Shown here piece by piece: positions 1 through 64,000 of a DNA stretch of 64,000 nucleotides; the stretch's first letter is position 1, and each line of letters opens with the position of its first letter. The position numbers and the translations under genes are program-made. The DNA is from an uncultured Pelagibacteraceae bacterium (lineage in GTDB: Bacteria; Pseudomonadota; Alphaproteobacteria; Pelagibacterales; Pelagibacteraceae), in contig CACMPD010000003.1 of assembly GCA_902615425.1 (NCBI GenBank), forward strand, positions 1 to 64,000, in the 5' to 3' direction. The notes beneath the pieces were generated by a model, which did not search any database, was not told the origin of the DNA, and worked only from the letters and a program-made list of their open reading frames with translations.

Positions 1-923
1 AATATTTTCCAACCTAGTCTCATTAGTTGATCATATCTATATCTTGGAACAATCGCTTTGACCAAAGCAAAAAGAATAAATAAAAATAAAATTTTAAAAA
101 TTAACCAAAGAGCACCGGGTATTAAATTAAAAGGATAAAGATCGATTGGAGATAACCAGCCTCCTAAAAATAAAATTGACCCAAGTGCACACATTAACAA
201 AATATTTGCATACTCTCCCAACCAAAACATTGCATACATCATCCCAGAATATTCTGTTTGATAACCTGCAACTAATTCAGCCTCTGCTTCTGGTAAATCA
301 AAAGGTGGTCTATTCGTTTCAGCTAAAGCAGATATGAAAAAAATTACAAACATTGGAAATAATGGTATTACAAACCACATTTCTTTTTGAGCAACTACAA
401 TATCATTCAAGTTTAGAGAACCAACACATAATAAGACATTGATTATAATGATACCAATCGATACTTCATAAGATACCATTTGTGCAGCAGATCTAATTGC
501 TCCTAAAAAAGGATATTTTGAATTCGATGCCCATCCACCCATTATTATTCCATAAACACCCAATGACGAGACAGCAAAAATATATAAAATTCCAACATTT
601 ATATCTGCTAAGACTTGTTCAAGTCCAAAAGGAATTACAGCCCATGCTATTAAAGCTAGAGTCATTGTTATTATTGGAGCAAGAATAAAAATTACTTTGT
701 TTGAACTAGCAGGTATTATAATTTCCTTGAAAATATATTTTAAGGCGTCTGCTAGAGATTGTAATAAGCCAAATGGACCAACAACATTTGGACCTTGTCT
801 TTTTTGAACAAAAGCCCAAACTCTTCGATCTAACCACACAATCATAGCAACTGAAACTAAAACGGGCACTAATAAAAATAAAATTTTATAACTCTCTTGA
901 AAAATAATATTTAAGTATTCCAT
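1..923 (-). CDS. nuoH: NADH-quinone oxidoreductase subunit H, C-terminus beyond window
   Basis: Reading the minus strand from the ATG just downstream of nuoG gives an open frame (starting [16 protein letters not shown]) that runs off the left edge, so the C-terminus is missing. NuoH is the membrane subunit of complex I that helps form the quinone-binding site. The translation is strongly hydrophobic and its position directly after nuoG, 3 nt downstream of the nuoG stop, matches the conserved nuo order. The ORF track shows only shadow ORFs here because the gene is open at the edge. The start is placed relative to the nuoG stop and could be off by one base because of a nearby homopolymer. Confidence 0.9.
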
Positions 924-926
924 GGA

Positions 927-2960
927 TTAACCTTCTGTCCCTGTTTTTTTTAAATCAACTTTCGCGTTATTACATTCAAGCATAGTTTTTGATGAACGTG
1001 CAATTACATTAGAAAAATAGTAGTCTTTATAATCAACTTTTAAAAATTCATCAGTAAAATCACTTTCATTTAATTTATCATCTAATTCTGTAGTTTGCTG
1101 ATCTTTATTCATCTTTAAGTAGTTAAACATACTACTTTCAAGCTCATCTTTATCATTAAAAAGTTTCCTATTATTCATAACCTCAGCGAGATCATTTATA
1201 ATTTGCCAGTCCTCTTTAGCATTACCTGGGGGGTAAGATGCTTTATAAGCTTTTTGTAATTTACCTTCCAAGTTAGTGTAATGTCCAGATTGTTCAGTGT
1301 AAGCAGCACCTGGTAAAATTATATCTGCAATTTCTGCACCTCTATCCCCATGACTTCCTTGATAGATAATAAATTCATCTTTCTTTTTAAAATTTAAATT
1401 ATCTTGGCCAAGTAAAAAAATAATTTCAAATTTATTTTCATGAAGTTCATCTAGAATTTTATTATTTTTATCAATGATGTCTAAATCTAGATTTCCAACT
1501 GTAGCTGCATCCACTGATAATATGTTAATTGGGTTCCAATCATCATTCAATTTATTATTCTTTGATAAAAATTTTTTAAATAAATTAAATAAATGACTTG
1601 CTGATTTTATTTTAAAAAAAGACTCACCAAATACAATCATTGGTTTTTTTGACTCAATAATTTCTTTTGACAATTCATTATTATTTTCAAATATATCTTT
1701 GATAGTTTTTACCTTCCCATTTAAACTTTGATAGCTGTAAGTTAAGTCTCCAAGATTATTTAAGGAAATAATTCTGGTATTATTACTTAAATATGCTTTT
1801 CGAATTCGCGCATTAATCATTGTTGCTTCAAATCTAGGATTTGTGCCTATCAATAAAATTAAATCTGCTTCTTCAATTCCGTTTATCGATGAATTGAATA
1901 AATAATTTTCTCTTTTAGAATTGTCGATAAATCTTTTTGTAGGTCTAAAATCATATTTTTTCGTACCAATTGTTCTTTCTAAAAATTCTTTAAAAACAAA
2001 ACTTGTCTCCATATTTGTTAGGTCACCAACAAACCCACAAATTTTATCTTTGTTTGCATTTTCTATTTTTGATTTGATGATTTTGTAAACCTCGTCCCAA
2101 GAGGCTTTTTCAAATTTATTATTATACTTTATATATGGAGTGTCTAATCTTTGATTTAATAATCCATCACAAGCATATCTTGTTTTATCTGAAATCCACT
2201 CTTCATTAATATCTTCATTTATAACAGGCAAAACTCTTTTTACTTCCCAATCATAGGTATCAACTCGAATATTTGAACCTACCGCATCCATAACATCAAT
2301 TGTCTGCGTTTTCTTTAATTCCCATGGTCTTGCTTCAAAAACATAAGGCTTAGATGTTAGAGCTCCTACTGGACAAAGATCGATTACGTTTCCTGATAGT
2401 TCTGATTGAACTGATTGTTCTAAATATGTAGTAATTTGCATATCCTCACCCCTTCCAATTGCACCTAACTCAGGAACTCCAGCTATCTCGGTTGCAAATC
2501 TCACACATCTTGTACAATGAATACATCTTGTCATTTGAGTTTTGATCAGTGGACCCATATTTTTCTCAGGCACTGCTCTTTTGTTTTCTTTAAATCTTGA
2601 CTTGTCTATTCCATAAAACATCGATTGATCTTGAAGATCACATTCCCCGCCCTGATCACACACTGGACAATCCAATGGATGATTTGCTAATAAAAACTCC
2701 ATCACACCTTTCCTTGATTTCTCTATTTTTGGAGTATTAGTTTTTATAACCATTCCATCTGCTGCGGGCATTGCACATGAGGCTATTGGTTTTGGAGATT
2801 TTTCCATTTCAACCAAACACATTCTGCAGTTACCAGCTATTGATAATTTTTCGTGATAACAAAATCTTGGTATTTCTGCACCTGCTTTTTCACAAGCTTG
2901 GAGAACAGTCAACCCTTCCTCAACCTCTACTTCAATATCATTAACTTTTAATTTAAGCAT
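927..2960 (-). CDS. nuoG: NADH-quinone oxidoreductase subunit G
   Basis: Peripheral-arm subunit of complex I carrying iron-sulfur clusters that pass electrons from NuoE/F towards quinone. The N-terminus shows a [2Fe-2S] ferredoxin domain (CYHEK...CRMCLVEME, about residues 34-52), then the His/Cys motif with [14 protein letters not shown] (about 98-111) and the CIHCTRC cluster motif near residue 147. The rest is the molybdopterin-oxidoreductase-like domain, which in complex I is not catalytic. At 677 aa it is in the usual range for alphaproteobacterial and mitochondrial 75-kDa subunits. Its start overlaps the nuoF stop by 8 nt, indicating translational coupling in the nuo operon. Confidence 0.97.
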
Positions 2961-4281
2961 TTTTATCCAATAAGTGTTGATCTACTAAATAAGGAATATT
3001 CTTATTTTCTCTTACAATTGGATCAAATTTATTTCTTTTTTTAATTTCATCTTTAAAATGTCTTAATAAACCTTGAACTGGCCAAGAAGAACCCTCACCA
3101 AATGCACAAATCGTATGACCCTCTATTTGTTTTGTAACATCACCCAACATGTCTATCTCATCTTTAGATGCTTCTCCTTTTGCCATTCTTTCAAGCATTC
3201 TCCACATCCAGCCTGAACCTTCTCTACAAGGTGTACATTGGCCACAACTTTCATGTTTGTAAAATCTCGCTATTCGAGCCATACATTTTATAATGTCTTG
3301 ATCTTTATTAATCACAACTACACCAGCTGTGCCTAATCCACTTTTTTCAGCCATTAACGAGTCGAAGTCCATAGTCAAAGTCTCACATTTATCTTTTGGT
3401 ATTAATGGCATTGATGATCCACCAGGTATAACAGCTTGCAAATTATCCCAGCCACCTATGACACCCCCCGCATGTACTTCAATTAGTTCTTTTAATGGAA
3501 TGTTCATTTCTTCCTCAACATTACAAGGATTATTTACATTTCCAGATATACAAAAAATTTTGGTACCTGTATTTTTTTCTCTTCCCAAAGACGCAAACCA
3601 TTTACCACCTCTTCTCAGGATAGTTGGTACAACAGCTATGGTTTCCACATTATTAATTATTGTTGGGCAACCATAAAGTCCTATTAGTGCTGGAAAAGGA
3701 GGTTTTAGTCTTGGTTGACCTTTTTTTCCTTCAATACTCTCAAGTAATGCAGTTTCCTCTCCACAAATATATGCTCCGGCTCCATAGTGAATATAAATAT
3801 CTAAATCCCACCCAGTGCCTGCAGCGTTTTTACCTAATAGTTTTTTTTCATAAGCTTCGTCAATTGCTGCTTGTAGCTTTTGTCCATCTACGAAATATTC
3901 TCCTCTAATATAAATATAACAAACATGTGCTTGAATTGCATAAGATGCAATCAAACAACCTTCAATTAATTTATGAGGTTCAAATCTTAAAATATCTCTA
4001 TCTTTACAAGTTCCTGGCTCAGACTCATCTCCGTTAATCACTAAATAATGTGGTCTAGAGCCGACTTCTTTAGGTGCAAATGACCATTTTAAACCTGTTG
4101 GAAAACCTGCACCACCTCTTCCTCTAAGTTGAGAATCTTTGATTTCGTTTATAATCCAGTCTCTACCCTTATCTGTTATTTGTTTGGTATTTACCCAATC
4201 ACCTCTTTTTTGAGATGAAGATAGGTCAGGTCCCAAATCATTATATAAGTTTTGAAAAATTCTGTCTTGATCCTTAAGCAT
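2953..4281 (-). CDS. nuoF: NADH-quinone oxidoreductase subunit F (FMN, NADH-binding)
   Basis: This subunit binds NADH and FMN and is where electrons enter complex I. The glycine-rich nucleotide motif [14 protein letters not shown] is near residue 54. The FMN-region motif [13 protein letters not shown] lies near residue 167, and the [4Fe-4S] ligands [11 protein letters not shown] near residue 345 are intact. Its length of 442 aa is typical. It overlaps both neighbours, by 8 nt with each of nuoE and nuoG. Nothing departs from the family pattern. Confidence 0.98.
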
Positions 4282-4882
4282 TTTTTTGATCCATTAATGT
4301 TTTTCTATTATTTTCTGGTTCATTATTTACTCTTCCCCTATAGGAGCCAGGTGTTGGTTTTTCTCCATTTAGAATTTTATCCAAAATTTTTAAAGTTTTT
4401 TCTTTATCAAGATCCTCATAGTAGTCATCATTAATTTGCATCATCGGGGCATTGACACATGCGCCAAGACACTCAACTTCCATCCACGAACAACTTTTAT
4501 CATTTGAAAGGACTGACTCATGTTCTGAAATTTTTTCTTTACATGCCTCGACTAATTTGTTTGCACCCCTTATCATACATGGAGTTGTGGTACACACTTG
4601 AACAAAATACTTACCTACGGGTGATAAATTATACATGCTGTAGAAAGTAGCAACTTCATATACTTTTATGTATGGCATATCTAAAAATTTTGCGATGTGT
4701 TTCATTGCAGCTAAAGGTATCCAGTTATCATTTTGTTTTTGAGCTAAATATAATAATGCCATCACAGCACTTTGTTGTTTACCTTCTGGATATTTGGCAA
4801 CAATACTTTTTGCTGCCTCTAATGAAGAAGCGTTAAATTCAAAATTTTCAGGTTGGTTTTTTGCAGGTCTTCTTAAACTCAT
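4274..4882 (-). CDS. nuoE: NADH-quinone oxidoreductase subunit E (24 kDa, 2Fe-2S)
   Basis: NuoE is the thioredoxin-fold [2Fe-2S] partner of NuoF. The four cluster ligands are visible in two pairs: CTTTPC near residue 97 and CLGAC near residue 138. The N-terminal helical region ([18 protein letters not shown]) also matches the family. The gene is 202 aa long. Its ATG overlaps the nuoD stop by 4 nt in the ATGA arrangement, so the two are probably translationally coupled. The lysine- and asparagine-rich tail after about residue 175 looks like a lineage-specific extension. Confidence 0.97.
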
Positions 4883-6054
4883 CTATCGACCTCCCCAAAA
4901 ACTATATCAAGTGAACCAAGAACAGCAGGCACATCCGCTAACATGTGACCCTTAATTAAATAATCCATTGATTGTAAGTGTGAAAATCCTGGAGCTCTAA
5001 TCTTACACTTGTAAGGTTTACTTGATCCATCCGAGATTAAATAAACACCAAATTCACCTTTAGGTGCTTCGACGGCAGTATAAATTTCATCTTTTGGTAC
5101 TCGATATCCCTCAGTAAATAATTTAAAGTGATGTATCAATGCTTCCATAGATTGTTTTATTTCTGCTTTAGATGGTGGAGATATTTTACCATCAAAAGTT
5201 TTAATTGGACCTTTTTCCATCCTCGCTAAACATTGTTTTATAATTGATACACTTTCTTTCATTTCCTCAATTCTACATAAGTATCGATCGTAACAATCAC
5301 CATTTTTACCTACTGGAATTTTAAATTCTAATTGATCGTAACAATCATAGGGTTGAGATTTTCTTAAATCCCAAGGGATCCCTGAACCTCTGATCATTAC
5401 ACCGCTAAAAGAGTAATCTAACGCATCATCTTTAGTTACCACTCCAATATCTACATTTCTTTGCTTAAATATTCTATTATCAGTTAAAAGATTCTCGAGA
5501 TCATTTATTATTTTTGGGAAAGTTTCACAAAATTTCGCTATATCGTTTTCTAAACCAGCTGGTAAATCTTGATGAACTCCACCAGCTCTAAAATAATTAG
5601 CGTGCAATCTTGATCCAGATGCTCGTTCGTAAAAAGTCATTAATGTCTCTCTTTCCTCAAATCCCCATAATGATGGTGTTAATGCACCCACATCTAAAGC
5701 TTGAGTAGTAACATTTAATATATGGCTTAATATTCTTCCAATTTCACAAAACATAACTCTTATATATTGTGCTCTTATTGGAACATCGATATCTAGAATT
5801 TTTTCTATAGCTAAGGCAAAGGCATGTTCTTGGTTCATGGGAGCAACATAATCAAGTCGATCAAAATATGGGACAGCTTGCATATATGTTTTATTTTCAA
5901 TCAATTTTTCTGTTCCTCGATGCAATAAACCAATATGCGGGTCTGCTTTTTCTACAACCTCGCCATCCAGTTCAAGAATTAGTCTTAACACACCATGGGC
6001 AGCTGGATGTTGTGGACCAAAATTCAAATTTAGATTTTTAATTTTTTTTGTCAT
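4879..6054 (-). CDS. nuoD: NADH-quinone oxidoreductase subunit D (49 kDa)
   Basis: NuoD is the hydrogenase-like subunit that lines the quinone cavity of complex I. The N-terminal motif [15 protein letters not shown] (about residues 11-25) and [12 protein letters not shown] (about 41-52) are diagnostic, and the C-terminus ends in the conserved DIVFGEVDR. The length of 391 aa is normal. As in other alphaproteobacteria, nuoC and nuoD are separate genes rather than the fused nuoCD of enterobacteria; here they overlap by 17 nt. Confidence 0.98.
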
Positions 6055-6643
6055 TAGTTTCTGATATTTCTTTTATATATTTTGTTCCTTCCCAAGGACT
6101 TTCATAATCAAAATTTCTATAATTTTGTTCTAGTTTTACAGGTTCATTGATAACCTTTTTTTTCTCTTCGCTGTATCTAACTTCAGAATGGCCCGTCAAA
6201 GGAAAATCTTTTCTTAATGGATGGCCTTCAAAACCATAGTCAGTCAAAATTCTTCTTAAATCAGGATGATTTTTAAAGTTTACACCATACATATCAAAAA
6301 CTTCTCTTTCCATCCAATTTGCTGATGGAAATACAGTTGTTAAAGAGGAGATAAGCTCATTTTCATTGATAAAATAACTTAGGATCATTCTATGGTTAAA
6401 TTCATGACTTAAGAATAAATACACAATTTTAAATCTTTGAGTTTCCTCAGGATAATCTACAACTGTAATATCAATAAGCTGTCTAAACTTAGTATCTTTG
6501 TTTGTTTTTATAAATAAAACAACGTCAATTAAATCTTCTTTATCAATTTCAACATAAATTTGATTATGTTTAATTGAAGTCTTATTAATTTTTGTCGTAA
6601 GTTCTGAATTTATCTTTTTCTCTAAATCAATTAAATTATTCAT
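6038..6643 (-). CDS. nuoC: NADH-quinone oxidoreductase subunit C (30 kDa)
   Basis: Peripheral-arm structural subunit of complex I that contacts NuoD. The family signature is in the second half: [42 protein letters not shown] resembles the 30-kDa consensus closely (about residues 110-150). The gene is 201 aa. It lies 1 nt downstream of nuoB and overlaps nuoD. The N-terminal third is more divergent and lysine-rich, as is common in low-GC alphaproteobacteria. Confidence 0.97.
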
Positions 6644-6644
6644 T

Positions 6645-7160
6645 TTACCTATTAAAAGATCCTTTATTTCTAATTTTTTTTTGTAATTGCATTATTCCAT
6701 ATAACAGTGCTTCAGCGGAAGGTGGACAACCTGGTACATAAACATCAACTGGCACAATACGATCACAACCTCTTACAACAGAATATGAATAATGATAGTA
6801 ACCTCCACCATTAGCACAACTTCCCATTGATATAACATATCTTGGTTCTGGCATTTGATCATAAACTTTTCTTAATGCTGGTGCCATCTTATTTGTTAAA
6901 GTACCTGCAACAATCATAACATCAGATTGTCTAGGTGATCCCCTTGGAGCAGCACCAAACCTCTCAAGATCATATCTTGGCATGGCTGTTTGCATCATTT
7001 CAACCGCACAGCAAGCAAGACCAAAAGTCATCCAATGCAAAGATCCAGATCTTGACCAATTTACTAAATTTTCTAATGAAGTAGTTATAAATCCATTCTT
7101 GCCAAAATCTTCCGCAAGTTGTTTAAATTCATCAGGTACTTGATCTAATTTATTATTCAT
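6645..7160 (-). CDS. nuoB: NADH-quinone oxidoreductase subunit B (N2 cluster)
   Basis: NuoB carries the terminal cluster N2, which reduces quinone. The tandem cysteine motif LACCAVEMM (about residue 50), the [21 protein letters not shown] segment (about 115) and [14 protein letters not shown] (about 145) provide the four ligands and are intact. Its length of 171 aa is typical. It sits 11 nt after nuoA and 1 nt before nuoC, consistent with a single transcript. Confidence 0.98.
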
Positions 7161-7171
7161 TTAAAAAAATT

Positions 7172-7540
7172 TTATTCCCAGTCTAATGCACCTTTTTTCC
7201 ATTCATAAATAAATCCGATTGTAAGTATGAATAAAAAAATCATCATTGACGTAAAACCCAAGATACCAATATTTCCCAAAGAAATTGCCCACGGAAATAA
7301 AAATGCAATTTCAAGGTCAAAAATAATAAATAAAATTGCAACTAAATAAAACCTCACATCAAATTCCATTCTTGAATCTTGAAATGGTTCAAATCCACAT
7401 TCATAAGCTGATAACTTCTCTGGATCTGGATTTTTTGGAGATAAGATAAAATTAATTACTATAAAGGCACAACTCAGTCCTAAAGCTATAATTAGGAATA
7501 ATATTATAGGTAAATAATCTTTTAAAAATTCCGCTGTCAT
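7172..7540 (-). CDS. nuoA: NADH-quinone oxidoreductase subunit A
   Basis: Small membrane subunit of complex I with three predicted transmembrane helices (about residues 10-32, 63-85, 90-112). The loop motif [39 protein letters not shown] matches the conserved NuoA/ND3 loop with its cysteine. It is 122 aa long and is the first gene of the nuo operon. A 106-bp gap separates it from the tRNA-Asp gene upstream, which is where any nuo promoter or read-through from the tRNAs would act. Confidence 0.97.
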
Positions 7541-7614
7541 GGAGGAATATATATCATTTTTTAAAGCTAGATGAAGTGGTGTTAGGTCACATTATTCAAA
7601 ATATACAGCTCAAT

Positions 7615-7629
7615 TGATAACGATTATCA
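7615..7629. promoter_or_regulatory. Inverted repeat TGATAA-CGA-TTATCA upstream of nuoA
   Basis: A perfect 6-bp inverted repeat around a 3-bp centre lies in the 106-bp gap between tRNA-Asp and nuoA. It is flanked by agc and gct, which extends the dyad loosely. Its size suits a small dimeric regulator, but no regulator is identifiable from sequence alone. It could also be a remnant of a weak terminator after the tRNA. Confidence 0.3.
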
Positions 7630-7646
7630 GCTTTAAATTTAATAAG

Positions 7647-7723
7647 TGGCGGGAGTGAAGGGACTCGAACCCTCGACCTATCGCGTGACAGGCGATCGCT
7701 CTAACCAACTGAGCTACACCCCC
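7647..7723 (-). tRNA. tRNA-Asp (GTC)
   Basis: The minus strand folds as a complete tRNA: acceptor GGGGGTG pairs with CACTCCC, the D-arm reads AGCTCAGTTGGTTAGAGC, the T-arm contains GGTTCGAGTCC and the CCA end is encoded. The anticodon loop CTGTCAC places GTC as anticodon, so it reads Asp codons. It lies 12 bases downstream of tRNA-Val on the same strand and the two are probably co-transcribed. Confidence 0.97.
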
Positions 7724-7735
7724 ACTTTTGATTCT

Positions 7736-7811
7736 TGGTGGGCAGTAAAGGACTCGAACCTTTGACCCCCTCGGTGTAAACGAGATGCTCTACCAACTGA
7801 GCTAACCGCCC
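7736..7811 (-). tRNA. tRNA-Val (TAC)
   Basis: On the minus strand, acceptor GGGCGGT pairs with ACTGCCC, allowing one G-T pair. D-arm, T-arm (GGTTCGAGTCC) and an encoded CCA end are present. The anticodon loop TTTACAC gives anticodon TAC, a valine tRNA. It is the promoter-proximal member of a two-tRNA unit. Confidence 0.97.
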
Positions 7812-7826
7812 AAAACCAAAATGTTG

Positions 7827-7854
7827 GTTATATCTTTTAGTAAAATAAGGTCAA
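7827..7854 (-). promoter_or_regulatory. Sigma-70-like promoter for tRNA-Val/tRNA-Asp
   Basis: On the minus strand TTGACC is followed after 16 bases by TATAAC, and the tRNA-Val 5' end begins about 16 bases further on. This is the expected geometry for a short tRNA leader. No experimental start site is known. Confidence 0.55.
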
Positions 7855-7888
7855 GATTAATTAGTTGTTATAAATAAAAGATAATTTT

Positions 7889-8008
7889 TTAGAATCCACC
7901 TCTCCAATTATTTTTGGAGTTGAAATTATCTTTCTCTGTTTTCGATGTCGGTCTTGTTAGATAATAAGTGACAAAAACTACTATTAATAAAATTATATAA
8001 AGTTCCAT
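7889..8008 (-). CDS. Single-helix microprotein downstream of lon (39 aa)
   Basis: A complete ATG-to-stop frame of 39 codons, too short for the ORF track, lies 11 nt downstream of the lon stop on the same strand. It begins MELYIILLIVVFVTYYL, one strongly hydrophobic helix, and ends with a polar tail (SKNNWRGGF). The layout (N-out helix, short cytosolic or periplasmic tail) resembles many one-helix bacterial microproteins. Function is unknown. Position suggests co-transcription with lon, but conservation cannot be checked here. Confidence 0.5.
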   Translation of the reverse strand: MELYIILLIVVFVTYYLTRPTSKTEKDNFNSKNNWRGGF

Positions 8009-8019
8009 AATTAAATTTT

Positions 8020-10398
8020 TTATTGAATGCTTGCTTGAGACTTGTCGTCTTTTTTAGAAATATCAACTTCAACCCACTCTGTTTTTTTAAGCTCCTTAGT
8101 TAAAGCAATCTTTAAAACTTCATCGGCATACTCAACAGGGGTTATCTTGATTTCATCAATTATTTTTTTTGGCATATCAACTAAATCTTTCTCATTTTCT
8201 TTTGGAATTAAGACCTCTTTGATTCCTGCTCTATGCGCTGCAATAAGTTTTTCTTTTAAGCCACCAATTGGCAATACTTGACCTGTTAAAGTGATCTCAC
8301 CAGTCATTGCAACATCTCTCTTAACTGGAATGTTTGTTATAGAAGATACTATAGACGTAACCATCCCAATTCCCGCTGATGGACCATCTTTTGGTGTGGC
8401 ACCCTCTGGAACGTGGATATGAAAATCTTTTTTCTCAAACAATGGAGGTATTATTCCATACTCTAAACATTTAGATCTAACAAAAGATTTTGCAGCTTTG
8501 ACTGACTCTTGCATCACATCTCCAAGCTTACCAGTTATTTGCATTCTTCCCTTACCTGGCATTGTAGCGGTTTCAATTTTCAAAATTTCTCCACCATATT
8601 CAGTCCATGCCAACCCAGTAACTATTCCTACTCTATTTTCAGTTTCCAATTCACCTGATTTAAACTTGGGAATACCTAAAAAATCTGACAAATTTTCCTT
8701 ATTAATCTTGACTTCTTTTTCTTCTCCAGAAACAACTTTCTTAACTACTTTTCTAGCAACTTTAGAAATTTCTCTTTCTAAATTTCTAACTCCAGACTCT
8801 TTTGTGTAACTTCTGATAATTTCTTGAATTATGTCATTTTGTAAACTCATCTCTTTTTCTTTGACGCCATTATCTTTAATTTGTTTTGGTAATAAATATT
8901 TGTTTGCGATACTTATTTTTTCGTCCTCTGTATAACCTGCAAGCCTTATAACCTCCATTCTATCTAATAGAGGTGGAAGAATATTTAAAGTGTTAGCTGT
9001 TGTAACAAACATAACATCAGACAAATCGTAATCAACTTCAAGGTAATGATCATTAAAAGTTGTATTTTGCTCAGGATCTAATGCTTCGAGCAATGCTGAA
9101 GATGGGTCTCCTCGATAATCATTACCAATTTTATCAATCTCATCTAAAAGAATTAATGGATTTTTTGTACCAGCTTTTTTCATCATTTGGATTATTTTAC
9201 CAGGAAGAGAACCTATGTATGTTCTTCTGTGTCCTCTTATTTCTGCTTCATCTCTCATACCGCCAACTGACATTCTCACAAATTCTCTATTAGTAGCTTT
9301 TGCTATTGATTTTCCTAGTGATGTTTTACCAACACCAGGAGGACCAACTAAACATAAAATAGGTCCTTTGATTTTTTCCATTCTTTTTTGAACAGCTAAA
9401 AATTCTATAATTCTCTCTTTTACTTTTTCTAAACCAAAGTGGTCTTTATCTAATATTTCTAAAGCTTTTTTAAGATCTATATCTACTGCACTTTTTTTAT
9501 GCCATGGTAATTCCGTCATCCAATCCAAATAATTTCTTACAACTGTTGCCTCAGCTGACATTGGACTCATATTTTTTAATTTTTTTAATTCCTGCAAACA
9601 TTTCTTTTCAACCTCTTTAGGCATTCTCGCTTTAATTATTGCTTTATTGAGGCTAGTATTTTCATCTTTTCCATCTTCAATTTCACCTAATTCTTTTTGG
9701 ATAGCTTTTAGTTGTTCATTTAAATAATATTCTCTTTGAGTTTTTTCCATTTGCGTTTTAACTCTGCCACGAATTCTTTTTTCAACACCAATTATGCTAG
9801 TCTCGTTCTCCATTATCTTGATTATTGAATTTAATCTTTTCTTTACATCTATAGTTTCGAAAATTTGTTGTTTTTCTGAAATAGTTGCAGTTATATGAGA
9901 TGCAATATTATCAGCAATCTGAGAAGGGTCTTTTAATTGTTTGATAGAATTAATAGTTTCATTAGAAATTTTTTTGTTAATTGATGTTAATTTTTCTAAT
10001 CTTCTTAAAGCTGTTGCTGCTAGTGGATATAAATCTTCATCTTTAGTTAAAACATCGTTATAGTGAGTAAATTCACAAGTAATGAATTTTTCATTGTCCT
10101 TGAAATCTAAAATTTTAACTCTTTTTATTCCTTCCACTAAAACTTTAACAGTTCCATCCGGTAGTTTTAAAAGTTGAAGAATACTACCTTCACAACCGTA
10201 CATAAAAATGTCTGTCTTTTTTGGATCATCTATTTCTGAATTTTTTTGGGTTACCAAAATAATCTTTTTATCTTTTTTCATTACTTCATTAAGAGCAGAA
10301 ATAGATTTATCTCTGCCCACGAAGAGAGGAATCACCATGCTTGGGAACACCACTATGTCTCTAAGTGGTAATAAAGGTAATGAAATTTTAACATCCAT
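8020..10398 (-). CDS. lon: ATP-dependent protease Lon
   Basis: Cytosolic AAA+ serine protease that degrades misfolded and regulatory proteins. Domains in order: N-terminal substrate-binding domain (LPLLPLRDIVVFPSMVIPL), AAA+ module with Walker A GPPGVGKT near residue 350 and Walker B PLILLDEIDKI, and the protease domain with catalytic Ser in PKDGPSAGIGM (about 675) and Lys in GGLKEKLIAA (about 718). At 792 aa it is full length. It lies downstream of clpX on the same strand with a 61-bp gap. The clpX-lon pairing is common in proteobacteria. Confidence 0.98.
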   Translation of the reverse strand: MDVKISLPLLPLRDIVVFPSMVIPLFVGRDKSISALNEVMKKDKKIILVTQKNSEIDDPKKTDIFMYGCEGSILQLLKLPDGTVKVLVEGIKRVKILDFKDNEKFITCEFTHYNDVLTKDEDLYPLAATALRRLEKLTSINKKISNETINSIKQLKDPSQIADNIASHITATISEKQQIFETIDVKKRLNSIIKIMENETSIIGVEKRIRGRVKTQMEKTQREYYLNEQLKAIQKELGEIEDGKDENTSLNKAIIKARMPKEVEKKCLQELKKLKNMSPMSAEATVVRNYLDWMTELPWHKKSAVDIDLKKALEILDKDHFGLEKVKERIIEFLAVQKRMEKIKGPILCLVGPPGVGKTSLGKSIAKATNREFVRMSVGGMRDEAEIRGHRRTYIGSLPGKIIQMMKKAGTKNPLILLDEIDKIGNDYRGDPSSALLEALDPEQNTTFNDHYLEVDYDLSDVMFVTTANTLNILPPLLDRMEVIRLAGYTEDEKISIANKYLLPKQIKDNGVKEKEMSLQNDIIQEIIRSYTKESGVRNLEREISKVARKVVKKVVSGEEKEVKINKENLSDFLGIPKFKSGELETENRVGIVTGLAWTEYGGEILKIETATMPGKGRMQITGKLGDVMQESVKAAKSFVRSKCLEYGIIPPLFEKKDFHIHVPEGATPKDGPSAGIGMVTSIVSSITNIPVKRDVAMTGEITLTGQVLPIGGLKEKLIAAHRAGIKEVLIPKENEKDLVDMPKKIIDEIKITPVEYADEVLKIALTKELKKTEWVEVDISKKDDKSQASIQ

Positions 10399-10459
10399 GA
10401 TTATTAATATGGATATTATAAATTATATTGCAATACCTTTTTCTTATTTATTAAGGATA

Positions 10460-11728
10460 TTACGCCGCTGAGGTCTTACTGGGCTTAGATTTATCATCCG
10501 ATTCTGAATGAACTATTATTGGTTGCGATTGACCTTTTACAGATGCAGCATCAACTATGACTTCTTTAATATTTTCTTGACTCGGCAAATCATACATCGT
10601 CTTAAGTAGGATATTTTCTAAAATTGATCTTAAACCTCTTGCTCCTGTTTTTTTTCTAATTGCTTTAAGAGCAATTTCTTTTAGCGCACCTTCTTTAAAA
10701 CTTAGTTTTGCACCATCTAATTTAAATAATTCTTGATATTGTTTTGTTAAAGAATTTTTTGGCTCTTGTAATATTTTAATTAAAGATTTTTCGTCTAAAT
10801 CATCTAAAGTAGCAATCATCGGTAATCGTCCAATAAATTCTGGGATGAGTCCATATCTTAATAAGTCCTCAGGTTCTAAACCTTTCATCCATTCACCAGT
10901 CTTTTTATCTTGTGTATTTTTTACATCAGCACCAAAACCTATTGAGGTTCCCTTGTCTCTTTGTGATATAATTTTATCAAGTCCTGCAAAAGCACCACCA
11001 CAAATAAATAAAATATTTGTTGTATCAACTTGTAAAAATTCTTGCTGAGGATGTTTTCTTCCTCCTTGTGGTGGAACACTTGCTATTGTTCCTTCCATAA
11101 TTTTTAAAAGCGCTTGTTGTACGCCTTCGCCTGATACATCTCTGGTTATAGATGGGTTCTCAGATTTTCTGCTAATTTTATCAACCTCATCTATATAAAC
11201 TATTCCACGTTGTGCTTTTTCAACATTGTAATCTGCAGCTTGTAATAACTTTAGAATAATATTTTCAACATCTTCACCAACATAACCTGCCTCGGTTAAA
11301 GTTGTTGCATCAGCCATTGTAAACGGAACATCTAAAATTCTAGCAAGTGTTTGTGCTAATAATGTTTTTCCACATCCAGTCGGACCAACTAATAGAATAT
11401 TTGATTTAGCAAGTTCTACATTTTTACTTGTCTTATTTTCGTAATTTAGTCTTTTGTAATGATTATGAACTGCAACAGATAAAACTTTTTTTGCGTGAGA
11501 TTGTCCAATTACATAATCATCTAAAACTGAACAAATCTCTTTTGGTGAAGGTAAACCATCTTGATGTTTTACAAAAGTATCTTTGCTCTCCTCTTTGATG
11601 ATATCCATACAAAGTTCAACACACTCATCGCAGATAAAAACAGTTGGGCCTGCAATAAGTTTTCTAACTTCGTGTTGACTCTTTCCGCAGAAAGAACAAT
11701 ATAAAATATTTTTGTTATTTGTATTCAT
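10460..11728 (-). CDS. clpX: ATP-dependent Clp protease ATP-binding subunit ClpX
   Basis: AAA+ unfoldase that feeds substrates to ClpP. The N-terminal zinc-binding domain has four cysteines (CSFCGKS near residue 11, CDECVELC near 33). Walker A is GPTGCGKT (about 115) and Walker B is [10 protein letters not shown]; the pore-loop motif GYVGEDVE and sensor regions are also present. It is 422 aa, the normal length. It lies 89 bp downstream of clpP and upstream of lon, all on the minus strand. The alanine- and serine-rich C-terminal tail is variable in this family. Confidence 0.98.
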
Positions 11729-11817
11729 AGTTTTTATAACGAATCAATTTAATTACTCTATTATAAGAGACTTATGTTAATCAAGTTTCTAATAATTTGA
11801 TGTCAATATCTTGTGTA

Positions 11818-12429
11818 CTAAGATCTTTTTTCTACCACTTCATCTATCAAGCCAAATGACTTGGCAGCATCAGCGGTCATGAAGTTATCTCTTTCTAGAG
11901 CAGATTTGATTTCGTCTACTGATTTACCTGTATGTTTTGAATAAATTTCATTCAATCTTTTTTTTAAAGATAAAACTTCATTAGCATGAATCTCAATATC
12001 AGTTGCTTGTCCTTGAAATCCAGCAGAGGGTTGATGAACCATTATTCTTGAATTTGGTAATGAAAATCTTTTACCTTTTTTTCCAGCTGAAAGTAAAAAT
12101 GATCCCATTGATGCTGCTTGACCGATACATAATGTGGAAATATCTGGCTTTACATATTGCATTGTATCGTAGATACCAAGACCCGCTGTTACTAACCCAC
12201 CAGGACTATTAATATATAAATAAATTTCTTTTTTAGGGTCTTCTGCCTCCAAAAATAAAAGTTGAGCAGTAACTAGAGAAGCAACATTATCGTTAATTTG
12301 TCCTGTTAAAAAAATTATTCTCTCTTTTAACAATCTTGAGTAAATATCATACGCCCTTTCTCCCTTACTTGATTGTTCAACAACCATAGGGACTAACGTG
12401 CTCATGTGTTCTGATATTTTATTTGTCAT
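11818..12429 (-). CDS. clpP: ATP-dependent Clp protease proteolytic subunit ClpP
   Basis: Serine protease that forms the tetradecameric barrel used by ClpX. The catalytic serine lies in GQAASMGS (about residue 107) and the histidine in MVHQPSAG (about 132). The substrate-strand motif YINSPGG is present near residue 72. It is 203 aa, typical. It sits between tig and clpX in the classic tig-clpP-clpX-lon order, 32 bp after the tig stop. Confidence 0.98.
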
Positions 12430-12461
12430 AAGTTGATTCGTTTTACTTATACAACTTGGGA

Positions 12462-13895
12462 TTACTTTTTACTAACTTTTTTTGTTTTTTTAACTGGTGA
12501 CTTTGTTTTTGAGGTTTTTGTTTTAGTTTTGTTCGTTGTAGGTTTTTTAGTCTCAACCTTCTTTTCGGTTTTTTCTTTGCCCTCATTTGTATGACTATAT
12601 TCTTGCATTTGAGATTGTTTTAAAATTTTTTCTGCTTCTTCTTTTGAAACTTCTTTCTTGTTTGGTTTTGCTTTTTCTTTTATTAATTTTAAAATTTTTT
12701 CTTCGTAGACTGTGCCTCTCAAGCTAGATAATGCTGAAGGATTTTTTTGATAAAAATCCATGACCATTTTTTCTTGACCTGGCATCATTCTAATTTGTTT
12801 TTGAACTTCAGCTTGTAGTTCCTGTTCTGTTACCTTAATTTGATTTTGCTCACCAAATTCATTTAAAACTAATCCAACTTTAATTCTTTTTTTCGCTATT
12901 TCTTCAAAATTTTTCCTACTTTTTTTTGCATCTTCTTCGGACATTCCTTGAGAAAGTATCTTTACTTCTTCATCAATCAGATTCTCAGGAATTTGAGTAA
13001 TTTTAAATTTTTCTATCTCTTTTAAAATTTGATTTTTAGAGAAACGCTCAAGAGAATTTTTATATTCATCATTTATTTGTTTTGAAATTAAAGATTTTAG
13101 GTCTGTCAAATCTTTTGCACCAAAATTTTTTGCAAATTCATCATCGATTTTTACTGGTTCAGGATTTTTTAATATAGTTATTTTGCATTTAAATTTTGCT
13201 TTTTTATTTATTAATTCTTTTTCAGGAAAGTTTTCAGGCAAAGTGGCTTCAACAGTTTTTTCATCACCTACTTTGACACCCATTAGTTGTTTATCAAAAT
13301 TTTTTAAAAATAAATCTTTACCCAAAGTTAATTGTGTATTTTTACCTTCACCACCTTTAAATGGCTTGTCATCAATAGTGGCATTATAATCAAAAGCTAC
13401 CAAATCACCTTCTTTTGCAATTGAGTCTTTTGGAGCTTCTTTAAAGTTTGGTTGATTTTTTGCTATTTCTTTTATTCTTTTATCTGCCTCAGTTTCATCT
13501 ATTTTTACTAAATACTCATCAAACTTAATATTTTCTATTGGTTTTACCTCAACCTTTGGAAGCTCTGTAACTGAAATAATATATTCAAGATCTTTATCTT
13601 CTCCATAAGTTTTTAGATCTAATTTTGGTTGACCCGCAGGTTTGATATTATTTTCTTGCAATGCTTTGGTTGAAGAGTCTTTAATAACCTTATCTAAGAC
13701 TTCACCAAAAACTGCTTTTCCAAATTGTCTTTTTAAAATTTCCTTTGGTACTTTTCCAGGTCTAAAACCTTTAAGGTTAACAGTTCCTTTAATTTCTTCA
13801 TACCTTTGATCCATGTGAGTATTCATAGTTTTTTTATCTATGAATACTTTTAAATCTTTGTTTAAACCTTTTTTATTTTCTATCGTTACTTTCAT
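12462..13895 (-). CDS. tig: Trigger factor with lysine-rich C-terminal tail
   Basis: Ribosome-associated chaperone and peptidyl-prolyl isomerase. The N-terminal ribosome-binding signature [17 protein letters not shown] is near residue 44. The FKBP-type isomerase domain (about 150-245) shows [22 protein letters not shown]. The helical C-terminal domain follows. At 477 aa it is longer than the usual ~430 aa because of a low-complexity tail after about residue 425, dominated by Lys, Thr and Ser. The tail is probably lineage-specific. tig is the first gene of the tig-clpP-clpX-lon block, with tRNA-Leu just upstream. Confidence 0.97.
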
Positions 13896-13905
13896 AATTC
13901 ATTGA

Positions 13906-13990
13906 TGGTAGGGCGAAAAGGACTCGAACCTTCACAGATTACTCTATCGGTTCCTAAGACCGACGCGTCTACCAATTCCGCCATCGCCCC
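13906..13990 (-). tRNA. tRNA-Leu (TAG)
   Basis: An 85-nt class II tRNA with a long variable arm (TAGAGTAATCTGTG region). The acceptor GGGGCGA pairs with TCGCCCT and the encoded end is ACCA. The anticodon loop CTTAGGA gives anticodon TAG, which reads CUN leucine codons. It lies 10 bases upstream of tig on the same strand, so read-through into tig is possible. Confidence 0.97.
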
Positions 13991-14004
13991 ACAAATCTTG
14001 AGGT

Positions 14005-14033
14005 TTTATATATTATTGAAACTATTTGTCCAA
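14005..14033 (-). promoter_or_regulatory. Sigma-70-like promoter for tRNA-Leu
   Basis: The minus strand reads TTGGAC, a 17-base spacer, then TATAAA, ending 14 bases before the tRNA-Leu 5' end. The spacing fits a tRNA promoter that may also supply tig. Inference from sequence only. Confidence 0.5.
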
Positions 14034-14070
14034 TGACATTTATTGTAAAATTTATAATTTTTCCTCTATA

Positions 14071-14331
14071 ATGATTATTATGATTGTTTCACCTTGTATA
14101 AGTATTTGTAAAACTGATCCTAAAACTGGATATTGTTATGGCTGTGGCAGAAATAATGATGAAAAAAAAACTTGGAAACAAGAGGATACTTCAGATCAAT
14201 GGAAAATAGAAAATCTTAAAACAATTAAGGCTAGATTGTCTGGATGGCAATTAGAAAGTTTTGAAGAGTCCTATACATATAAAATTGAAAATGGTATTTC
14301 TCTTTTTAAAAAAAATTTAAAAAATGAGTAG
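14071..14331 (+). CDS. DUF1289 family small Cys-rich protein
   Basis: The N-terminus MIIMIVSPCISICKTDPKTGYCYGCGRN matches the DUF1289 signature of spaced cysteines (CxxxC...CxGCGR), probably a small metal-binding knuckle; the function of the family is not established. I start at the ATG at 14071 rather than the upstream TTG of the ORF track because the Cys motif normally begins within about 10 residues of the start. A second ATG nine bases further on is also possible. The rest (KTIKARLSGWQ) is typical of the family. The stop overlaps the next small ORF by 8 nt. Confidence 0.8.
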   Translation: MIIMIVSPCISICKTDPKTGYCYGCGRNNDEKKTWKQEDTSDQWKIENLKTIKARLSGWQLESFEESYTYKIENGISLFKKNLKNE

Positions 14332-14497
14332 AACTACAATAGTATCAATTATTTATATAATAGGCCTTATCTTTGGAGCTGTATTTCTTAAAATATGGAG
14401 TGCAGACACCAATGTATATAAAGGTCTTTTAGGACTTGGCTGGACAGCTATATTTTTAATAAGTTTATTTTTAGCTGACAAACATGAAAAAAGTTAA
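14324..14497 (+). CDS. Small two-helix membrane protein (57 aa)
   Basis: A complete ATG-to-stop frame overlapping both neighbours: by 8 nt with the DUF1289 gene and by 14 nt with the next secreted-protein gene. It has two hydrophobic segments (about residues 5-22 and 36-52) separated by a short polar loop, and ends ADKHEKS. Overlap on both sides strongly suggests it is translated as part of a three-gene operon. It was too short for the ORF track. No family recognised. Confidence 0.6.
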   Translation: MSRTTIVSIIYIIGLIFGAVFLKIWSADTNVYKGLLGLGWTAIFLISLFLADKHEKS

Positions 14498-14906
14498 ATA
14501 TTTTATCATTTTTTTATTATTCATTTTACCCATCCAAAATTTAAGATCTGAGATCATAGTAATGAGTTCTTGTGACGACAAACAAGATGAGTTTTTAAAG
14601 AATGAATACATACTTAATTTGAATGAATTAATCATGGTCAGAAACTATGTATACAAAGAAAAAACTTATCAAAAATACAGATTAACTGATCTTAGTGTAA
14701 AGAAATCTAACTCATATGTAAGAAATATTTACGAGGAAAATGGAAAAATTTTAACTCACAAACATGGATATCCACAATTTTATACTCAAATACTTTTTGA
14801 AAAAGGCAAACAAGAAGTTTATATGAAAACTGTTTTAAATGATGAAGAGGGAATTTCTAAGATTTCTACATGTAAAAAAGTTGAAAAATTCGATAGTGAA
14901 AGTTAA
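14484..14906 (+). CDS. Hypothetical secreted protein (140 aa)
   Basis: Begins with a clear signal peptide (MKKVKYFIIFLLFILPIQNLRS, cleavage probably near residue 22), so the mature part of about 118 aa is exported. The mature region has two cysteines (SSCDD near 30, STCKK near 130) that could form a disulfide across the domain. No family recognised. It is the last gene of a three-gene overlapping unit with DUF1289 and the 57-aa membrane protein, and its stop overlaps that of the convergent 41-aa basic ORF. Confidence 0.7.
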   Translation: MKKVKYFIIFLLFILPIQNLRSEIIVMSSCDDKQDEFLKNEYILNLNELIMVRNYVYKEKTYQKYRLTDLSVKKSNSYVRNIYEENGKILTHKHGYPQFYTQILFEKGKQEVYMKTVLNDEEGISKISTCKKVEKFDSES

Positions 14907-15028
14907 TTTTTTTTACCTTTTTTTGTAAAGTTTCTTTTTTTTTGACCAAATCGACTTTGAGTAATGTTACTTCTGTGTCTAGCATAAGCTTGTTTTTGTG
15001 CTTGTTTCATTGCTCTTTTTGATGACAT
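14903..15028 (-). CDS. Basic microprotein (41 aa)
   Basis: A 41-codon ATG-to-stop frame just 14 bp downstream of the methyltransferase gene on the same strand. The product (MSSKRAMKQAQKQAYARHRS... ending KKGKKN) is very rich in Lys, Arg and Gln with no hydrophobic core, which suggests a nucleic-acid- or ribosome-associated peptide. The stop overlaps the convergent gene's stop by 2-3 nt. Too short for the ORF track. Homologues cannot be checked here. Confidence 0.5.
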   Translation of the reverse strand: MSSKRAMKQAQKQAYARHRSNITQSRFGQKKRNFTKKGKKN

Positions 15029-15042
15029 AAAATTAATTAATT

Positions 15043-15975
15043 TTATTTTTTACAGATAACACAAATTCTACCCATAAATAACTCATCCAAGTATTTTATA
15101 AAAACAAGTGGATAAAATAAAAAACTTAATAATTTAAAAAATATTTTTTTAGATCTTCTTCCATCTGTTAATATTGGTCTTTTTATCCATTTCACATTTG
15201 ACCAATTATTTTTCTCCAATATTTTTTCAAATTTTCTGATAGAGGTTCCATTTAAAGTTGGAAGCTTTTCCCATTCTTCCAAGTTAAATTTTTCTCCATT
15301 GTACCACTTTGCAGAGTCTCCTCGTTCTTTTAAAATTTCATAGTAATTTTTTGAAACTTTATCAGAATTAAAAAACCAATGAATACATGGAAGGTTTGTG
15401 ACAAAATTTAAATGAGACTCGAATGGTTGAAGAAATTGTGGAAAAACAGCTAATAAACTTCCACCAGGTTTCAAAACCCTATAGCATTCATCCATTGTAA
15501 TTTTTAAATTTTGGACATGTTCAAAAGTGTCTGTACTTACGACAAAGTCAAAAAAATTGTCTTGATAAGGTAATTTTTCTCCAATACCAATTTTAAAATC
15601 AGCGTTAATTTTTTTTTCTGATGCAAACTCATCAGCTGCTACTTTAAAGATAGGGTTAATATCTATTCCATAAGCTTTTTCCAATTCATAATTTTCATAC
15701 CAAGCTGATAATCTTCCACCAGTAAAACAACCTAAGTCTAGTAAAGTTTTATCTTTAAGCGTTTTAGGATCTAAATTTTTTAAAAAATAATTTTCCATCC
15801 ACGAAAATTTTTTATCTTTTTCAATATCATATCGTGCCATACAAGTGGCTTTCCTAATCTCTTTCTTTTTAGTCTCGGTATTTTTTAAATAAATATCGTG
15901 ATTAAAAACCTCCCAATTTTCAAAATTTTTCTCTGATGGAAAGGTTTGAAATGTTTTCATTAAAAATTTAATCAT
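15043..15975 (-). CDS. Class I SAM-dependent methyltransferase
   Basis: A Rossmann-fold methyltransferase: motif I is LLDLGCFTGGRLSAW (about residues 98-112), followed by the acidic residue in YGIDINP, and the post-core segment DFVVSTDTFEHVQNLKITMDECYRVLKPGGSLLAVFP (about 160-196) matches the Methyltransf_11 type. The substrate is not predictable. The C-terminus has a hydrophobic stretch (KLLSFLFYPLVFIKYL), so it may be membrane-associated. It is 310 aa. A second Met at residue 6 is an alternative start. It lies 6 nt after the histidine phosphatase gene. Confidence 0.85.
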   Translation of the reverse strand: MIKFLMKTFQTFPSEKNFENWEVFNHDIYLKNTETKKKEIRKATCMARYDIEKDKKFSWMENYFLKNLDPKTLKDKTLLDLGCFTGGRLSAWYENYELEKAYGIDINPIFKVAADEFASEKKINADFKIGIGEKLPYQDNFFDFVVSTDTFEHVQNLKITMDECYRVLKPGGSLLAVFPQFLQPFESHLNFVTNLPCIHWFFNSDKVSKNYYEILKERGDSAKWYNGEKFNLEEWEKLPTLNGTSIRKFEKILEKNNWSNVKWIKRPILTDGRRSKKIFFKLLSFLFYPLVFIKYLDELFMGRICVICKK

Positions 15976-15981
15976 AAAATG

Positions 15982-16539
15982 CTAATTTATATTAGATATA
16001 CTACCAATCAATTTAAAATTCATATCTGAGATTACAATTTCGCCAGACGATGGTGCATAGTCTAAAATTTCAAGAATGACAACATAATGTGTAACAAAAA
16101 TCAAATTTTTCTTTTTATCCCATTTATCTATATAAGATCTAAGATTTTTAATTTGTAAATTCTTATTTTTTTTAAATTTTTCACTAAAAAAAGAATTGAG
16201 AAATTTTTCTGTTTTATATTCAGAGAAAGCAATAGAGGCTGTTTCTTTGCAACGACACCACTCGCTTGAAATCACCTCTTTAATTGGAATTTTCTCTTTA
16301 TTAAAAAAATTACCAATTTGTTTTGCTTGTTCTCTTCCAACTTCATTCAAATTTCTTTGCGTTTCACAGTTTAAGATATTAAAATTTTCTGGATCCCCAC
16401 CTCCAGGCGCAAGTGCATGTCTGATAAATATAATTTTACCCCCATTTTTAAGTTCATTGATTAAATTCTTATTTGATTCAGCTTTAATCGTTGTAGTTAA
16501 AGATATAAAAATGATAAATAAAATTTTTATTAATTTCAT
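15982..16539 (-). CDS. Secreted histidine phosphatase family protein
   Basis: Has a signal peptide (MKLIKILFIIFISLTTTIKA) followed by a phosphoglycerate-mutase-like domain. The catalytic histidine is in IIFIRHALAPGGGDP (about residue 37-51). This is RHA rather than the usual RHG. The second histidine is in VTHYVVILEIL near residue 150, and EVISSEWCRCKETA carries the arginine/glutamate region. It is 185 aa and predicted periplasmic. The substrate is unknown. The start lies only 2 nt from the start of the divergent uracil-DNA glycosylase gene. Confidence 0.8.
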   Translation of the reverse strand: MKLIKILFIIFISLTTTIKAESNKNLINELKNGGKIIFIRHALAPGGGDPENFNILNCETQRNLNEVGREQAKQIGNFFNKEKIPIKEVISSEWCRCKETASIAFSEYKTEKFLNSFFSEKFKKNKNLQIKNLRSYIDKWDKKKNLIFVTHYVVILEILDYAPSSGEIVISDMNFKLIGSISNIN

Positions 16540-16541
16540 TT

Positions 16542-17222
16542 ATGAATATTAAATTTAAAAAATTAAATAACACAATAATTAAATGTAAAAAATGTCCACG
16601 TTTATCAAATTTCATAAAAAAAATTTCATTAGAAAAACGAAAACAAAATAAAAATGAAAAGTATTGGGGAAAACCTGTAACTGGTTTTGGTGAAGTCAAT
16701 GCAAAATTAATGATTATAGGTTTGGCGCCTGCGGCTCATGGAGGAACTAGAACAGGAAGAGCTTTTACTGGAGATAAATCAGGCGATTTTTTATTCAAAA
16801 GTCTCCATAAGGTAAATATATCTAATCAAAATTTCTCTGAAAAAAAAGGCGATGGATTAAAACTTAAATCTACCTACATAACAAATATATTAAAATGTGT
16901 GCCTCCTGAAGACAAACCTAAAAATGATGAATTAATCAAATGCTCAAATTATTTTATTAGTGAATTAGAACAATTAAAAAAGCTTAAAGTAATTGTTGCG
17001 TTAGGTAAGGTAGCTTTTGATAATTGTCTAAAAATTTACAAAAAGAAATTTAATATTAATAAAAAATTTGAATTTAAACACGGAAAAAAATATTTACTAC
17101 CCGATAATAAAATATTAATTGCTTGCTATCATCCTAGCCCTAGAAATGTTAATACTAAAGTTATAACACCTTTAATGATTAACAATTTGTTTAAAAAAGC
17201 AAAAAAATTTTCTACACTTTAA
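16542..17222 (+). CDS. Uracil-DNA glycosylase, family 5 (UDGb-like)
   Basis: Base-excision repair enzyme that removes uracil from DNA. The N-terminal Cys pair CKKCPRL (about residue 12) begins the iron-sulfur cluster binding set, motif A is IGLAPAAHGGTRTGRAFTGDKSG (about 60-82) and motif B is CYHPSPRN near residue 197. The AHG.TRTGR.FTGD pattern points to family 5 rather than family 4. A cysteine in ILKCVPPEDKPKNDE near 125 is the third likely ligand. It is 226 aa, normal length. It overlaps the 3' end of ybgC by 11 nt. Confidence 0.9.
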   Translation: MNIKFKKLNNTIIKCKKCPRLSNFIKKISLEKRKQNKNEKYWGKPVTGFGEVNAKLMIIGLAPAAHGGTRTGRAFTGDKSGDFLFKSLHKVNISNQNFSEKKGDGLKLKSTYITNILKCVPPEDKPKNDELIKCSNYFISELEQLKKLKVIVALGKVAFDNCLKIYKKKFNINKKFEFKHGKKYLLPDNKILIACYHPSPRNVNTKVITPLMINNLFKKAKKFSTL

Positions 17223-17634
17223 TTGTGTCACAAAAGTAAGGTTTAAATTTTGAGTATATATCTTCAGGTATTTTAACTGGCTTACCGTCTTTATTTATGA
17301 AAACTAAATGAACTTGTGCTTCAACTATAATATCTTCACCTTTTGTAATTATTTGGTTCATAAAGAAAGAGGTTTTAGTTATAGATTTAACAAAAGATCT
17401 GATAGTTAATTCATCTTCTAAAAATGCTGATTTTTTATATTCAATGTTACAAGACTTGACGATTATTAACGAACCAAATTGTTCTTGAACTTTCTTATTA
17501 CTAAAACCTATTGAAAATAGAGCCTCTGTTCTTGCTCTTTCCAAGTACTTTAAATAATTAGCATAATAAACCACTCCACCAGAGTCTGTATCCTCATAAT
17601 AAACTTTTAATTTGTGAAAAAAATTTTCATGCAT
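17212..17634 (-). CDS. ybgC: Acyl-CoA thioesterase YbgC family
   Basis: A hotdog-fold thioesterase, usually associated with the Tol-Pal envelope system. The N-terminal motif VYYEDTDSGGVVYYANYLKYLERARTEAL (about residues 11-39) carries the catalytic Asp and is diagnostic for YbgC. The enzyme acts on short-chain acyl-CoAs or acyl-ACPs in the cytosol. The length of 140 aa is typical. No tol genes lie nearby in this window, so the usual ybgC-tolQRA linkage is absent on this side. Confidence 0.93.
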   Translation of the reverse strand: MHENFFHKLKVYYEDTDSGGVVYYANYLKYLERARTEALFSIGFSNKKVQEQFGSLIIVKSCNIEYKKSAFLEDELTIRSFVKSITKTSFFMNQIITKGEDIIVEAQVHLVFINKDGKPVKIPEDIYSKFKPYFCDTIKV

Positions 17635-17658
17635 AAGAAAATTATATCAAATAATTTT

Positions 17659-18309
17659 CTAATTTGCTGAAAAATAGATATTTTGAAAATATGCTATAGC
17701 TTTCATTTTAGAATTATCGGTATCAGACATGATAGCTAACCCATCTAATTCATTTACATCTAAATCGTGGAATTTTTTAAAATCTTCTTTGACATTTGCT
17801 TTAACAGTAACCCACTGATTGAGATTATTTTTGGTTGTAGATAAAACATTATCTATTGATTTTTTGGTATAAGGGCTTGGTGAACTAAATCCAATTTCGT
17901 TGTTACTTGAAAAGACATAATTTATTGCCCTATTAGAAAGCGGTGTTGCACCAGTCTTTTTTACTGCAAATACTCTGGCTGCAAAATCATGTCCTTTTTT
18001 TGTATTTTCTTTTATCCCAGATAAATCTTTTTCAACTTTCCATGTAATATTGATAAAAGGTGTCTTATTAAGGTCAATTTTCACTTCTTTTCCTAAACCA
18101 GAGGCAGCATTATCAGCAACTGATTTTAAAAAATTGCCATTTTCATTAGATCCAACTGAGTAATTTGTCTTATTGTCCGCACCTCTCACCTTTCTGACCT
18201 CAAGTTGTGAAAGTTCAGCTTCGGTAAATTCAAATACTTTTATTTCACTAGCTACACCAATCTCAATTAATAAAAAGAGGCTTATTAAAAGTTTAAAAAT
18301 TATTTTCAT
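17659..18309 (-). CDS. DUF3047 family secreted protein
   Basis: A signal peptide (MKIIFKLLISLFLLIEIGVAS) is followed by a domain matching DUF3047: FINITWKVEKDLSGIK..., the HDFAARVFAVKKTG segment and the INYVFSSN segment. The family is widespread in proteobacteria and of unknown function; it may bind a carbohydrate-like ligand, but this is inference. It is 216 aa, usual length. Monocistronic between ybgC and a convergent small ORF. Confidence 0.75.
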   Translation of the reverse strand: MKIIFKLLISLFLLIEIGVASEIKVFEFTEAELSQLEVRKVRGADNKTNYSVGSNENGNFLKSVADNAASGLGKEVKIDLNKTPFINITWKVEKDLSGIKENTKKGHDFAARVFAVKKTGATPLSNRAINYVFSSNNEIGFSSPSPYTKKSIDNVLSTTKNNLNQWVTVKANVKEDFKKFHDLDVNELDGLAIMSDTDNSKMKAIAYFQNIYFSAN

Positions 18310-18392
18310 AAGTTTTTAAAAAAAATTGTTAATACATTATTTTGACAAAATTTAAACAATCAAAAATCAATTTCTATTCGTATATATAAATT

Positions 18393-18530
18393 ATGAAGAC
18401 AATATCCATTTTTATCTTATTAATTTACTGGTCAATAATGATTTTTGCTCCAGTGATGTCAAAAGATGTAAAATTTAGCAGGGCCAAACTAAATCAAACA
18501 AAGATAGTAGAGATAAAACCAAGAGGTTAA
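18393..18530 (+). CDS. Small secreted or membrane-anchored protein (45 aa)
   Basis: A 45-codon ATG-to-stop frame in the gap between DUF3047 and the SDR gene. It begins MKTISIFILLIYWSIMIFAPVM, a signal peptide or membrane anchor, followed by a basic tail ending VEIKPRG. The stop overlaps the convergent SDR stop by 4 nt. It lies divergent from the DUF3047 gene with about 83 bp between starts, enough for two promoters. Function unknown; moderate evidence that it is real. Confidence 0.45.
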   Translation: MKTISIFILLIYWSIMIFAPVMSKDVKFSRAKLNQTKIVEIKPRG

Positions 18531-19279
18531 TAGGTCGAACGACCCCCACTGATATCAAAAACTGCTGCAGTTGAGAATGTATTCTCCTCTGAAGATAACC
18601 AACAGACTAAAGAGGTAAATTCTTCGACCTCAAGAAATCGTCCTCTTGGCACTTTTGATAACATTCTTTGGACGTGTTCTTTGCTCATTTGGTCCAAAAT
18701 TCTGGTTTTAGCACCTGCAGGAGTAACAGCATTTACTGCTATATTCTTATCCGCAAGCTCTTTACCTAATGATTTTGTTAGTCCAATTGCTCCAGCTTTT
18801 CCAACGCTATAAGCACTAGCGTTTGCATTGCCATCTTTACCTGCTACTGAGGCAACATTAACTATCCTACCATAATTATTTTTGATCATATTCGGCACAA
18901 TTGTTCGACAACAATTAAAAGTACCCATTAAATTTATATCAACAACCTTTTTCCACATCTCAATATCATATTCCCACAAAGTTGCTGTTGGACCAGTAAT
19001 ACCAGCGTTATTAATCAATATATCAATATTTTTTTGCTCAGTGATTTCTTGCACACATTCTTCAACTTTTGAGTAATTTGAAATATCAACAATATAAGAA
19101 CTTAGATTGGGACTTTTAATATCTTCAATCGCTTTTTCGACCATTTTCTTATCATTGTCCCAGATAATCACACTCGCACCCGACCTTATTAATCTTTTTG
19201 TAATGTCTAAACCAAAGCCTTGTGCACCGCCAGTAACAATTGCAGTTCTGCCTTTAAAATCAAAAGAAATTTTATCCAT
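18527..19279 (-). CDS. SDR family oxidoreductase (FabG-like)
   Basis: Short-chain dehydrogenase: cofactor motif TGGAQGFG (about residues 16-23), NNAG motif near 90, catalytic Ser in VNVASVAG (about 141) and Tyr/Lys in YSVGKAG (about 155-161). The C-terminus DISGGRSTY is typical. It resembles 3-oxoacyl-ACP reductase and sugar/polyol dehydrogenases; the substrate is not resolved. It is 250 aa. It lies 4 bp downstream of an NCS1 permease gene and downstream of the TRAP genes, which suggests it acts on an imported substrate. Confidence 0.88.
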   Translation of the reverse strand: MDKISFDFKGRTAIVTGGAQGFGLDITKRLIRSGASVIIWDNDKKMVEKAIEDIKSPNLSSYIVDISNYSKVEECVQEITEQKNIDILINNAGITGPTATLWEYDIEMWKKVVDINLMGTFNCCRTIVPNMIKNNYGRIVNVASVAGKDGNANASAYSVGKAGAIGLTKSLGKELADKNIAVNAVTPAGAKTRILDQMSKEHVQRMLSKVPRGRFLEVEEFTSLVCWLSSEENTFSTAAVFDISGGRSTY

Positions 19280-19283
19280 AAAA

Positions 19284-20741
19284 CTACTCTCTAGCTAAGA
19301 GGTAATAAACAAAAGCTGTAACAAAAGCACCAATAATCCATGAGTAAGATTGTAAAAACATAAAATTTGTGTTCCAAATTGTTGAAGCAGAAAAAATAAA
19401 TCCTAATATTAAAGAATAAACCCCTTTAAGGTGCCATCCTCCTGAATAATAATAAGTTCCACTAGTTTCAAGTGAGTATATATCTTTGTTTTCTAATTTT
19501 CCTTTTTTAACCATGTAAAAATCAGCAATCATTAAACCAAATAGAGGACCAAAAAAAGCACCGATCGTATCTATATAAGATAAGACCCCAACCTGGCTTA
19601 AAAAAGTTAACCAAAAAACTCCTATAATAAATCCAAAAATAGCAATTACATAACTAGCGCTTTTTAAAGAAAAAGATGAGGGGTCAAAATTAATTAATGT
19701 ATATTGAGAGGGAACAAAGTTTGCTATCAAATTTGTTGATGCAGAAGCAATAATAATAAAAATCAAGGCTAAAGAAACCAAAAGAATATTATCTAATTTT
19801 CCAATTATATCTGTTGGGTTAGTTAAAATCATCTCTACATTTTGCTCGTTTAAATTTTGAAATGCATCAGCACCTGTAACAATAAATAATGCAAAAAATG
19901 AAAAAATTATTAGATTTAAAATTAAGCTTAAATTACCTTTTTTTAGCTCTTGTTCATTTTTAACATATCTAGAAAAATCGCCAAATGATAAAATTATAAT
20001 TGAAAAAAAGGTAAATGTAGTCCCTGCAACTGTAATTATTGGACCAACATTATTTGGATTAAAGATATTTTGAAAATCTAAAACATCTATGAAAGATTGA
20101 GCGGTCAGTTTTACATCGGATAATAAAACAATAAAGAAAAACATTATCATTGCAGCATAAATCGTTAATGCAGAAAACTTGATTAATTTTTTATTATAAT
20201 TCATGCCGACACTAAACAAGTAAGTTTGCAGTATAATTGAAATCAATATAGCAGCCCAATCGATAATGTTTAATCCTATGAAAAAAACTAATAAAATTTC
20301 TTTTTGTAAAATTGAATTATCTACTGAGTACATTAAAACCCGAATTAAGAAACCAATCGCCTTTGATAAAAAGTATGTTTGAATACCAAACATAAATATT
20401 CCAACAATACTTCTCAACAACCCAAAAAATTGGGCGCCTCTAAATCCTAATGACGATCTTAATAAAACAACAAATGGTAATCCAAATTTCTGGGATGGTT
20501 TCCCAATTAAGTTACAAAATATATAAACAAAAAAAGTTCCTAAAATTGTTCCAAAAAGAACTACTGCAGTATTTAAATTATAAATTAAGTACAAAGATGC
20601 AATTAGTGAAAATCCAATAACACTTTGAATATTAACCCCCCAAAAACAAAACAAATCCTTCCAATCCCAAGTTTTATTGTTAGGGTTGACAGTTACTAAA
20701 TCCCAGTTAATGAGAGTTTTTTTTGTTTTTTGCTGACTCAC
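19284..20741 (-). CDS. NCS1 family nucleobase/cation symporter
   Basis: A 485-aa inner-membrane transporter with about 12 predicted helices. The N-terminal WKDLFCFWGVNIQSVIGF and the central GLNIIDWAAILISIILQTYL are characteristic of NCS1 carriers, and the substrate-site region DFSRYV near residue 260 matches as well. NCS1 members import purines, pyrimidines, hydantoins or thiamine together with a cation. The exact substrate is not predictable. It is followed by an SDR gene and preceded by the TRAP transporter genes, all on the minus strand. Confidence 0.85.
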   Translation of the reverse strand: MSQQKTKKTLINWDLVTVNPNNKTWDWKDLFCFWGVNIQSVIGFSLIASLYLIYNLNTAVVLFGTILGTFFVYIFCNLIGKPSQKFGLPFVVLLRSSLGFRGAQFFGLLRSIVGIFMFGIQTYFLSKAIGFLIRVLMYSVDNSILQKEILLVFFIGLNIIDWAAILISIILQTYLFSVGMNYNKKLIKFSALTIYAAMIMFFFIVLLSDVKLTAQSFIDVLDFQNIFNPNNVGPIITVAGTTFTFFSIIILSFGDFSRYVKNEQELKKGNLSLILNLIIFSFFALFIVTGADAFQNLNEQNVEMILTNPTDIIGKLDNILLVSLALIFIIIASASTNLIANFVPSQYTLINFDPSSFSLKSASYVIAIFGFIIGVFWLTFLSQVGVLSYIDTIGAFFGPLFGLMIADFYMVKKGKLENKDIYSLETSGTYYYSGGWHLKGVYSLILGFIFSASTIWNTNFMFLQSYSWIIGAFVTAFVYYLLARE

Positions 20742-20766
20742 TTAGACAATATAAAACTTTAATATT

Positions 20767-22101
20767 CTACTGTCCATATAAGAGAGTTGGTAACCAAAGT
20801 GCAATTTTCGGAAATATAATGATCAAAACTAATCCTATTACTTGAAGGACCATAAACTGCATCATTCCATAGTAAATATCTTTTAAATCCCATTCAGGGA
20901 CAACTCCTTTTAAAAAATACGCTGAGAGTGCTACTGGAGGTGAGAGCCAAGCGGTCTGTAAATTAACGGCAACTAAAATTGCAAACCAAGTTAAATTAAA
21001 TCCTAATGCCTCTACCAATGGTAAAATTATTGGAATAATAATCATTACAATCGGTACCCATTCTAGTGGCCAACCTAATAAAAAGATCATCACCATTATC
21101 ATTGCTAGAATTAAATATTTATTCATCTCTAAACCTAATAAAAATTCAGTTAATAAAGTTGGAGTTCCTAATCTTGCAAAAACTGCACCAAAAAAATTTG
21201 ATGCTGCAACCAATACCATTATTAAAGCAGTAATCTCTAATGTTTTCACTAATGCCTCTTGAAGTTTTGAAAGAGTTAATTTTTTATAAGCTAATGAAAG
21301 TAATAAAGCACCCATAGCTCCACAACCTGCTGCTTCTGTTGGAGTTGCAAACCCAAATAAAATACTACCTAATGCAGCAAATACTAAAGCTGCTGGAGGA
21401 ACTAAACCTAAGAAAAATTCTATCCATACTTCTTTCATGCTAGCAGCTCTCATGTCATCAGGTAATACAGGTCCAAGTTTTGGATTAATCATGCATCTGA
21501 TTGTTGTGTAAGCTGCATACAAACTTGCAAGAAGAATTCCTGGTAAAATTGCAGCTGCAAATAAATCTATAACTGGAATTTCCATAATAGGTCCCATTAC
21601 AACAAGCATAATGCTTGGTGGAATTAAAATTCCTAAAGTACCACCAGCAGTAATAGTACCAGCAGCAAGTTTTACATCATAACCTGATCTGTTCATTGAC
21701 TTAGCAGCCATAATTCCCAGAATTGTCACTGATGCACCAACAATTCCTGTTGCTGCCGCGAATATAACTGAAACGAATAAAACTGCGTAATATAAAGAAC
21801 CCTTAACTTTCGCTAGCATCATTTGAAATGCTGAAAACAATCTCTCCATTAATCCAGCTTGTTCCATCATAATACCCATAAAAACAAAGAGCGGGACGGC
21901 GGCGAGCGTTTGTTCGGTCATGACCATTGAAAATTGAAGGGTCATTAAATAAAAAACTAATTTTCCAAACCCAAGATAACCAAATACAAATCCTAGAAAT
22001 ATTAAAGTGAATGAAATGGGAAACCCTATAAATATTGCAAATAGCATCACGCCAACTAAAATAAAACCTAAAATAGCTGGATCAATGAATTCTGCTATCA
22101 T
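20767..22101 (-). CDS. dctM: TRAP transporter large permease (DctM)
   Basis: The 12-helix large membrane subunit of a tripartite ATP-independent periplasmic transporter. Typical segments include VPLFVFMGIMMEQAGLMERLF, GTLGILIPPSIMLVVMG (about residues 145-160) and TPTEAAGCGAMGALLL near 260. The ORF track begins at an upstream GTG, but the ATG at 22101 is better: an AGGAG lies 7-8 nt before it and it overlaps the dctQ stop in the ATGA arrangement. This gives 444 aa. It works with dctQ and dctP just upstream. Confidence 0.95.
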   Translation of the reverse strand: MIAEFIDPAILGFILVGVMLFAIFIGFPISFTLIFLGFVFGYLGFGKLVFYLMTLQFSMVMTEQTLAAVPLFVFMGIMMEQAGLMERLFSAFQMMLAKVKGSLYYAVLFVSVIFAAATGIVGASVTILGIMAAKSMNRSGYDVKLAAGTITAGGTLGILIPPSIMLVVMGPIMEIPVIDLFAAAILPGILLASLYAAYTTIRCMINPKLGPVLPDDMRAASMKEVWIEFFLGLVPPAALVFAALGSILFGFATPTEAAGCGAMGALLLSLAYKKLTLSKLQEALVKTLEITALIMVLVAASNFFGAVFARLGTPTLLTEFLLGLEMNKYLILAMIMVMIFLLGWPLEWVPIVMIIIPIILPLVEALGFNLTWFAILVAVNLQTAWLSPPVALSAYFLKGVVPEWDLKDIYYGMMQFMVLQVIGLVLIIIFPKIALWLPTLLYGQ

Positions 22102-22712
22102 TTTTTCTCTCCTGGCCACTCACCTTTTTTAGCTGCCCAATAACTTTTTAGTAATTCTGAGAAACCTTGAATTAATAAAAAAATAATTCCAAGTAACAAA
22201 CACGTTTTAATAGGCCACATATAGGGCATCCAAGTAGTATCCATTCCTCGTTCACCCCTTCTAATTGACTCTTCAACAAAACCTATAGTCATATAAAGAA
22301 AAACAATTAGTCCTGGAAAATAAAATAAAAGATATAACCAGAAATCAATAAGACCTTGTGTTTTAGTTTTAAAATTTCTGTATAAAAAATCAGCTCTTAT
22401 ATGCACTCCTCTAGAAAGAGCATATCCTGCACCAAGCATAAATAATGCGCCATAAAGAAAACGGCTTATGTCGTAAGCCCAAATTGTTGGTGCTAAAAAT
22501 AATTTTCTTGCAAGAACTTCATAGGTCATTGCAAAAATGAGTGGCATCAGTATCCAACAAACAATACTACCAATCCACTTACTAAATTTATCAATATTAA
22601 CAATAGATTTAGCCATCCATGATGGCATATCGGTTGGCATTTTACCTGATCCACCCCGCCTTTCGGCAATCATTTCATCAGAGATATCTAGTTTACCAGG
22701 TTCGTCTGCCAT
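22098..22712 (-). CDS. dctQ: TRAP transporter small permease (DctQ)
   Basis: The four-helix small membrane subunit of the TRAP transporter. After a charged N-terminus it shows helices around residues 43-65, 82-100, 125-148 and 168-190; the segment SRGVHIRADFLYRN is the classic DctQ signature. At 204 aa it is slightly longer than average because of the roughly 35-aa N-terminal extension. It overlaps dctM by 4 nt and follows dctP across a hairpin, consistent with lower expression of the permease than of the binding protein. Confidence 0.94.
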   Translation of the reverse strand: MADEPGKLDISDEMIAERRGGSGKMPTDMPSWMAKSIVNIDKFSKWIGSIVCWILMPLIFAMTYEVLARKLFLAPTIWAYDISRFLYGALFMLGAGYALSRGVHIRADFLYRNFKTKTQGLIDFWLYLLFYFPGLIVFLYMTIGFVEESIRRGERGMDTTWMPYMWPIKTCLLLGIIFLLIQGFSELLKSYWAAKKGEWPGEKK

Positions 22713-22733
22713 AAAATTTTAGTTAAAAAAATT

Positions 22734-22758
22734 AGAGCGGACTTTAAAAGTCCGCTCT
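22734..22758 (-). terminator. Hairpin between dctP and dctQ
   Basis: An 11-bp perfect stem (AGAGCGGACTT / AAGTCCGCTCT) with a 3-nt loop sits between the dctP stop and the dctQ start. It is among the most GC-rich inverted repeats in the window. On the minus strand it is followed by AATTTTTTTAAC, so it can act as a partial terminator or mRNA stabiliser that lets dctP be expressed above dctQM. Confidence 0.75.
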
Positions 22759-22781
22759 AAAAAATCAAGATTGATTACTGA

Positions 22782-23876
22782 TTACTTTAATGTTGCTGCG
22801 TGAGCCATTCCTAGCTTCGCATTAGACATTTGAGCACCACTCCAATAAGGAACTGCTATATCAGCAAACTCTTTCATAGAGTCGTATACCTTTTTAAAAA
22901 ATGCGTTTTGTTCAGCATTTTTGTTCAAAGAAGCTAAAGCAGCAGCCATATATTCCGTGAAATAATCTGAAGGTGTATCTTCTAGTTTTACTCCATGTTT
23001 AGTAGTAAGCTCTCTTAAAGCTTTACCATTCTCATAGATTCTGTAACTTAAAGATTTTGCTAATGAAGCATTAGCAGCTACTTCAAGTGACTTTTTCTCA
23101 TGAGCACTCATAGCATTATATGTTTTTCCAGTAATATAAAAGTCAGCATTTACGACTACTTGGTGTAAACCTTGTAAGTAATAATGCTTTAATACTTTTT
23201 GGAAACCAAATGTTAAGTCTGGTTTTGGACAACACCACTCAGCAGCATCGATAGTTCCTGCTTCAAGAGCTGGAAGAATATCTCCACCACCCATTGCAAC
23301 AGACGCTATACCAATGTCTTTATAAGTTTGTCCTGGAATTCCTGGAGGAGTTCTGAACTTATATTTTCTAAAGTCAGCCATATCTTTAATTGGTTTTGGA
23401 AACCAACCTAAAGCTTCTGGACCAACTGGTTGAATCATAAATCCTTTAATATCTCTTCCCATTTCTTTCCAAAGTTGGTCGTATAACTCTTTACCACCAC
23501 CATATTGGAACCATGATAGGAATGCGATATTATCTATGCCTACTCCACCACCAGCTACTGGCGAACCAAATAACATAGCCGCAGGGTGATCACCTGACCA
23601 ATAGTGAGTCCATGCAAAACCACAATCAATCAAACCTTTGTCAACAGCATCTAGGGTTTCTTTAACTCCTACAACTGCACCCGCTGGTAAAATTTCAAAT
23701 TTTAATGATCCACTTGTTAATTCAGTTACTGTGTCAGTAAAGTCCTTTAACATTTTAACTTCATCAGCCTTAGTGTTAAGAACAGTTTGACACTTTAATG
23801 TTTTTGCAGCATTAGCACTAGAAGTAAATCCTAGTACCAAAATAGTTGCAAATAACATTGAAATGATTTTTTTCAT
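22782..23876 (-). CDS. dctP: TRAP transporter solute-binding protein (DctP/TakP-like)
   Basis: A periplasmic binding protein with a clear signal peptide (MKKIISMLFATILVLGFTSSANA, cleavage near residue 23). The mature protein shows the DctP segments KFRTPPGIPGQTYKDIG (about 170-187) with the ligand-contacting Arg, and GDILPALEAGTIDAAEW (about 197-213). The latter resembles TakP-type 2-oxoacid-binding proteins. It is 364 aa. A good AGAGGA ribosome-binding site precedes the ATG. It is the first gene of the dctPQM unit. The substrate class (organic acid) is inferred. Confidence 0.93.
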   Translation of the reverse strand: MKKIISMLFATILVLGFTSSANAAKTLKCQTVLNTKADEVKMLKDFTDTVTELTSGSLKFEILPAGAVVGVKETLDAVDKGLIDCGFAWTHYWSGDHPAAMLFGSPVAGGGVGIDNIAFLSWFQYGGGKELYDQLWKEMGRDIKGFMIQPVGPEALGWFPKPIKDMADFRKYKFRTPPGIPGQTYKDIGIASVAMGGGDILPALEAGTIDAAEWCCPKPDLTFGFQKVLKHYYLQGLHQVVVNADFYITGKTYNAMSAHEKKSLEVAANASLAKSLSYRIYENGKALRELTTKHGVKLEDTPSDYFTEYMAAALASLNKNAEQNAFFKKVYDSMKEFADIAVPYWSGAQMSNAKLGMAHAATLK

Positions 23877-24009
23877 TATTATTATTCCTCTCTGTAGTTA
23901 ATTATAAGTAGATAATACAATCAGAAAAACAAACCCGGCACAAGTGACAATTGATAAATATAAGTGTAAAAGCATTAAAAACTTAAACTAAAAAACGATT
24001 CAACTATTG

Positions 24010-25605
24010 ATGGAAAATTTTGATTACATAATTATTGGAGCAGGATCTGCAGGATGTGTTCTAGCAAACAGACTTTCTGAAAATCCAAACAATAAAGTCG
24101 TATTAATTGAAGCTGGTGGAAAAGATAATTATCCATGGATACATATTCCTGTTGGATATTTTAAAACCATGCACAATCCCTCTGTTGATTGGTGTTATAA
24201 AACCGAGCCTGATGCTTCAATGAACAATAGATCAATTCTTTATCCAAGAGGTAAAACGTTAGGTGGTAGCTCTTCGATCAACGGTCTACTTTATATAAGA
24301 GGGCAAAGCAGAGATTATGATATTTGGCGACAATTAGGAAATACTGGTTGGGGTTGGGATGATGTTCTGCCATATTTTATAAAGGCAGAAAACCAAGAAA
24401 GAGGAAAAAATGAATTTCATGGTATTGATGGGCCTCTATCAGTTTCTGATCAAAGAATTCAGTTGCCATTATTAAATGAATTTCAAAATGCCGCCGAGGA
24501 GTTTGGTATCCCTAAAACGAAAGATTTTAATACAGGCGATAATCATGGATGTGGTTATTTTCAAGTTACTGAAAAAGATGGCTTCAGATGTAGTACTTCA
24601 GTTGGATATCTAAACCCAATAAAAAACAGACAAAATTTAAAAACGATAACTAATGCTCATGTAAAAAAAATTAATTTTGAGGGTAAAACTGCAAAAGGAA
24701 TTGAATACTGGCAAGGTGATGAGCTTAAAAAATTAACTTGTAATAAAGAAATAATTTTATCATCTGGTTCGATAGGTTCACCTCAGATATTGCAAACTTC
24801 TGGAATAGGAAATTTTCAAAAATTAAAAGATTTAGGTATAGATGTAGTACAAGAATTAAAAGGTGTAGGTGAAAATTTACAGGATCACTTGATGTTTAGA
24901 CCTGTATATAAAATTCAAGGACTTAAATCCTTAAATAAAAAGGTTAATAGTTTATTTGGAAAATTAATGATTGGTCTGGAATATGTTTTTAATCGAAGTG
25001 GACCAATGACGATGGGAGCGAGTCAAATGTGTATGTTTGCTAAAAGTGATCCTTCCTTAGAATTACCTGATTTACAATGGCACGTTCAACCAATGAGTAT
25101 GGATACTTTAGGAGCAACTAAAAATCATGATTTTCATGCTTTCACACCAACTGTTGCCAATATAAAACCTACTAGTAGAGGTCATGTGAGTATCGTAGAC
25201 AAAGATTCCAGAATATATGCAAAAATAAAAATGAATTACCTTTCAACTGATCATGATCGAATGGTTGCAGCTAGAGGATTAAAACTTACAAGAAAAATTG
25301 TCATGGAATCTGAAACATTTAAAAAATATAAGCCTGAGGAATATAGACCAGGTATTGACATTAATGATGACGAGGAACTTGTAAGAGCAGGCTCAGATTT
25401 TACACAAACAATTTTTCATCCAGTTGGCACATGTAAAATGGGTCAAGATGATATGGCTGTAGTTGATGAAAAACTAAAAGTAAAAGGAATTGAGAATTTA
25501 AGAGTAATTGATGCTTCTATAATGCCAAATATTACATCAGGTAATACCAATGCACCTACGATAATGATTGCAGAAAAAGGTGCTGATATGATACTTACCC
25601 ATTGA
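24010..25605 (+). CDS. GMC family FAD-dependent oxidoreductase
   Basis: A flavoprotein of the choline/alcohol dehydrogenase type. The N-terminal FAD motif DYIIIGAGSAGCVLANRLSE, the signature GKTLGGSSSINGLLYIRG (about residues 78-95) and the C-terminal active-site region HPVGTCKMG...DASIMPNITSGNTNAP (about 477-517) are intact. It is 531 aa from the ATG at 24010; the TTG three bases earlier in the ORF track is not needed. The substrate could be choline or another primary alcohol and is not resolved. It is divergent from dctP and overlaps the next gene by one base (TGATG). Confidence 0.92.
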   Translation: MENFDYIIIGAGSAGCVLANRLSENPNNKVVLIEAGGKDNYPWIHIPVGYFKTMHNPSVDWCYKTEPDASMNNRSILYPRGKTLGGSSSINGLLYIRGQSRDYDIWRQLGNTGWGWDDVLPYFIKAENQERGKNEFHGIDGPLSVSDQRIQLPLLNEFQNAAEEFGIPKTKDFNTGDNHGCGYFQVTEKDGFRCSTSVGYLNPIKNRQNLKTITNAHVKKINFEGKTAKGIEYWQGDELKKLTCNKEIILSSGSIGSPQILQTSGIGNFQKLKDLGIDVVQELKGVGENLQDHLMFRPVYKIQGLKSLNKKVNSLFGKLMIGLEYVFNRSGPMTMGASQMCMFAKSDPSLELPDLQWHVQPMSMDTLGATKNHDFHAFTPTVANIKPTSRGHVSIVDKDSRIYAKIKMNYLSTDHDRMVAARGLKLTRKIVMESETFKKYKPEEYRPGIDINDDEELVRAGSDFTQTIFHPVGTCKMGQDDMAVVDEKLKVKGIENLRVIDASIMPNITSGNTNAPTIMIAEKGADMILTH

Positions 25606-26199
25606 TGTTTGCTGAATTATTTACACCAGAACAATTAACTATATTAACTCAAATTATTTTAATCGATTTAGTCCTTGCAGGAGACAATGCAATAATAATT
25701 GGTATGGTTGCATCAAAATTTCCTTTAGAGCAAAGAAGAAAAATTATTATTTTTGGAATTGGTGGTGCGGTTGTTTTAAGAATTATTTTAACTTTACTGA
25801 CTGCATATTTACTTCAAATAACTGGGCTAAGGCTTTTTGGAGGTTTGCTTCTTCTTTATATTGTCTATAAATTATATGTTGATGTAATTAAAGGCTCTGA
25901 AAATCAAAGTGATATAAAAGTTGATAATTCCAGTTTTTTCAAAGCGATTTGGACAATCCTCTTAGCAGATTTTACAATGAGCTTAGATAATGTGTTAGGA
26001 GTTGCGGGGGGCAGCTGGAGATCATTATGGATTATTAGTATTTGGTTTGGTTCTATCAATTGCATTAATGGCATTTGCAGCAACTTTAATATCAAATTGG
26101 ATAAAGAAATATAAATGGATTGCTTGGGCAGGTTTGATTGCAATATTAATTGTTGCTATTGAATTGATTTACACAGATATTAAAATATTGTTTTTATAA
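25605..26199 (+). pseudogene. TerC/YjbE family membrane protein, frameshifted at a G6 run
   Basis: The first 131 codons encode a normal TerC-family N-terminus (IDLVLAGDNAIIIGM, then ADFTMSLDNVLGVAG), with the paired acidic metal-site motifs. After the run GGGGGG at 26006-26011 the frame shifts and soon loses similarity, while the other frame continues the expected sequence (AAGDHYGLLVFGLVLSIALMAFAA...). Removing one G restores a single protein of about 197 aa ending at 26199. TerC-family proteins are multi-helix membrane proteins linked to metal (Mn) export or tellurite resistance. The one-base gain in a homopolymer may be a sequencing error or a true, possibly phase-variable, mutation. Its ends overlap both flanking genes by one base. 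Confidence 0.85.
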
Positions 26200-26966
26200 T
26201 GTATTTAAAAAATTATAACTTAAAGAATAAAACTGCAGTTGTCACTGGTGCTGGCAAAGGGCTTGGAAGGGCTTGTGCAATAGCACTTGCAGAAGCTGGA
26301 GCAAATTTGATTATAATTAGTAGAACTAAAAAAGATCTAGATGAAGTTTCAAAAAAGATTGAAAAATTAAAGTCAAAATGTAAATCTTATGTATGTGACA
26401 TCACAAATTATAATGAAATTAAAGGCATTATTAATAAACAACCAAAAATAGATATTTTGATTAATAATGCTGGCAATAATATTCCTGAACATTTTACAAA
26501 AGTGAAAACTAAAAACATGGAATATCTTGTAAAGATTAATACGATGGCAACTTTTAACCTTGCTCAGCTGTGTGCTCTTAAGATGATAAAGTCAAAAAAT
26601 AGAAAAAAAATTGGTGGTTCAATTGTCAATATGTCATCACAAATGGGTCATGTAGGGGGTCCTATTCGAAGCGTATATAACATGACAAAATTTGGTTTAG
26701 AGGGATTAACAAAAGGTATGTCTATTGATCTTGCAAAATACAACATACGAGTAAATACAGTTTGTCCTACATTTGTAGTCACGCCAATGACAAAAAAATT
26801 TCTAAAAAGTAAAAAATTTAAAAAAGAAGTATTAGGAAATATTCCATTAGGAAAATTTGCTGAACTTTCTGATGTTTCAAGTGCAGCTGTTTTTCTTGCC
26901 TCTGATGCTGCATCAATGATTACAGGAACCTCATTATTGGTTGATGGTGGATGGACTGCAAGATAA
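26199..26966 (+). CDS. SDR family oxidoreductase
   Basis: Short-chain dehydrogenase with TGAGKGLG cofactor motif (about residues 17-24), NNAGNN near 90, catalytic Ser in VNMSSQMG (about 148) and YNMTKFG (about 162-168). The C-terminus SLLVDGGWTAR is typical. It is 255 aa. Substrate unknown. It is in the plus-strand run with GMC oxidoreductase and TerC-like gene and may act with the GMC enzyme on the same alcohol or its product. It overlaps the M23 gene by 16 nt. Confidence 0.87.
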   Translation: MYLKNYNLKNKTAVVTGAGKGLGRACAIALAEAGANLIIISRTKKDLDEVSKKIEKLKSKCKSYVCDITNYNEIKGIINKQPKIDILINNAGNNIPEHFTKVKTKNMEYLVKINTMATFNLAQLCALKMIKSKNRKKIGGSIVNMSSQMGHVGGPIRSVYNMTKFGLEGLTKGMSIDLAKYNIRVNTVCPTFVVTPMTKKFLKSKKFKKEVLGNIPLGKFAELSDVSSAAVFLASDAASMITGTSLLVDGGWTAR

Positions 26967-27754
26967 TAATTAGATTATTTTTTTTAATTTTTTGTTTTTT
27001 ACCAACGCATTCAATAGCAATAGAATTTACAGGAAAATTTCAACAAGGACACTTTATTATTGGAAAGACTGATCCAACAGCAAAAATTATAATTGATAAA
27101 AAACAAGTCAAAGTATCAGAGGATGGTTTTTTTGTTTTTGGTCTAGATAGAGATAGAAAGTTTGATTTAACAATTACAAAAATTGTTAATGGAAAAAAAG
27201 ATAAAATAATCAAGAAAGTTCTTAAAAGGAAATATAATATTCAAAGAATAGATGGTTTGGAAGAAAGTAAAGTCACGCCTCCTGAGTCTGTTTATAAAAG
27301 AATAAAAGAAGAAAATAATAAAATTGGAAAAGCCAGAGCCATTAACTCAGATTTACCCTTTTTCAAAAATCAATTTATTATGCCAGTTGAAGGTATTATC
27401 AGTGGTGTCTATGGAAGCCAAAGAATTCTAAATGGTAAACCTAAATGGCCTCATTATGGAATTGATATTGCTGCTAAACAAGGAACTATGATCAAGTCAT
27501 CCGGATCTGGTATTGTTACCATGGCAGAAGATGATCTTTATTATACGGGTGGAACAATAATTATGGACCATGGTCATGGCATCTCCACTATTTATTCACA
27601 TCTTGAAAATGTAATGGTTTCTGTTGGAGATAAAATTAATCAAGGAGATATAATTGGGACTGTGGGTTCAACTGGAAGATCGACTGGCCCGCATCTAGAT
27701 TTTAGAGTAAATTGGTTTCAGACTAGACTAGATCCTATGTCAATAATAAAGTAA
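26951..27754 (+). CDS. M23 family metallopeptidase (LytM-type)
   Basis: An exported peptidoglycan endopeptidase-like protein. A signal peptide occupies about residues 1-24 (FFLIFCFLPTHSIA). The LytM domain begins near residue 140 and shows the zinc-site motifs HYGIDIAAKQGT (about 172-183), HGHGISTIYSHLE (about 211-223) and HLDFRVNW (about 250). All four zinc-site residues look present (first His, Asp, and the later His pair), so it is probably active. It is 267 aa. Cell-wall remodelling is the expected role. Confidence 0.9.
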   Translation: MDCKIIIRLFFLIFCFLPTHSIAIEFTGKFQQGHFIIGKTDPTAKIIIDKKQVKVSEDGFFVFGLDRDRKFDLTITKIVNGKKDKIIKKVLKRKYNIQRIDGLEESKVTPPESVYKRIKEENNKIGKARAINSDLPFFKNQFIMPVEGIISGVYGSQRILNGKPKWPHYGIDIAAKQGTMIKSSGSGIVTMAEDDLYYTGGTIIMDHGHGISTIYSHLENVMVSVGDKINQGDIIGTVGSTGRSTGPHLDFRVNWFQTRLDPMSIIK

Positions 27755-27757
27755 GTA

Positions 27758-28693
27758 ATGAAAAAAATTTCAATAATTTTAATATTAAGTTTAAGTTTTA
27801 TAAATTTTATATTTTTAGGTGCAAAAGCGCAGTCTTATAAAGTTAATGATATTGTAGAAGATAAATTTTTTATTAGCAAAAAATTTGTAATTGATTTGCC
27901 AAAGGGTCAATGGATAATTGCTGAAAAATCATCTGAATACTATTATGGTCTAAGGTCAAAAATATACTCATTATTGAGATTAGAAAATAAAAAAGCAGTT
28001 GAAGGGATAGAAATCGCTGAGATGCATACTGCAGGAATATATGAGTGGATTGTTAATCAAGCAATTTATGAAGCTATGTTTAAAAACAAGTTTGATGGCT
28101 GTTATGAAAGACCTGAGTATTCAATTGTCAGATTTTTTAGGAAAGGTAGTTCTCATGATTGTTTTTGGGCAGGTCATTTTGATGTTTATAAAGAACTTTT
28201 TACTCCAGAGGATCCAGATCTTAGAACTGCTAATGCACAATTAAGAAGATATATTAAAAAAAATAAAATTGAATTACCAAAAGTAGCTTTATTTAGTAAT
28301 CACTCTTATTTTTCAAGATTAAGAGCTGGTAAATGGTATGCAATATCTTATCAAATTGATCCCAAAATTCTTGGTGGACCAAAAAATAAATTTGTTACTG
28401 AAGATAGTTCAGAATACCATAAAAATAATATTGAAAATTATCCTGAACACAAAAAAATTATGAAAAAATGGATATCTATTTCTGCAAAAAGACATAAAGA
28501 TTTTGAAAATTCTATTAATGCTTTAGATAGACATAAACTTGATTTAAATGATTTAATTTTTCCTGAAGATGTCCCAAATACAAATAATTCTGAGGATATT
28601 ACCAGTCAAATACAAAAATTATATGATTTGTATACAAATGGAATTTTGTCCAAAGAAGAATTTGATAAAGCAAAAAATAAACTTTTAAATTAG
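27758..28693 (+). CDS. Hypothetical secreted protein with C-terminal SHOCT-like domain
   Basis: A signal peptide (about residues 1-25) precedes about 245 residues without a family I recognise. The last about 30 residues (IQKLYDLYTNGILSKEEFDKAKNKLLN) match the SHOCT short C-terminal domain, an oligomerisation module with the L..L...G.I..EEF...K..LL pattern. A pair of cysteines near residues 112 and 131 could form a disulfide. It is 311 aa and 3 nt after the M23 gene, suggesting a shared envelope role. Confidence 0.75.
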   Translation: MKKISIILILSLSFINFIFLGAKAQSYKVNDIVEDKFFISKKFVIDLPKGQWIIAEKSSEYYYGLRSKIYSLLRLENKKAVEGIEIAEMHTAGIYEWIVNQAIYEAMFKNKFDGCYERPEYSIVRFFRKGSSHDCFWAGHFDVYKELFTPEDPDLRTANAQLRRYIKKNKIELPKVALFSNHSYFSRLRAGKWYAISYQIDPKILGGPKNKFVTEDSSEYHKNNIENYPEHKKIMKKWISISAKRHKDFENSINALDRHKLDLNDLIFPEDVPNTNNSEDITSQIQKLYDLYTNGILSKEEFDKAKNKLLN

Positions 28694-28696
28694 AAT

Positions 28697-28819
28697 ATGC
28701 AAACATTAATTCTATTAGCTTTAGTGATCGTGATTGGGTGGATATTATTCAGACCTATCACAAAAAAAGAACTGGATAGATTTAATGATAAAGACTGGCC
28801 AGATATGGATTTACATTAA
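28697..28819 (+). CDS. Single-helix microprotein (40 aa)
   Basis: A 40-codon frame starting 3 nt after the SHOCT protein stop. It begins with one hydrophobic helix (MQTLILLALVIVIGWILF), then a polar tail ending DKDWPDMDLH. The tail is acidic. Its stop overlaps the convergent xsc stop by 4 nt. Too short for the ORF track. Function unknown, but the tight spacing and normal N-terminal helix favour a real gene. Confidence 0.55.
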   Translation: MQTLILLALVIVIGWILFRPITKKELDRFNDKDWPDMDLH

Positions 28820-30600
28820 GAATTTAAAGAAGGCTGTTTCTTCATATCTTCTTTTTTAATGCCAGCTACTCTTACTGGTTTTTTCATGGCATCTCTTCTA
28901 AAAGGTTCACCTAATTCTTGATTTAATATCACTTCAATAAATGTTGTAATACCTTTCTTTTGATCCTCACAAGATTGTTTAATAGCTGCTGTAGTCTCTT
29001 CCATAGTTTTAACAGTAACACCTTTTAAACCACAAGCGTCTGCTACTTTTGCAAAACTTAATTCTGGATCAAGTTCTGTGCCAACAAAATTATTATCAAA
29101 CCAAAGAGTTGTATTTCTTTTTTCAGCACCCCATTGGTAGTTTCTAAAAATTACCATTGTAATTGCAGGCCACTCCTCTCTTGCACAAGAGCTCATTTCG
29201 TTCATGCTTATTCCAAATGCACCATCTCCAGCAAAACCAATTACAGGTGTATCTGGACAACCAATTTTAGCACCTAATATTGATGGAAAACCATAACCAC
29301 AAGGACCAAATAAACCTGGTGCTAAATATTTTCTTGGCTTTTCAAATGTTGGATACGCATTTCCGATTGCGCAATTGTTTCCAATATCACTAGATATAAT
29401 TACATCCTCAGGCATGCCTGCTTGGATTGCTCGCCAAGCTTGTCTTGGTGACATTCTATCTGAGTCTCTCTCTCTAGCTTCTTTGTTCCAAACTGTTCCT
29501 TCGTCATCATCTTCGTGATCTAAACTTGATAATTTTTGTAACCATGCTGATTTTGTTTGGTGAATTAAATCTTTTCTTTTTTGTCTATCAGTATCTCCAG
29601 CATTTGAAGATAATTTTTCTAAAATCTGCGTTGCTACCAATTTTGCATCACCACTAATTCCAACTGTAACTTTTTTAGTTAATCCAATTCTATCTGGATT
29701 CATGTCGACTTGAATTATGCTTGCTTTTTTTGGCCAATAATCAATTCCATAACCTGGTAGAGTTGAAAAAGGATTTAATCTTGTTCCTAAAGCTAAAACT
29801 ACATCAGCCTTAGAAATTAATTCCATCGCAGCTTTTGATCCATTATATCCTAGTGGTCCAACAGCCAACGGATGACTTCCAGGAAAACTATCATTGTGTT
29901 GATATCCTGAGCAAACAGGCGAATCAAGTTTTTCAGCTAGTTTTTTAGTTTCCTCAATTGCGCCACCAATAACAACACCTGCTCCAGATAAAATTACCGG
30001 AAATTTCGCTTTAGATAATAAATCTGCTGCTTTAGCAATTGCATCAGCACCTCCACCTTGTCTTTCTAATCTGACGATTGGAGGAAGGTCTATATCAATT
30101 ACTTGACACCAATAATCTCTTGGAACATTAATTTGTGCTGGTGCTGAACCTCTTATTGCTTTTTCTATTACTCTATTTAAAACTTCAGCCATTCTTGAGG
30201 GGTCTCTTACCTCTTCTTGATAACAAACCATATCTTTAAATAAATTCATTTGTTCTACTTCTTGAAAACCACCTTGCCCCATAGTTTTGTTTGCAGCTTG
30301 TGGGGTTACCAGCAATAAAGGTGTGTGGTTCCAATAAGCAGTTTTGATTGGTGTTACTAATCCTGTAATACCTGGACCATTTTGTGCAATGACCATTGAC
30401 ATTTTTCCTGTAGCTCTAGTGTAACCATCTGCAATCAAACCACCATTTGTTTCGTGTGCCACATCCCAAAAGGTAATTCCTGCGTCTGGAAAAATATCAG
30501 ATATAGGCATGAACGCTGAACCAATAATTCCAAAAGAGTGTTCAATACCATGCATTTGTAAAACTTTTACAAAAGCTTCTTCTGTTGTCATTTTAGTCAT
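28816..30600 (-). CDS. xsc: Sulfoacetaldehyde acetyltransferase
   Basis: A thiamine-diphosphate enzyme that converts sulfoacetaldehyde and phosphate to acetyl phosphate and sulfite. The N-terminus MTTEEAFVKVLQMHGIEHSFGIIGSAFMP and the segment AQNGPGITGLVTPIKTAYWNHTPLL are strongly Xsc-like. The ThDP motif GDGAFGISMNE... lies near residue 458. It is 594 aa, usual length. It is divergent from the suyAB-like pair. Sulfite produced here needs removal, matching the TauE-type and Apr genes nearby. I kept the track start; an ATG three codons later is also possible. Confidence 0.95.
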   Translation of the reverse strand: MTKMTTEEAFVKVLQMHGIEHSFGIIGSAFMPISDIFPDAGITFWDVAHETNGGLIADGYTRATGKMSMVIAQNGPGITGLVTPIKTAYWNHTPLLLVTPQAANKTMGQGGFQEVEQMNLFKDMVCYQEEVRDPSRMAEVLNRVIEKAIRGSAPAQINVPRDYWCQVIDIDLPPIVRLERQGGGADAIAKAADLLSKAKFPVILSGAGVVIGGAIEETKKLAEKLDSPVCSGYQHNDSFPGSHPLAVGPLGYNGSKAAMELISKADVVLALGTRLNPFSTLPGYGIDYWPKKASIIQVDMNPDRIGLTKKVTVGISGDAKLVATQILEKLSSNAGDTDRQKRKDLIHQTKSAWLQKLSSLDHEDDDEGTVWNKEARERDSDRMSPRQAWRAIQAGMPEDVIISSDIGNNCAIGNAYPTFEKPRKYLAPGLFGPCGYGFPSILGAKIGCPDTPVIGFAGDGAFGISMNEMSSCAREEWPAITMVIFRNYQWGAEKRNTTLWFDNNFVGTELDPELSFAKVADACGLKGVTVKTMEETTAAIKQSCEDQKKGITTFIEVILNQELGEPFRRDAMKKPVRVAGIKKEDMKKQPSLNS

Positions 30601-30648
30601 TTGTAGAACCTTTCTAAATTACTTTAGAACAATTTTTTTAAAAATTAA

Positions 30649-30676
30649 TTGTTAATTTTTGCGATTAATATATAAG
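30649..30676 (+). promoter_or_regulatory. Candidate promoter for suyAB
   Basis: TTGTTA followed after 16 bases by TATAAG lies 40 bases before the suyA start, in the 115-bp divergent gap between xsc and suyA. The match is moderate and AT-rich DNA makes such patterns common. Confidence 0.35.
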
Positions 30677-30715
30677 ATTTTAGAAAATTCAAACAAACAA
30701 ATCGACACTATATAA

Positions 30716-31000
30716 ATGTCAACAGATATTATAATTCACGACAAAAAAGACAATGTTGGTGTGGTTGTAATAGAAAAAATAACTCCAAAACAAGATTGTA
30801 AATGCTGGATAATGGAGAACGACAGCTCAGTAAACATTCAATCAGCAGATGAAATCCATTTAGGCCATAAAATTGCAATGATTGATTTAAAAGAGGGTGA
30901 TACGATTTTAAAATATGGTCACGATATAGGTAAAGTGGTCAAAGCAATTAAAAAAGGTCAACATGTGCACGTTCATAACGTCAAAACAAAAAAGTGGTAA
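30716..31000 (+). CDS. suyA: (2R)-3-sulfolactate sulfo-lyase alpha subunit-like (SAF domain)
   Basis: A 94-aa protein matching the small SAF-type subunit of the UxaA/SuyA family (IHLGHKIAMIDLKEGDTILKYGHDIGKVVKAIKKGQHVHVHNVKT). SuyA with SuyB cleaves sulfolactate to pyruvate and sulfite. The same domain occurs as the N-terminal part of altronate dehydratase, so sequence alone does not fix the substrate. The adjacent xsc and sulfite genes argue for sulfolactate. It is 4 nt upstream of suyB. Confidence 0.8.
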   Translation: MSTDIIIHDKKDNVGVVVIEKITPKQDCKCWIMENDSSVNIQSADEIHLGHKIAMIDLKEGDTILKYGHDIGKVVKAIKKGQHVHVHNVKTKKW

Positions 31001-31004
31001 TTAG

Positions 31005-32171
31005 ATGGAAATTCCAAAAAGTTTTTTAGGTTATAAAAGAGAAAATGGCAGGGCTGGAACAAGAAACCATGTAATTATTTTACCTGTTGATGATATTTCA
31101 AACGCATGTGCTGAAGCAGTGGCAAATAACATTAAAGGAACAATAGCTCTTCCTCATTCTTATGGAAGATTACAATTCGGAGCAGATTTAGAATTGCATT
31201 TTAGAACGATGATTGGAACTGGTAGCAACCCAAATGTAGCAGCAGTAATTGTGATTGGTATTGAACCTAAATGGACTAAGAGAATTGTAGATGGAATTGC
31301 AAAAACAGGAAAACCAGTCGAGGGTTTCCATATTGAACGTACTGGTGATATTGGAACAGTAATGAAAGCTTCAAAAAAAGCTCAAGAATTTGTTATGTGG
31401 GCCTCTGAAAAACAAAGAGAGGAATGCCCGATAAGTGATTTATGGATTTCAGTAAAATGTGGAGAGTCTGATACTACTTCTGGATTAGCTTCCAATCCAA
31501 CTGTTGGAAATTTAATGGATAAGCTTGAACCACTTGGAGTTCATTTGTGTTTTGGAGAAACATCAGAACTTACAGGGGCAGAAAAAGTTTGTGCTACAAG
31601 AGGTGCTACAAAAGAAGCATCAGATAAATTTATGAAAACTTGGAGTGCTTATAACGATTTTATTTTAAAAGAAGCAACGGATGACCTTTCTGAAAGTCAG
31701 CCAACTGCTGGTAATATAGCTGGTGGTTTAACAACTATTGAAGAAAAAGCTTTTGGAAATTTTCAAAAAATAGGAAATTGTAAATTTGTTGATGTTTTAG
31801 AACCAGCTGAAGAACCAAAAAAAGGAAAAGGTTTATACTTTATGGATACTTCATCTGCTGCAGCGGAGTGTGTAACACTACAAGCAGCTGCGGGATTTAA
31901 TATTCATTTATTCCCTACCGGTCAGGGTAATATTGTGGGAAATCCTATTGAACCAGTTATAAAATTAACTGCAAACCCGTTAACAGTTAAATCTATGGGG
32001 GAACATATTGATTGTGATGTTTCAAAAATTCTCTCAAGAGAAATGAATTTATCTGAAGCTGGAGATGAATTAATCAAAACAACTTTAAAAGTTGCAAATG
32101 GTAGACTCACTTGTGCTGAAGCTTTAGGTCATAGAGAATTCGTAATGACCAAATTATACCGAAGTGCTTAA
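31005..32171 (+). CDS. suyB: (2R)-3-sulfolactate sulfo-lyase beta subunit-like (UxaA family)
   Basis: A 388-aa UxaA-type hydro-lyase. The N-terminus [34 protein letters not shown] and the motif [20 protein letters not shown] (about residues 151-170) match the family, with Cys, Glu and Asp ligands likely to bind the catalytic metal. The C-terminal region contains the conserved [20 protein letters not shown]. Sulfolactate is favoured over altronate by gene context: xsc next door, and sulfite exporter and Apr genes beyond. No hexuronate genes are nearby. It converges with the TauE-type gene. Confidence 0.82.
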
Positions 32172-32176
32172 AATTT

Positions 32177-33262
32177 TTACTTAGCTGGCTTACTAAAATG
32201 CTTTTTTTTTAAATCAGACAAAAATCTTCGAATAAATGCAGCTGCCACACCTAAAGCTATGGCAAAAAATATAGAAAATAAACTATATACAATTGGCATA
32301 TCTTTAGAAAATTTTTGAACTAAAACTGATAATGGTGTTAAGTCTTTTTCTGCAACCTTAGTGATACCATTCATAGTATGATCAACAAAAAAAGTATCAT
32401 ACGCAATTGCAATTCCAACAATTAATAGCAAAACTGCTAATAGCGCTTTTAGTCCTGAACTTTCAATTGATTGTCCAATTTTTTGACCTGTTTGTACTCC
32501 AATTATCGAACCAATAACCAACATTAAAACTAAAATTAGATCTATAGAACCATAATTAAATGCATGTAAAAAAGTAACAATTACACTAACAAAGATAGTT
32601 ACAAACAAAGAAGTTCCTGGAACTAATTTTGTTGGCATACCAATTATATAAATCATTGCAGGTACTAGTATGAAAGCTCCACCAATACCCATAATAGCTG
32701 CTATAAAACCTACAAATAAACCAATGATAATTGGTGTGAACGCACTTTCATATAATTTTGATTTAGGAAATCTCATCCTAAAAGGGAGACCATGTATCCA
32801 ATAATGAACATGTAATTTTCGTTTTACAATAGTATTTTTTCTTGCTTTATCGATCTCACCAAGACTTTCAACTAGCATTAAAGTTCCAATAATTGCCAAG
32901 ATATACATGTAAGCAAGTGAGATAACAGTATCAATTTTGCCGATGTCTTTAAAATAAGTAAATGTATAAATTCCAATAATAGTTCCTATTGCACCACCGA
33001 TGACAATCATAAAACCCATTTTATAATCCAATGTATTTTTAAGATAATGAGTAGTAGATCCAGAAACAGAGGTAGCTAAAATATTATTTGCTTCATTGGC
33101 AACGGCATAAGCTGGTGGAACACCTAAAAAGATTAAGAAAGGTGTCATTAAAAAACCACCTCCTACTCCAAATAGTCCCGATAAAACTCCAACTAAAGCA
33201 CTTAATAAAATGATTTCAATAGCAGTAACATGTACTTGTGCTATTGGTAAGAATACTTCCAT
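32177..33262 (-). CDS. TauE/SafE family sulfite or organosulfonate exporter
   Basis: A 361-aa multi-pass membrane protein of the TauE/SafE/DUF81 family. The N-terminal motif LSALVGVLSGLFGVGGGFLMTPFLIFLGVPP (about residues 20-50) and its repeat GFIAAIMGIGGAFILVPAMIYIIGMPT (about 190-217) give the family's two-fold repeat. TauE-like proteins are proposed to export sulfite or sulfoacetate. It lies at the end of the apr gene run and next to suyB, so sulfite export is the likely role. Confidence 0.85.
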   Translation of the reverse strand: MEVFLPIAQVHVTAIEIILLSALVGVLSGLFGVGGGFLMTPFLIFLGVPPAYAVANEANNILATSVSGSTTHYLKNTLDYKMGFMIVIGGAIGTIIGIYTFTYFKDIGKIDTVISLAYMYILAIIGTLMLVESLGEIDKARKNTIVKRKLHVHYWIHGLPFRMRFPKSKLYESAFTPIIIGLFVGFIAAIMGIGGAFILVPAMIYIIGMPTKLVPGTSLFVTIFVSVIVTFLHAFNYGSIDLILVLMLVIGSIIGVQTGQKIGQSIESSGLKALLAVLLLIVGIAIAYDTFFVDHTMNGITKVAEKDLTPLSVLVQKFSKDMPIVYSLFSIFFAIALGVAAAFIRRFLSDLKKKHFSKPAK

Positions 33263-33290
33263 TTAAAATAATTAACTTTTTTAAAAAAGT

Positions 33291-33425
33291 TTATTTGAAA
33301 GTTAAAAAAGTTCCAAATAATATTACACCCCAGCAAGCTAATATTGCTGAAAAAATTCCTGTTTTAATTAATGCTGTTTTATAATTTAAGATTTTTTGTA
33401 AAATTTTTATATTTGAAAGGTGCAT
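33291..33425 (-). CDS. Single-helix microprotein in apr locus (44 aa)
   Basis: A 44-codon ATG-to-stop frame, not in the ORF track, between the 116-aa gene and the TauE-type gene on the same strand. It has a basic N-terminus (MHLSNIKILQKILNYKT) and one hydrophobic helix (GIFSAILACWGVILFGTFLTF) near the C-terminus. The spacing (about 43 nt after the 116-aa stop, 28 nt before the exporter start) fits an operon member. Possible small subunit or regulator of the exporter or of AprM; this is inference. Confidence 0.5.
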   Translation of the reverse strand: MHLSNIKILQKILNYKTALIKTGIFSAILACWGVILFGTFLTFK

Positions 33426-33468
33426 CTATATCCTCAATAGCACCAGCAGGAAAATTGTCAAACTTAAA

Positions 33469-33819
33469 TTAATAAATTGTTGCTCCAAAAATTTTTACTT
33501 CGCCATCCTCAACTCCAAGGACCAGCCTTCCTAAAAATTCTCCAGGCACCTCCTTATTAGTCTGCTTAATCAATATAGTAATATGATCACCTCTTCTTAA
33601 TGTTCCGAACGGTTCATAGGTCTCATTTAAATTGGTAATAATCTTGTTGTTAGCCCACTGCTTTCCAAGCTCTACTTCGTTAGCTCCAAACAGCATTTGG
33701 GTAGAGAAATCTCTAGTAAAGCCACCATAATCTTTCATATTTGAGGCTCTTACGAGATTTTCCCAAAAAGGCTTAGCTATCGCGAATATCTCCTCGTCAG
33801 ATTTTTTCAAAAGGTCCAT
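33469..33819 (-). CDS. Uncharacterised 116-aa protein of the apr operon
   Basis: Located 21 nt downstream of aprA on the same strand. The pattern (N-terminal helices, then FSTQMLFGANEVELGKQWA, a G-x-x-G turn and a C-terminal beta-rich segment ending GEVKIFGATIY) resembles an NTF2/SnoaL-like cone fold with a pocket, but no named family is certain. No signal peptide, so probably cytosolic, like AprAB. A role in sulfite oxidation is inferred only from position. Confidence 0.75.
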   Translation of the reverse strand: MDLLKKSDEEIFAIAKPFWENLVRASNMKDYGGFTRDFSTQMLFGANEVELGKQWANNKIITNLNETYEPFGTLRRGDHITILIKQTNKEVPGEFLGRLVLGVEDGEVKIFGATIY

Positions 33820-33840
33820 AAAGAAGCTTAAAATATGGTG

Positions 33841-35700
33841 TTACGAAGCCTTCTTCTTCTCTTTTTCGTCAACGATATGATAAACAGGTACTTTCTCCAA
33901 AGTAAATTTTCCTGTTTTAGGGTCTCTTCTAGAAACTGTTAAGCAATGCCAATTTTCATCATCAAGCTTCATATGATCACCTCTGTAGTAATAACCTGGC
34001 CAACGAGTTTCTTCTCTAAATAATGTATGCTCTGTTACACATTGTGAGGTTAAAGCTCTGTGTTTAAGCTCCCAGGCTCTCATTAATTGATGATAATCCT
34101 CAGCTCCTACATTTTCCAAATCTTCCTGTAACCATTCTAGAAGTTCGAGAGCTCTCTTAAGCATATTGCCGTTCGTCATATAATTTGAGGTAATTCCCCC
34201 AACATACTCATCCATAATTTTTTGAAGTCTTTGTAATCCTTGTATTGGAGAAATATAACTTGGTGAAACAGTTCCGCCGGTGATCTCATTTTGAGCAACT
34301 GTGTAAGTCTCTAAAGGTTTATAAACTGCCTTTTTAAAATCATCACATTGTTTATCGCTAACATTTATTCCTTCTGCTTTTTTGTCCTCTATATATTTAA
34401 CTGCTGCTTTTGCGGCTAATCTTCCCTCTGTAAAAGAACCTGATGAAAATTTATGAGCACTACCTCCTACCGTATCTCCAGCACCAAAAAGGCCATCAAT
34501 TGTAAGCATTCTATTGTAACCCCAGAAATATTCTGGTGGTGATAGATCTTCTGGTCCACTTACCCAAGCTCCAGAGCATGTTGCGTGTGATCCCATTACG
34601 TAAGGCTCAGAAGTTGTTAATTCAGGATTTGTATACTTTGGATCGATATTTTGAGATGCCCAAACTACAGCTTGACCAACAGTCATTCCTAAAAAGTTTT
34701 CCCAACCTACTGTTTCTAAATGAGGATCTTGGAAAGCTTCTTTAGTTACCATATGTATTGGTCCGCCACCTGCAGCAACTTCCTGAATAAATGCGTGGTT
34801 TCTCAAGCAAGTAGGGGTTGGATGATGATCAATATATTCTCCAACTAATTCTTTAGTTTGTTCATACCATTTTTTCTCGTAATTTTCGCCATTAGCATTT
34901 TGTGTGTATGTTTTTAAATGTAAAAAATAAGCTCCAACTGGTCCGTAACCATCTTTAAATCGGCACAATACAATTCTATTTTCCATTTGAGTCATCTTTG
35001 CACCTGCTGCAATAGGTAAAGCGTAAGCAGATCCATTACTCCATGGTGCATACCAAGTTCTTCCCATACCTTCTCCAACCGCTCTTGGTTTAAAAATATG
35101 TGATGCTCCACCAGCTGAGACTATAACTGCCTTAGCTCTGAACACATGAAAATCACCTGTTCTCATATTAAAACCAACTGCGCCACCAATTCTATTTTCT
35201 TGAGACTCATCCATTAACAAATGAGTAATCATTATTCTGTTATAAATTTTATCTGCTGATTTTTTTGCGGCCTCAGCAACAATTGGCTTATAACTTTCTC
35301 CATGAATCATTATTTGCCATTTACCTTCTCTTAAATATCTTCCAGTTTTTTCATTTTTCATCATTGGAAGACCCCACTCATCAAACATATGAACAGTTGA
35401 GTCTACATGACGAGCCATGTCATAACCCAAATCTTCTCTAACCATTCCCATTAAATCATTTCGGGCATACCTTACATGGTCTTCAGGTTGATTTTCATCC
35501 CATTGCATACCCATATAACAATTGATTGCATATAAACCTTGTGCGACTGCACCACTTCGATCAATGTTTGCTTTTTCAACACAAACAATCTTTAAATCTC
35601 TTCCCCAATGTCTGGCTTCAAATGTTGCTCCTGTGCCGGCCATTCCACCACCAACAACTAATACATCACACTCCTCATAATGTGTTTTGTGCTTAGCCAT
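33841..35700 (-). CDS. aprA: Adenylylsulfate reductase alpha subunit
   Basis: FAD subunit of APS reductase, here expected to run in reverse and oxidise sulfite plus AMP to APS. The N-terminal FAD motif DVLVVGGGMAGTGATFEARHW is near residue 11, and the substrate-site regions RFKDGYGPVGAYFLHLKT (about 247) and FGAGDTVGGSAHKFSSGSFTEGRLAAKAA (about 400-428) match the family. It is 619 aa, normal. It overlaps aprB by one base. Heterotrophic SAR11 are known to carry aprABM; a detoxification role for sulfite from organosulfur compounds has been proposed. Confidence 0.96.
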   Translation of the reverse strand: MAKHKTHYEECDVLVVGGGMAGTGATFEARHWGRDLKIVCVEKANIDRSGAVAQGLYAINCYMGMQWDENQPEDHVRYARNDLMGMVREDLGYDMARHVDSTVHMFDEWGLPMMKNEKTGRYLREGKWQIMIHGESYKPIVAEAAKKSADKIYNRIMITHLLMDESQENRIGGAVGFNMRTGDFHVFRAKAVIVSAGGASHIFKPRAVGEGMGRTWYAPWSNGSAYALPIAAGAKMTQMENRIVLCRFKDGYGPVGAYFLHLKTYTQNANGENYEKKWYEQTKELVGEYIDHHPTPTCLRNHAFIQEVAAGGGPIHMVTKEAFQDPHLETVGWENFLGMTVGQAVVWASQNIDPKYTNPELTTSEPYVMGSHATCSGAWVSGPEDLSPPEYFWGYNRMLTIDGLFGAGDTVGGSAHKFSSGSFTEGRLAAKAAVKYIEDKKAEGINVSDKQCDDFKKAVYKPLETYTVAQNEITGGTVSPSYISPIQGLQRLQKIMDEYVGGITSNYMTNGNMLKRALELLEWLQEDLENVGAEDYHQLMRAWELKHRALTSQCVTEHTLFREETRWPGYYYRGDHMKLDDENWHCLTVSRRDPKTGKFTLEKVPVYHIVDEKEKKKAS

Positions 35701-36170
35701 TAATAATAAACACCTTTTTTAAAAGACTCTTTTGGAACCGATGGTAATTCTTTATTGGTATTTAATCCTTCTGGCTCACTATATAATCTTTGTGAATTAA
35801 TTTCTCCTTGATTGGGAGTATCACCTTCAGCAAGTTTAGGAATAAATTTTCCCCAAGGTTTTGTTGTTATAGGTGAAACGAAGTTTTTCTCTGTTCCGTT
35901 TCTAAATTTAATTTTCCAAGAGATAGTTCCTTTTTCTTCTTCTCTTCTAACTCTAACGCTGTGACCCATCGGAGCAAAATCAGCATACCCTCTCACATCA
36001 ATTGCATGATTAGGACATGCTTTAACACACGAATAACATTCCCAACAAAAGTTTGGTTCAATATTTTTTGCTCTTCTGATATTTTCATCAATGTGCATGA
36101 TATCTGAAGGACATATATCTACGCAATGACCACAGCCATCGCATCTTGTCATGTATACAAAAGTTGACAT
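35700..36170 (-). CDS. aprB: Adenylylsulfate reductase beta subunit
   Basis: Iron-sulfur subunit of AprAB. Two ferredoxin-like cluster motifs are seen: CDGCGHCVDICPSD (about residues 10-23) and CWECYSCVKACPNH (about 42-55), giving two [4Fe-4S] clusters that shuttle electrons to the membrane partner. The C-terminal half is the AprB-specific tail that wraps around AprA. It is 156 aa. It sits between aprM and aprA in one operon. Confidence 0.96.
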   Translation of the reverse strand: MSTFVYMTRCDGCGHCVDICPSDIMHIDENIRRAKNIEPNFCWECYSCVKACPNHAIDVRGYADFAPMGHSVRVRREEEKGTISWKIKFRNGTEKNFVSPITTKPWGKFIPKLAEGDTPNQGEINSQRLYSEPEGLNTNKELPSVPKESFKKGVYY

Positions 36171-36203
36171 AATTTTTATTTTTCTCCTTTTTCTATTAAC
36201 ATA

Positions 36204-36998
36204 TTAATAATGTTTTGGCTCTTCTCTTTTTATACCCAGGCCAAATTGTTCTGGGGCATCAGCTGGTGGAGGTAAATTATCCCTAGATCCATCTGCCTCT
36301 GCTAAATTTTTTTGAATAGCTGCTCCAGGTTTATAAAACATGTGAGCGAATTTAGACCAATAAACACCACCGAATAAAATTAAGTTAGATGCAACAAATA
36401 AAATTAAAAATAAATAAGACAAACCTGTTTGCCCATTAAATTGTGTGAATGACCAAGCTAACCCAAAAGTTGAACACGCAAGTAATGCTAAAACAAATAA
36501 ATCTGCTTTTATAATCCTATACCAAGGATGGGCTTCTGCTGAAACATCAACTCTTAAAAAAAACCAAAACCAATATCCTCCTAAACATGTTAATATTGCT
36601 CCTGCATGCCAAATCATTGACCAAGTTTGAGAACTTGGTTTATCAGCACCTGTATAACAAAAAACTAAAATAGCTGAAGACACCCAAAATAAAATTGTGC
36701 CATACATTCCTAGAACATGGGCCAGTCTTCTTTTACCAAAACCTAATTCAGAAGTTGTACCAATATCAACGACTGTTGTTTTAGCAATGACAGAAACTTT
36801 TTCTCCAACTCCTAATTTTTTTGTTGCTGAAAGCTTTGCTTTTTTCGCGTTGTTAAAAAAATAAGTCAAATTTTTGTGATGTATCATCTGAATAATAGTT
36901 CCTACTGCAATTAACAAAACCATAGCAATAATGAAAGATTGCATTGCTAAGGGTGAGATGGTTTCTGATAAAATTGAAAATGGATTGCTACTTAACAT
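36204..36998 (-). CDS. aprM: AprM-type membrane protein (electron acceptor of AprAB)
   Basis: A 264-aa inner-membrane protein with about five to six helices, encoded directly upstream of aprBA, the arrangement of aprMBA sulfite-oxidation loci. Helices fall near residues 18-38, 92-115, 128-150, 165-188 and 192-218. Histidines in LAHVLGMYGT and IWHAGAIL are candidates for haem ligands as in related b-type cytochrome-like subunits. AprM is proposed to take electrons from AprB to the quinone pool. The C-terminus is Pro-rich. Confidence 0.88.
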   Translation of the reverse strand: MLSSNPFSILSETISPLAMQSFIIAMVLLIAVGTIIQMIHHKNLTYFFNNAKKAKLSATKKLGVGEKVSVIAKTTVVDIGTTSELGFGKRRLAHVLGMYGTILFWVSSAILVFCYTGADKPSSQTWSMIWHAGAILTCLGGYWFWFFLRVDVSAEAHPWYRIIKADLFVLALLACSTFGLAWSFTQFNGQTGLSYLFLILFVASNLILFGGVYWSKFAHMFYKPGAAIQKNLAEADGSRDNLPPPADAPEQFGLGIKREEPKHY

Positions 36999-37051
36999 TT
37001 CCGCCTTTTGTTAAAATTTGAATTAATTTAAAAGTTTTATATCTAGTTGAA

Positions 37052-37080
37052 TTTATAGTTCAACCTCAAACTGGGGTCAA
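37052..37080 (-). promoter_or_regulatory. Sigma-70-like promoter upstream of aprMBA
   Basis: The minus strand reads TTGACC, a 17-base spacer, then TATAAA, with about 53 bases to the aprM start. This is one of the best -35/-10 matches in the window. A small dyad (GTTGAA...TTCAAC) overlaps the -10 region and could be an operator. Confidence 0.55.
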
Positions 37081-37098
37081 TTTGTCTTTTATAACAGG

Positions 37099-37497
37099 CT
37101 AATTATTTCTTTTATAATGTTGTTTGTTTGGAATGACTGATCGTACTCCACCCTGGGGATTGTCAACATCTCCTTCCCTTCGGGGAATCAGATGAAAATG
37201 ACAATGTAAAATAGATTGACCAGATACAATTCCTATATTTGTACCTAGATTAAATCCTTTAACTAACGGATCTTTATTAGTTATTTCTTTTTTAACAATT
37301 TTTATAAGATCATTACATGCAACCAATTCATCATTGGATAGGTCAAAATAATCCTTTATGTGTCTTTTGGGTATAATCAAACAATGATGTTCTGAAACTG
37401 GATAAGAGTCATAACTTGCATATGCCAAATCATTTTCATGAGTGCATCCACTTTTTTTAACGTCACAAAATAAACAAGGATTGTTTGGATCTTTCAT
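37099..37497 (-). CDS. HIT family protein
   Basis: A histidine-triad nucleotide hydrolase/transferase. The triad HCHFHLIPRREGD is near residue 98-106, and the N-terminal CLFCDVKKSGCTHEND shows a CxxC zinc-like motif as in bacterial HIT proteins. It is 132 aa. It probably hydrolyses a nucleoside phosphoramidate or dinucleotide; exact substrate unknown. It lies 3 nt downstream of the pabC-like gene and closes the metC-MFS-pab run. Confidence 0.92.
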   Translation of the reverse strand: MKDPNNPCLFCDVKKSGCTHENDLAYASYDSYPVSEHHCLIIPKRHIKDYFDLSNDELVACNDLIKIVKKEITNKDPLVKGFNLGTNIGIVSGQSILHCHFHLIPRREGDVDNPQGGVRSVIPNKQHYKRNN

Positions 37498-37500
37498 CTA

Positions 37501-38274
37501 TTAAAATCTATAAGAATTGCATTTATTTATAACTGCATCATATTGTTTTGATAAAAACTTAAATTTTTTTAGGTTTTTTCTTTTCCATTTAAGCTCATTT
37601 ATAGTTCTAACTGAAGCAACCCCTTTCCCAGATCCTATCAATAAAATTTCATCATAATTTTTTATCTCTTTAAGCAAAATATCTTTCTTAAAAATCTTTG
37701 TTATTTTTGTTTTGAAAAATTTATAAGTATTTCCCTCATAATAATCCTTTTTGGGAGTAAAAAATTTTTGATCTTTAACAAATAATAAATTTGAGGTTCC
37801 AGTTTCTAATAATTTCTTATTAGATACCAATGCAATATCTGATTGGGAGTTATCCATTTTAGATAAATAAGATAAGATCTTTTTGTATTTAAGATTTTTA
37901 AACTCTGGTTTTTCTCTTTTTAATTTTACTAACTTCAAATTAAAATTTAATTTTGGTTTAACCCTTTTCCTTAAAGATATTGAAATAACTTTTTTATTTA
38001 TAGCAATTCTCAATAGGTGATTATATTTCCTCTTTTTGGATAAATTTTTATTAATTATTTCTAAAATATCCGACCTTAATGATTTCTTTTTAATTTGATA
38101 TTTTTTTAATGATAAAATTAAGTTTTTTAAATGATTATCAAAAAATAAAATTTTTGCTGGTTTGCCAAAAATCCACATTGTTGTAAAAATTCCATGATCT
38201 CCCCAAAGATCTTGGAATTCTATCTGTTTTAAGTCTTTAAGCTGATAAGATTTTTTTAATAAGTAGGTTACCAT
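37501..38274 (-). CDS. pabC: Aminotransferase class IV (aminodeoxychorismate lyase-like)
   Basis: A PLP fold-type IV enzyme. The segment DLWGDHGIFTTMWIFGKPAKILFFDNHLKNLI (about residues 23-54) matches the N-terminal region of PabC/ilvE proteins. The ETGTSNLLFVKDQKFFTP segment near 157 is the conserved cofactor-site turn. Directly downstream of pabB and pabA, it most likely releases pyruvate and 4-aminobenzoate for folate synthesis. The sequence is divergent and Lys-rich. The annotated start overlaps pabA by 38 nt, so a start further in cannot be excluded. 257 aa. Confidence 0.8.
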   Translation of the reverse strand: MVTYLLKKSYQLKDLKQIEFQDLWGDHGIFTTMWIFGKPAKILFFDNHLKNLILSLKKYQIKKKSLRSDILEIINKNLSKKRKYNHLLRIAINKKVISISLRKRVKPKLNFNLKLVKLKREKPEFKNLKYKKILSYLSKMDNSQSDIALVSNKKLLETGTSNLLFVKDQKFFTPKKDYYEGNTYKFFKTKITKIFKKDILLKEIKNYDEILLIGSGKGVASVRTINELKWKRKNLKKFKFLSKQYDAVINKCNSYRF

Positions 38275-38794
38275 TGATAGTTAAAAAAGATTCTGGGTGA
38301 AATTGAAATCCATAAATTTTTTCCTTTTGATTTTCAAATGCCATTGCAACTTTTGAATTTAAACATCTCATAGTTATCTCAAAATTATTAGATTTGAAAG
38401 GCTCTTTTAGTTTCAAAGAATGATACCTACCAACTTTAAATATTTTTCCTTTTTTAAATAAAGATTTATTAGTGATTACTTTTATATTTGATTGAAATCC
38501 ATGATAAATTTTTTTTTGTTCAACAATTTTTGCGCCTTCACAAAATAGAATATGTTGAAATCCTAAACAAATCCCAATGATTTTCTTTTTACCTTTATAT
38601 TTTTTATAAATTTTTGAGGTGATTGGATAATTTTTTGGATTTCCTGGTCCAGGTGAAAAAATTATTGTAGATGCGTGCTTAATTTTATTTTCGTTAACCT
38701 TATCATAGTTATCACACTCAACTTTATCAAACAAAGCAAATTGATGAACTACATTATGAGTAAAGGAGTCGTTATGATCAATTACATAAATCAT
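38237..38794 (-). CDS. pabA: Aminodeoxychorismate/anthranilate synthase glutamine amidotransferase
   Basis: A class I glutamine amidotransferase supplying ammonia to the adjacent PabB. The oxyanion motif FSPGPGNP (about residues 47-54), nucleophile Cys in IIGICLGFQHI (about 72-82) and the His-Glu pair in FQFHPESF (about 164-171) are intact. It is 185 aa. The pabB start is 4 nt upstream. Sequence alone cannot separate TrpG from PabA; the following pabC favours the folate branch. Confidence 0.87.
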   Translation of the reverse strand: MIYVIDHNDSFTHNVVHQFALFDKVECDNYDKVNENKIKHASTIIFSPGPGNPKNYPITSKIYKKYKGKKKIIGICLGFQHILFCEGAKIVEQKKIYHGFQSNIKVITNKSLFKKGKIFKVGRYHSLKLKEPFKSNNFEITMRCLNSKVAMAFENQKEKIYGFQFHPESFLTINGNLLIKKILSA

Positions 38795-39942
38795 TTGAAC
38801 AAATCTATTAACGCTTTAGCTTTTAAAAAATTTTCATTAAATTCATGATTGGCATTACTATCGACGACAACCCCTGAGGCAACTGAAATTTCAGATGTGT
38901 TTTTAAAATTTAGAATTGAACGTATAATTATGTTAAATCTCATATCACCATTGAATTTTATGTAGCCAAAGCTACCTGTATAAATATTCCTATTTTCTTT
39001 TTCCTGATTATTTAAAAGATTAAGCGTATTTATCTTTGGACACCCAATAACTGAACCACCAGGCATCATTGCTTTAATTATTTCAAAATTATTTATATTC
39101 TTTTTTAATTTTCCCTTGATGAGGCTAACGTAATGAAAAAGATCTTTATATTCTTCTACGATTTTTTGTTTAGATAATTTTACAGTGCCCACTTTGCAAA
39201 TTCTTGATAAATCATTTCTTTCCATATCAACAATCATATTGTGCTCTTTGGTTTCTTTTAAATTTTTTCTAAAATAATTTAATGCCTTCATTTTATTTAA
39301 ATGCTTCGTTTTTTTTACAGTTCCAGCTATTGGTTTTGTAGATATATCACTCCCTTTTTTTGTAATTAAAGTTTCTGGTGAGCAACTAATTATTGAATAA
39401 TTATGATCTTTGATCATAAAAGCCTCTGGAGCTAGGTTAGTATTAGATAACCTCGAAAAAAAATCTAACGGATTAATTTCTGACTTTGTTTTATATTTGG
39501 TGCAAATTTTAATTTGATATGTTTCACCACTTTTTATTTTTTTCTTAAATTTATTGAATATTTTTGTATAATTTTTTCTATTAATATTTATTTTAAAATT
39601 ACTTGATTTAAAATTTTCGAAATCATAATTTAACTTGTCACTTAGTTTGATCTTTTTTTCTGGTTTATAGAAAATACCTTTGGGAAAATTTAAATTCTTC
39701 TGTTTTGGGATTTTAACATCAATTAGATTATTCAATAACTCATATCCAAAGAAACCAATAAAAAGGTCAGTATCTTTTGATTTCTTTTTATTTTTTTTAG
39801 TTAAAAAACTTTTAATATTTTTATTATTTAAAATAATTTTTTTTGAAAAATTAGTATAAAGATTAAATCCTTTTTTAGATTTGTAAATAATGTAGGATTT
39901 TCCTGACTGATGTATCTCTGTTAATTGATTTAATCTGCTCAA
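38791..39942 (-). CDS. pabB: Aminodeoxychorismate synthase component I
   Basis: A chorismate-binding enzyme. The C-terminal catalytic domain shows KSGETYQIKICTKY, ISCSPETLITK, STKPIAGTVKK, KEHNMIVDMERNDLSRIC and MMPGGSVIGCPKINT in the normal order (about residues 135-335). The short N-terminal part is reduced compared with typical PabB, giving 383 aa. With PabA and PabC it makes 4-aminobenzoate. It is 1 nt downstream of the MFS gene and overlaps pabA by 4 nt. Confidence 0.9.
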   Translation of the reverse strand: MSRLNQLTEIHQSGKSYIIYKSKKGFNLYTNFSKKIILNNKNIKSFLTKKNKKKSKDTDLFIGFFGYELLNNLIDVKIPKQKNLNFPKGIFYKPEKKIKLSDKLNYDFENFKSSNFKININRKNYTKIFNKFKKKIKSGETYQIKICTKYKTKSEINPLDFFSRLSNTNLAPEAFMIKDHNYSIISCSPETLITKKGSDISTKPIAGTVKKTKHLNKMKALNYFRKNLKETKEHNMIVDMERNDLSRICKVGTVKLSKQKIVEEYKDLFHYVSLIKGKLKKNINNFEIIKAMMPGGSVIGCPKINTLNLLNNQEKENRNIYTGSFGYIKFNGDMRFNIIIRSILNFKNTSEISVASGVVVDSNANHEFNENFLKAKALIDLFK

Positions 39943-39943
39943 A

Positions 39944-41164
39944 TTATTCTGTTTTTAGTCTTAAAACTGGTTCTTCTCTAATTGGTAGATGAATTATTGC
40001 TGCAAAAACTGATAATGCAATTGCTAAATACCACGCATAATCATATGACCCATATAAATCATAAAATAAACCCCCTAGATAAGCGCCAAAGAAAGATCCT
40101 ACTTGGTGACTTAAAAAAACAATTCCATATAATAGACCTAAATACTTTGTCCCAAACAGGTGAGCTACAATTCCACTTGTTGCAGGCACTGTCGATAACC
40201 ATAAAAAACCAAAACTTGCACCAAATAAAAATGCATTAATATTACTTGCGGGCATAAATATAAAAAAAATTATAGAAACACCTCTTAAAAAGTAAATTGC
40301 ACTAAGGATAATTTTCTTACTCATTTTTGCTGAAAGATAGCCACTTAATAGTGAACCAAAAATGTTAAATAAACCAATTAAAGATAAAATTGCTGCTGCA
40401 GTCCAATCCTCAAGACCTCTATCTATTACATATTTAGGTACATGCGTTCCAACCAAAGTTATATGAAAACCACATACAAAAAACCCTGATACAAGTAAAA
40501 TATAACTTTTAGTTTTAAAAGCTTCTGAGAGAGCTTCCTTAAAAGATTGATCTGAAGTTTTTTCGATACTTTCCGTTATAGATGGAGATCTAACAAAATA
40601 TGCTGCAACTAAACCAGATAACAAAAATAAGCAAAAAACAAATAATGTATAGTTCCAACCAAACTCTGTGAGAGAAAAATTAGTGAAAATTGGTGAAAGA
40701 AAGTAACCAAATGATCCAACAGCAGTAACAAAACTCATTGCAATCGTTCTTGTAGATAATGGAAAGTGTTTCCCCACAACTGACATAGGAATACTTATTG
40801 CCGTTCCACCAAGACCTATTCCGATTAATAAACCCATATGGATTTGAAAAAATATTCCAGTATTTGGACCCGTGTATAAAAAATAAACACCTAAAGTATA
40901 AAAAATAAATGCTCCGATTATAGCAATATGTCCTCCGTATTTATCTGCTATAGCTCCGAAGATAGGACCTGTTATACCCCACATCAACATCTGCATCCCA
41001 ATTGCAAAACCAAATGCGGTGTTGCTTATCTTTAAACTCTCGTTGAAGTCCATAAAGAACAAACCAAATGTTTGTCTGACACCCAAAGAAATCAGAACAA
41101 CAAAACATGCAGCAAATAAAGTTACTATCGCAGTTTTTGAGCGAAAAAATTTTTCAGAACTCAT
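39944..41164 (-). CDS. MFS transporter (OFA/oxalate-formate antiporter-like)
   Basis: A 406-aa major facilitator with about 12 helices. The first-half motif FGAIADKYGGHIAIIGAFIFYTLGVYFL (about residues 68-95) is the MFS A-motif region (GxxxDRxGxR-like), and LSLIGLFNIFGSLLSGYLSAKMSKK repeats it in the second half. Overall it resembles the OFA/monocarboxylate group. Substrate unknown. It overlaps metC by 4 nt and precedes pabB by 1 nt, but a functional link to either is not obvious. Confidence 0.87.
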   Translation of the reverse strand: MSSEKFFRSKTAIVTLFAACFVVLISLGVRQTFGLFFMDFNESLKISNTAFGFAIGMQMLMWGITGPIFGAIADKYGGHIAIIGAFIFYTLGVYFLYTGPNTGIFFQIHMGLLIGIGLGGTAISIPMSVVGKHFPLSTRTIAMSFVTAVGSFGYFLSPIFTNFSLTEFGWNYTLFVFCLFLLSGLVAAYFVRSPSITESIEKTSDQSFKEALSEAFKTKSYILLVSGFFVCGFHITLVGTHVPKYVIDRGLEDWTAAAILSLIGLFNIFGSLLSGYLSAKMSKKIILSAIYFLRGVSIIFFIFMPASNINAFLFGASFGFLWLSTVPATSGIVAHLFGTKYLGLLYGIVFLSHQVGSFFGAYLGGLFYDLYGSYDYAWYLAIALSVFAAIIHLPIREEPVLRLKTE

Positions 41165-42336
41165 CTTAAATGTCTTAAAGCTTGTTTGATATCAGCAATC
41201 AAATCATTAGGATCTTCAAGACCTATATGTAATCTTACTAAATGTTCATCTTTTGGTAAGTTCATATATTTTCTTTTACCAGTTTCTCTAAATTCTTGAT
41301 GAAGCGCTAAACTCTCAAATCCACCCCAACTATAGCCATAGCCAAACAATTTCAGTGAATTTACAAACTTTCGAACAGAATTAATATTCTTAGCTTTTAT
41401 CTTTAATCCCATTAAACCTGACGCTCCAGAATAATATTTTTTCCACATTCTAAAATTTTGTGAATTTTTTTTGAAAGGATATAACAATTTAATTCTTTTA
41501 TTTTTTGATAAAAATGCTGCAACTTTTTTAGCATTTTCTCTATGTCTGTCTAATCTTACGTCTAACGTTCTTAATCCCCTAGTTATTAAATAAGCATCAT
41601 CAGGTCCTAATCTAAGACCTGTAATTTTTTCTGCTGCTTTAACTTTAGAAAATACTCTTTTATTTACTGCCAAACTTCCACCCATAACATCTGAATGTCC
41701 AGAATAATATTTAGTTGCAGAGACAATTGACATATCAAAACCAAGTTTAATTGGTTTTAAGTAATAAGGGGTACCCCAAGTATTATCAATTGCAGTGTAT
41801 AGCTTATGTTTTCTTGCAATCGAAATAATTTTACCCAAGTCTTGAAAATCAAAAGTATTACTTCCAGGATTTTCAACAAAAATCAATTTTGTTTTCTTTG
41901 TAATATTGTTTTTTAATGTATTGAGGTCATGAGGATTATAAAAAACTGTCTTTATATTAAAATCTTTTAGATAATCTTCAGTTAAAATTCGTGTAGGGCT
42001 GTAAACTGGATCTGCAACTAACATTTCATCTCCAGGTCTAACAACGCTGAATATTGCTAAAAAAACGGAGCCAAAACCTGTTGGTGTCGTAAAAACATGA
42101 TAACTTTCTTCAAGTTTTGTTAAAATTTTTTGTAATATATAAGTAGTAGAAGTCCCTTGTCTGCCGTAATCAAAATGACCACCTGTTGGATTTCGTAGAG
42201 CTTTTTTTTGAGTTTTTCTTATATGTTGCATAGACTTAAAAATAATTGTCGATGCTCTAACCACTGGTGGATTTACTGATTGATTATGAAAATCTTTTGC
42301 AGTGTGTTTTAAAAATGTCTTAAAAGATTTACCCAT
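41161..42336 (-). CDS. metC: Cystathionine beta-lyase (Cys/Met metabolism PLP enzyme)
   Basis: A fold-type I PLP enzyme of the trans-sulfuration family. The PLP lysine is in SIVSATKYYSGHSDVMGG (about residue 195), the phosphate-binding region is TTPTGFGSVFLA, and the RLHIGLEDPNDLIADI segment near the end is typical. It should convert cystathionine to homocysteine, pyruvate and ammonia. I start at an internal ATG (MGKSFKTFLKH), because homologues begin shortly before VNPPVVRASTIIF; the track's upstream ATG at 42375 would add 13 unusual residues. It is 391 aa from this start. Confidence 0.9.
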   Translation of the reverse strand: MGKSFKTFLKHTAKDFHNQSVNPPVVRASTIIFKSMQHIRKTQKKALRNPTGGHFDYGRQGTSTTYILQKILTKLEESYHVFTTPTGFGSVFLAIFSVVRPGDEMLVADPVYSPTRILTEDYLKDFNIKTVFYNPHDLNTLKNNITKKTKLIFVENPGSNTFDFQDLGKIISIARKHKLYTAIDNTWGTPYYLKPIKLGFDMSIVSATKYYSGHSDVMGGSLAVNKRVFSKVKAAEKITGLRLGPDDAYLITRGLRTLDVRLDRHRENAKKVAAFLSKNKRIKLLYPFKKNSQNFRMWKKYYSGASGLMGLKIKAKNINSVRKFVNSLKLFGYGYSWGGFESLALHQEFRETGKRKYMNLPKDEHLVRLHIGLEDPNDLIADIKQALRHLR

Positions 42337-42409
42337 AAAAAAATTGATATGATTAAAGGACAATGCTATATCCATATCAAAAATTCAATAAATTAATGAA
42401 AAGGATTTA

Positions 42410-42493
42410 ATGAGTTACCCAAAGAAACATAGAGGCCGAAGAAAAATGGGGTCGAAAAAAAGAAGAGCTAGAAAAAAAAATAAGAAAAAATAG
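42410..42493 (+). CDS. Ultra-basic microprotein (27 aa)
   Basis: A complete 27-codon frame, MSYPKKHRGRRKMGSKKR..., preceded by AAGGA four bases before the ATG and ending 1 nt before the mnmA stop. About 60% of residues are Lys or Arg, and there is no hydrophobic core. Such composition is typical of small ribosomal or rRNA-binding peptides (a bS22/THX-like role is possible, but I see no clear match). It fills almost all of the gap between metC and mnmA. Confidence 0.55.
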   Translation: MSYPKKHRGRRKMGSKKRRARKKNKKK

Positions 42494-42494
42494 C

Positions 42495-43613
42495 TTATTC
42501 TTTTATCCAGCCGCCTCCTAATACTTTATAACCCAAAGCATCTTTATTATAAAAAACACATGCCTGGCCTGGTGATATTCCATCTTCAGGACTTTCAAGG
42601 TTTACATTCGCGCTATTTTGATCACTTAGGTTAACGTTTGCTTTAAGCAATTTACCAGTAGATCTAACTTTTACAAAAATACTGGATTTAAATTCTTGCT
42701 CATTTGCAAGTAAATTAACATTTTTTAATAAAATATCTTTCTTTCCTAAATATTCTTTTGGTCCAACAATTATTTCATTTTTCTCAGAATTTATTTTAAT
42801 AACGTATAAAGCTTCTTTGTCAGAAACTTTTATTCCTTTTCTTTGGCCAATAGTAAAATTTATAATTCCATCATGAACACCAATAACATTACCTTCAAGA
42901 TCTTTAATATTTCCTTTTTTAAATGAGTCTGGTCTAAATTTTTGAATTACTGATGCGTAATCTCCACCAGGTACAAAACATATATCCTGGCTGTCTGGTT
43001 TATCAGCAACATTAAGGTCTAGTTTTTTGGCAATTTCACGTGTTTCATTTTTATGAAGACCACCTAATGGAAACCTTAAATAATCAAGTTGTTCTCTAGT
43101 AGTATTGAAAAGAAAATAACTTTGATCTCTATTTTCGTCGATAGCTCTGTACATATTTGTATTATTATTTGAAGTAACACTTTTCACATAATGCCCAGTG
43201 ATTAAAGCATCAGCGTTTAAATCTTTTGAAACTTCAAATAAATCCTTAAATTTAACTGTTTGATTACATTGAACACAAGGTATTGGAGTTTCACCTTTTA
43301 AGTAACTATCAACAAAATTATCTATAACTCCTTGCTTGAACTTATTTTGATAATATAAAATTTTATGTTCTATATCTAATTTTTGAGCAACTCTTTTTGC
43401 ATCCATGATATCTTGACCAGAACAACATTGCTTTGACTCTGCAACCTGCTTTGCATCATCATAAAGTTTTAAAGTAATACCAATTACCTCATATCCTTCT
43501 TTTTTCATCATGCCTGCGACAGTAGATGAATCTACACCTCCAGACATTGCTACAACTACTTTTGTGTCTGATGGTTTTTTGTTTAATCCTATTGAATTTA
43601 ATTCTTTATTCAT
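42495..43613 (-). CDS. mnmA: tRNA-specific 2-thiouridylase
   Basis: Thiolates U34 of tRNAs for Lys, Glu and Gln. The PP-loop [12 protein letters not shown] (about residues 20-31) binds ATP, and the catalytic cysteines are in [12 protein letters not shown] (about 112) and [12 protein letters not shown] (about 208). The C-terminal domain contains the GQRKGIKVS segment. It is 372 aa, normal. Monocistronic or alone on this strand here. Confidence 0.97.
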
Positions 43614-43654
43614 TTGATGGTATTTATACTTATTTCTAATATAAGTTAAATTAA

Positions 43655-43825
43655 ATGATATTAGATTTTGAACCAGGAGACAAAGTTATCAATCCCTCTA
43701 ATAAAAACTGGGGTATAGGTCAAGTTCAATCAATTATAAAAGAAAAAGTGACAGTTAATTTTGAAAATGTTGGAAAAAAAGTAATAAATACTAAAAATAT
43801 AGAATTAATAAAGATCAATGAATAA
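43655..43825 (+). CDS. DUF3553 family small protein (56 aa)
   Basis: Too short for the ORF track but recognisable: [43 protein letters not shown] matches the DUF3553 pattern (FEPG-x-V...P...WG.GQVQS...VTVNFEN.GK). The family is common in alphaproteobacteria and of unknown function; its fold may be a small beta-barrel like CarD/SH3 domains. It overlaps cysQ by 8 nt, so the two are probably translationally coupled. Confidence 0.85.
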
Positions 43826-44588
43826 TTTGAATTTAAAAGAGATTGTCGAAAATCTAATTGATACATTTATTCATGCAGGAAAAATTTCTTTAGATTTAAG
43901 AAAACAAGGACTTATAAAAAAAATTAAAACCGATAATACCCCTGTTAGTAATGGAGATTTAGAAGTTAATAAAATTGTTACTCAAAAAATTAAAGAATTA
44001 ACACCTGAACTTCCCATCATTTCAGAAGAGACCTCTGATAATAAATCAATAAACAATCTTGAAAACTTTTGGCTAATTGACCCTATAGATGGCACCTACG
44101 ACTACATAAATAATCTAGAGGAATTTACAATTAATGCTGGATTAATAATTAACAAAAATCCAGTAGCTGGATTGATTTATGCCCCTTCAAAAAAAAGAAT
44201 GTTTTACTCCTATGGTCCAAATAATGCCTATGAGTTAACAAATGGTGAAACCAAGAATTTAAATTGTTCTGAAAATTTTGATAAAAATGATGTGAAATTT
44301 GTATCCTATTCAAACAATATTAAACCTGAAATAGAAAAATTACATAAAAAATTTAATGTAAAGAAATATGTAAGAATGAAAAGTTCTCTTAAATTTTGTG
44401 TAATCGCTGCTGGCGAATATGATGGATATGTGGCTGAGCCTAGAGCTTGTGAATGGGATATAGCGGCTGGTCATGCAATTTTACAACATGCTGGAGGAAT
44501 AATTACAGATTTTGAAGGCAAAGAAATTAAATATGGAAAGAAAAATTTTAAGAATCCAAGTTTAATCTTAAAAAATAAAAATATCTAA
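43818..44588 (+). CDS. cysQ: 3'(2'),5'-bisphosphate nucleotidase (CysQ)
   Basis: Inositol monophosphatase superfamily enzyme that recycles 3'-phosphoadenosine 5'-phosphate (PAP) from sulfate assimilation. The metal-binding signature FWLIDPIDGTYDYINNLEEFTIN is near residue 91 and the C-terminal CEWDIAAGHAIL (about 212) is intact; EETSD near residue 73 gives the first Glu. It is 256 aa. Some members act on inositol phosphates instead. The DUF3553 gene overlaps its start. Confidence 0.9.
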   Translation: MNNLNLKEIVENLIDTFIHAGKISLDLRKQGLIKKIKTDNTPVSNGDLEVNKIVTQKIKELTPELPIISEETSDNKSINNLENFWLIDPIDGTYDYINNLEEFTINAGLIINKNPVAGLIYAPSKKRMFYSYGPNNAYELTNGETKNLNCSENFDKNDVKFVSYSNNIKPEIEKLHKKFNVKKYVRMKSSLKFCVIAAGEYDGYVAEPRACEWDIAAGHAILQHAGGIITDFEGKEIKYGKKNFKNPSLILKNKNI

Positions 44589-44589
44589 T

Positions 44590-44733
44590 ATGGATGAGCA
44601 ATTAAGAATAATACTAATAATTATTGTATCGGTATCTATTTTTGGCTTATTAGTATTTGTATATGTCAAAAATTATATCAGAAATAAAATCAATCAATTA
44701 GTTGAAGATGAAAAGAAAAAAAAATCAAAGTAG
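44590..44733 (+). CDS. Single-helix microprotein (47 aa)
   Basis: A 47-codon frame one base after the cysQ stop. It has a hydrophobic helix (ILIIIVSVSIFGLLVFVYV) and a charged tail ending EDEKKKKSK. Its stop overlaps the convergent recX stop by 9 nt. Too short for the ORF track. Position makes it the end of the DUF3553-cysQ unit. Function unknown. Confidence 0.55.
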   Translation: MDEQLRIILIIIVSVSIFGLLVFVYVKNYIRNKINQLVEDEKKKKSK

Positions 44734-45288
44734 TTTTATTATTTTTAAATAATCATCTTTTTTTAATTCCATAACTTTTTTTGATGTCTCAAAATCGAAG
44801 CCATTTCTCGCCAATAAAGATATATCCTTTTTATAAAAAAGTGGTCTATTGTCATCTATCCTAGCGGGTCCAATTCTTTTCTTTTTACAAATTTTAATTG
44901 CCGAAAAAAAATCTTGATCTGAATTATCTTCATTAATTTTATTGACTGTGTCTTTTATAAATTCATCATTAACACCTTTGCCAATTAAGTAATTTCTGAT
45001 TTTATTAATCGAACTTCCTCTTCGGATCATACTTTTGGCTTTACTTTCAGAATAAAATTTATCATTGATAAATTTATTTTTTTCTAAATCAGATAAAACA
45101 ATATCAATTAAATTTGTCACATCCTGTTTTTTTACATTTGGAACAGATAATTTGAGATATTTTTTTAGTAAATATGTTCTTAATTGTTGTTTAGATGGGG
45201 CATATTTTTCAACATATGCTAAAGCAAAATTTCTCATTTCATCTACAGTCACCTGTAATGTTTTTCTCTTATTTCTTATAGGAATCAT
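44725..45288 (-). CDS. recX: Regulatory protein RecX
   Basis: A modulator of RecA filaments. The 187-aa protein shows the three-helix repeats of the family: LRTYLLKKYLKL (about residue 38), DFINDKFYSESKAKSMIRRGSSINKIRNYLIGKGV-type segment (about 75-108; here KFINDKFYSESKAKS...), and a C-terminal ISLLARNGFDFETSKKVMEL. recA is not adjacent in this window, which is common in alphaproteobacteria. Confidence 0.88.
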   Translation of the reverse strand: MIPIRNKRKTLQVTVDEMRNFALAYVEKYAPSKQQLRTYLLKKYLKLSVPNVKKQDVTNLIDIVLSDLEKNKFINDKFYSESKAKSMIRRGSSINKIRNYLIGKGVNDEFIKDTVNKINEDNSDQDFFSAIKICKKKRIGPARIDDNRPLFYKKDISLLARNGFDFETSKKVMELKKDDYLKIIKLL

Positions 45289-45316
45289 TGTAAGATCTAA
45301 TATAATATAATTTAAA

Positions 45317-45790
45317 ATGATCGAACAAATTTATGCTTACTTTACAATTGAAATTCTCTACTTCTGGGTGAATTTAGGAGTTTTGCCTTTTTGGTTAGTA
45401 TTAATATTTTTTCCACAATCAAACTTTACAAAATATTTTGTTACTTCTATTTTTCCAATCACATTATTAGGAGGTGCTTACATATTTGTGCTTTATAAAG
45501 CTTATTTAAGTGCTTATGATTTCGATAGTAATTTTGAATTATATTTAAGTATTAGTAATTTATCAGGTTTGTTTTCAAGTAATATTTTTTTAATGTTATT
45601 TTGGATCCACTTTGTATCAATTAATTTATTCGTCGGTGGCTGGATTGTAAGAGACTCACAAAAGTTTTTTATAAATAAGGTTCTTGTTGGCATCCCACTA
45701 ATAATCACTTATTTAATTGGTCCTTTAGGCATCTTTATTTATTGGCTGATTAGAATATTTTACGCAAAAAGTATTAACCTATATGAGTAA
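45317..45790 (+). CDS. ABA4-like (DUF4281) membrane protein
   Basis: A 157-aa protein with four predicted helices. The motif FWIHFVSINLFVGGWIVRDSQ (about residues 94-114) and the following LIGPLGIFIYWLIRIF are the signature of the ABA4-like family, whose plant members act in neoxanthin formation. Bacterial function is not known. It overlaps the next gene by 8 nt. Divergent from recX with 28 bp between starts. Confidence 0.82.
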   Translation: MIEQIYAYFTIEILYFWVNLGVLPFWLVLIFFPQSNFTKYFVTSIFPITLLGGAYIFVLYKAYLSAYDFDSNFELYLSISNLSGLFSSNIFLMLFWIHFVSINLFVGGWIVRDSQKFFINKVLVGIPLIITYLIGPLGIFIYWLIRIFYAKSINLYE

Positions 45791-46367
45791 AATCATCGAT
45801 TTTTACTTCGATTTTATTAGTCCATATTCTTACATTGCCTATAAAAAAATTAAATCAATGCAGAAGAAAAATAGGGTCGATTTTAATTATAAACCTATTT
45901 TGCTAGGTGGTTTACATAAGTTAGGTAACATAACTGCTCCTGCTTTTAATGAACGAAAAATGAAAAATATGAAGAATGATTGCGAAATTATAGCTAACAA
46001 AAATAATATATCTTTTAAATGGAACGAAAAATTTCCGATTAATACCCTTTATTTAATGAGAGGATTTATTTCAATTGATGCAAATAAAAAAAGTGAATAC
46101 TTTGATATTTGTTTTGATGCCTATTGGAAAAATAATATAGATATATCAATCGAAGCTAACGTAAACGAAATTTTAGATAATTGTAAAATTGATAAAAAAA
46201 AATTTTTTGAAGATATAAGTAATCAAAAAGTAAAAGATGAATTAAAAAGTTTAACTGACAAAGCTTTTCAAAATGATGTATTCGGTGCCCCAACATTCAT
46301 AGTCAACAATAAACTTTTTTGGGGACAAGATAGACTTGAATATGCTTTAGAAGAGTGTGTTTCTTAA
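45783..46367 (+). CDS. 2-hydroxychromene-2-carboxylate isomerase / GSTK-like (DsbA family)
   Basis: A 194-aa thioredoxin-fold protein of the kappa-class GST/HCCA isomerase group. The N-terminal DFYFDFISPYSYIAY carries the active-site Ser/Tyr in place of a DsbA CxxC, and the C-terminal FGAPTFIVNNKLFWGQDRL (about residues 164-182) is the diagnostic cis-Pro region. It probably acts with glutathione on an aromatic or reactive substrate. It overlaps the ABA4-like gene and the end of the convergent rhodanese gene by 4 nt. Confidence 0.9.
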   Translation: MSKIIDFYFDFISPYSYIAYKKIKSMQKKNRVDFNYKPILLGGLHKLGNITAPAFNERKMKNMKNDCEIIANKNNISFKWNEKFPINTLYLMRGFISIDANKKSEYFDICFDAYWKNNIDISIEANVNEILDNCKIDKKKFFEDISNQKVKDELKSLTDKAFQNDVFGAPTFIVNNKLFWGQDRLEYALEECVS

Positions 46368-46747
46368 ACAATCTTAAATTTACTATTTCTAATAGCTCCA
46401 AACCCACCATCAATGTGTGAAACTTTTTCAAACCCCATATCTTTAAGAGTTTTTGCAGCCAATGCTGATCTCATACCGCCAGCACAGAAAAGAACCATTT
46501 CTTTATTCATATCTAATTTACCGTCTTTAAAATATGGACTATCAGGATCTAACCAAAATTCTAACATGCCTCGCGGAATATGATTTGAATTTTCAACTCG
46601 CCCATCTCTTTCAAGTTCTCTTATATCTCTAATATCAATTAGATTACATTTATCTTCATTCATCATTGATAATGCTTCGTCTGGTGAAATTGTTTTAATT
46701 TCGCTTAAAGCTTCTGTGACTAATGTTTTTGACGATTTTATATTCAT
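46364..46747 (-). CDS. Rhodanese-like domain protein
   Basis: A single-domain rhodanese of 127 aa. The N-terminal EALSMMNEDKCNLIDIRDIRELERDG and the active-site loop VLFCAGGMRSALAA (about residues 87-100) are typical, with Cys as the sulfur acceptor. It probably transfers sulfane sulfur in the cytosol. A physiological partner is not evident from the neighbours. Confidence 0.9.
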   Translation of the reverse strand: MNIKSSKTLVTEALSEIKTISPDEALSMMNEDKCNLIDIRDIRELERDGRVENSNHIPRGMLEFWLDPDSPYFKDGKLDMNKEMVLFCAGGMRSALAAKTLKDMGFEKVSHIDGGFGAIRNSKFKIV

Positions 46748-46794
46748 AGAACTAAATTTATTATATAGTTTTTTTTGAAATCACATAAATAAAA

Positions 46795-47781
46795 ATGAAT
46801 AAAATTTGTATCGTTTATACTCATCATAAATTAGGTGATTTAATCTGGCAATTACCCTACATAAAAGCTATCAGTCAACATCATCAAACAAATATAGATT
46901 TAGTTGTCAGAGAAAAAACTCAAGCCCAAAATATTCTTAAAGACCTAAAACATATAAATCAAATTTTTTATAATGATTTCAGAAAGGGTTTACTTTATTG
47001 GGTTGATGTATTCAAATTAATTAAAGTATTTAAATCTGAGAAATATGATTTTGTTTATATATTAGATAAAGTCAATAAACCTGCCATCGCAGCTAAAATA
47101 GCAAAAATTAAGAATATTATTGGACCGGGATTTAAGAACCAAAAAAAATGGCTTACTATTAAAAATTTTCTTAATGAGGAGGATTTAAAGTTAAATTATT
47201 CAGAAAGATCTCAAAAATTACTCAAGATTAATTCAATAAACATAGAGAATAAATATCCAAATTTAGAAATTGATGTTGAGAGTCTCAAAAAAAACAATTC
47301 AGACCTTCTTGTTGATGGAAAGAAAATTGCTTTTGGGATTGATTCTTTTGAAGATTACAAAATGTGGTATGAGGAAGATTTTATCAAACTTGCCGATCTT
47401 TTGTTCGAAAAAAAATTATTTGATTACATATATCTTGTTTGTAGCCCTGAAAAATCTCATATTGCAAAAAAAATAATTACTGTGTCTAATAAAAATTATT
47501 TTATCGATTGTTCTAATAAAGATCTACAAGGAGTAATATTAGCAATTAAAAATTCAGATTTTTTTCTTGGAAATAATTCAGGTCCATTAAATCTTGCAGC
47601 AGCCCTTGGAATTAAGTCATTTGGATTAATAGCTAATGACCCAGTTAGTGAGCTAAAATATAGTAAAATTATTCCAATAGTTCCAAAGGATTATGTAGAT
47701 AACGTCTGGCATAGGGATAGAAAAGGGATGAAGAATCTTAAGCCCGATGAAGTGTTTAATCAGATTATTAAAAATTTGTAA
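46795..47781 (+). CDS. Glycosyltransferase family 9 (heptosyltransferase-like)
   Basis: A 328-aa GT-B enzyme similar to LPS ADP-heptose transferases. The N-terminus TIVYTHHKLGDLIWQLPYIKAI corresponds to the family's GxxGDxxxxxPx motif (here HHKLGDLIWQLP), and the donor-site segment FLGNNSGPLNLAAALGIKSFGLI (about residues 258-280) is typical. It is probably involved in LPS core sugar addition. Followed by a strong terminator. Confidence 0.85.
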   Translation: MNKICIVYTHHKLGDLIWQLPYIKAISQHHQTNIDLVVREKTQAQNILKDLKHINQIFYNDFRKGLLYWVDVFKLIKVFKSEKYDFVYILDKVNKPAIAAKIAKIKNIIGPGFKNQKKWLTIKNFLNEEDLKLNYSERSQKLLKINSINIENKYPNLEIDVESLKKNNSDLLVDGKKIAFGIDSFEDYKMWYEEDFIKLADLLFEKKLFDYIYLVCSPEKSHIAKKIITVSNKNYFIDCSNKDLQGVILAIKNSDFFLGNNSGPLNLAAALGIKSFGLIANDPVSELKYSKIIPIVPKDYVDNVWHRDRKGMKNLKPDEVFNQIIKNL

Positions 47782-47806
47782 TCATTAAAGTTTTATGAAA
47801 ATAAAA

Positions 47807-47830
47807 AAAGCCCCTTGAGGGAGGGGCTTT
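47807..47830. terminator. Rho-independent terminator after glycosyltransferase 9
   Basis: A stem AAAGCCCCT / AGGGGCTTT with a 6-base loop (TGAGGG) is followed by a long T run on the plus strand and preceded by an A run, so it can act in both directions (for the glycosyltransferase on plus and the amt transcript on minus). Confidence 0.9.
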
Positions 47831-47863
47831 TTTTTCGTTTAACTAACTTTAAGAGAGAATTTT

Positions 47864-47915
47864 AGGGACCCTTCGATGAGTAATCGCGGAGATACACAGA
47901 GAGCGAAGAGTCCCT
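47864..47915 (-). ncRNA. Candidate structured RNA in the amt 3' region
   Basis: Just after the amt stop the minus strand can fold AGGGACTCTTCG against CGAAGGGTCCCT, a 12-bp stem enclosing a 28-base loop rich in CTCTCTGTGTATCTCCGCG. The single non-Watson-Crick position is a U-G wobble on the minus strand but an A-C mismatch on the plus strand, so the RNA is probably made together with amt. It is distinct from the terminator further on. No T run follows directly, so a regulatory, stability or small-RNA role is possible. Family unknown. Confidence 0.55.
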
Positions 47916-47927
47916 TATTGTTAACAA

Positions 47928-49229
47928 TTAGTCACGTATTGCATATGCAATCACGCCAGTTTCAGTGACATCAGTACCTTTGGTTTCAGCTTCTTTACTT
48001 AACCTTAGGCCAATTGTTGCCTTGATAGCGCTAAACACTATGTAAGCTACAATAAACACAAATATGTTTACTGATAATACACCAATTAACTGGGTACTAA
48101 AATTTGCACCAGAATTTGTTGCAGGTACAATTAACGTACCCCAAATTCCAGCAAATAAGTGGGCAGGAATAGCACCAACTACATCATCAATTTTTAGAGA
48201 GAATAATAGTTTAGTACCATACACTACGATTAATCCACCAACAGCACCAATTAAAATTGCAGCAAATGGTGATGGTAATAATGGTTCTGCAGTTACAGCA
48301 ACCAAACCACCGATACATCCATTTAACATTTGAACTACGTCAGTTTTACCATAATGCAATCTTGTTATAACTGCTGCACCCATAACACCACCTGCACCAG
48401 CAAGGAATGTGTTCATGAATATTTTTGATACAGCGATTGCATCCGTAGCAGTTCCCATTGCTAATTGTGAACCACCATTAAATCCAAACCAACCTAGCCA
48501 TAAAATAAATACTCCAATCGTTACTAATGGTATCGAAGATGCTGCAAACGGTTTAAGCGGTGCTGGAGCCCCAGATTTAGTAAATCTTCCTAATCTTGGA
48601 CCAATTATCATTGCACCAGCTAAAGCAGCTGCACCACCAGTTGAGTGTACTAAAGTTGAACCAGCAAAATCAGAAAATCCTAACTCTGCTAACCAGCCTC
48701 CACCCCACTGCCAACCCATCACGATTGGATAAATAATTCCTGATAGAACTGCAGCAAATGTAAAGAATGGCCATAATTTAATTCTTTCAGCCATTGTACC
48801 TGATACGATTGAAACAGTAGTTGCACAGAATACCATTTGGAAATACCAATCTGAACCATCGGAATATCCTGTATCTAATTTACTACCATCTGCCCACGGA
48901 ATAAATTTTCCAATATATCCACCTGGACTGATACCATAGGCTAAGTTATAACCTACAAGCCAGAACATTATACCTGCAATTGAGAATAACCCTATATTTT
49001 TTGCACAAATAACGGATACACTTTTTGATGTAACCATCCCAGACTCTAGCATAGCAAAACCACATGCCATGAACATTACTAGAAATCCACAAATCAAAAA
49101 TAATAAGGTATTAAAAATAAAACCTACTTCAGCAGAAACTGTTGTATCTGCCATACCTGCACTACTCATGTTCAATAAAAAAATTAAACTAATAAGTGGC
49201 GCACTTATTTTTTTTATTAATTTAGTCAT
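47928..49229 (-). CDS. amt: Ammonium transporter (Amt family)
   Basis: An 11-helix ammonium channel. A signal-like hydrophobic N-terminus (about residues 1-27) precedes the mature protein. Typical segments include GCFALLESGMVTSKSV-like FAMLESGMV (about 59-67), the GSTLVHSTGGAAALAGAMIIGPRLGRF region (about 187-215) containing the first pore His, and LFAGIWGTL with the second His (about 355). It is 433 aa. A good ribosome-binding site (GGGAGG) precedes the ATG. No glnK-type gene is adjacent. Probably nitrogen-regulated. Confidence 0.96.
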   Translation of the reverse strand: MTKLIKKISAPLISLIFLLNMSSAGMADTTVSAEVGFIFNTLLFLICGFLVMFMACGFAMLESGMVTSKSVSVICAKNIGLFSIAGIMFWLVGYNLAYGISPGGYIGKFIPWADGSKLDTGYSDGSDWYFQMVFCATTVSIVSGTMAERIKLWPFFTFAAVLSGIIYPIVMGWQWGGGWLAELGFSDFAGSTLVHSTGGAAALAGAMIIGPRLGRFTKSGAPAPLKPFAASSIPLVTIGVFILWLGWFGFNGGSQLAMGTATDAIAVSKIFMNTFLAGAGGVMGAAVITRLHYGKTDVVQMLNGCIGGLVAVTAEPLLPSPFAAILIGAVGGLIVVYGTKLLFSLKIDDVVGAIPAHLFAGIWGTLIVPATNSGANFSTQLIGVLSVNIFVFIVAYIVFSAIKATIGLRLSKEAETKGTDVTETGVIAYAIRD

Positions 49230-49324
49230 AAGACCTCCCTGTTATAGAAGGTGCTTGTATTTTAATAATTCCTAAAAACTAACGCTGATTATGAAAATTG
49301 GGTATGCAGATTTTGCATATAGAG

Positions 49325-49356
49325 ACAGCCTTAACGCTTTTTGACGTTAAGGCTGT
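49325..49356 (-). terminator. Hairpin downstream of the HU gene
   Basis: A perfect 12-bp inverted repeat (ACAGCCTTAACG / CGTTAAGGCTGT) with an 8-base loop lies 9 bp after the HU stop. It is not followed by a strong T run on the minus strand, so its efficiency as an intrinsic terminator is uncertain; it may stabilise the HU mRNA. Confidence 0.6.
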
Positions 49357-49364
49357 AAAATTAA

Positions 49365-49640
49365 CTATTTATTGAATACTTCTTTTAAAGCTTTGGCAGG
49401 TAAGAATTTAACCTTTTGCGATGCAGCAATTTGAATTTGCTCACCAGTTCTAGGGTTTCTTCCAACTCTCGCTTTTCTCTTAGCCACTTTATATGTACCA
49501 AATCCTGCAATTTTGACTGAATCATCAGCTTTTAGTGCATCTAAAATAGTGTTGGTAATCGTGTCAAAAGTTCTCTCAGCATCAGCTTTACTTAGGTTTA
49601 AAGCGCCTGATAATTTGACAACTAATTGTTTTTTGTTCAT
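49365..49640 (-). CDS. hupB: DNA-binding protein HU
   Basis: Small nucleoid protein of 91 aa. The DNA-binding arm GRNPRTGEQIQI (about residues 60-71) with the conserved Pro and the N-terminal helices (MNKKQLVVKLS) are classic HU/IHF. The sequence is closer to HU than to IHF subunits. It has a strong downstream hairpin and its own upstream gap of about 150 bp, indicating a monocistronic, highly expressed gene. Confidence 0.96.
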   Translation of the reverse strand: MNKKQLVVKLSGALNLSKADAERTFDTITNTILDALKADDSVKIAGFGTYKVAKRKARVGRNPRTGEQIQIAASQKVKFLPAKALKEVFNK

Positions 49641-49791
49641 TTTAGCTCCGGTTTTATTAGGTTATTTACTATCATTATCAAAAGTATTGATAAATCAAGC
49701 CTTTTTTTAGTATCTGGCTCAAAGTTATACACAATATCTAGTGTAGTGAAAAAACCTCTATTTTAAAGGGTTATTTAAAGACTTTAAATTT

Positions 49792-50904
49792 TTAACTAAA
49801 TAAGCCTAGATCTTTAAGATCATTAAATGTTGTAAATATCATCAAAGTTAAGAGCAAAAACATCCCGATTCGAAAAAAACCCTCTTGCGTTTTTTGTGAT
49901 AAAGGACGTCCTAACACTTTTTCGAAAGCATAAAACATTAAATGACCTCCATCTAACATTGGTATCGGAAATAAATTAATTAATCCTAAACTTATAGAAA
50001 TGTAAGCCATCATGCTAACAAATGCCAACAAACCAAACTCTGCTACTTGACCTGAAATTTTAGCAATTCTAATTGGTCCACCAAGTTGTGAAGTATCGGC
50101 TTTTCCAAAAATCATCGCACCGATATATTTAAGTGAGGATATACTTACGAAATATACTTCATTTGCTGCGTGGTATATAGCTTGGGCAGGTCCTAATTTA
50201 ACATGGTTAATCTCATTGTTGTAAGCACTTAATTTAATTCCAACTATTCTTTTGTTAATCTTATTTCCAAGATTATCTTCACTTAAAACCATTTTGGGTT
50301 TAACTTTTAATAATATTTCATCGTATGAACGTTTAACCTTAAAATCTATAAAATCATCTGTTGATAATGTTATAAATTTAGAAACATCCATAATACTTTT
50401 AACTTCATTTCCATCTATCTCTAAAATAATATCATTTTGTTTTAAACCGCCAATCATTGCAGGACTATCTTTTTGTACCTCATTGATCATTGCAGGAGTA
50501 AAATCTTTTCCTGCAAAAGTATAAATGGAAAAGAAAATTAATAATGCGAGTAAGAAGTTTGCTAGTGGTCCACCAAAAACAATTAAAGCTCTTTGATAAA
50601 GTGGTTTTAAAACAAATAATTTTTTCCTGTCTTCTTCGTTATATTTTTCTATTAATTTTTCTTGATCAGCTTGTGAAAAAACATTTCGATCTCCAAAGAA
50701 TTTTACATATCCACCAAGAGGTATCCAGCAAATTTTCCATCTAGTTCCAGATTTATCATTCCAACCAAATATTTCCTTTCCAAATCCAATTGAAAAATCA
50801 GTTACTGCAACACCATATCTTTTTGCAAAATAATAATGGCCGTATTCATGAATGAATACCACAATCATGATAAGTATTAAAAATGGTAATATATAATCTA
50901 TCAT
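49792..50904 (-). CDS. rseP: RseP-like site-2 zinc metalloprotease
   Basis: An intramembrane protease of 370 aa. The zinc motif FIHEYGHYYFAKRYGV (HEYGH near residue 19) is in the first helix and the third ligand motif NLFPIPMLDGGHL near residue 310 is present. A single PDZ domain (GLKQNDIILEIDGNEVKS) lies between. It normally cleaves anti-sigma factors or clears signal-peptide remnants. Its usual neighbours (bamA, lpxD) are not present on this side; instead it follows a TPR protein by 1 nt. Confidence 0.94.
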   Translation of the reverse strand: MIDYILPFLILIMIVVFIHEYGHYYFAKRYGVAVTDFSIGFGKEIFGWNDKSGTRWKICWIPLGGYVKFFGDRNVFSQADQEKLIEKYNEEDRKKLFVLKPLYQRALIVFGGPLANFLLALLIFFSIYTFAGKDFTPAMINEVQKDSPAMIGGLKQNDIILEIDGNEVKSIMDVSKFITLSTDDFIDFKVKRSYDEILLKVKPKMVLSEDNLGNKINKRIVGIKLSAYNNEINHVKLGPAQAIYHAANEVYFVSISSLKYIGAMIFGKADTSQLGGPIRIAKISGQVAEFGLLAFVSMMAYISISLGLINLFPIPMLDGGHLMFYAFEKVLGRPLSQKTQEGFFRIGMFLLLTLMIFTTFNDLKDLGLFS

Positions 50905-50905
50905 C

Positions 50906-51454
50906 TTAGATGGATTGTTTTTTAATTAGTTCTTTAATTTGATTTATCATCATATCTGGTGATTTCATTGTGGGATATATCTCTTTAGCTTTTTCATAAC
51001 TCTCAATTGCCTTATTATAATTTTTTAATTGAATATTTACAAGACCTTGTCCAGCAAGAGCGCCGAAATGCCTTTTTTCTAATTCTAAAACTTTATCAAT
51101 ATCTTTTTGCGACTTTTCAAAATTACCAGATAAATAGAATACAGTTGCACGTTTATTCCATGCCTCAGCCCATAATGGATCCAAATTTATTGCTATAGAA
51201 AATATATCTATTGCTTGATTGTATTTTGACTCATTTACTAAACTTGATCCTTTATTTAATAACATTGTCAAATTTTCATCATTTGGATGTGTGCTCCATA
51301 TTTGCCAAATTTCTTGTTCAATTTTATATGCGGCTGAGTAATTTTGAGTTTTTAAATCATCAAACAATTGATTAAGTTTTTTAATTCTTTCATCTGCAAT
51401 TGAATTACTAAAATTTGAAAAAAAAATTATAAAAATTATAAAAATTTTTTTCAT
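50906..51454 (-). CDS. Secreted TPR-repeat protein
   Basis: A signal peptide (MKKIFIIFIIFFSNFSNSIA) precedes about 160 residues with two to three TPR repeats: NQAIDIFSIAINLDPLWAEAWNKRATVFYLSGNFEKSQKDIDKVLELEKRHFGALAGQGLVNI (about 78-140). TPR scaffolds bind other proteins, here probably in the periplasm. It is 182 aa. It sits between a small membrane protein and rseP in a tight gene run. Confidence 0.85.
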   Translation of the reverse strand: MKKIFIIFIIFFSNFSNSIADERIKKLNQLFDDLKTQNYSAAYKIEQEIWQIWSTHPNDENLTMLLNKGSSLVNESKYNQAIDIFSIAINLDPLWAEAWNKRATVFYLSGNFEKSQKDIDKVLELEKRHFGALAGQGLVNIQLKNYNKAIESYEKAKEIYPTMKSPDMMINQIKELIKKQSI

Positions 51455-51459
51455 CAGAA

Positions 51460-51642
51460 CTAAAAGTATAATAAAATCAATACTGCTAATACAAATAATA
51501 AGGCTGCAATTAAAATAACTAAATTAATTTTAACATTAAATTTTTGGTAAATTTTCTCATTAATCTTTTCCCAAAAAAGAACAATTAAAAAGAATATGAC
51601 TGCAGGAATTATAAATTTAAGCATATCTTTAATTTTTATCAC
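51460..51642 (-). CDS. Small two-helix membrane protein (60 aa)
   Basis: A 60-aa ORF with two hydrophobic helices (about residues 8-23 and 40-59) separated by a charged loop (KINEKIYQKFNVK). It overlaps the scfR-like stop by 14 nt and precedes the TPR gene by 5 nt, so it is placed like a translated operon gene. No family recognised. Confidence 0.65.
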   Translation of the reverse strand: MIKIKDMLKFIIPAVIFFLIVLFWEKINEKIYQKFNVKINLVILIAALLFVLAVLILLYF

Positions 51643-53059
51643 CTACATAAACTGAAACGCCTCTCAGATTTATGTCGACATCAAATTTTTTGTGTAAAGG
51701 AGGAAAAGCTCTTTGAGAACAATCTAATCTATCGCAGGTTCTACATGACACACCTATTGGAATTTCTGATGACTTTTCACTTAAGTTAACATTTTCAGTA
51801 TATACAAAATCTTTAGCATATTTAGCTTCACAACCTAACCCAATAGACAAAATACTTTTTGCTCTACCAAATCTTCCAATCCCTTTTTCAACAGTTCGTG
51901 CAATACAAACATATTTTTCTCCGTTGGTCATTTTACTTACAGCACTTTGAATAACTCCAGGTCTTGTGAATGCAGAATAAACATTCCATCTTGGACACGC
52001 ACCTCCATATCTTGGAATTTCAATTCCAGACAAAGAAAATCTTTTAGAAATATTCCCAGCCATATCAACCCTTAAAAAATGAAATGGAATTCCAGGTAGT
52101 TTTGGATCTTGCAAACAGGTTACTCTATGGGCAACTTGTTCAAAAGATGTTGCAAAAGTATTTTGTAGTAATTCAAGATCGTATTTAAGTTTTTTACACT
52201 CAGAATGAAATAGTTTGTAAGGCATTAATATTGCTGCACCACAATAATTAAGCAAAGCAATTTTAGTTAATTTTTTAGACTCTTCTGACGGAAAAGTAAA
52301 TTTAGTTAAATAATCCTCAATTTGTTTAATTGCTCCCTCTTGTGCAATTTGTGCAGCTGCATGAAGTTTTTTTGTTTCAAGGGAACTATAATCACTCAAC
52401 AGAAGTTCTTTTTTATTTTTGTTATAAATTTTAGAAAAAGGTTTATTTTCCTCTGGAATAACATCTTTGACAATAATGTCATATTCAGATTTTAAATGAT
52501 CACAAAGAGCAACATATCTTGTACGATTATTTTTTTGAACTTTTTCAAAAACTTTATTGGCAAAATCCTCTAATTTTGGAAAATAGTTTTTATTTTCTTG
52601 AAGAAAGTCTGAAATAACTTCACCTGGAAATGAGTTCTTTCTATTATCAACAATTTTTCCAGAAATTTTTTCAATCTTATTTACTAATTCATGATCTTTT
52701 TTTTTTAAAATATCTCCTAATCTTACAATTGCTTTTCCAATTTTTGGATTAGTTCCTACAAGATCTTTGACCTCTGGCCCTAAAATATCAAGATCCTCAA
52801 ATAATTTATCATCTAAAATTTCTGATAAAGTATTTTCTAAATTTACATCATCTTTTGATGTTAATTGAGAAAGTTCGATATTTAACTTTTCGCAAATTTT
52901 TAAAAGTAGATCCCCATCAATTTTTCTTTTTCCCCCCTCAATTAAATTTAAATAACTAGGTGAAATGTTTATTTCTTGCGCAAGTTTGTTAGCTTGAAGA
53001 CCCTTTTGACGTCTAAAAGCCTTGATTTTTGGTCCTATTTTTAAATCATTTTGACTCAT
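51629..53059 (-). CDS. scfR: ScfR/RamB-type XRE transcriptional regulator
   Basis: A 476-aa regulator with an N-terminal XRE helix-turn-helix (IKAFRRQKGLQANKLAQEINISPSYLNLIEGGKRKI, about residues 12-47), a central IrrE-like region and a C-terminal DUF2083 domain with a cysteine cluster (GVSCRTCDRLDCSQRAFPPLHKKFDV, about 443-468). The central HAAAQIAQE lacks the HExxH protease motif, usual in this group. Relatives control short-chain fatty acid and glyoxylate-shunt genes. It is divergent from the 53-aa ORF and aceA across a tandem operator array, so acetate-linked control of aceA and autoregulation are likely. Confidence 0.88.
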   Translation of the reverse strand: MSQNDLKIGPKIKAFRRQKGLQANKLAQEINISPSYLNLIEGGKRKIDGDLLLKICEKLNIELSQLTSKDDVNLENTLSEILDDKLFEDLDILGPEVKDLVGTNPKIGKAIVRLGDILKKKDHELVNKIEKISGKIVDNRKNSFPGEVISDFLQENKNYFPKLEDFANKVFEKVQKNNRTRYVALCDHLKSEYDIIVKDVIPEENKPFSKIYNKNKKELLLSDYSSLETKKLHAAAQIAQEGAIKQIEDYLTKFTFPSEESKKLTKIALLNYCGAAILMPYKLFHSECKKLKYDLELLQNTFATSFEQVAHRVTCLQDPKLPGIPFHFLRVDMAGNISKRFSLSGIEIPRYGGACPRWNVYSAFTRPGVIQSAVSKMTNGEKYVCIARTVEKGIGRFGRAKSILSIGLGCEAKYAKDFVYTENVNLSEKSSEIPIGVSCRTCDRLDCSQRAFPPLHKKFDVDINLRGVSVYVGDKN

Positions 53060-53067
53060 ATTTTCTA

Positions 53068-53158
53068 TTTGTAAATTTTGTAAATTTATATTTACAATTA
53101 TTTTCCTTTATTTACAAGCTTTTTATTCTTTTTTGTAGATTTTGTAAATTTTGTAAAT
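53068..53158. promoter_or_regulatory. Tandem 9-bp operator array (TTTGTAAAT)
   Basis: Between the divergent scfR-like and 53-aa genes, TTTGTAAAT occurs as two abutting copies at 53068-53085 and as three abutting copies at 53132-53158 (the first of the three is TTTGTAGAT). Two inverted ATTTACAA copies lie in between (53090-53097, 53110-53117). RamB/ScfR regulators of the glyoxylate shunt recognise TTTGC/TTTGCAAA-type sites, so this is the probable operator for both directions. Confidence 0.7.
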
Positions 53159-53170
53159 TATAAGATTTAC

Positions 53171-53332
53171 ATGACTGATAAACAAAAAAACACAGAAAAT
53201 GAGGCTCAAATCATAAAAAGTGAGGACCTTGCTAGACATAATAGCAGAGGTATTTACATGAGAGATGATCATTGTGATTGGGGTTCAAGTGGAATGAAAG
53301 ATTTAGTTGAGACACTAAACGACTCAAATTAA
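53171..53332 (+). CDS. Uncharacterised 53-aa protein upstream of aceA
   Basis: A complete 53-codon frame too short for the ORF track, starting 12 bases after the operator array and ending 52 bases before aceA. The polar sequence (ends DWGSSGMKDLVETLNDSN) contains a single Cys and a RGIYMRDDHCDWGSSG segment that looks structured rather than random. No membrane helix. It shares the operator region with aceA, so it may be co-expressed with the glyoxylate shunt. No family recognised. Confidence 0.65.
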   Translation: MTDKQKNTENEAQIIKSEDLARHNSRGIYMRDDHCDWGSSGMKDLVETLNDSN

Positions 53333-53384
53333 ATCAAATTTTACTTTTTCATTTTAATTTTAACTTCTGAGGTAACTACCAATT

Positions 53385-54659
53385 ATGAGTGCAGAAAACA
53401 TCTCATACGAACTAAAAAGATTTGCAGGTATTAAAAGAGATTATACCCCCGATGAAGTTGAAAGATTAAGAGGCTCAATTAAAATTGAATATTCCTTATG
53501 TAAACAACAATCAGTTAAACTTTGGAAACTTCTTAATACAGAAAATTATATAAGTACTTTAGGATCTTTATCAGGAAATCAAGCAGTTCAACACGCTAAA
53601 GCTGGTCTGAAATCAATTTATCTAAGTGGTTGGCAAGTAGCTGCAGACGCTAATAGTGCTGGTGAAATGTACCCAGATCAATCTTTATATCCATATGATA
53701 GTGCTCCAAAACTTGTTGAGTCTATGAATAACGCTTTGCTAAGAGCGGACCAAATTCAACATATGGAACTAAAAGATGGTGATATGAGAAAAGAGAAAAG
53801 AATTGATTATATGCTTCCAATCATTGCTGATGGTGAAGCAGGTTTTGGAGGTCCATTAAATGTTTTCGAACTTACAAAGAAGTTTATTAAAGCTGGTGCA
53901 GCAGGTGTTCATTTTGAAGATCAATTAGCTAGTGAAAAAAAATGTGGTCATATGGGTGGTAAAGTACTTGTGCCGACAGGGACTATGATTAAAAATTTAA
54001 AGGCTGCAAGACTAGCAGCTGATATTGCTGATGTTCCATTGATAATTTTAGCTAGAACAGATGCAAATGCTGCAAAACTAATTACTAATGATTTTGATGA
54101 AAATGATAAACCTTTTCTTACAGGTGAAAGATCTCCTGAAGGATTTTATTACGTTAAATCAGGAATTGAACAAGCAATTTCAAGAGGATTGGCATATGCA
54201 CCATATTCAGATTTAATTTGGTGTGAAACAGCTACACCTAATCTTGAAGAAGCTAAAAAATTTGCAGATGCAATTCATGAAAAATTTCCTGGAAAACTTT
54301 TAGCATATAATTGTTCTCCATCATTTAATTGGAAGAAGCATTTATCAGACGAAGAAATTGCTTCATTTCAAAAAGAAATAAGTAAAATGGGCTATAAATT
54401 TCAATTTATAACGCTAGCTGGCTTTCATACACAAAATATTGCAATTTTTGAATTAGCAGAAAAATACAAAAAAGAGGGTATGGCTGCTTATTCTAAGATT
54501 CAAGAACAAGAATTTGCTCGTGAAAAAGATGGTTACACAAGCGTAAAACATCAAAGAGAAGTAGGTACATCTTATTTTGATGCTGTTTCTAATACAATAA
54601 GTAGTGGAAAGAGCTCAACTACAGCAATGGATGGCTCAACCGAGTCTGAACAATTCTAA
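53385..54659 (+). CDS. aceA: Isocitrate lyase
   Basis: Glyoxylate-shunt enzyme that cleaves isocitrate to glyoxylate and succinate. The catalytic loop [16 protein letters not shown] (about residues 183-198) carries the active-site Cys; the preceding ADGEAGFGG binds Mg. SPSFNW near 306 is also conserved. It is 424 aa, typical of the shorter bacterial type. Transcribed away from the scfR-like regulator, with the 53-aa ORF in front. Followed by a bidirectional terminator. Confidence 0.97.
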
Positions 54660-54688
54660 TAAAACAACTCCTCTTATATATTAGTCTA

Positions 54689-54716
54689 TTAACTGGCCCA
54701 GAAATGGGTCAGTTAA
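54689..54716. terminator. Bidirectional terminator between aceA and a convergent gene
   Basis: A 12-bp stem TTAACTGGCCCA / TGGGTCAGTTAA (one G-T pair) with GAAA tetraloop-like loop lies between the convergent stops and overlaps the stop codon of the minus-strand gene. A short AAATTTT follows on plus. Confidence 0.75.
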
Positions 54717-55629
54717 ATTTTCTGGTAATAAATCTAAATTTCCAAAAGAGATTTTTAATTAATCTTTTTAAGATAAAAATATCAGCCATTTTTTTTCTAT
54801 TTCCTGAATCAATAATAATTTCATTAATCTGAAACTTACAGGCACCTCTAATATCAAAGTAATATTTTTTGTCTAAATCAGGAAATTTTTCATAATAATT
54901 ATTGGTTATATGTTCAATAAAAGAATCTGGGTGTGGTTGATTATTTTCTTCAGGAATTAAAGTTGCTTTGAAATAATTCATACTAAGCGCGTGGAAACCA
55001 ATTGATGATCTCTCTGTAATACCATAATTATGTCTAAAGTTATGTGCTCTTTTTTCGAATGACCACCATTTGGATTTTAAAAAAGTTTCAAATTGTTTTT
55101 TAGTATAGATCCAAAAACAACAATAATTTTCTAAGTCATTGACGATGAAACTTTGACCCTCTATTTCAAAAAATTTGTCTAATTTTTTTGAAATATGAAT
55201 ACTATGCTTCTGATTAGTTTTATTATTCATTTCATATATAAAAAAACCTAAATGAAACCCTTTATTTGCTAATAAATCTTGATATTTTAGCCAATATTGT
55301 AGATTAACTTCTGAAAACTTAATGTCGTGCTCTAAGTAAGTAAAGTATTCATAGTCATTTTTTTGTTCTTCCATTAATGATCTACACTTCCATGTTAAAT
55401 AACCTTTATTCAGGTCACTATCACTTATTTGATGTTTGATAATTTTAGCATTTAAATTTTTATCATCCAAAAAATCATTATGTGTGTGAATAAAAATATC
55501 ATTTTTAATTGAAAGTGTTTTTAGATTGATTACATTTTCTTCAAGATAATCAAAACGTCTTAAATTTCTATAACCTTCTTTTTTTTCGGGATTTGGATTG
55601 TAAAAAGGTATATGAATAGATATAGACAT
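54709..55629 (-). CDS. Glycosyltransferase-like protein of unknown family
   Basis: A 306-aa protein without a family I can name. The N-terminus SISIHIPFYNPNP, the central YEYFTYLEHDIKFSEVN (about residues 96-112; similar to the DxD-like acidic site of GT-A transferases) and aromatic-rich segments suggest a glycosyltransferase fold. No membrane helix is seen except a weakly hydrophobic, basic C-terminus (RLIKNLFWKFRFITRKFN). It is divergent from two surface-polysaccharide genes, which supports this role. Moderate confidence. Confidence 0.55.
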   Translation of the reverse strand: MSISIHIPFYNPNPEKKEGYRNLRRFDYLEENVINLKTLSIKNDIFIHTHNDFLDDKNLNAKIIKHQISDSDLNKGYLTWKCRSLMEEQKNDYEYFTYLEHDIKFSEVNLQYWLKYQDLLANKGFHLGFFIYEMNNKTNQKHSIHISKKLDKFFEIEGQSFIVNDLENYCCFWIYTKKQFETFLKSKWWSFEKRAHNFRHNYGITERSSIGFHALSMNYFKATLIPEENNQPHPDSFIEHITNNYYEKFPDLDKKYYFDIRGACKFQINEIIIDSGNRKKMADIFILKRLIKNLFWKFRFITRKFN

Positions 55630-55670
55630 TATTTATTTTAAAATTATAAACATATTTATAACATTTAATA

Positions 55671-56624
55671 ATGAAAAAAATTCTAATAACGGGTGGTACA
55701 GGTTATCTAGGAAGAAATTTAGCTAATTTTTATAAGAAAAAATATAAAGTTTTTCTTGGCGCTCGTAATAATAAACAAAATTTCCTAGTAAAGAATTTAA
55801 CGAATTGTGAAGTAGTACCTTTAGATGTTTCTAATATTGAGTCTGTACATGATTGTTTAAATTATACTAAACCTGATATCGTAATTCATGCTGCAGCTAC
55901 AAAATTTGTCGACTTATCAGAAAAATTTCCATTTGAATGTATTGATATAAATATACTTGGATCTACTAATATTGTTCGAGCTTGTATAAACAAAAAAGTT
56001 CCAACAGTTATAGGTGTTTCAACCGATAAAGCATCACCACCAATCAAAAATATTTACGGTTTAAGTAAATCTTGTATGGAAAGACTTTTTTCATCAATAA
56101 AATCTTATAGTAAAACTAAATTTATTTGTGTGAGATATGGTAATGTAACATGGTCTACTGGATCTGTTCTACCAATTTGGAAACAAATGTATAAAAAAAA
56201 TAAGACTATACTTACCACTGGTCCTTATATGAGGCGGTTTTTTTTCTCAGTCAATGAAGCTGTAAGTTTAATTGATCAGGCTCTAAAACTTAAAAATAAA
56301 TTAAATGGAAAAATTCTTTCAGCTGAAATGAAATCTGCAAAAATGATTGATTTCTTAAAAGTCTGGACAAAAAAATTTGGTGGTAAATATAAAATAATTC
56401 AATCTAGAAAAGGTGATCGACAAGATGAATATCTTATTGGTGAAGACGAGTTAAAATATGCTAAAGAAATGAAAATTAAGAATAGAAAATATTTTGTTAT
56501 CGATTTTAATAATCTTTTAAAAAAACCACTTAAAGAAATAGTATCATCTGAAAATGCAAAGAGATTAGCGCAGTCTGAAATTGAAAAAATTATCAAGTTT
56601 GGTCTGAAATCTAATGACTTATAG
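55671..56624 (+). CDS. Nucleotide-sugar dehydratase/epimerase (PseB/CapD-type)
   Basis: An extended SDR of 317 aa. The cofactor motif TGGTGYLGRNLA (about residues 6-17), catalytic Tyr/Lys in IYGLSKSCMERL (about 126-137) and FICVRYGNVTWSTGSVLPIWKQM (about 150-172) match polysaccharide-biosynthesis proteins that convert UDP-GlcNAc to 4-keto-6-deoxy sugars. Probably makes a precursor of a surface sugar. It overlaps the nucleotidyltransferase gene by 11 nt. Confidence 0.85.
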   Translation: MKKILITGGTGYLGRNLANFYKKKYKVFLGARNNKQNFLVKNLTNCEVVPLDVSNIESVHDCLNYTKPDIVIHAAATKFVDLSEKFPFECIDINILGSTNIVRACINKKVPTVIGVSTDKASPPIKNIYGLSKSCMERLFSSIKSYSKTKFICVRYGNVTWSTGSVLPIWKQMYKKNKTILTTGPYMRRFFFSVNEAVSLIDQALKLKNKLNGKILSAEMKSAKMIDFLKVWTKKFGGKYKIIQSRKGDRQDEYLIGEDELKYAKEMKIKNRKYFVIDFNNLLKKPLKEIVSSENAKRLAQSEIEKIIKFGLKSNDL

Positions 56625-57294
56625 AAAAATAAATCATGCTTTTATAATGGCAGCTGGACGTGGAACCAGATTAATGCCACTTACCAAAAAAATACCTAAA
56701 GGTTTAGTTAAATTTAAACAAACTTCATTAATAGCAAGAGGTATCAAAAGACTGAAAAAATATATAAATTTTGTTCATATTTCAGTTGGTTATAAAGGGC
56801 CTATTTTAGCTAAACATTTAATAGAAGAAAAGGTTTCATCAATAATAAATACAGATAAAAAAGGTAATTCTTGGTGGATATTCAACTCTATATTTAAATC
56901 ATTTAACTCTCCAATTTATGTCTTAACTTGCGACAACGTCACTAACATTGATTTTAAAAAACTTGAGAAAGATTATTATAAAAAAGGTCAGCCTCTATGC
57001 ATGTTAATTCCAACAAAACCCATTAAAGGATTAGCGGGAGATTTTATTTTTAAAAAAAAGAATATTGTTAAAAAACTCTCAAGAACACAAAAATCTGATA
57101 TTTACTGCACCGGTATTCAAATATTAAATCCAAAAAAGATAAACGATAAAATTAAACCAACTGATGACTTTAATATTCTCTGGAAAAAACTAATTAAAAT
57201 CAGACAATTATATGTTTCTGATGTAATGCCAAAAAAATGGTACACAGTTGACAATTTAGATAACCTCAAAAAACTCAAAAAAATTTTTAAATAA
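56614..57294 (+). CDS. Sugar-phosphate nucleotidyltransferase family protein
   Basis: A 226-aa NTP-transferase. The N-terminal HAFIMAAGRGTRLMPLTKKIPKGLVKF (about residues 8-34) is the nucleotide-binding GxGxRxxPxTxxxPK motif, and VLTCDNVTNIDF near residue 107 carries the metal Asp. It probably activates a sugar-1-phosphate or choline-like head group for surface polymer synthesis, given its overlap with the PseB/CapD-type gene. Confidence 0.83.
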   Translation: MTYRKINHAFIMAAGRGTRLMPLTKKIPKGLVKFKQTSLIARGIKRLKKYINFVHISVGYKGPILAKHLIEEKVSSIINTDKKGNSWWIFNSIFKSFNSPIYVLTCDNVTNIDFKKLEKDYYKKGQPLCMLIPTKPIKGLAGDFIFKKKNIVKKLSRTQKSDIYCTGIQILNPKKINDKIKPTDDFNILWKKLIKIRQLYVSDVMPKKWYTVDNLDNLKKLKKIFK

Positions 57295-57299
57295 ATCTT

Positions 57300-58067
57300 T
57301 TAAGACTTTATGCTGTAACCTTTTTTAAGTAATATAGAGACAATAATCACGCAAACTGACAAAAATAACACCATTAAACCCACACTAATCCAAATATTAA
57401 AATCTGATATGCCATAGAAGGAGTATCTAAGGCTACTAATTAGGTAAACAACTGGATTAAAATAAGTAACCACTTGCCAAAATTCAGGTAACATATCTAA
57501 TGAATAAAGACTTCCACCTAAAAATACCATTGGTGTTATCACAAAAGATGGGATTATTGACATCTGTTCAAAGTCCTTGCTAACTAAACCAACTAAAAAT
57601 CCAAATAATGCAAATGTAAAAGAAACGAGAACTAGTAAAAAAATCATTAGCAATGGATATTGAACTTGTACATCAGCAAAAAATTGTGCTGTTAAAAAAA
57701 TTACAAAACCAACAATCAGTGTTTTGGTAGCTCCAGCACTTACAAATGCCAATACAATTTCATAAGCGGATATAGGTGCAGCTAAAATCTCATAAATAGT
57801 CCCATTAAATTTTGGAAAAAAAATTCCAAAAGAAGTATTACTTATTGATTGAGTTAATAGAGTTAACATCAGTAATCCTGGAACTATAAAAGATCCATAA
57901 CTGATACCATCAATTTTTTGAACATAACCACCGATCACAGAACCAAAAACAATAAAATATAATGATGTTGAGATTACTGGTGATAAAAGAGATTGACCTA
58001 AAGTTCGTCTAAATCTATCCATTTCATGGAAGTAAATAGCTTTAAATCCATAATAATTAATTTTCAT
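57300..58067 (-). CDS. ABC-2 type transporter permease
   Basis: A 255-aa membrane permease with about six helices, of the ABC-2 export family: the N-terminal [35 protein letters not shown] and [37 protein letters not shown] are typical. It is the membrane partner of the adjacent ATPase with which it overlaps by 11 nt. Exported substrate unknown (multidrug or envelope component). Confidence 0.9.
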
Positions 58068-58992
58068 TATTTTCCCTTACTAAAGTAACAAATATTTTTT
58101 CTAAATTACTTTGCTCTGTTTTTAAATCTCTCAATTTTAATCCTGAGTCTTTTATATCTTGTAAAAGATTTGTAATCCCTGTCTGTTTTTCTTCGAGGTT
58201 GTAAGTGTAAACTAGCGACATTTTATTATTTCCAATAATTAAATTATATTTTTTTAATGAATCTGGAATATCTTGAATTTCCTCCTGTAATTCAACAGAT
58301 AAAACTTTTCGACCCATTTTTTTTATAAGTTCTTTCTTTTGTTCTACAATGATAATTTCTCCTTGATTAATAACTCCCACTCGATCAGCAATCGCTTCGG
58401 CCTCTTCAATATAATGAGTTGTTAAAATAATTGTAACACCTATTTCTCTTAATGATTTTACCACCTTCCACATCTCTTGTCTTAATTCAACATCTACACC
58501 GGCAGTAGGTTCATCTAAAAATAAAATTTTTGGTTCATGAGACAATGCTTTAGCGATTAAAACTCTTCTTTTCATTCCACCTGATAATTTTCGCAAGATT
58601 AAATCTTTTTTGTCCCAAAGACTGAGTTGTTTCAAGACTTTTTCAATATGCTTTGGATCAGGTTTTTTTCCATACAAACCTCTTGAATAAGAAACGTTAT
58701 TAAAAACAGTTTCAAATTGCTCTAAAGTTAATTCCTGAGGAACGAGTCCTATACGTGATCTTGTTTCCCTATAATTCTCAATGATATCAAAGTCTTCAAC
58801 TGTAACTTTTCCTGATGATGGTTTTACAATGCCACAAATAATGCTAATCAAAGTAGTTTTACCTGCACCATTGGGTCCAAGCATCGCAAAAATTTCTCCT
58901 TTTTTGATATTGAGGTTTATATTTTTTAAAGCATTAAAGCCGTTATCATAAACTTTTGAGAGATTATTAATTACTATTTGATTTTCTGACAT
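58057..58992 (-). CDS. ABC transporter ATP-binding protein
   Basis: A 311-aa ATPase. Walker [10 protein letters not shown] (about residues 39-47), signature [15 protein letters not shown] (about 138-152) and Walker [13 protein letters not shown] (about 159-170) are intact. It has the extra C-terminal domain of YadG/CcmA-type drug-export ATPases. It pairs with the overlapping ABC-2 permease gene. Substrate unknown. Confidence 0.93.
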
Positions 58993-59033
58993 TCGGTCAG
59001 TTATATAATTATTAATTCACTTAATACAATCAA

Positions 59034-60479
59034 CTAAAATTTGATCTTTTTAGCTTTTAGAACCAATAAAGGTAAAAAAGTTGCGATGATAAAAGACAAA
59101 AATAATAATGATTGGGATATAAACGGACTAAATATTTCTTTTGATAACAATATTCCAACTAACAAACTCTTTGAGAAATCTGGTGAAGGAAATAACAAAA
59201 ATCCAGCTATAAACCCAATAATGATTGATATATATGCGGTTTTTTCATCAAACTTATTATAAAAACTATAAAAAACTGTTATCACGAACGCACAACAAAA
59301 TAAGTCAGCCAGTAAAAACAAATATAAAATATCAAAGCCATAAGATGCAATTACAAAAGATATTACAGATAAAAATACAATTATATATTTTGAAAAATTT
59401 ATATAATTAATTTTTTTTTTAAATTCAAATGTAGCTTTTCCATCGACTATTATTAAACTTGATATCGCATTAATTAAGGTATCTACTGTGGAGATAGTTA
59501 ATGCTAGACCTAAAATAATAATTACTATTGATAAAAATATTGCTTGTTCATTTAGTAATAAGTAAAAAAAACTTAGATCGGGCCTTATTGATGAATTGAG
59601 TGAAAAACCAACTAGTCCTGTAAAACCCATAAAAAAAACAATCGGCACAATTATCAAAAAAGATATAATCAAACTTTTTTTTAAAGTTTTATAATCTTTT
59701 GCTGCATAAATACGTTGCCAATTGCCTTGGTGAAATAAATTTGTTGCTGCGACAGCAATAAAAAAAGTCAAACCAGAAGTATAGCCAGGTAAATAAGATC
59801 CACTTAGAAGTTGTGGATTTTTTTCTTTTACAAAATCAAATGAAAATTTTGATCCAGTTAAAGACAAAATATATATTAAAGAAATCAATAATAAAAAACT
59901 AATGACAAACATTTGAATGTTGTCAGTTAGTATTGAAGCTTTTAATCCACCATATAGTGTATAAGATAAAGTACATAAAAGGACGATTAAAGCAGTGAAC
60001 CAAAGATCAGTGCCTGAAATATAGTTAATCAAGACTGCAACAGCAGTAACTTCGGCACATAAGAAAATAAACATATAAAAAATTGTCATCAGCAAAATAA
60101 GTTTAAATAAGCTTTTACGAAATTTTTTTCTTAAAAATTCAATTAGTGTGGAACCTTGAGGAAACTCTTTTCTAATTTTTTTTCCAAGATATATAAAAAA
60201 AAACATTGGAAAAGCTGTTCCTAGAGAATATCCAATTACTGCACCTAATCCTCCCCAGGTTGCAGCTGAGGCAGGTCCAAAAAGAATCCATGCACCTAAT
60301 GCAGATGCTGTCAAACTCGTAGTCAATGAGAGAAATCCAATATTTCTATTCGCAGTTAAATAGTTTTTTAAACCTTGATAGTTTTTAGAGTAATAAATTC
60401 CAAGTGATAAAAAAATTAAACATATTATAGTTACTAAAGATAATGCAGTTGATTGCGTTAAAAAATATGTTTTATCCAT
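59034..60479 (-). CDS. thiV: Sodium:solute symporter under TPP riboswitch control (ThiV-like)
   Basis: A 481-aa SSS-family transporter with about 13 helices; typical segments are FGPASAATWGGLGAVIGYSLGTAFPMF (about residues 68-95) and NLFHQGNWQRIYAAKDYKTLKKS near 245. The mRNA leader is a TPP riboswitch, so uptake is of thiamine or a precursor. In SAR11 a TPP-riboswitch-linked SSS transporter, ThiV, is proposed to import the pyrimidine precursor HMP, because these cells lack its synthesis. The match of family and riboswitch makes this the likely role here. No other thiamine gene is seen in the window. Confidence 0.9.
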   Translation of the reverse strand: MDKTYFLTQSTALSLVTIICLIFLSLGIYYSKNYQGLKNYLTANRNIGFLSLTTSLTASALGAWILFGPASAATWGGLGAVIGYSLGTAFPMFFFIYLGKKIRKEFPQGSTLIEFLRKKFRKSLFKLILLMTIFYMFIFLCAEVTAVAVLINYISGTDLWFTALIVLLCTLSYTLYGGLKASILTDNIQMFVISFLLLISLIYILSLTGSKFSFDFVKEKNPQLLSGSYLPGYTSGLTFFIAVAATNLFHQGNWQRIYAAKDYKTLKKSLIISFLIIVPIVFFMGFTGLVGFSLNSSIRPDLSFFYLLLNEQAIFLSIVIIILGLALTISTVDTLINAISSLIIVDGKATFEFKKKINYINFSKYIIVFLSVISFVIASYGFDILYLFLLADLFCCAFVITVFYSFYNKFDEKTAYISIIIGFIAGFLLFPSPDFSKSLLVGILLSKEIFSPFISQSLLFLSFIIATFLPLLVLKAKKIKF

Positions 60480-60550
60480 TGTTCCCTTTCTGAATTACCG
60501 GACAGGTTCATAGGGTTTAATCTCAGTCTGTCAAGACACCCCTTTAAACA
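60480..60550 (-). promoter_or_regulatory. TPP riboswitch (THI element)
   Basis: The minus strand leader has the conserved THI elements in order: GGGGTGTC, CTGAGAT, ACCCT, GAACCTG, CCGG and GTAAT, ending AGGGAACA. P1 can form between TGTTT and GAACA, and its 3' strand lies directly before the thiV ATG, covering the GGGA ribosome-binding region. This suggests control of translation start rather than of termination. Confidence 0.93.
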
Positions 60551-60613
60551 TATTAATTTATTTTATTGAATTAGAAAAGAACAAATCAAAATTTCGAAAT
60601 TAATTTAAATTGA

Positions 60614-61198
60614 TTATAGTTTTATTTTATCAATTTGTGCGTGAGCTTCTTTAATTGATTTTTCATAATCTAGTGCCATTTGATCCGCACTGATTGTCTC
60701 AACTTTTTCTATACCAAAGAAATTCAAAATAAATTTCAACCAAGGAGTTAAAAAGTCCTCATTACTATTTAACTTAGTTCCTCCTGATGTAATTACTAAA
60801 TACGCTTTTTTATTTTTTAACAAACCTTCTCTTCTACCATTAGGTTTAAATTTAAATGTTTCTCCAATTCTTGCTGCCAAATCCGACCAAGCTTTTAAAG
60901 TTGCAGGAGGACCATAATTATAAATTGGTGCTGAAATAATTATAATATCACTCTCTTTGAGCTCTTTTACGAGTTGATTAGAAAGCTCAAACATTTTTTT
61001 GTGGTTTTCATTTTGATCTTTTTCGTCAATATTCATTCCAGATTCCGTTAAACCACTCACAAAAACCATTTCTTCATTTAGATCTCTATATATAACTTCA
61101 TCTTCAGGTTTTTTAATTTTTTCTAGTAATTTTTTAGCTAAAGCTCTTGAGGTCGAACCCTCTTTTCTGGCACTTGAGTCAATTTGATAAATCTTCAT
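60614..61198 (-). CDS. azoR: FMN-dependent NADH-azoreductase family
   Basis: A flavodoxin-like quinone/azo reductase of 194 aa. The N-terminus MKIYQIDSSARKEGSTSRALAKKLL and the flavin-site segments SAPIYNYGPPATLKAWSD (about residues 88-105) and VITSGGTKLNSNEDF are characteristic. It probably performs two-electron quinone reduction to limit oxidative stress. I start at the ATG at 61198, not the TTG six bases before it. It is 6 bases downstream of the ccdA stop. Confidence 0.9.
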   Translation of the reverse strand: MKIYQIDSSARKEGSTSRALAKKLLEKIKKPEDEVIYRDLNEEMVFVSGLTESGMNIDEKDQNENHKKMFELSNQLVKELKESDIIIISAPIYNYGPPATLKAWSDLAARIGETFKFKPNGRREGLLKNKKAYLVITSGGTKLNSNEDFLTPWLKFILNFFGIEKVETISADQMALDYEKSIKEAHAQIDKIKL

Positions 61199-61204
61199 AA
61201 ACAA

Positions 61205-61912
61205 TTATCCAAAATTTTGCAAAAAAGGAAATATATTAAGTAAATAATAACCTAATGCTTGTAACTGATTTGTTAATATTAATATACCGGTAATTAATAA
61301 TATTACACCACCAATTTTTGAAATTAAATTAATGTTCTTTTTGAAATTTTTTGAAAAAATTAAAAATTTTTGAATTAAATAACCCGATAAAATAAATGGT
61401 AACGCAAGACCTAAAGAATAAAATGATAAAAGTATAATACCTCTATTGATGCTCTCTTCTGTTGAGGCAAGTGCTAAGATTGATCCAAGAATAGGGCCTA
61501 TGCATGGTGTCCAACCAAAAGCAAAAGCCATACCAATCAATATTGGGCTAAAAAAATTAGTGTTACTATTTGTGTAAAGTCTTTTTTCATAATTCAAAAA
61601 TTTTAAATTTATAATTCCAATTAAATGTAAAGATAAAATACAGATTACTAATCCAGCACCAATTCTTAATTCATTTGAATTTTGTAATAACACTTGGCCT
61701 AAAAAAGTTGAAGCAGCTCCAAAAATGATAAAAACAATTGAAAAACCAATTGTAAAAAGAATGATAGGAATTAAGTTTATATTTTTTTTTTCTATTAATT
61801 CATTGAGTGAAGTACCAGAAATATAAGAGATATAACCAGGTATTAATGGTAATACACATGGGGATAAAAAACTTATCAAACCCGCGCCTAAAGCAATAAA
61901 AATTTCTAACAT
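61205..61912 (-). CDS. ccdA: Cytochrome c biogenesis protein CcdA
   Basis: A 235-aa six-helix membrane protein that carries reducing power from cytosolic thioredoxin to the periplasm. The first-helix motif GLISFLSPCVLPLIPGYISYISG (about residues 11-33) and the repeat FGWTPCIGPILGSILALAS (about 133-151) each carry the redox Cys. Full length for the family. Needed for cytochrome c maturation and disulfide control. Confidence 0.95.
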   Translation of the reverse strand: MLEIFIALGAGLISFLSPCVLPLIPGYISYISGTSLNELIEKKNINLIPIILFTIGFSIVFIIFGAASTFLGQVLLQNSNELRIGAGLVICILSLHLIGIINLKFLNYEKRLYTNSNTNFFSPILIGMAFAFGWTPCIGPILGSILALASTEESINRGIILLSFYSLGLALPFILSGYLIQKFLIFSKNFKKNINLISKIGGVILLITGILILTNQLQALGYYLLNIFPFLQNFG

Positions 61913-61931
61913 CTAATAAATAAAATTTATA

Positions 61932-62780
61932 TTATTCTTTATAAGGAACAACCTGGTGTTTTTGAGTACCAAGTTTATCTATGCCTAGAACTACTTCCTC
62001 CCCACCTTTTAAAAAATGAGGTGGTTTCATGTTTTCTCCAACACCTGGGGGTGTCCCGGTGCAACAAATATCACCAGGATGTAAACTCATACACGAGCTC
62101 ATATAAGAAACTAAAGTTTTAACATCAAAAATCATTTTACTTGTATTTCCAGTTTGCATTCTTTTCCCATTTACATCTAAAAACATATTTAAATTTTGAT
62201 AGTCCGGTAATTCATCTGTAGTAACTATAAATGGACCTATTGGACCGAAAGTATCAAAACCCTTTCCTTTGTCCCAAGTTAGACCTCTATTCTTTTGAAA
62301 ATCTCTTTCACTAACATCATTAACTAGAAAAAAACCAAGAACATGGTCTAAGGCGTTTTCAATACTAACATTTGTAGCTTTTTTTCCAATTACAAAACCA
62401 ATTTCAACTTCCCAATCAGTGTGGTTAGATCCCTTAGGAACAATGATAGGATCGTTTGGTCCAGTAATACAACTAGTAAATTTTGAGAAAATAATCGGTT
62501 CTTTTGGTATCGGCAAATTTTGTTCTTCGGCATGATCTTTGAAATTTAAACCAATACCAATAAATTTTGATGGGTTAGAAACGCATGCACCTATTCTAGA
62601 ACTTGAATCAAGCTTTGGTAAACTTGAAATATCAGTTTTTTTAATTTTCTCTAATGTATCAAAATTCAATGTGTCAGGGTTTAAATCATTAATAATTGAT
62701 GACAAATCTCGGTAATTGTTTTCACTATCTATGATTGCTGGTTTTTCTTCTCCAACACTACCTATTCTACATAATTTCAT
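61932..62780 (-). CDS. Fumarylacetoacetate hydrolase family protein
   Basis: A 282-aa FAH-fold enzyme. The segment PSKFIGIGLNFKDHAEEQNLP (about residues 71-91) and the metal-site residues in DWEVEIGFVIGKKA (about 127) and VNDVSERDFQKNRG (about 155-168), with CCTGTPPGVG near 241, match the family. Members hydrolyse C-C bonds or decarboxylate 2-oxo acids, often ending aromatic or sugar-acid degradation. The neighbouring ROK kinase and Gfo/Idh/MocA genes fit a sugar-acid role. Confidence 0.88.
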   Translation of the reverse strand: MKLCRIGSVGEEKPAIIDSENNYRDLSSIINDLNPDTLNFDTLEKIKKTDISSLPKLDSSSRIGACVSNPSKFIGIGLNFKDHAEEQNLPIPKEPIIFSKFTSCITGPNDPIIVPKGSNHTDWEVEIGFVIGKKATNVSIENALDHVLGFFLVNDVSERDFQKNRGLTWDKGKGFDTFGPIGPFIVTTDELPDYQNLNMFLDVNGKRMQTGNTSKMIFDVKTLVSYMSSCMSLHPGDICCTGTPPGVGENMKPPHFLKGGEEVVLGIDKLGTQKHQVVPYKE

Positions 62781-62841
62781 ATTTCTCTTCCTGGACTTAA
62801 ATAATTAGCTCCTTTTGTAGTAAATGAATTTTATTCACTAG

Positions 62842-63744
62842 TCAATAATTAGTGGTTCTTGCTAATCGAGCTGCACCCCGAACACCGCTTGCATCACCAA
62901 ATTTGGGTTTTAAAAAAGTCCCCTCAAATTCACCCCCTGCTACAAATTTTTTCATTTTTTGTTTAATTTCATCTAAAAAATTTATTTCGTTAGATACCCC
63001 ACCCCCGAAAACAAACACATCTGGATCAATAATATTAACAACAGTGGCTAAAGACATAGCGAGTTGATCTTTATATTTATCAATTAATTTTTCTGCATCT
63101 AAATCAAGTTTTCTATGCATCTCAAATATCTTTTGAGCAGATAATTCCTTTTTAAACTCGTTTTTGAACGCTTTAGAAATACCTATACCCGCAACAAAGT
63201 TTTCTATTTCCCCAGCTCTTAAATTAGTTTTTTTTATTTGAACACCTTCAATACAAGCACTCGGTATTTGATTATGTCCCCATTCTCCAGTAATTCCATT
63301 AGGTCCATTGACAATTCGTTTATCTATAACTAAACCACCTCCAACACCAGATCCAAGAATTACCCCAAAAACTATTTTGTAATGTTTTCCAGAACCGTCT
63401 ATTGCTTCTGATAAAGCAAAACAGTTTGCATCATTTTCACAATAAATTTCTTTACCTATCTCACTCCGCAAATCTCTTTGTAAAGGTTTGCCATTAATCC
63501 AAAAAGAGTTAGGTGCATTCTTAACTAGTCCTGTTTGAATAGAATGAATCCCTGGATGACACACACCCACTGGTAATTCTTTACCAGCTTTACGTTCGAG
63601 TTCTATAACTATTTTTTTTATTATAGATAATGTATCTTTATAATTTTTTGGAACTTCAGTTCTTTCTCTGTGATGTTCATTACCAACATCATCTAATAAT
63701 ACATACTCTATTTTACTTGCCCCAAGATCAATACCAATCTGCAT
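62842..63744 (-). CDS. ROK family sugar kinase with degenerate zinc site
   Basis: A 300-aa ROK-family kinase. The N-terminal phosphate motif IGIDLGASKIEYVLL, ENDANCFALSEA (about residues 101-112), GVILGSGVGGGLVI (about 127-140) and GEWGHNQIP (about 152) match fructokinase-like members. The usual CxCGxxGC zinc motif after GEWGHN is lost: only one Cys remains (SACIEGVQIKKTN). Activity may therefore be altered. It lies 3 nt downstream of a Gfo/Idh/MocA gene, suggesting sugar catabolism. Confidence 0.88.
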   Translation of the reverse strand: MQIGIDLGASKIEYVLLDDVGNEHHRERTEVPKNYKDTLSIIKKIVIELERKAGKELPVGVCHPGIHSIQTGLVKNAPNSFWINGKPLQRDLRSEIGKEIYCENDANCFALSEAIDGSGKHYKIVFGVILGSGVGGGLVIDKRIVNGPNGITGEWGHNQIPSACIEGVQIKKTNLRAGEIENFVAGIGISKAFKNEFKKELSAQKIFEMHRKLDLDAEKLIDKYKDQLAMSLATVVNIIDPDVFVFGGGVSNEINFLDEIKQKMKKFVAGGEFEGTFLKPKFGDASGVRGAARLARTTNY

Positions 63745-63747
63745 ATT

Positions 63748-64000
63748 TTATCTCATTAATTTATTTATTTCTTTATTAATAAAAAGTTTTGGAATTTTAC
63801 ATGTTGTACTAAGTCTAATTGGTTTATTTGTTTTAGCAGATTGCATAGTTGATTGTATCAAGTCAAGAACATGCAAAGATACTTCTCCATTGCATCTATG
63901 TATCTTTTTTTTATCAATACAATAAGCCATTTCTGCAAGACCAACTCCTCTGTAATTAGCATTAGTAGGTGACTCATTTGCTCTAGAACTTTGCGTTCTA
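63748..64000 (-). CDS. Gfo/Idh/MocA family oxidoreductase, C-terminal part only
   Basis: The reading frame is open to the right window edge, so the gene starts outside; the ORF track's ATG at 63930 is internal. The visible C-terminus includes ANYRGVGLAEMAYCIDKKKIHRCNGEVSLHVLDLIQS, which matches the end of Gfo/Idh/MocA dehydrogenases (NYRG.GL..MA......HR..GE.ALHVL). The N-terminal NAD-binding domain is not in view. Substrate probably a sugar or cyclitol. Confidence 0.85.
   Translation of the reverse strand, partial: RTQSSRANESPTNANYRGVGLAEMAYCIDKKKIHRCNGEVSLHVLDLIQSTMQSAKTNKPIRLSTTCKIPKLFINKEINKLMR

Follow-up and report, generated by a model that had tools for sequence, protein, structure and literature searches.

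SAR11 bacteria rank with the most abundant cells on Earth, and sulfonates such as taurine serve as major currencies of carbon and sulfur in the sea. In the 64,000 nucleotides of SAR11 DNA analyzed here (the window), genes for releasing sulfite from sulfonates adjoin genes for APS reductase (AprBA), raising the question of how a cell without ATP sulfurylase disposes of the APS. Sulfite detoxification by AprBA in SAR11 has been stated before (PMC5069961); xsc, suyAB, and aprAB have been described as core or near-core genes with the same explanation (PMC12636525), and SAR11 peptides for the steps from taurine to AprAB have been reviewed (PMC10356861). Sulfite disposal during sulfonate use is thus a supported explanation for the apr genes and not a new one. 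The portions of these three sources available to us make no mention of physical clustering, of a HIT protein, or of a small gene, u116. We newly propose a role for u116 next to aprA, the HIT protein as a candidate for splitting APS, and a YeiH-type gene as a putative exporter. Together with a kinase/nucleotidyltransferase pair of a sister family, these named candidates make the gap in APS disposal directly testable.

Gene order and its conservation

The window comes from a Pelagibacteraceae-type SAR11 genome, whose AprA is matched at 100% identity in several single-cell genomes of uncultured Pelagibacteraceae. The assembly of this genome totals 1.06 Mb (40 contigs, 80% complete). On the minus strand, in descending order, are a pabC-like gene, the HIT gene, aprM, aprB, aprA, u116, and tauE; suyA and suyB follow on the plus strand, and xsc is next, on the minus strand. 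A sequence-only reading of the window had placed xsc, suyAB, tauE, and aprMBA side by side, and open reading frames lie at all of these positions, with every call backed by family models or close relatives. The seven genes it named stand, but it overlooked u116, located at 33469–33819 between aprA and tauE; just beyond the range it covered sits the HIT gene (37099–37497).

The 80 nearest loci by AprA identity, a sample thereby biased toward close relatives, were fetched, and counts were limited to loci reaching far enough. Gene order is kept in nearly all of them: xsc is present in 70/71 loci with room, suyB in 75/76, tauE in 76/77, and u116 in 79/79, and the HIT gene is next to aprM in 68/69 loci with room. 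The arrangement noticed in the window is therefore real beyond chance, subject to this sampling bias. A few apr-containing genomes of the window's genus lack xsc; wherever this was checked, their locus lies close to the end of a contig or right at it. In one exception (L078), apr and u116 lead into sugar genes, a long run of which replaces tauE-suy-xsc from position 2596 onward. Genes are inserted at this point, between u116 and tauE, in L082 as well, where the insert is an NDP-sugar epimerase gene (12447–13421).

Sulfite release by Xsc and a predicted SuyAB

The xsc gene (28816–30600, minus strand) encodes a sulfoacetaldehyde acetyltransferase with a full-length match to the NCBIfam equivalog TIGR03457 (residues 3–578; 966 bits, cut-off 676). 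Xsc would convert sulfoacetaldehyde, derived from taurine or isethionate, to acetyl phosphate and sulfite. The neighboring genes suyA (30716–31000) and suyB (31005–32171; PF20629, PF04295), both on the plus strand, code for a split small/large UxaA-family pair that sequence comparison places within a sulfonate-linked clade. Cupriavidus pinatubonensis has a UxaA-family pair in its hpsN-hpsO locus; SuyB is 65% identical over 384 aa to the large partner and SuyA 47% identical to the small one. SuyB is also 60–70% identical to a clade from sulfonate loci (hpsN-hpsO, TauE, and sulfate-exporter loci). Paracoccus has a similar pair close to genes for an Ldh-family dehydrogenase and a putative sulfate exporter, and Methylobacterium has one adjoining a TauE-family gene. 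This is strong evidence that the pair comprises the small and large subunits of a predicted (2R)-sulfolactate sulfo-lyase, SuyAB, which would cleave (R)-sulfolactate to pyruvate and sulfite.

The sequence-only reading had named an altronate role as one of two threats to its account. It is very improbable that the pair is a dehydratase of altronate, galactarate, or another hydroxy acid with no sulfonate link, even though galactarate/altronate dehydratase is the only name that Pfam and NCBIfam give it. SuyB has about 28–31% identity to annotated altronate/galactarate dehydratases, far from the values within the sulfonate-locus clade, the pair scores 160 with the galactarate dehydratase model (cut-off 731), and a separate fused UxaA homologue of ~500 aa, with 30–31% identity, is also present in seven congeners.

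Adjoining xsc, a run of genes from 19284 to 28693 codes for an NCS1 transporter, TRAP DctMQP, a GMC oxidoreductase, TerC, an SDR, and an M23 peptidase, and parts of it are retained in some relatives. Its GMC oxidoreductase, SDR, and TRAP genes were considered as isethionate or DHPS enzymes and set aside: the SDR (26199–26966) has just 29% identity to HpsO, the TRAP binding protein is 21% identical to the one in Paracoccus, and the GMC oxidoreductase (24007–25605) is generic. The last was kept as a lead; in an unrelated genome (L186, 11212–13789), the neighbors of xsc are pta and a gene for a GMC oxidoreductase (46%), so a role as a sulfonate-alcohol dehydrogenase is worth a look. A protein resembling PLP enzymes of Cys/Met metabolism was read from the sequence near the locus (41161–42375).

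Putative exporters

The product of tauE (32177–33262, minus strand) is a TauE/SafE-type sulfite exporter by its match to PF01925 (155 bits, Pfam cut-off 32.6). It was compared with the TauE-like gene of the Methylobacterium suyAB locus, and there is no real similarity. The space between tauE and suyB fits another gene in 66/77 loci, and in the two that were read this is a YeiH/PF03601 gene. It is missing in the remaining 11/77, all near the window's arrangement, and in the window itself. The YeiH-type gene plausibly encodes a sulfate exporter, the substrate being a family guess from a match below the NCBIfam cut-off, and in most relatives sulfate might leave the cell through it.

The sulfolactate locus of Paracoccus pantotrophus includes a sulfate exporter along with suyAB (Rein 2005, cited in PMC12421959), and P. 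seriniphilus has a homologous locus. The YeiH/PF03601 putative exporter near suyAB in most SAR11 relatives resembles this arrangement. The window differs from it in having neither sulfolactate dehydrogenase genes nor such a sulfate exporter beside suyAB, and in the apr genes that adjoin.

AprMBA without ATP sulfurylase

APS reductase is encoded on the minus strand by aprA (flavoprotein subunit, 33841–35700; TIGR02061, 989 bits, cut-off 642) and aprB (iron-sulfur subunit, 35700–36170; TIGR02060, 188 bits, cut-off 136; PF12139). Alignment with the enzyme of Archaeoglobus fulgidus shows that AprA retains its active-site residues W234, R265, and H398. With both equivalog matches, these residues, and aprM upstream, AprBA is a lineage-I dissimilatory APS reductase. 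AprM (36204–36998, minus strand), a membrane protein of lineage-I apr loci, was recognized by its position: it is an integral membrane protein encoded directly upstream of aprB, its orthologues precede aprBA in relatives, and it has no Pfam family match and a weak QmoC-like match in NCBIfam. Lineage-I loci, including that of Pelagibacter ubique, have aprM directly upstream of aprBA (PMC2211403). SAR11 shares their aprM-aprB-aprA order and differs in having no sat and in the u116 gene that follows, of which the available portion of that source makes no mention.

The sequence-only reading saw no sat in the window. A profile search for ATP sulfurylase (PF01747) extended this to the window's own genome (80% complete) and to three single-contig congeners (G009, G267, and G357), and none was found. 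Among 61 SAR11 relatives, including a second SAR11 family, PF01747 was detected in one, a genome without apr. Thus, no ATP sulfurylase is present in any SAR11 apr-containing genome examined, compared with 19/20 apr-containing alphaproteobacteria outside SAR11. That SAR11 lacks sat was already known (PMC5069961, PMC10356861), and this within-class contrast, which is new, sharpens it. A complete AprBA-Sat pathway, with ATP sulfurylase in the genome, was not found. With the customary ATP-forming enzyme missing, the energy gain that had been read into the apr genes is unproven, and if the route runs to completion, APS must be split some other way.

We consider it likely that this SAR11 locus both releases and disposes of sulfonate sulfur, a judgment that covers sulfite release and the Apr/TauE core of disposal. 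We infer the following flux: part of the sulfite would be exported through TauE and part oxidized with AMP to APS by AprBA, with electrons passing into the membrane via AprM. 'Ca. Taurinisymbion ianthellae' is similar in that xsc frees sulfite and AprAB oxidizes it to APS; it has Sat and QmoAB, whereas SAR11 has AprM and no Sat (PMC10356861). Evidence for the SAR11 flux includes the drop in apr transcripts under sulfur limitation in P. ubique (PMC5069961); against it, sulfate excretion from taurine has not been shown for cultured SAR11 (PMC10356861).

The tie between apr and xsc

In the second SAR11 family, aprM-aprB-aprA-u116 is retained with no adjoining tauE, suyAB, or HIT gene, and suyAB is present in 0/24 genomes. 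The xsc gene is 13–20 kb from apr on the same contig in 11 genomes, and its neighbors in the genomes read code for an omega-aminotransferase and a sarcosine-dehydrogenase-like protein. All 16 apr-containing genomes of this family have xsc, which is missing from 4/8 of those without apr (Fisher P = 0.007, relatedness ignored). Two complete genomes from another genus of the window's family are without apr, xsc, HIT, and u116. Because the second family lacks suyAB but always has xsc where apr is present, the tie is mainly one of apr to xsc, and it is conserved more widely than that of apr to suyAB.

These patterns bear on the proposal that SAR11 keeps apr to dispose of sulfite from sulfonates. 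Relatives with apr consistently lacking xsc, which had been named as grounds for abandoning it, were not encountered, and apr travels with sulfite-releasing genes in SAR11; the part given to suyAB is not essential. Outside SAR11, 14/20 apr-containing alphaproteobacteria have no xsc and 19/20 have sat, so the sulfonate explanation is specific to SAR11. In one second-family locus (L130, 12607–14310), a sulfatase gene (PF00884, 144 bits) is ~4 kb from aprM.

A small gene downstream of aprA

The u116 gene (33469–33819, minus strand) lies directly downstream of aprA and codes for an uncharacterized 116-aa protein with no sequence match in Pfam, NCBIfam, or PDB. It was found in 5/385 alphaproteobacterial genomes, all within the 23 that have aprA and always directly downstream of it. 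Two of the five belong to an unrelated family; as the five are three SAR11 genomes and two congeners, they represent two lineages and are not independent. The nearest folds to the predicted structure (AF2 pLDDT 78.5) are NTF2/ketosteroid isomerase, with weak scores (best Foldseek E value 1.3e-3, TM 0.4–0.6); the protein may have an NTF2-like fold, a prediction of moderate confidence. Our best guess is that u116 encodes an accessory protein, which would be dedicated to Apr. A homologue on a Methylomonas plasmid was dismissed (28% identity, E value 0.01, transposon context, no apr linkage).

Candidates for splitting APS

The most likely enzyme in the window for splitting APS is the HIT-family protein encoded next to aprM (37099–37497, minus strand), which might act as a phosphorylase (yielding ADP and sulfate) or a hydrolase (yielding AMP and sulfate). 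The 132-aa protein belongs to the HIT superfamily (PF01230, 62 bits, above cut-off; HxHxH triad), and 33 orthologues show little or no variation in the triad and a PQGGVR..I...QHY motif. The known APS:phosphate adenylyltransferase, that of Thiobacillus denitrificans, differs in being a larger protein of the GalT branch. Both APS hydrolysis and phosphorolysis have been reported for HIT proteins (PMC7072326), and APS + Pi → ADP + sulfate, the reaction predicted here, is a recognized route (PMC8551704). If the HIT protein does split APS, and by phosphorolysis, it would save an ADP.

The gene is present in 30/33 apr-containing congeners and in 0/4 congeners without apr, all counts from incomplete genomes, and three apr loci that are intact in other respects lack it (L082, G018, and G029). 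No dedicated HIT was found in the second SAR11 family. A few bases separate the HIT gene from its pabC-like neighbor, compared with about 110 on the aprM side, so it may belong to a pabC-like operon. It is quite possible, then, that TauE export is the real outlet for sulfite, with AprBA trimming the residue, housekeeping enzymes clearing APS, and the HIT gene a passenger of the pabC-like operon. The spacing and the three losses fit a passenger, a second, more distant HIT protein in nearly every genome fits housekeeping removal of APS, and adjacency of HIT and apr among close relatives is weak evidence because the whole flank is syntenic. This explanation sits less well with strong purifying selection on apr genes (PMC12636525) and with the distribution of the dedicated HIT, which no congener without apr has and neither of the two complete genomes from the other genus. 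An independent linkage of HIT, xsc, and apr in an unrelated alphaproteobacterium also speaks against it: aprBA-YkgJ-HIT (51%)-xsc form one run, although sat is present in that genome. A general link of this HIT subfamily to apr or xsc was rejected, since 1/10 members outside SAR11 is so linked (neighbors read for all but L223) and other alphaproteobacterial members stand in unrelated contexts. Among the neighbors of xsc on two plasmids there is no HIT gene.

On this evidence, we suggest only tentatively that the HIT protein splits APS in the window's lineage. The fuller proposal is somewhat more doubtful: SAR11 would finish sulfite oxidation without ATP sulfurylase, by means of a HIT protein of 132 aa dedicated to this step, and the u116 product would be a new accessory to Apr.

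It is unlikely that APS is consumed instead by a small P-loop kinase and an HxGH-type nucleotidyltransferase. This pair adjoins apr in the second SAR11 family, converging on u116, and is present in exactly the 16 apr-containing genomes and 0/8 of those without apr; that co-occurrence reflects physical linkage and so is not independent. The kinase resembles APS kinase (PF01583, 28.9 bits), whereas the nucleotidyltransferase weakly resembles NMN adenylyltransferase and is also found where apr was not detected (genomes G011, G014, G033, and G036). A homologous pair exists elsewhere in the window's genome (G000:C29), but the neighbors of the pair in this genus are dmdA and Rieske genes, as read here, or those of a sugar cluster. 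Apart from its bearing on APS, the combination of such a kinase with an HxGH-type nucleotidyltransferase recurs in SAR11 near dmdA-, Rieske-, and sugar-cluster-like genes (L155, L156, L157, L158, and L159).
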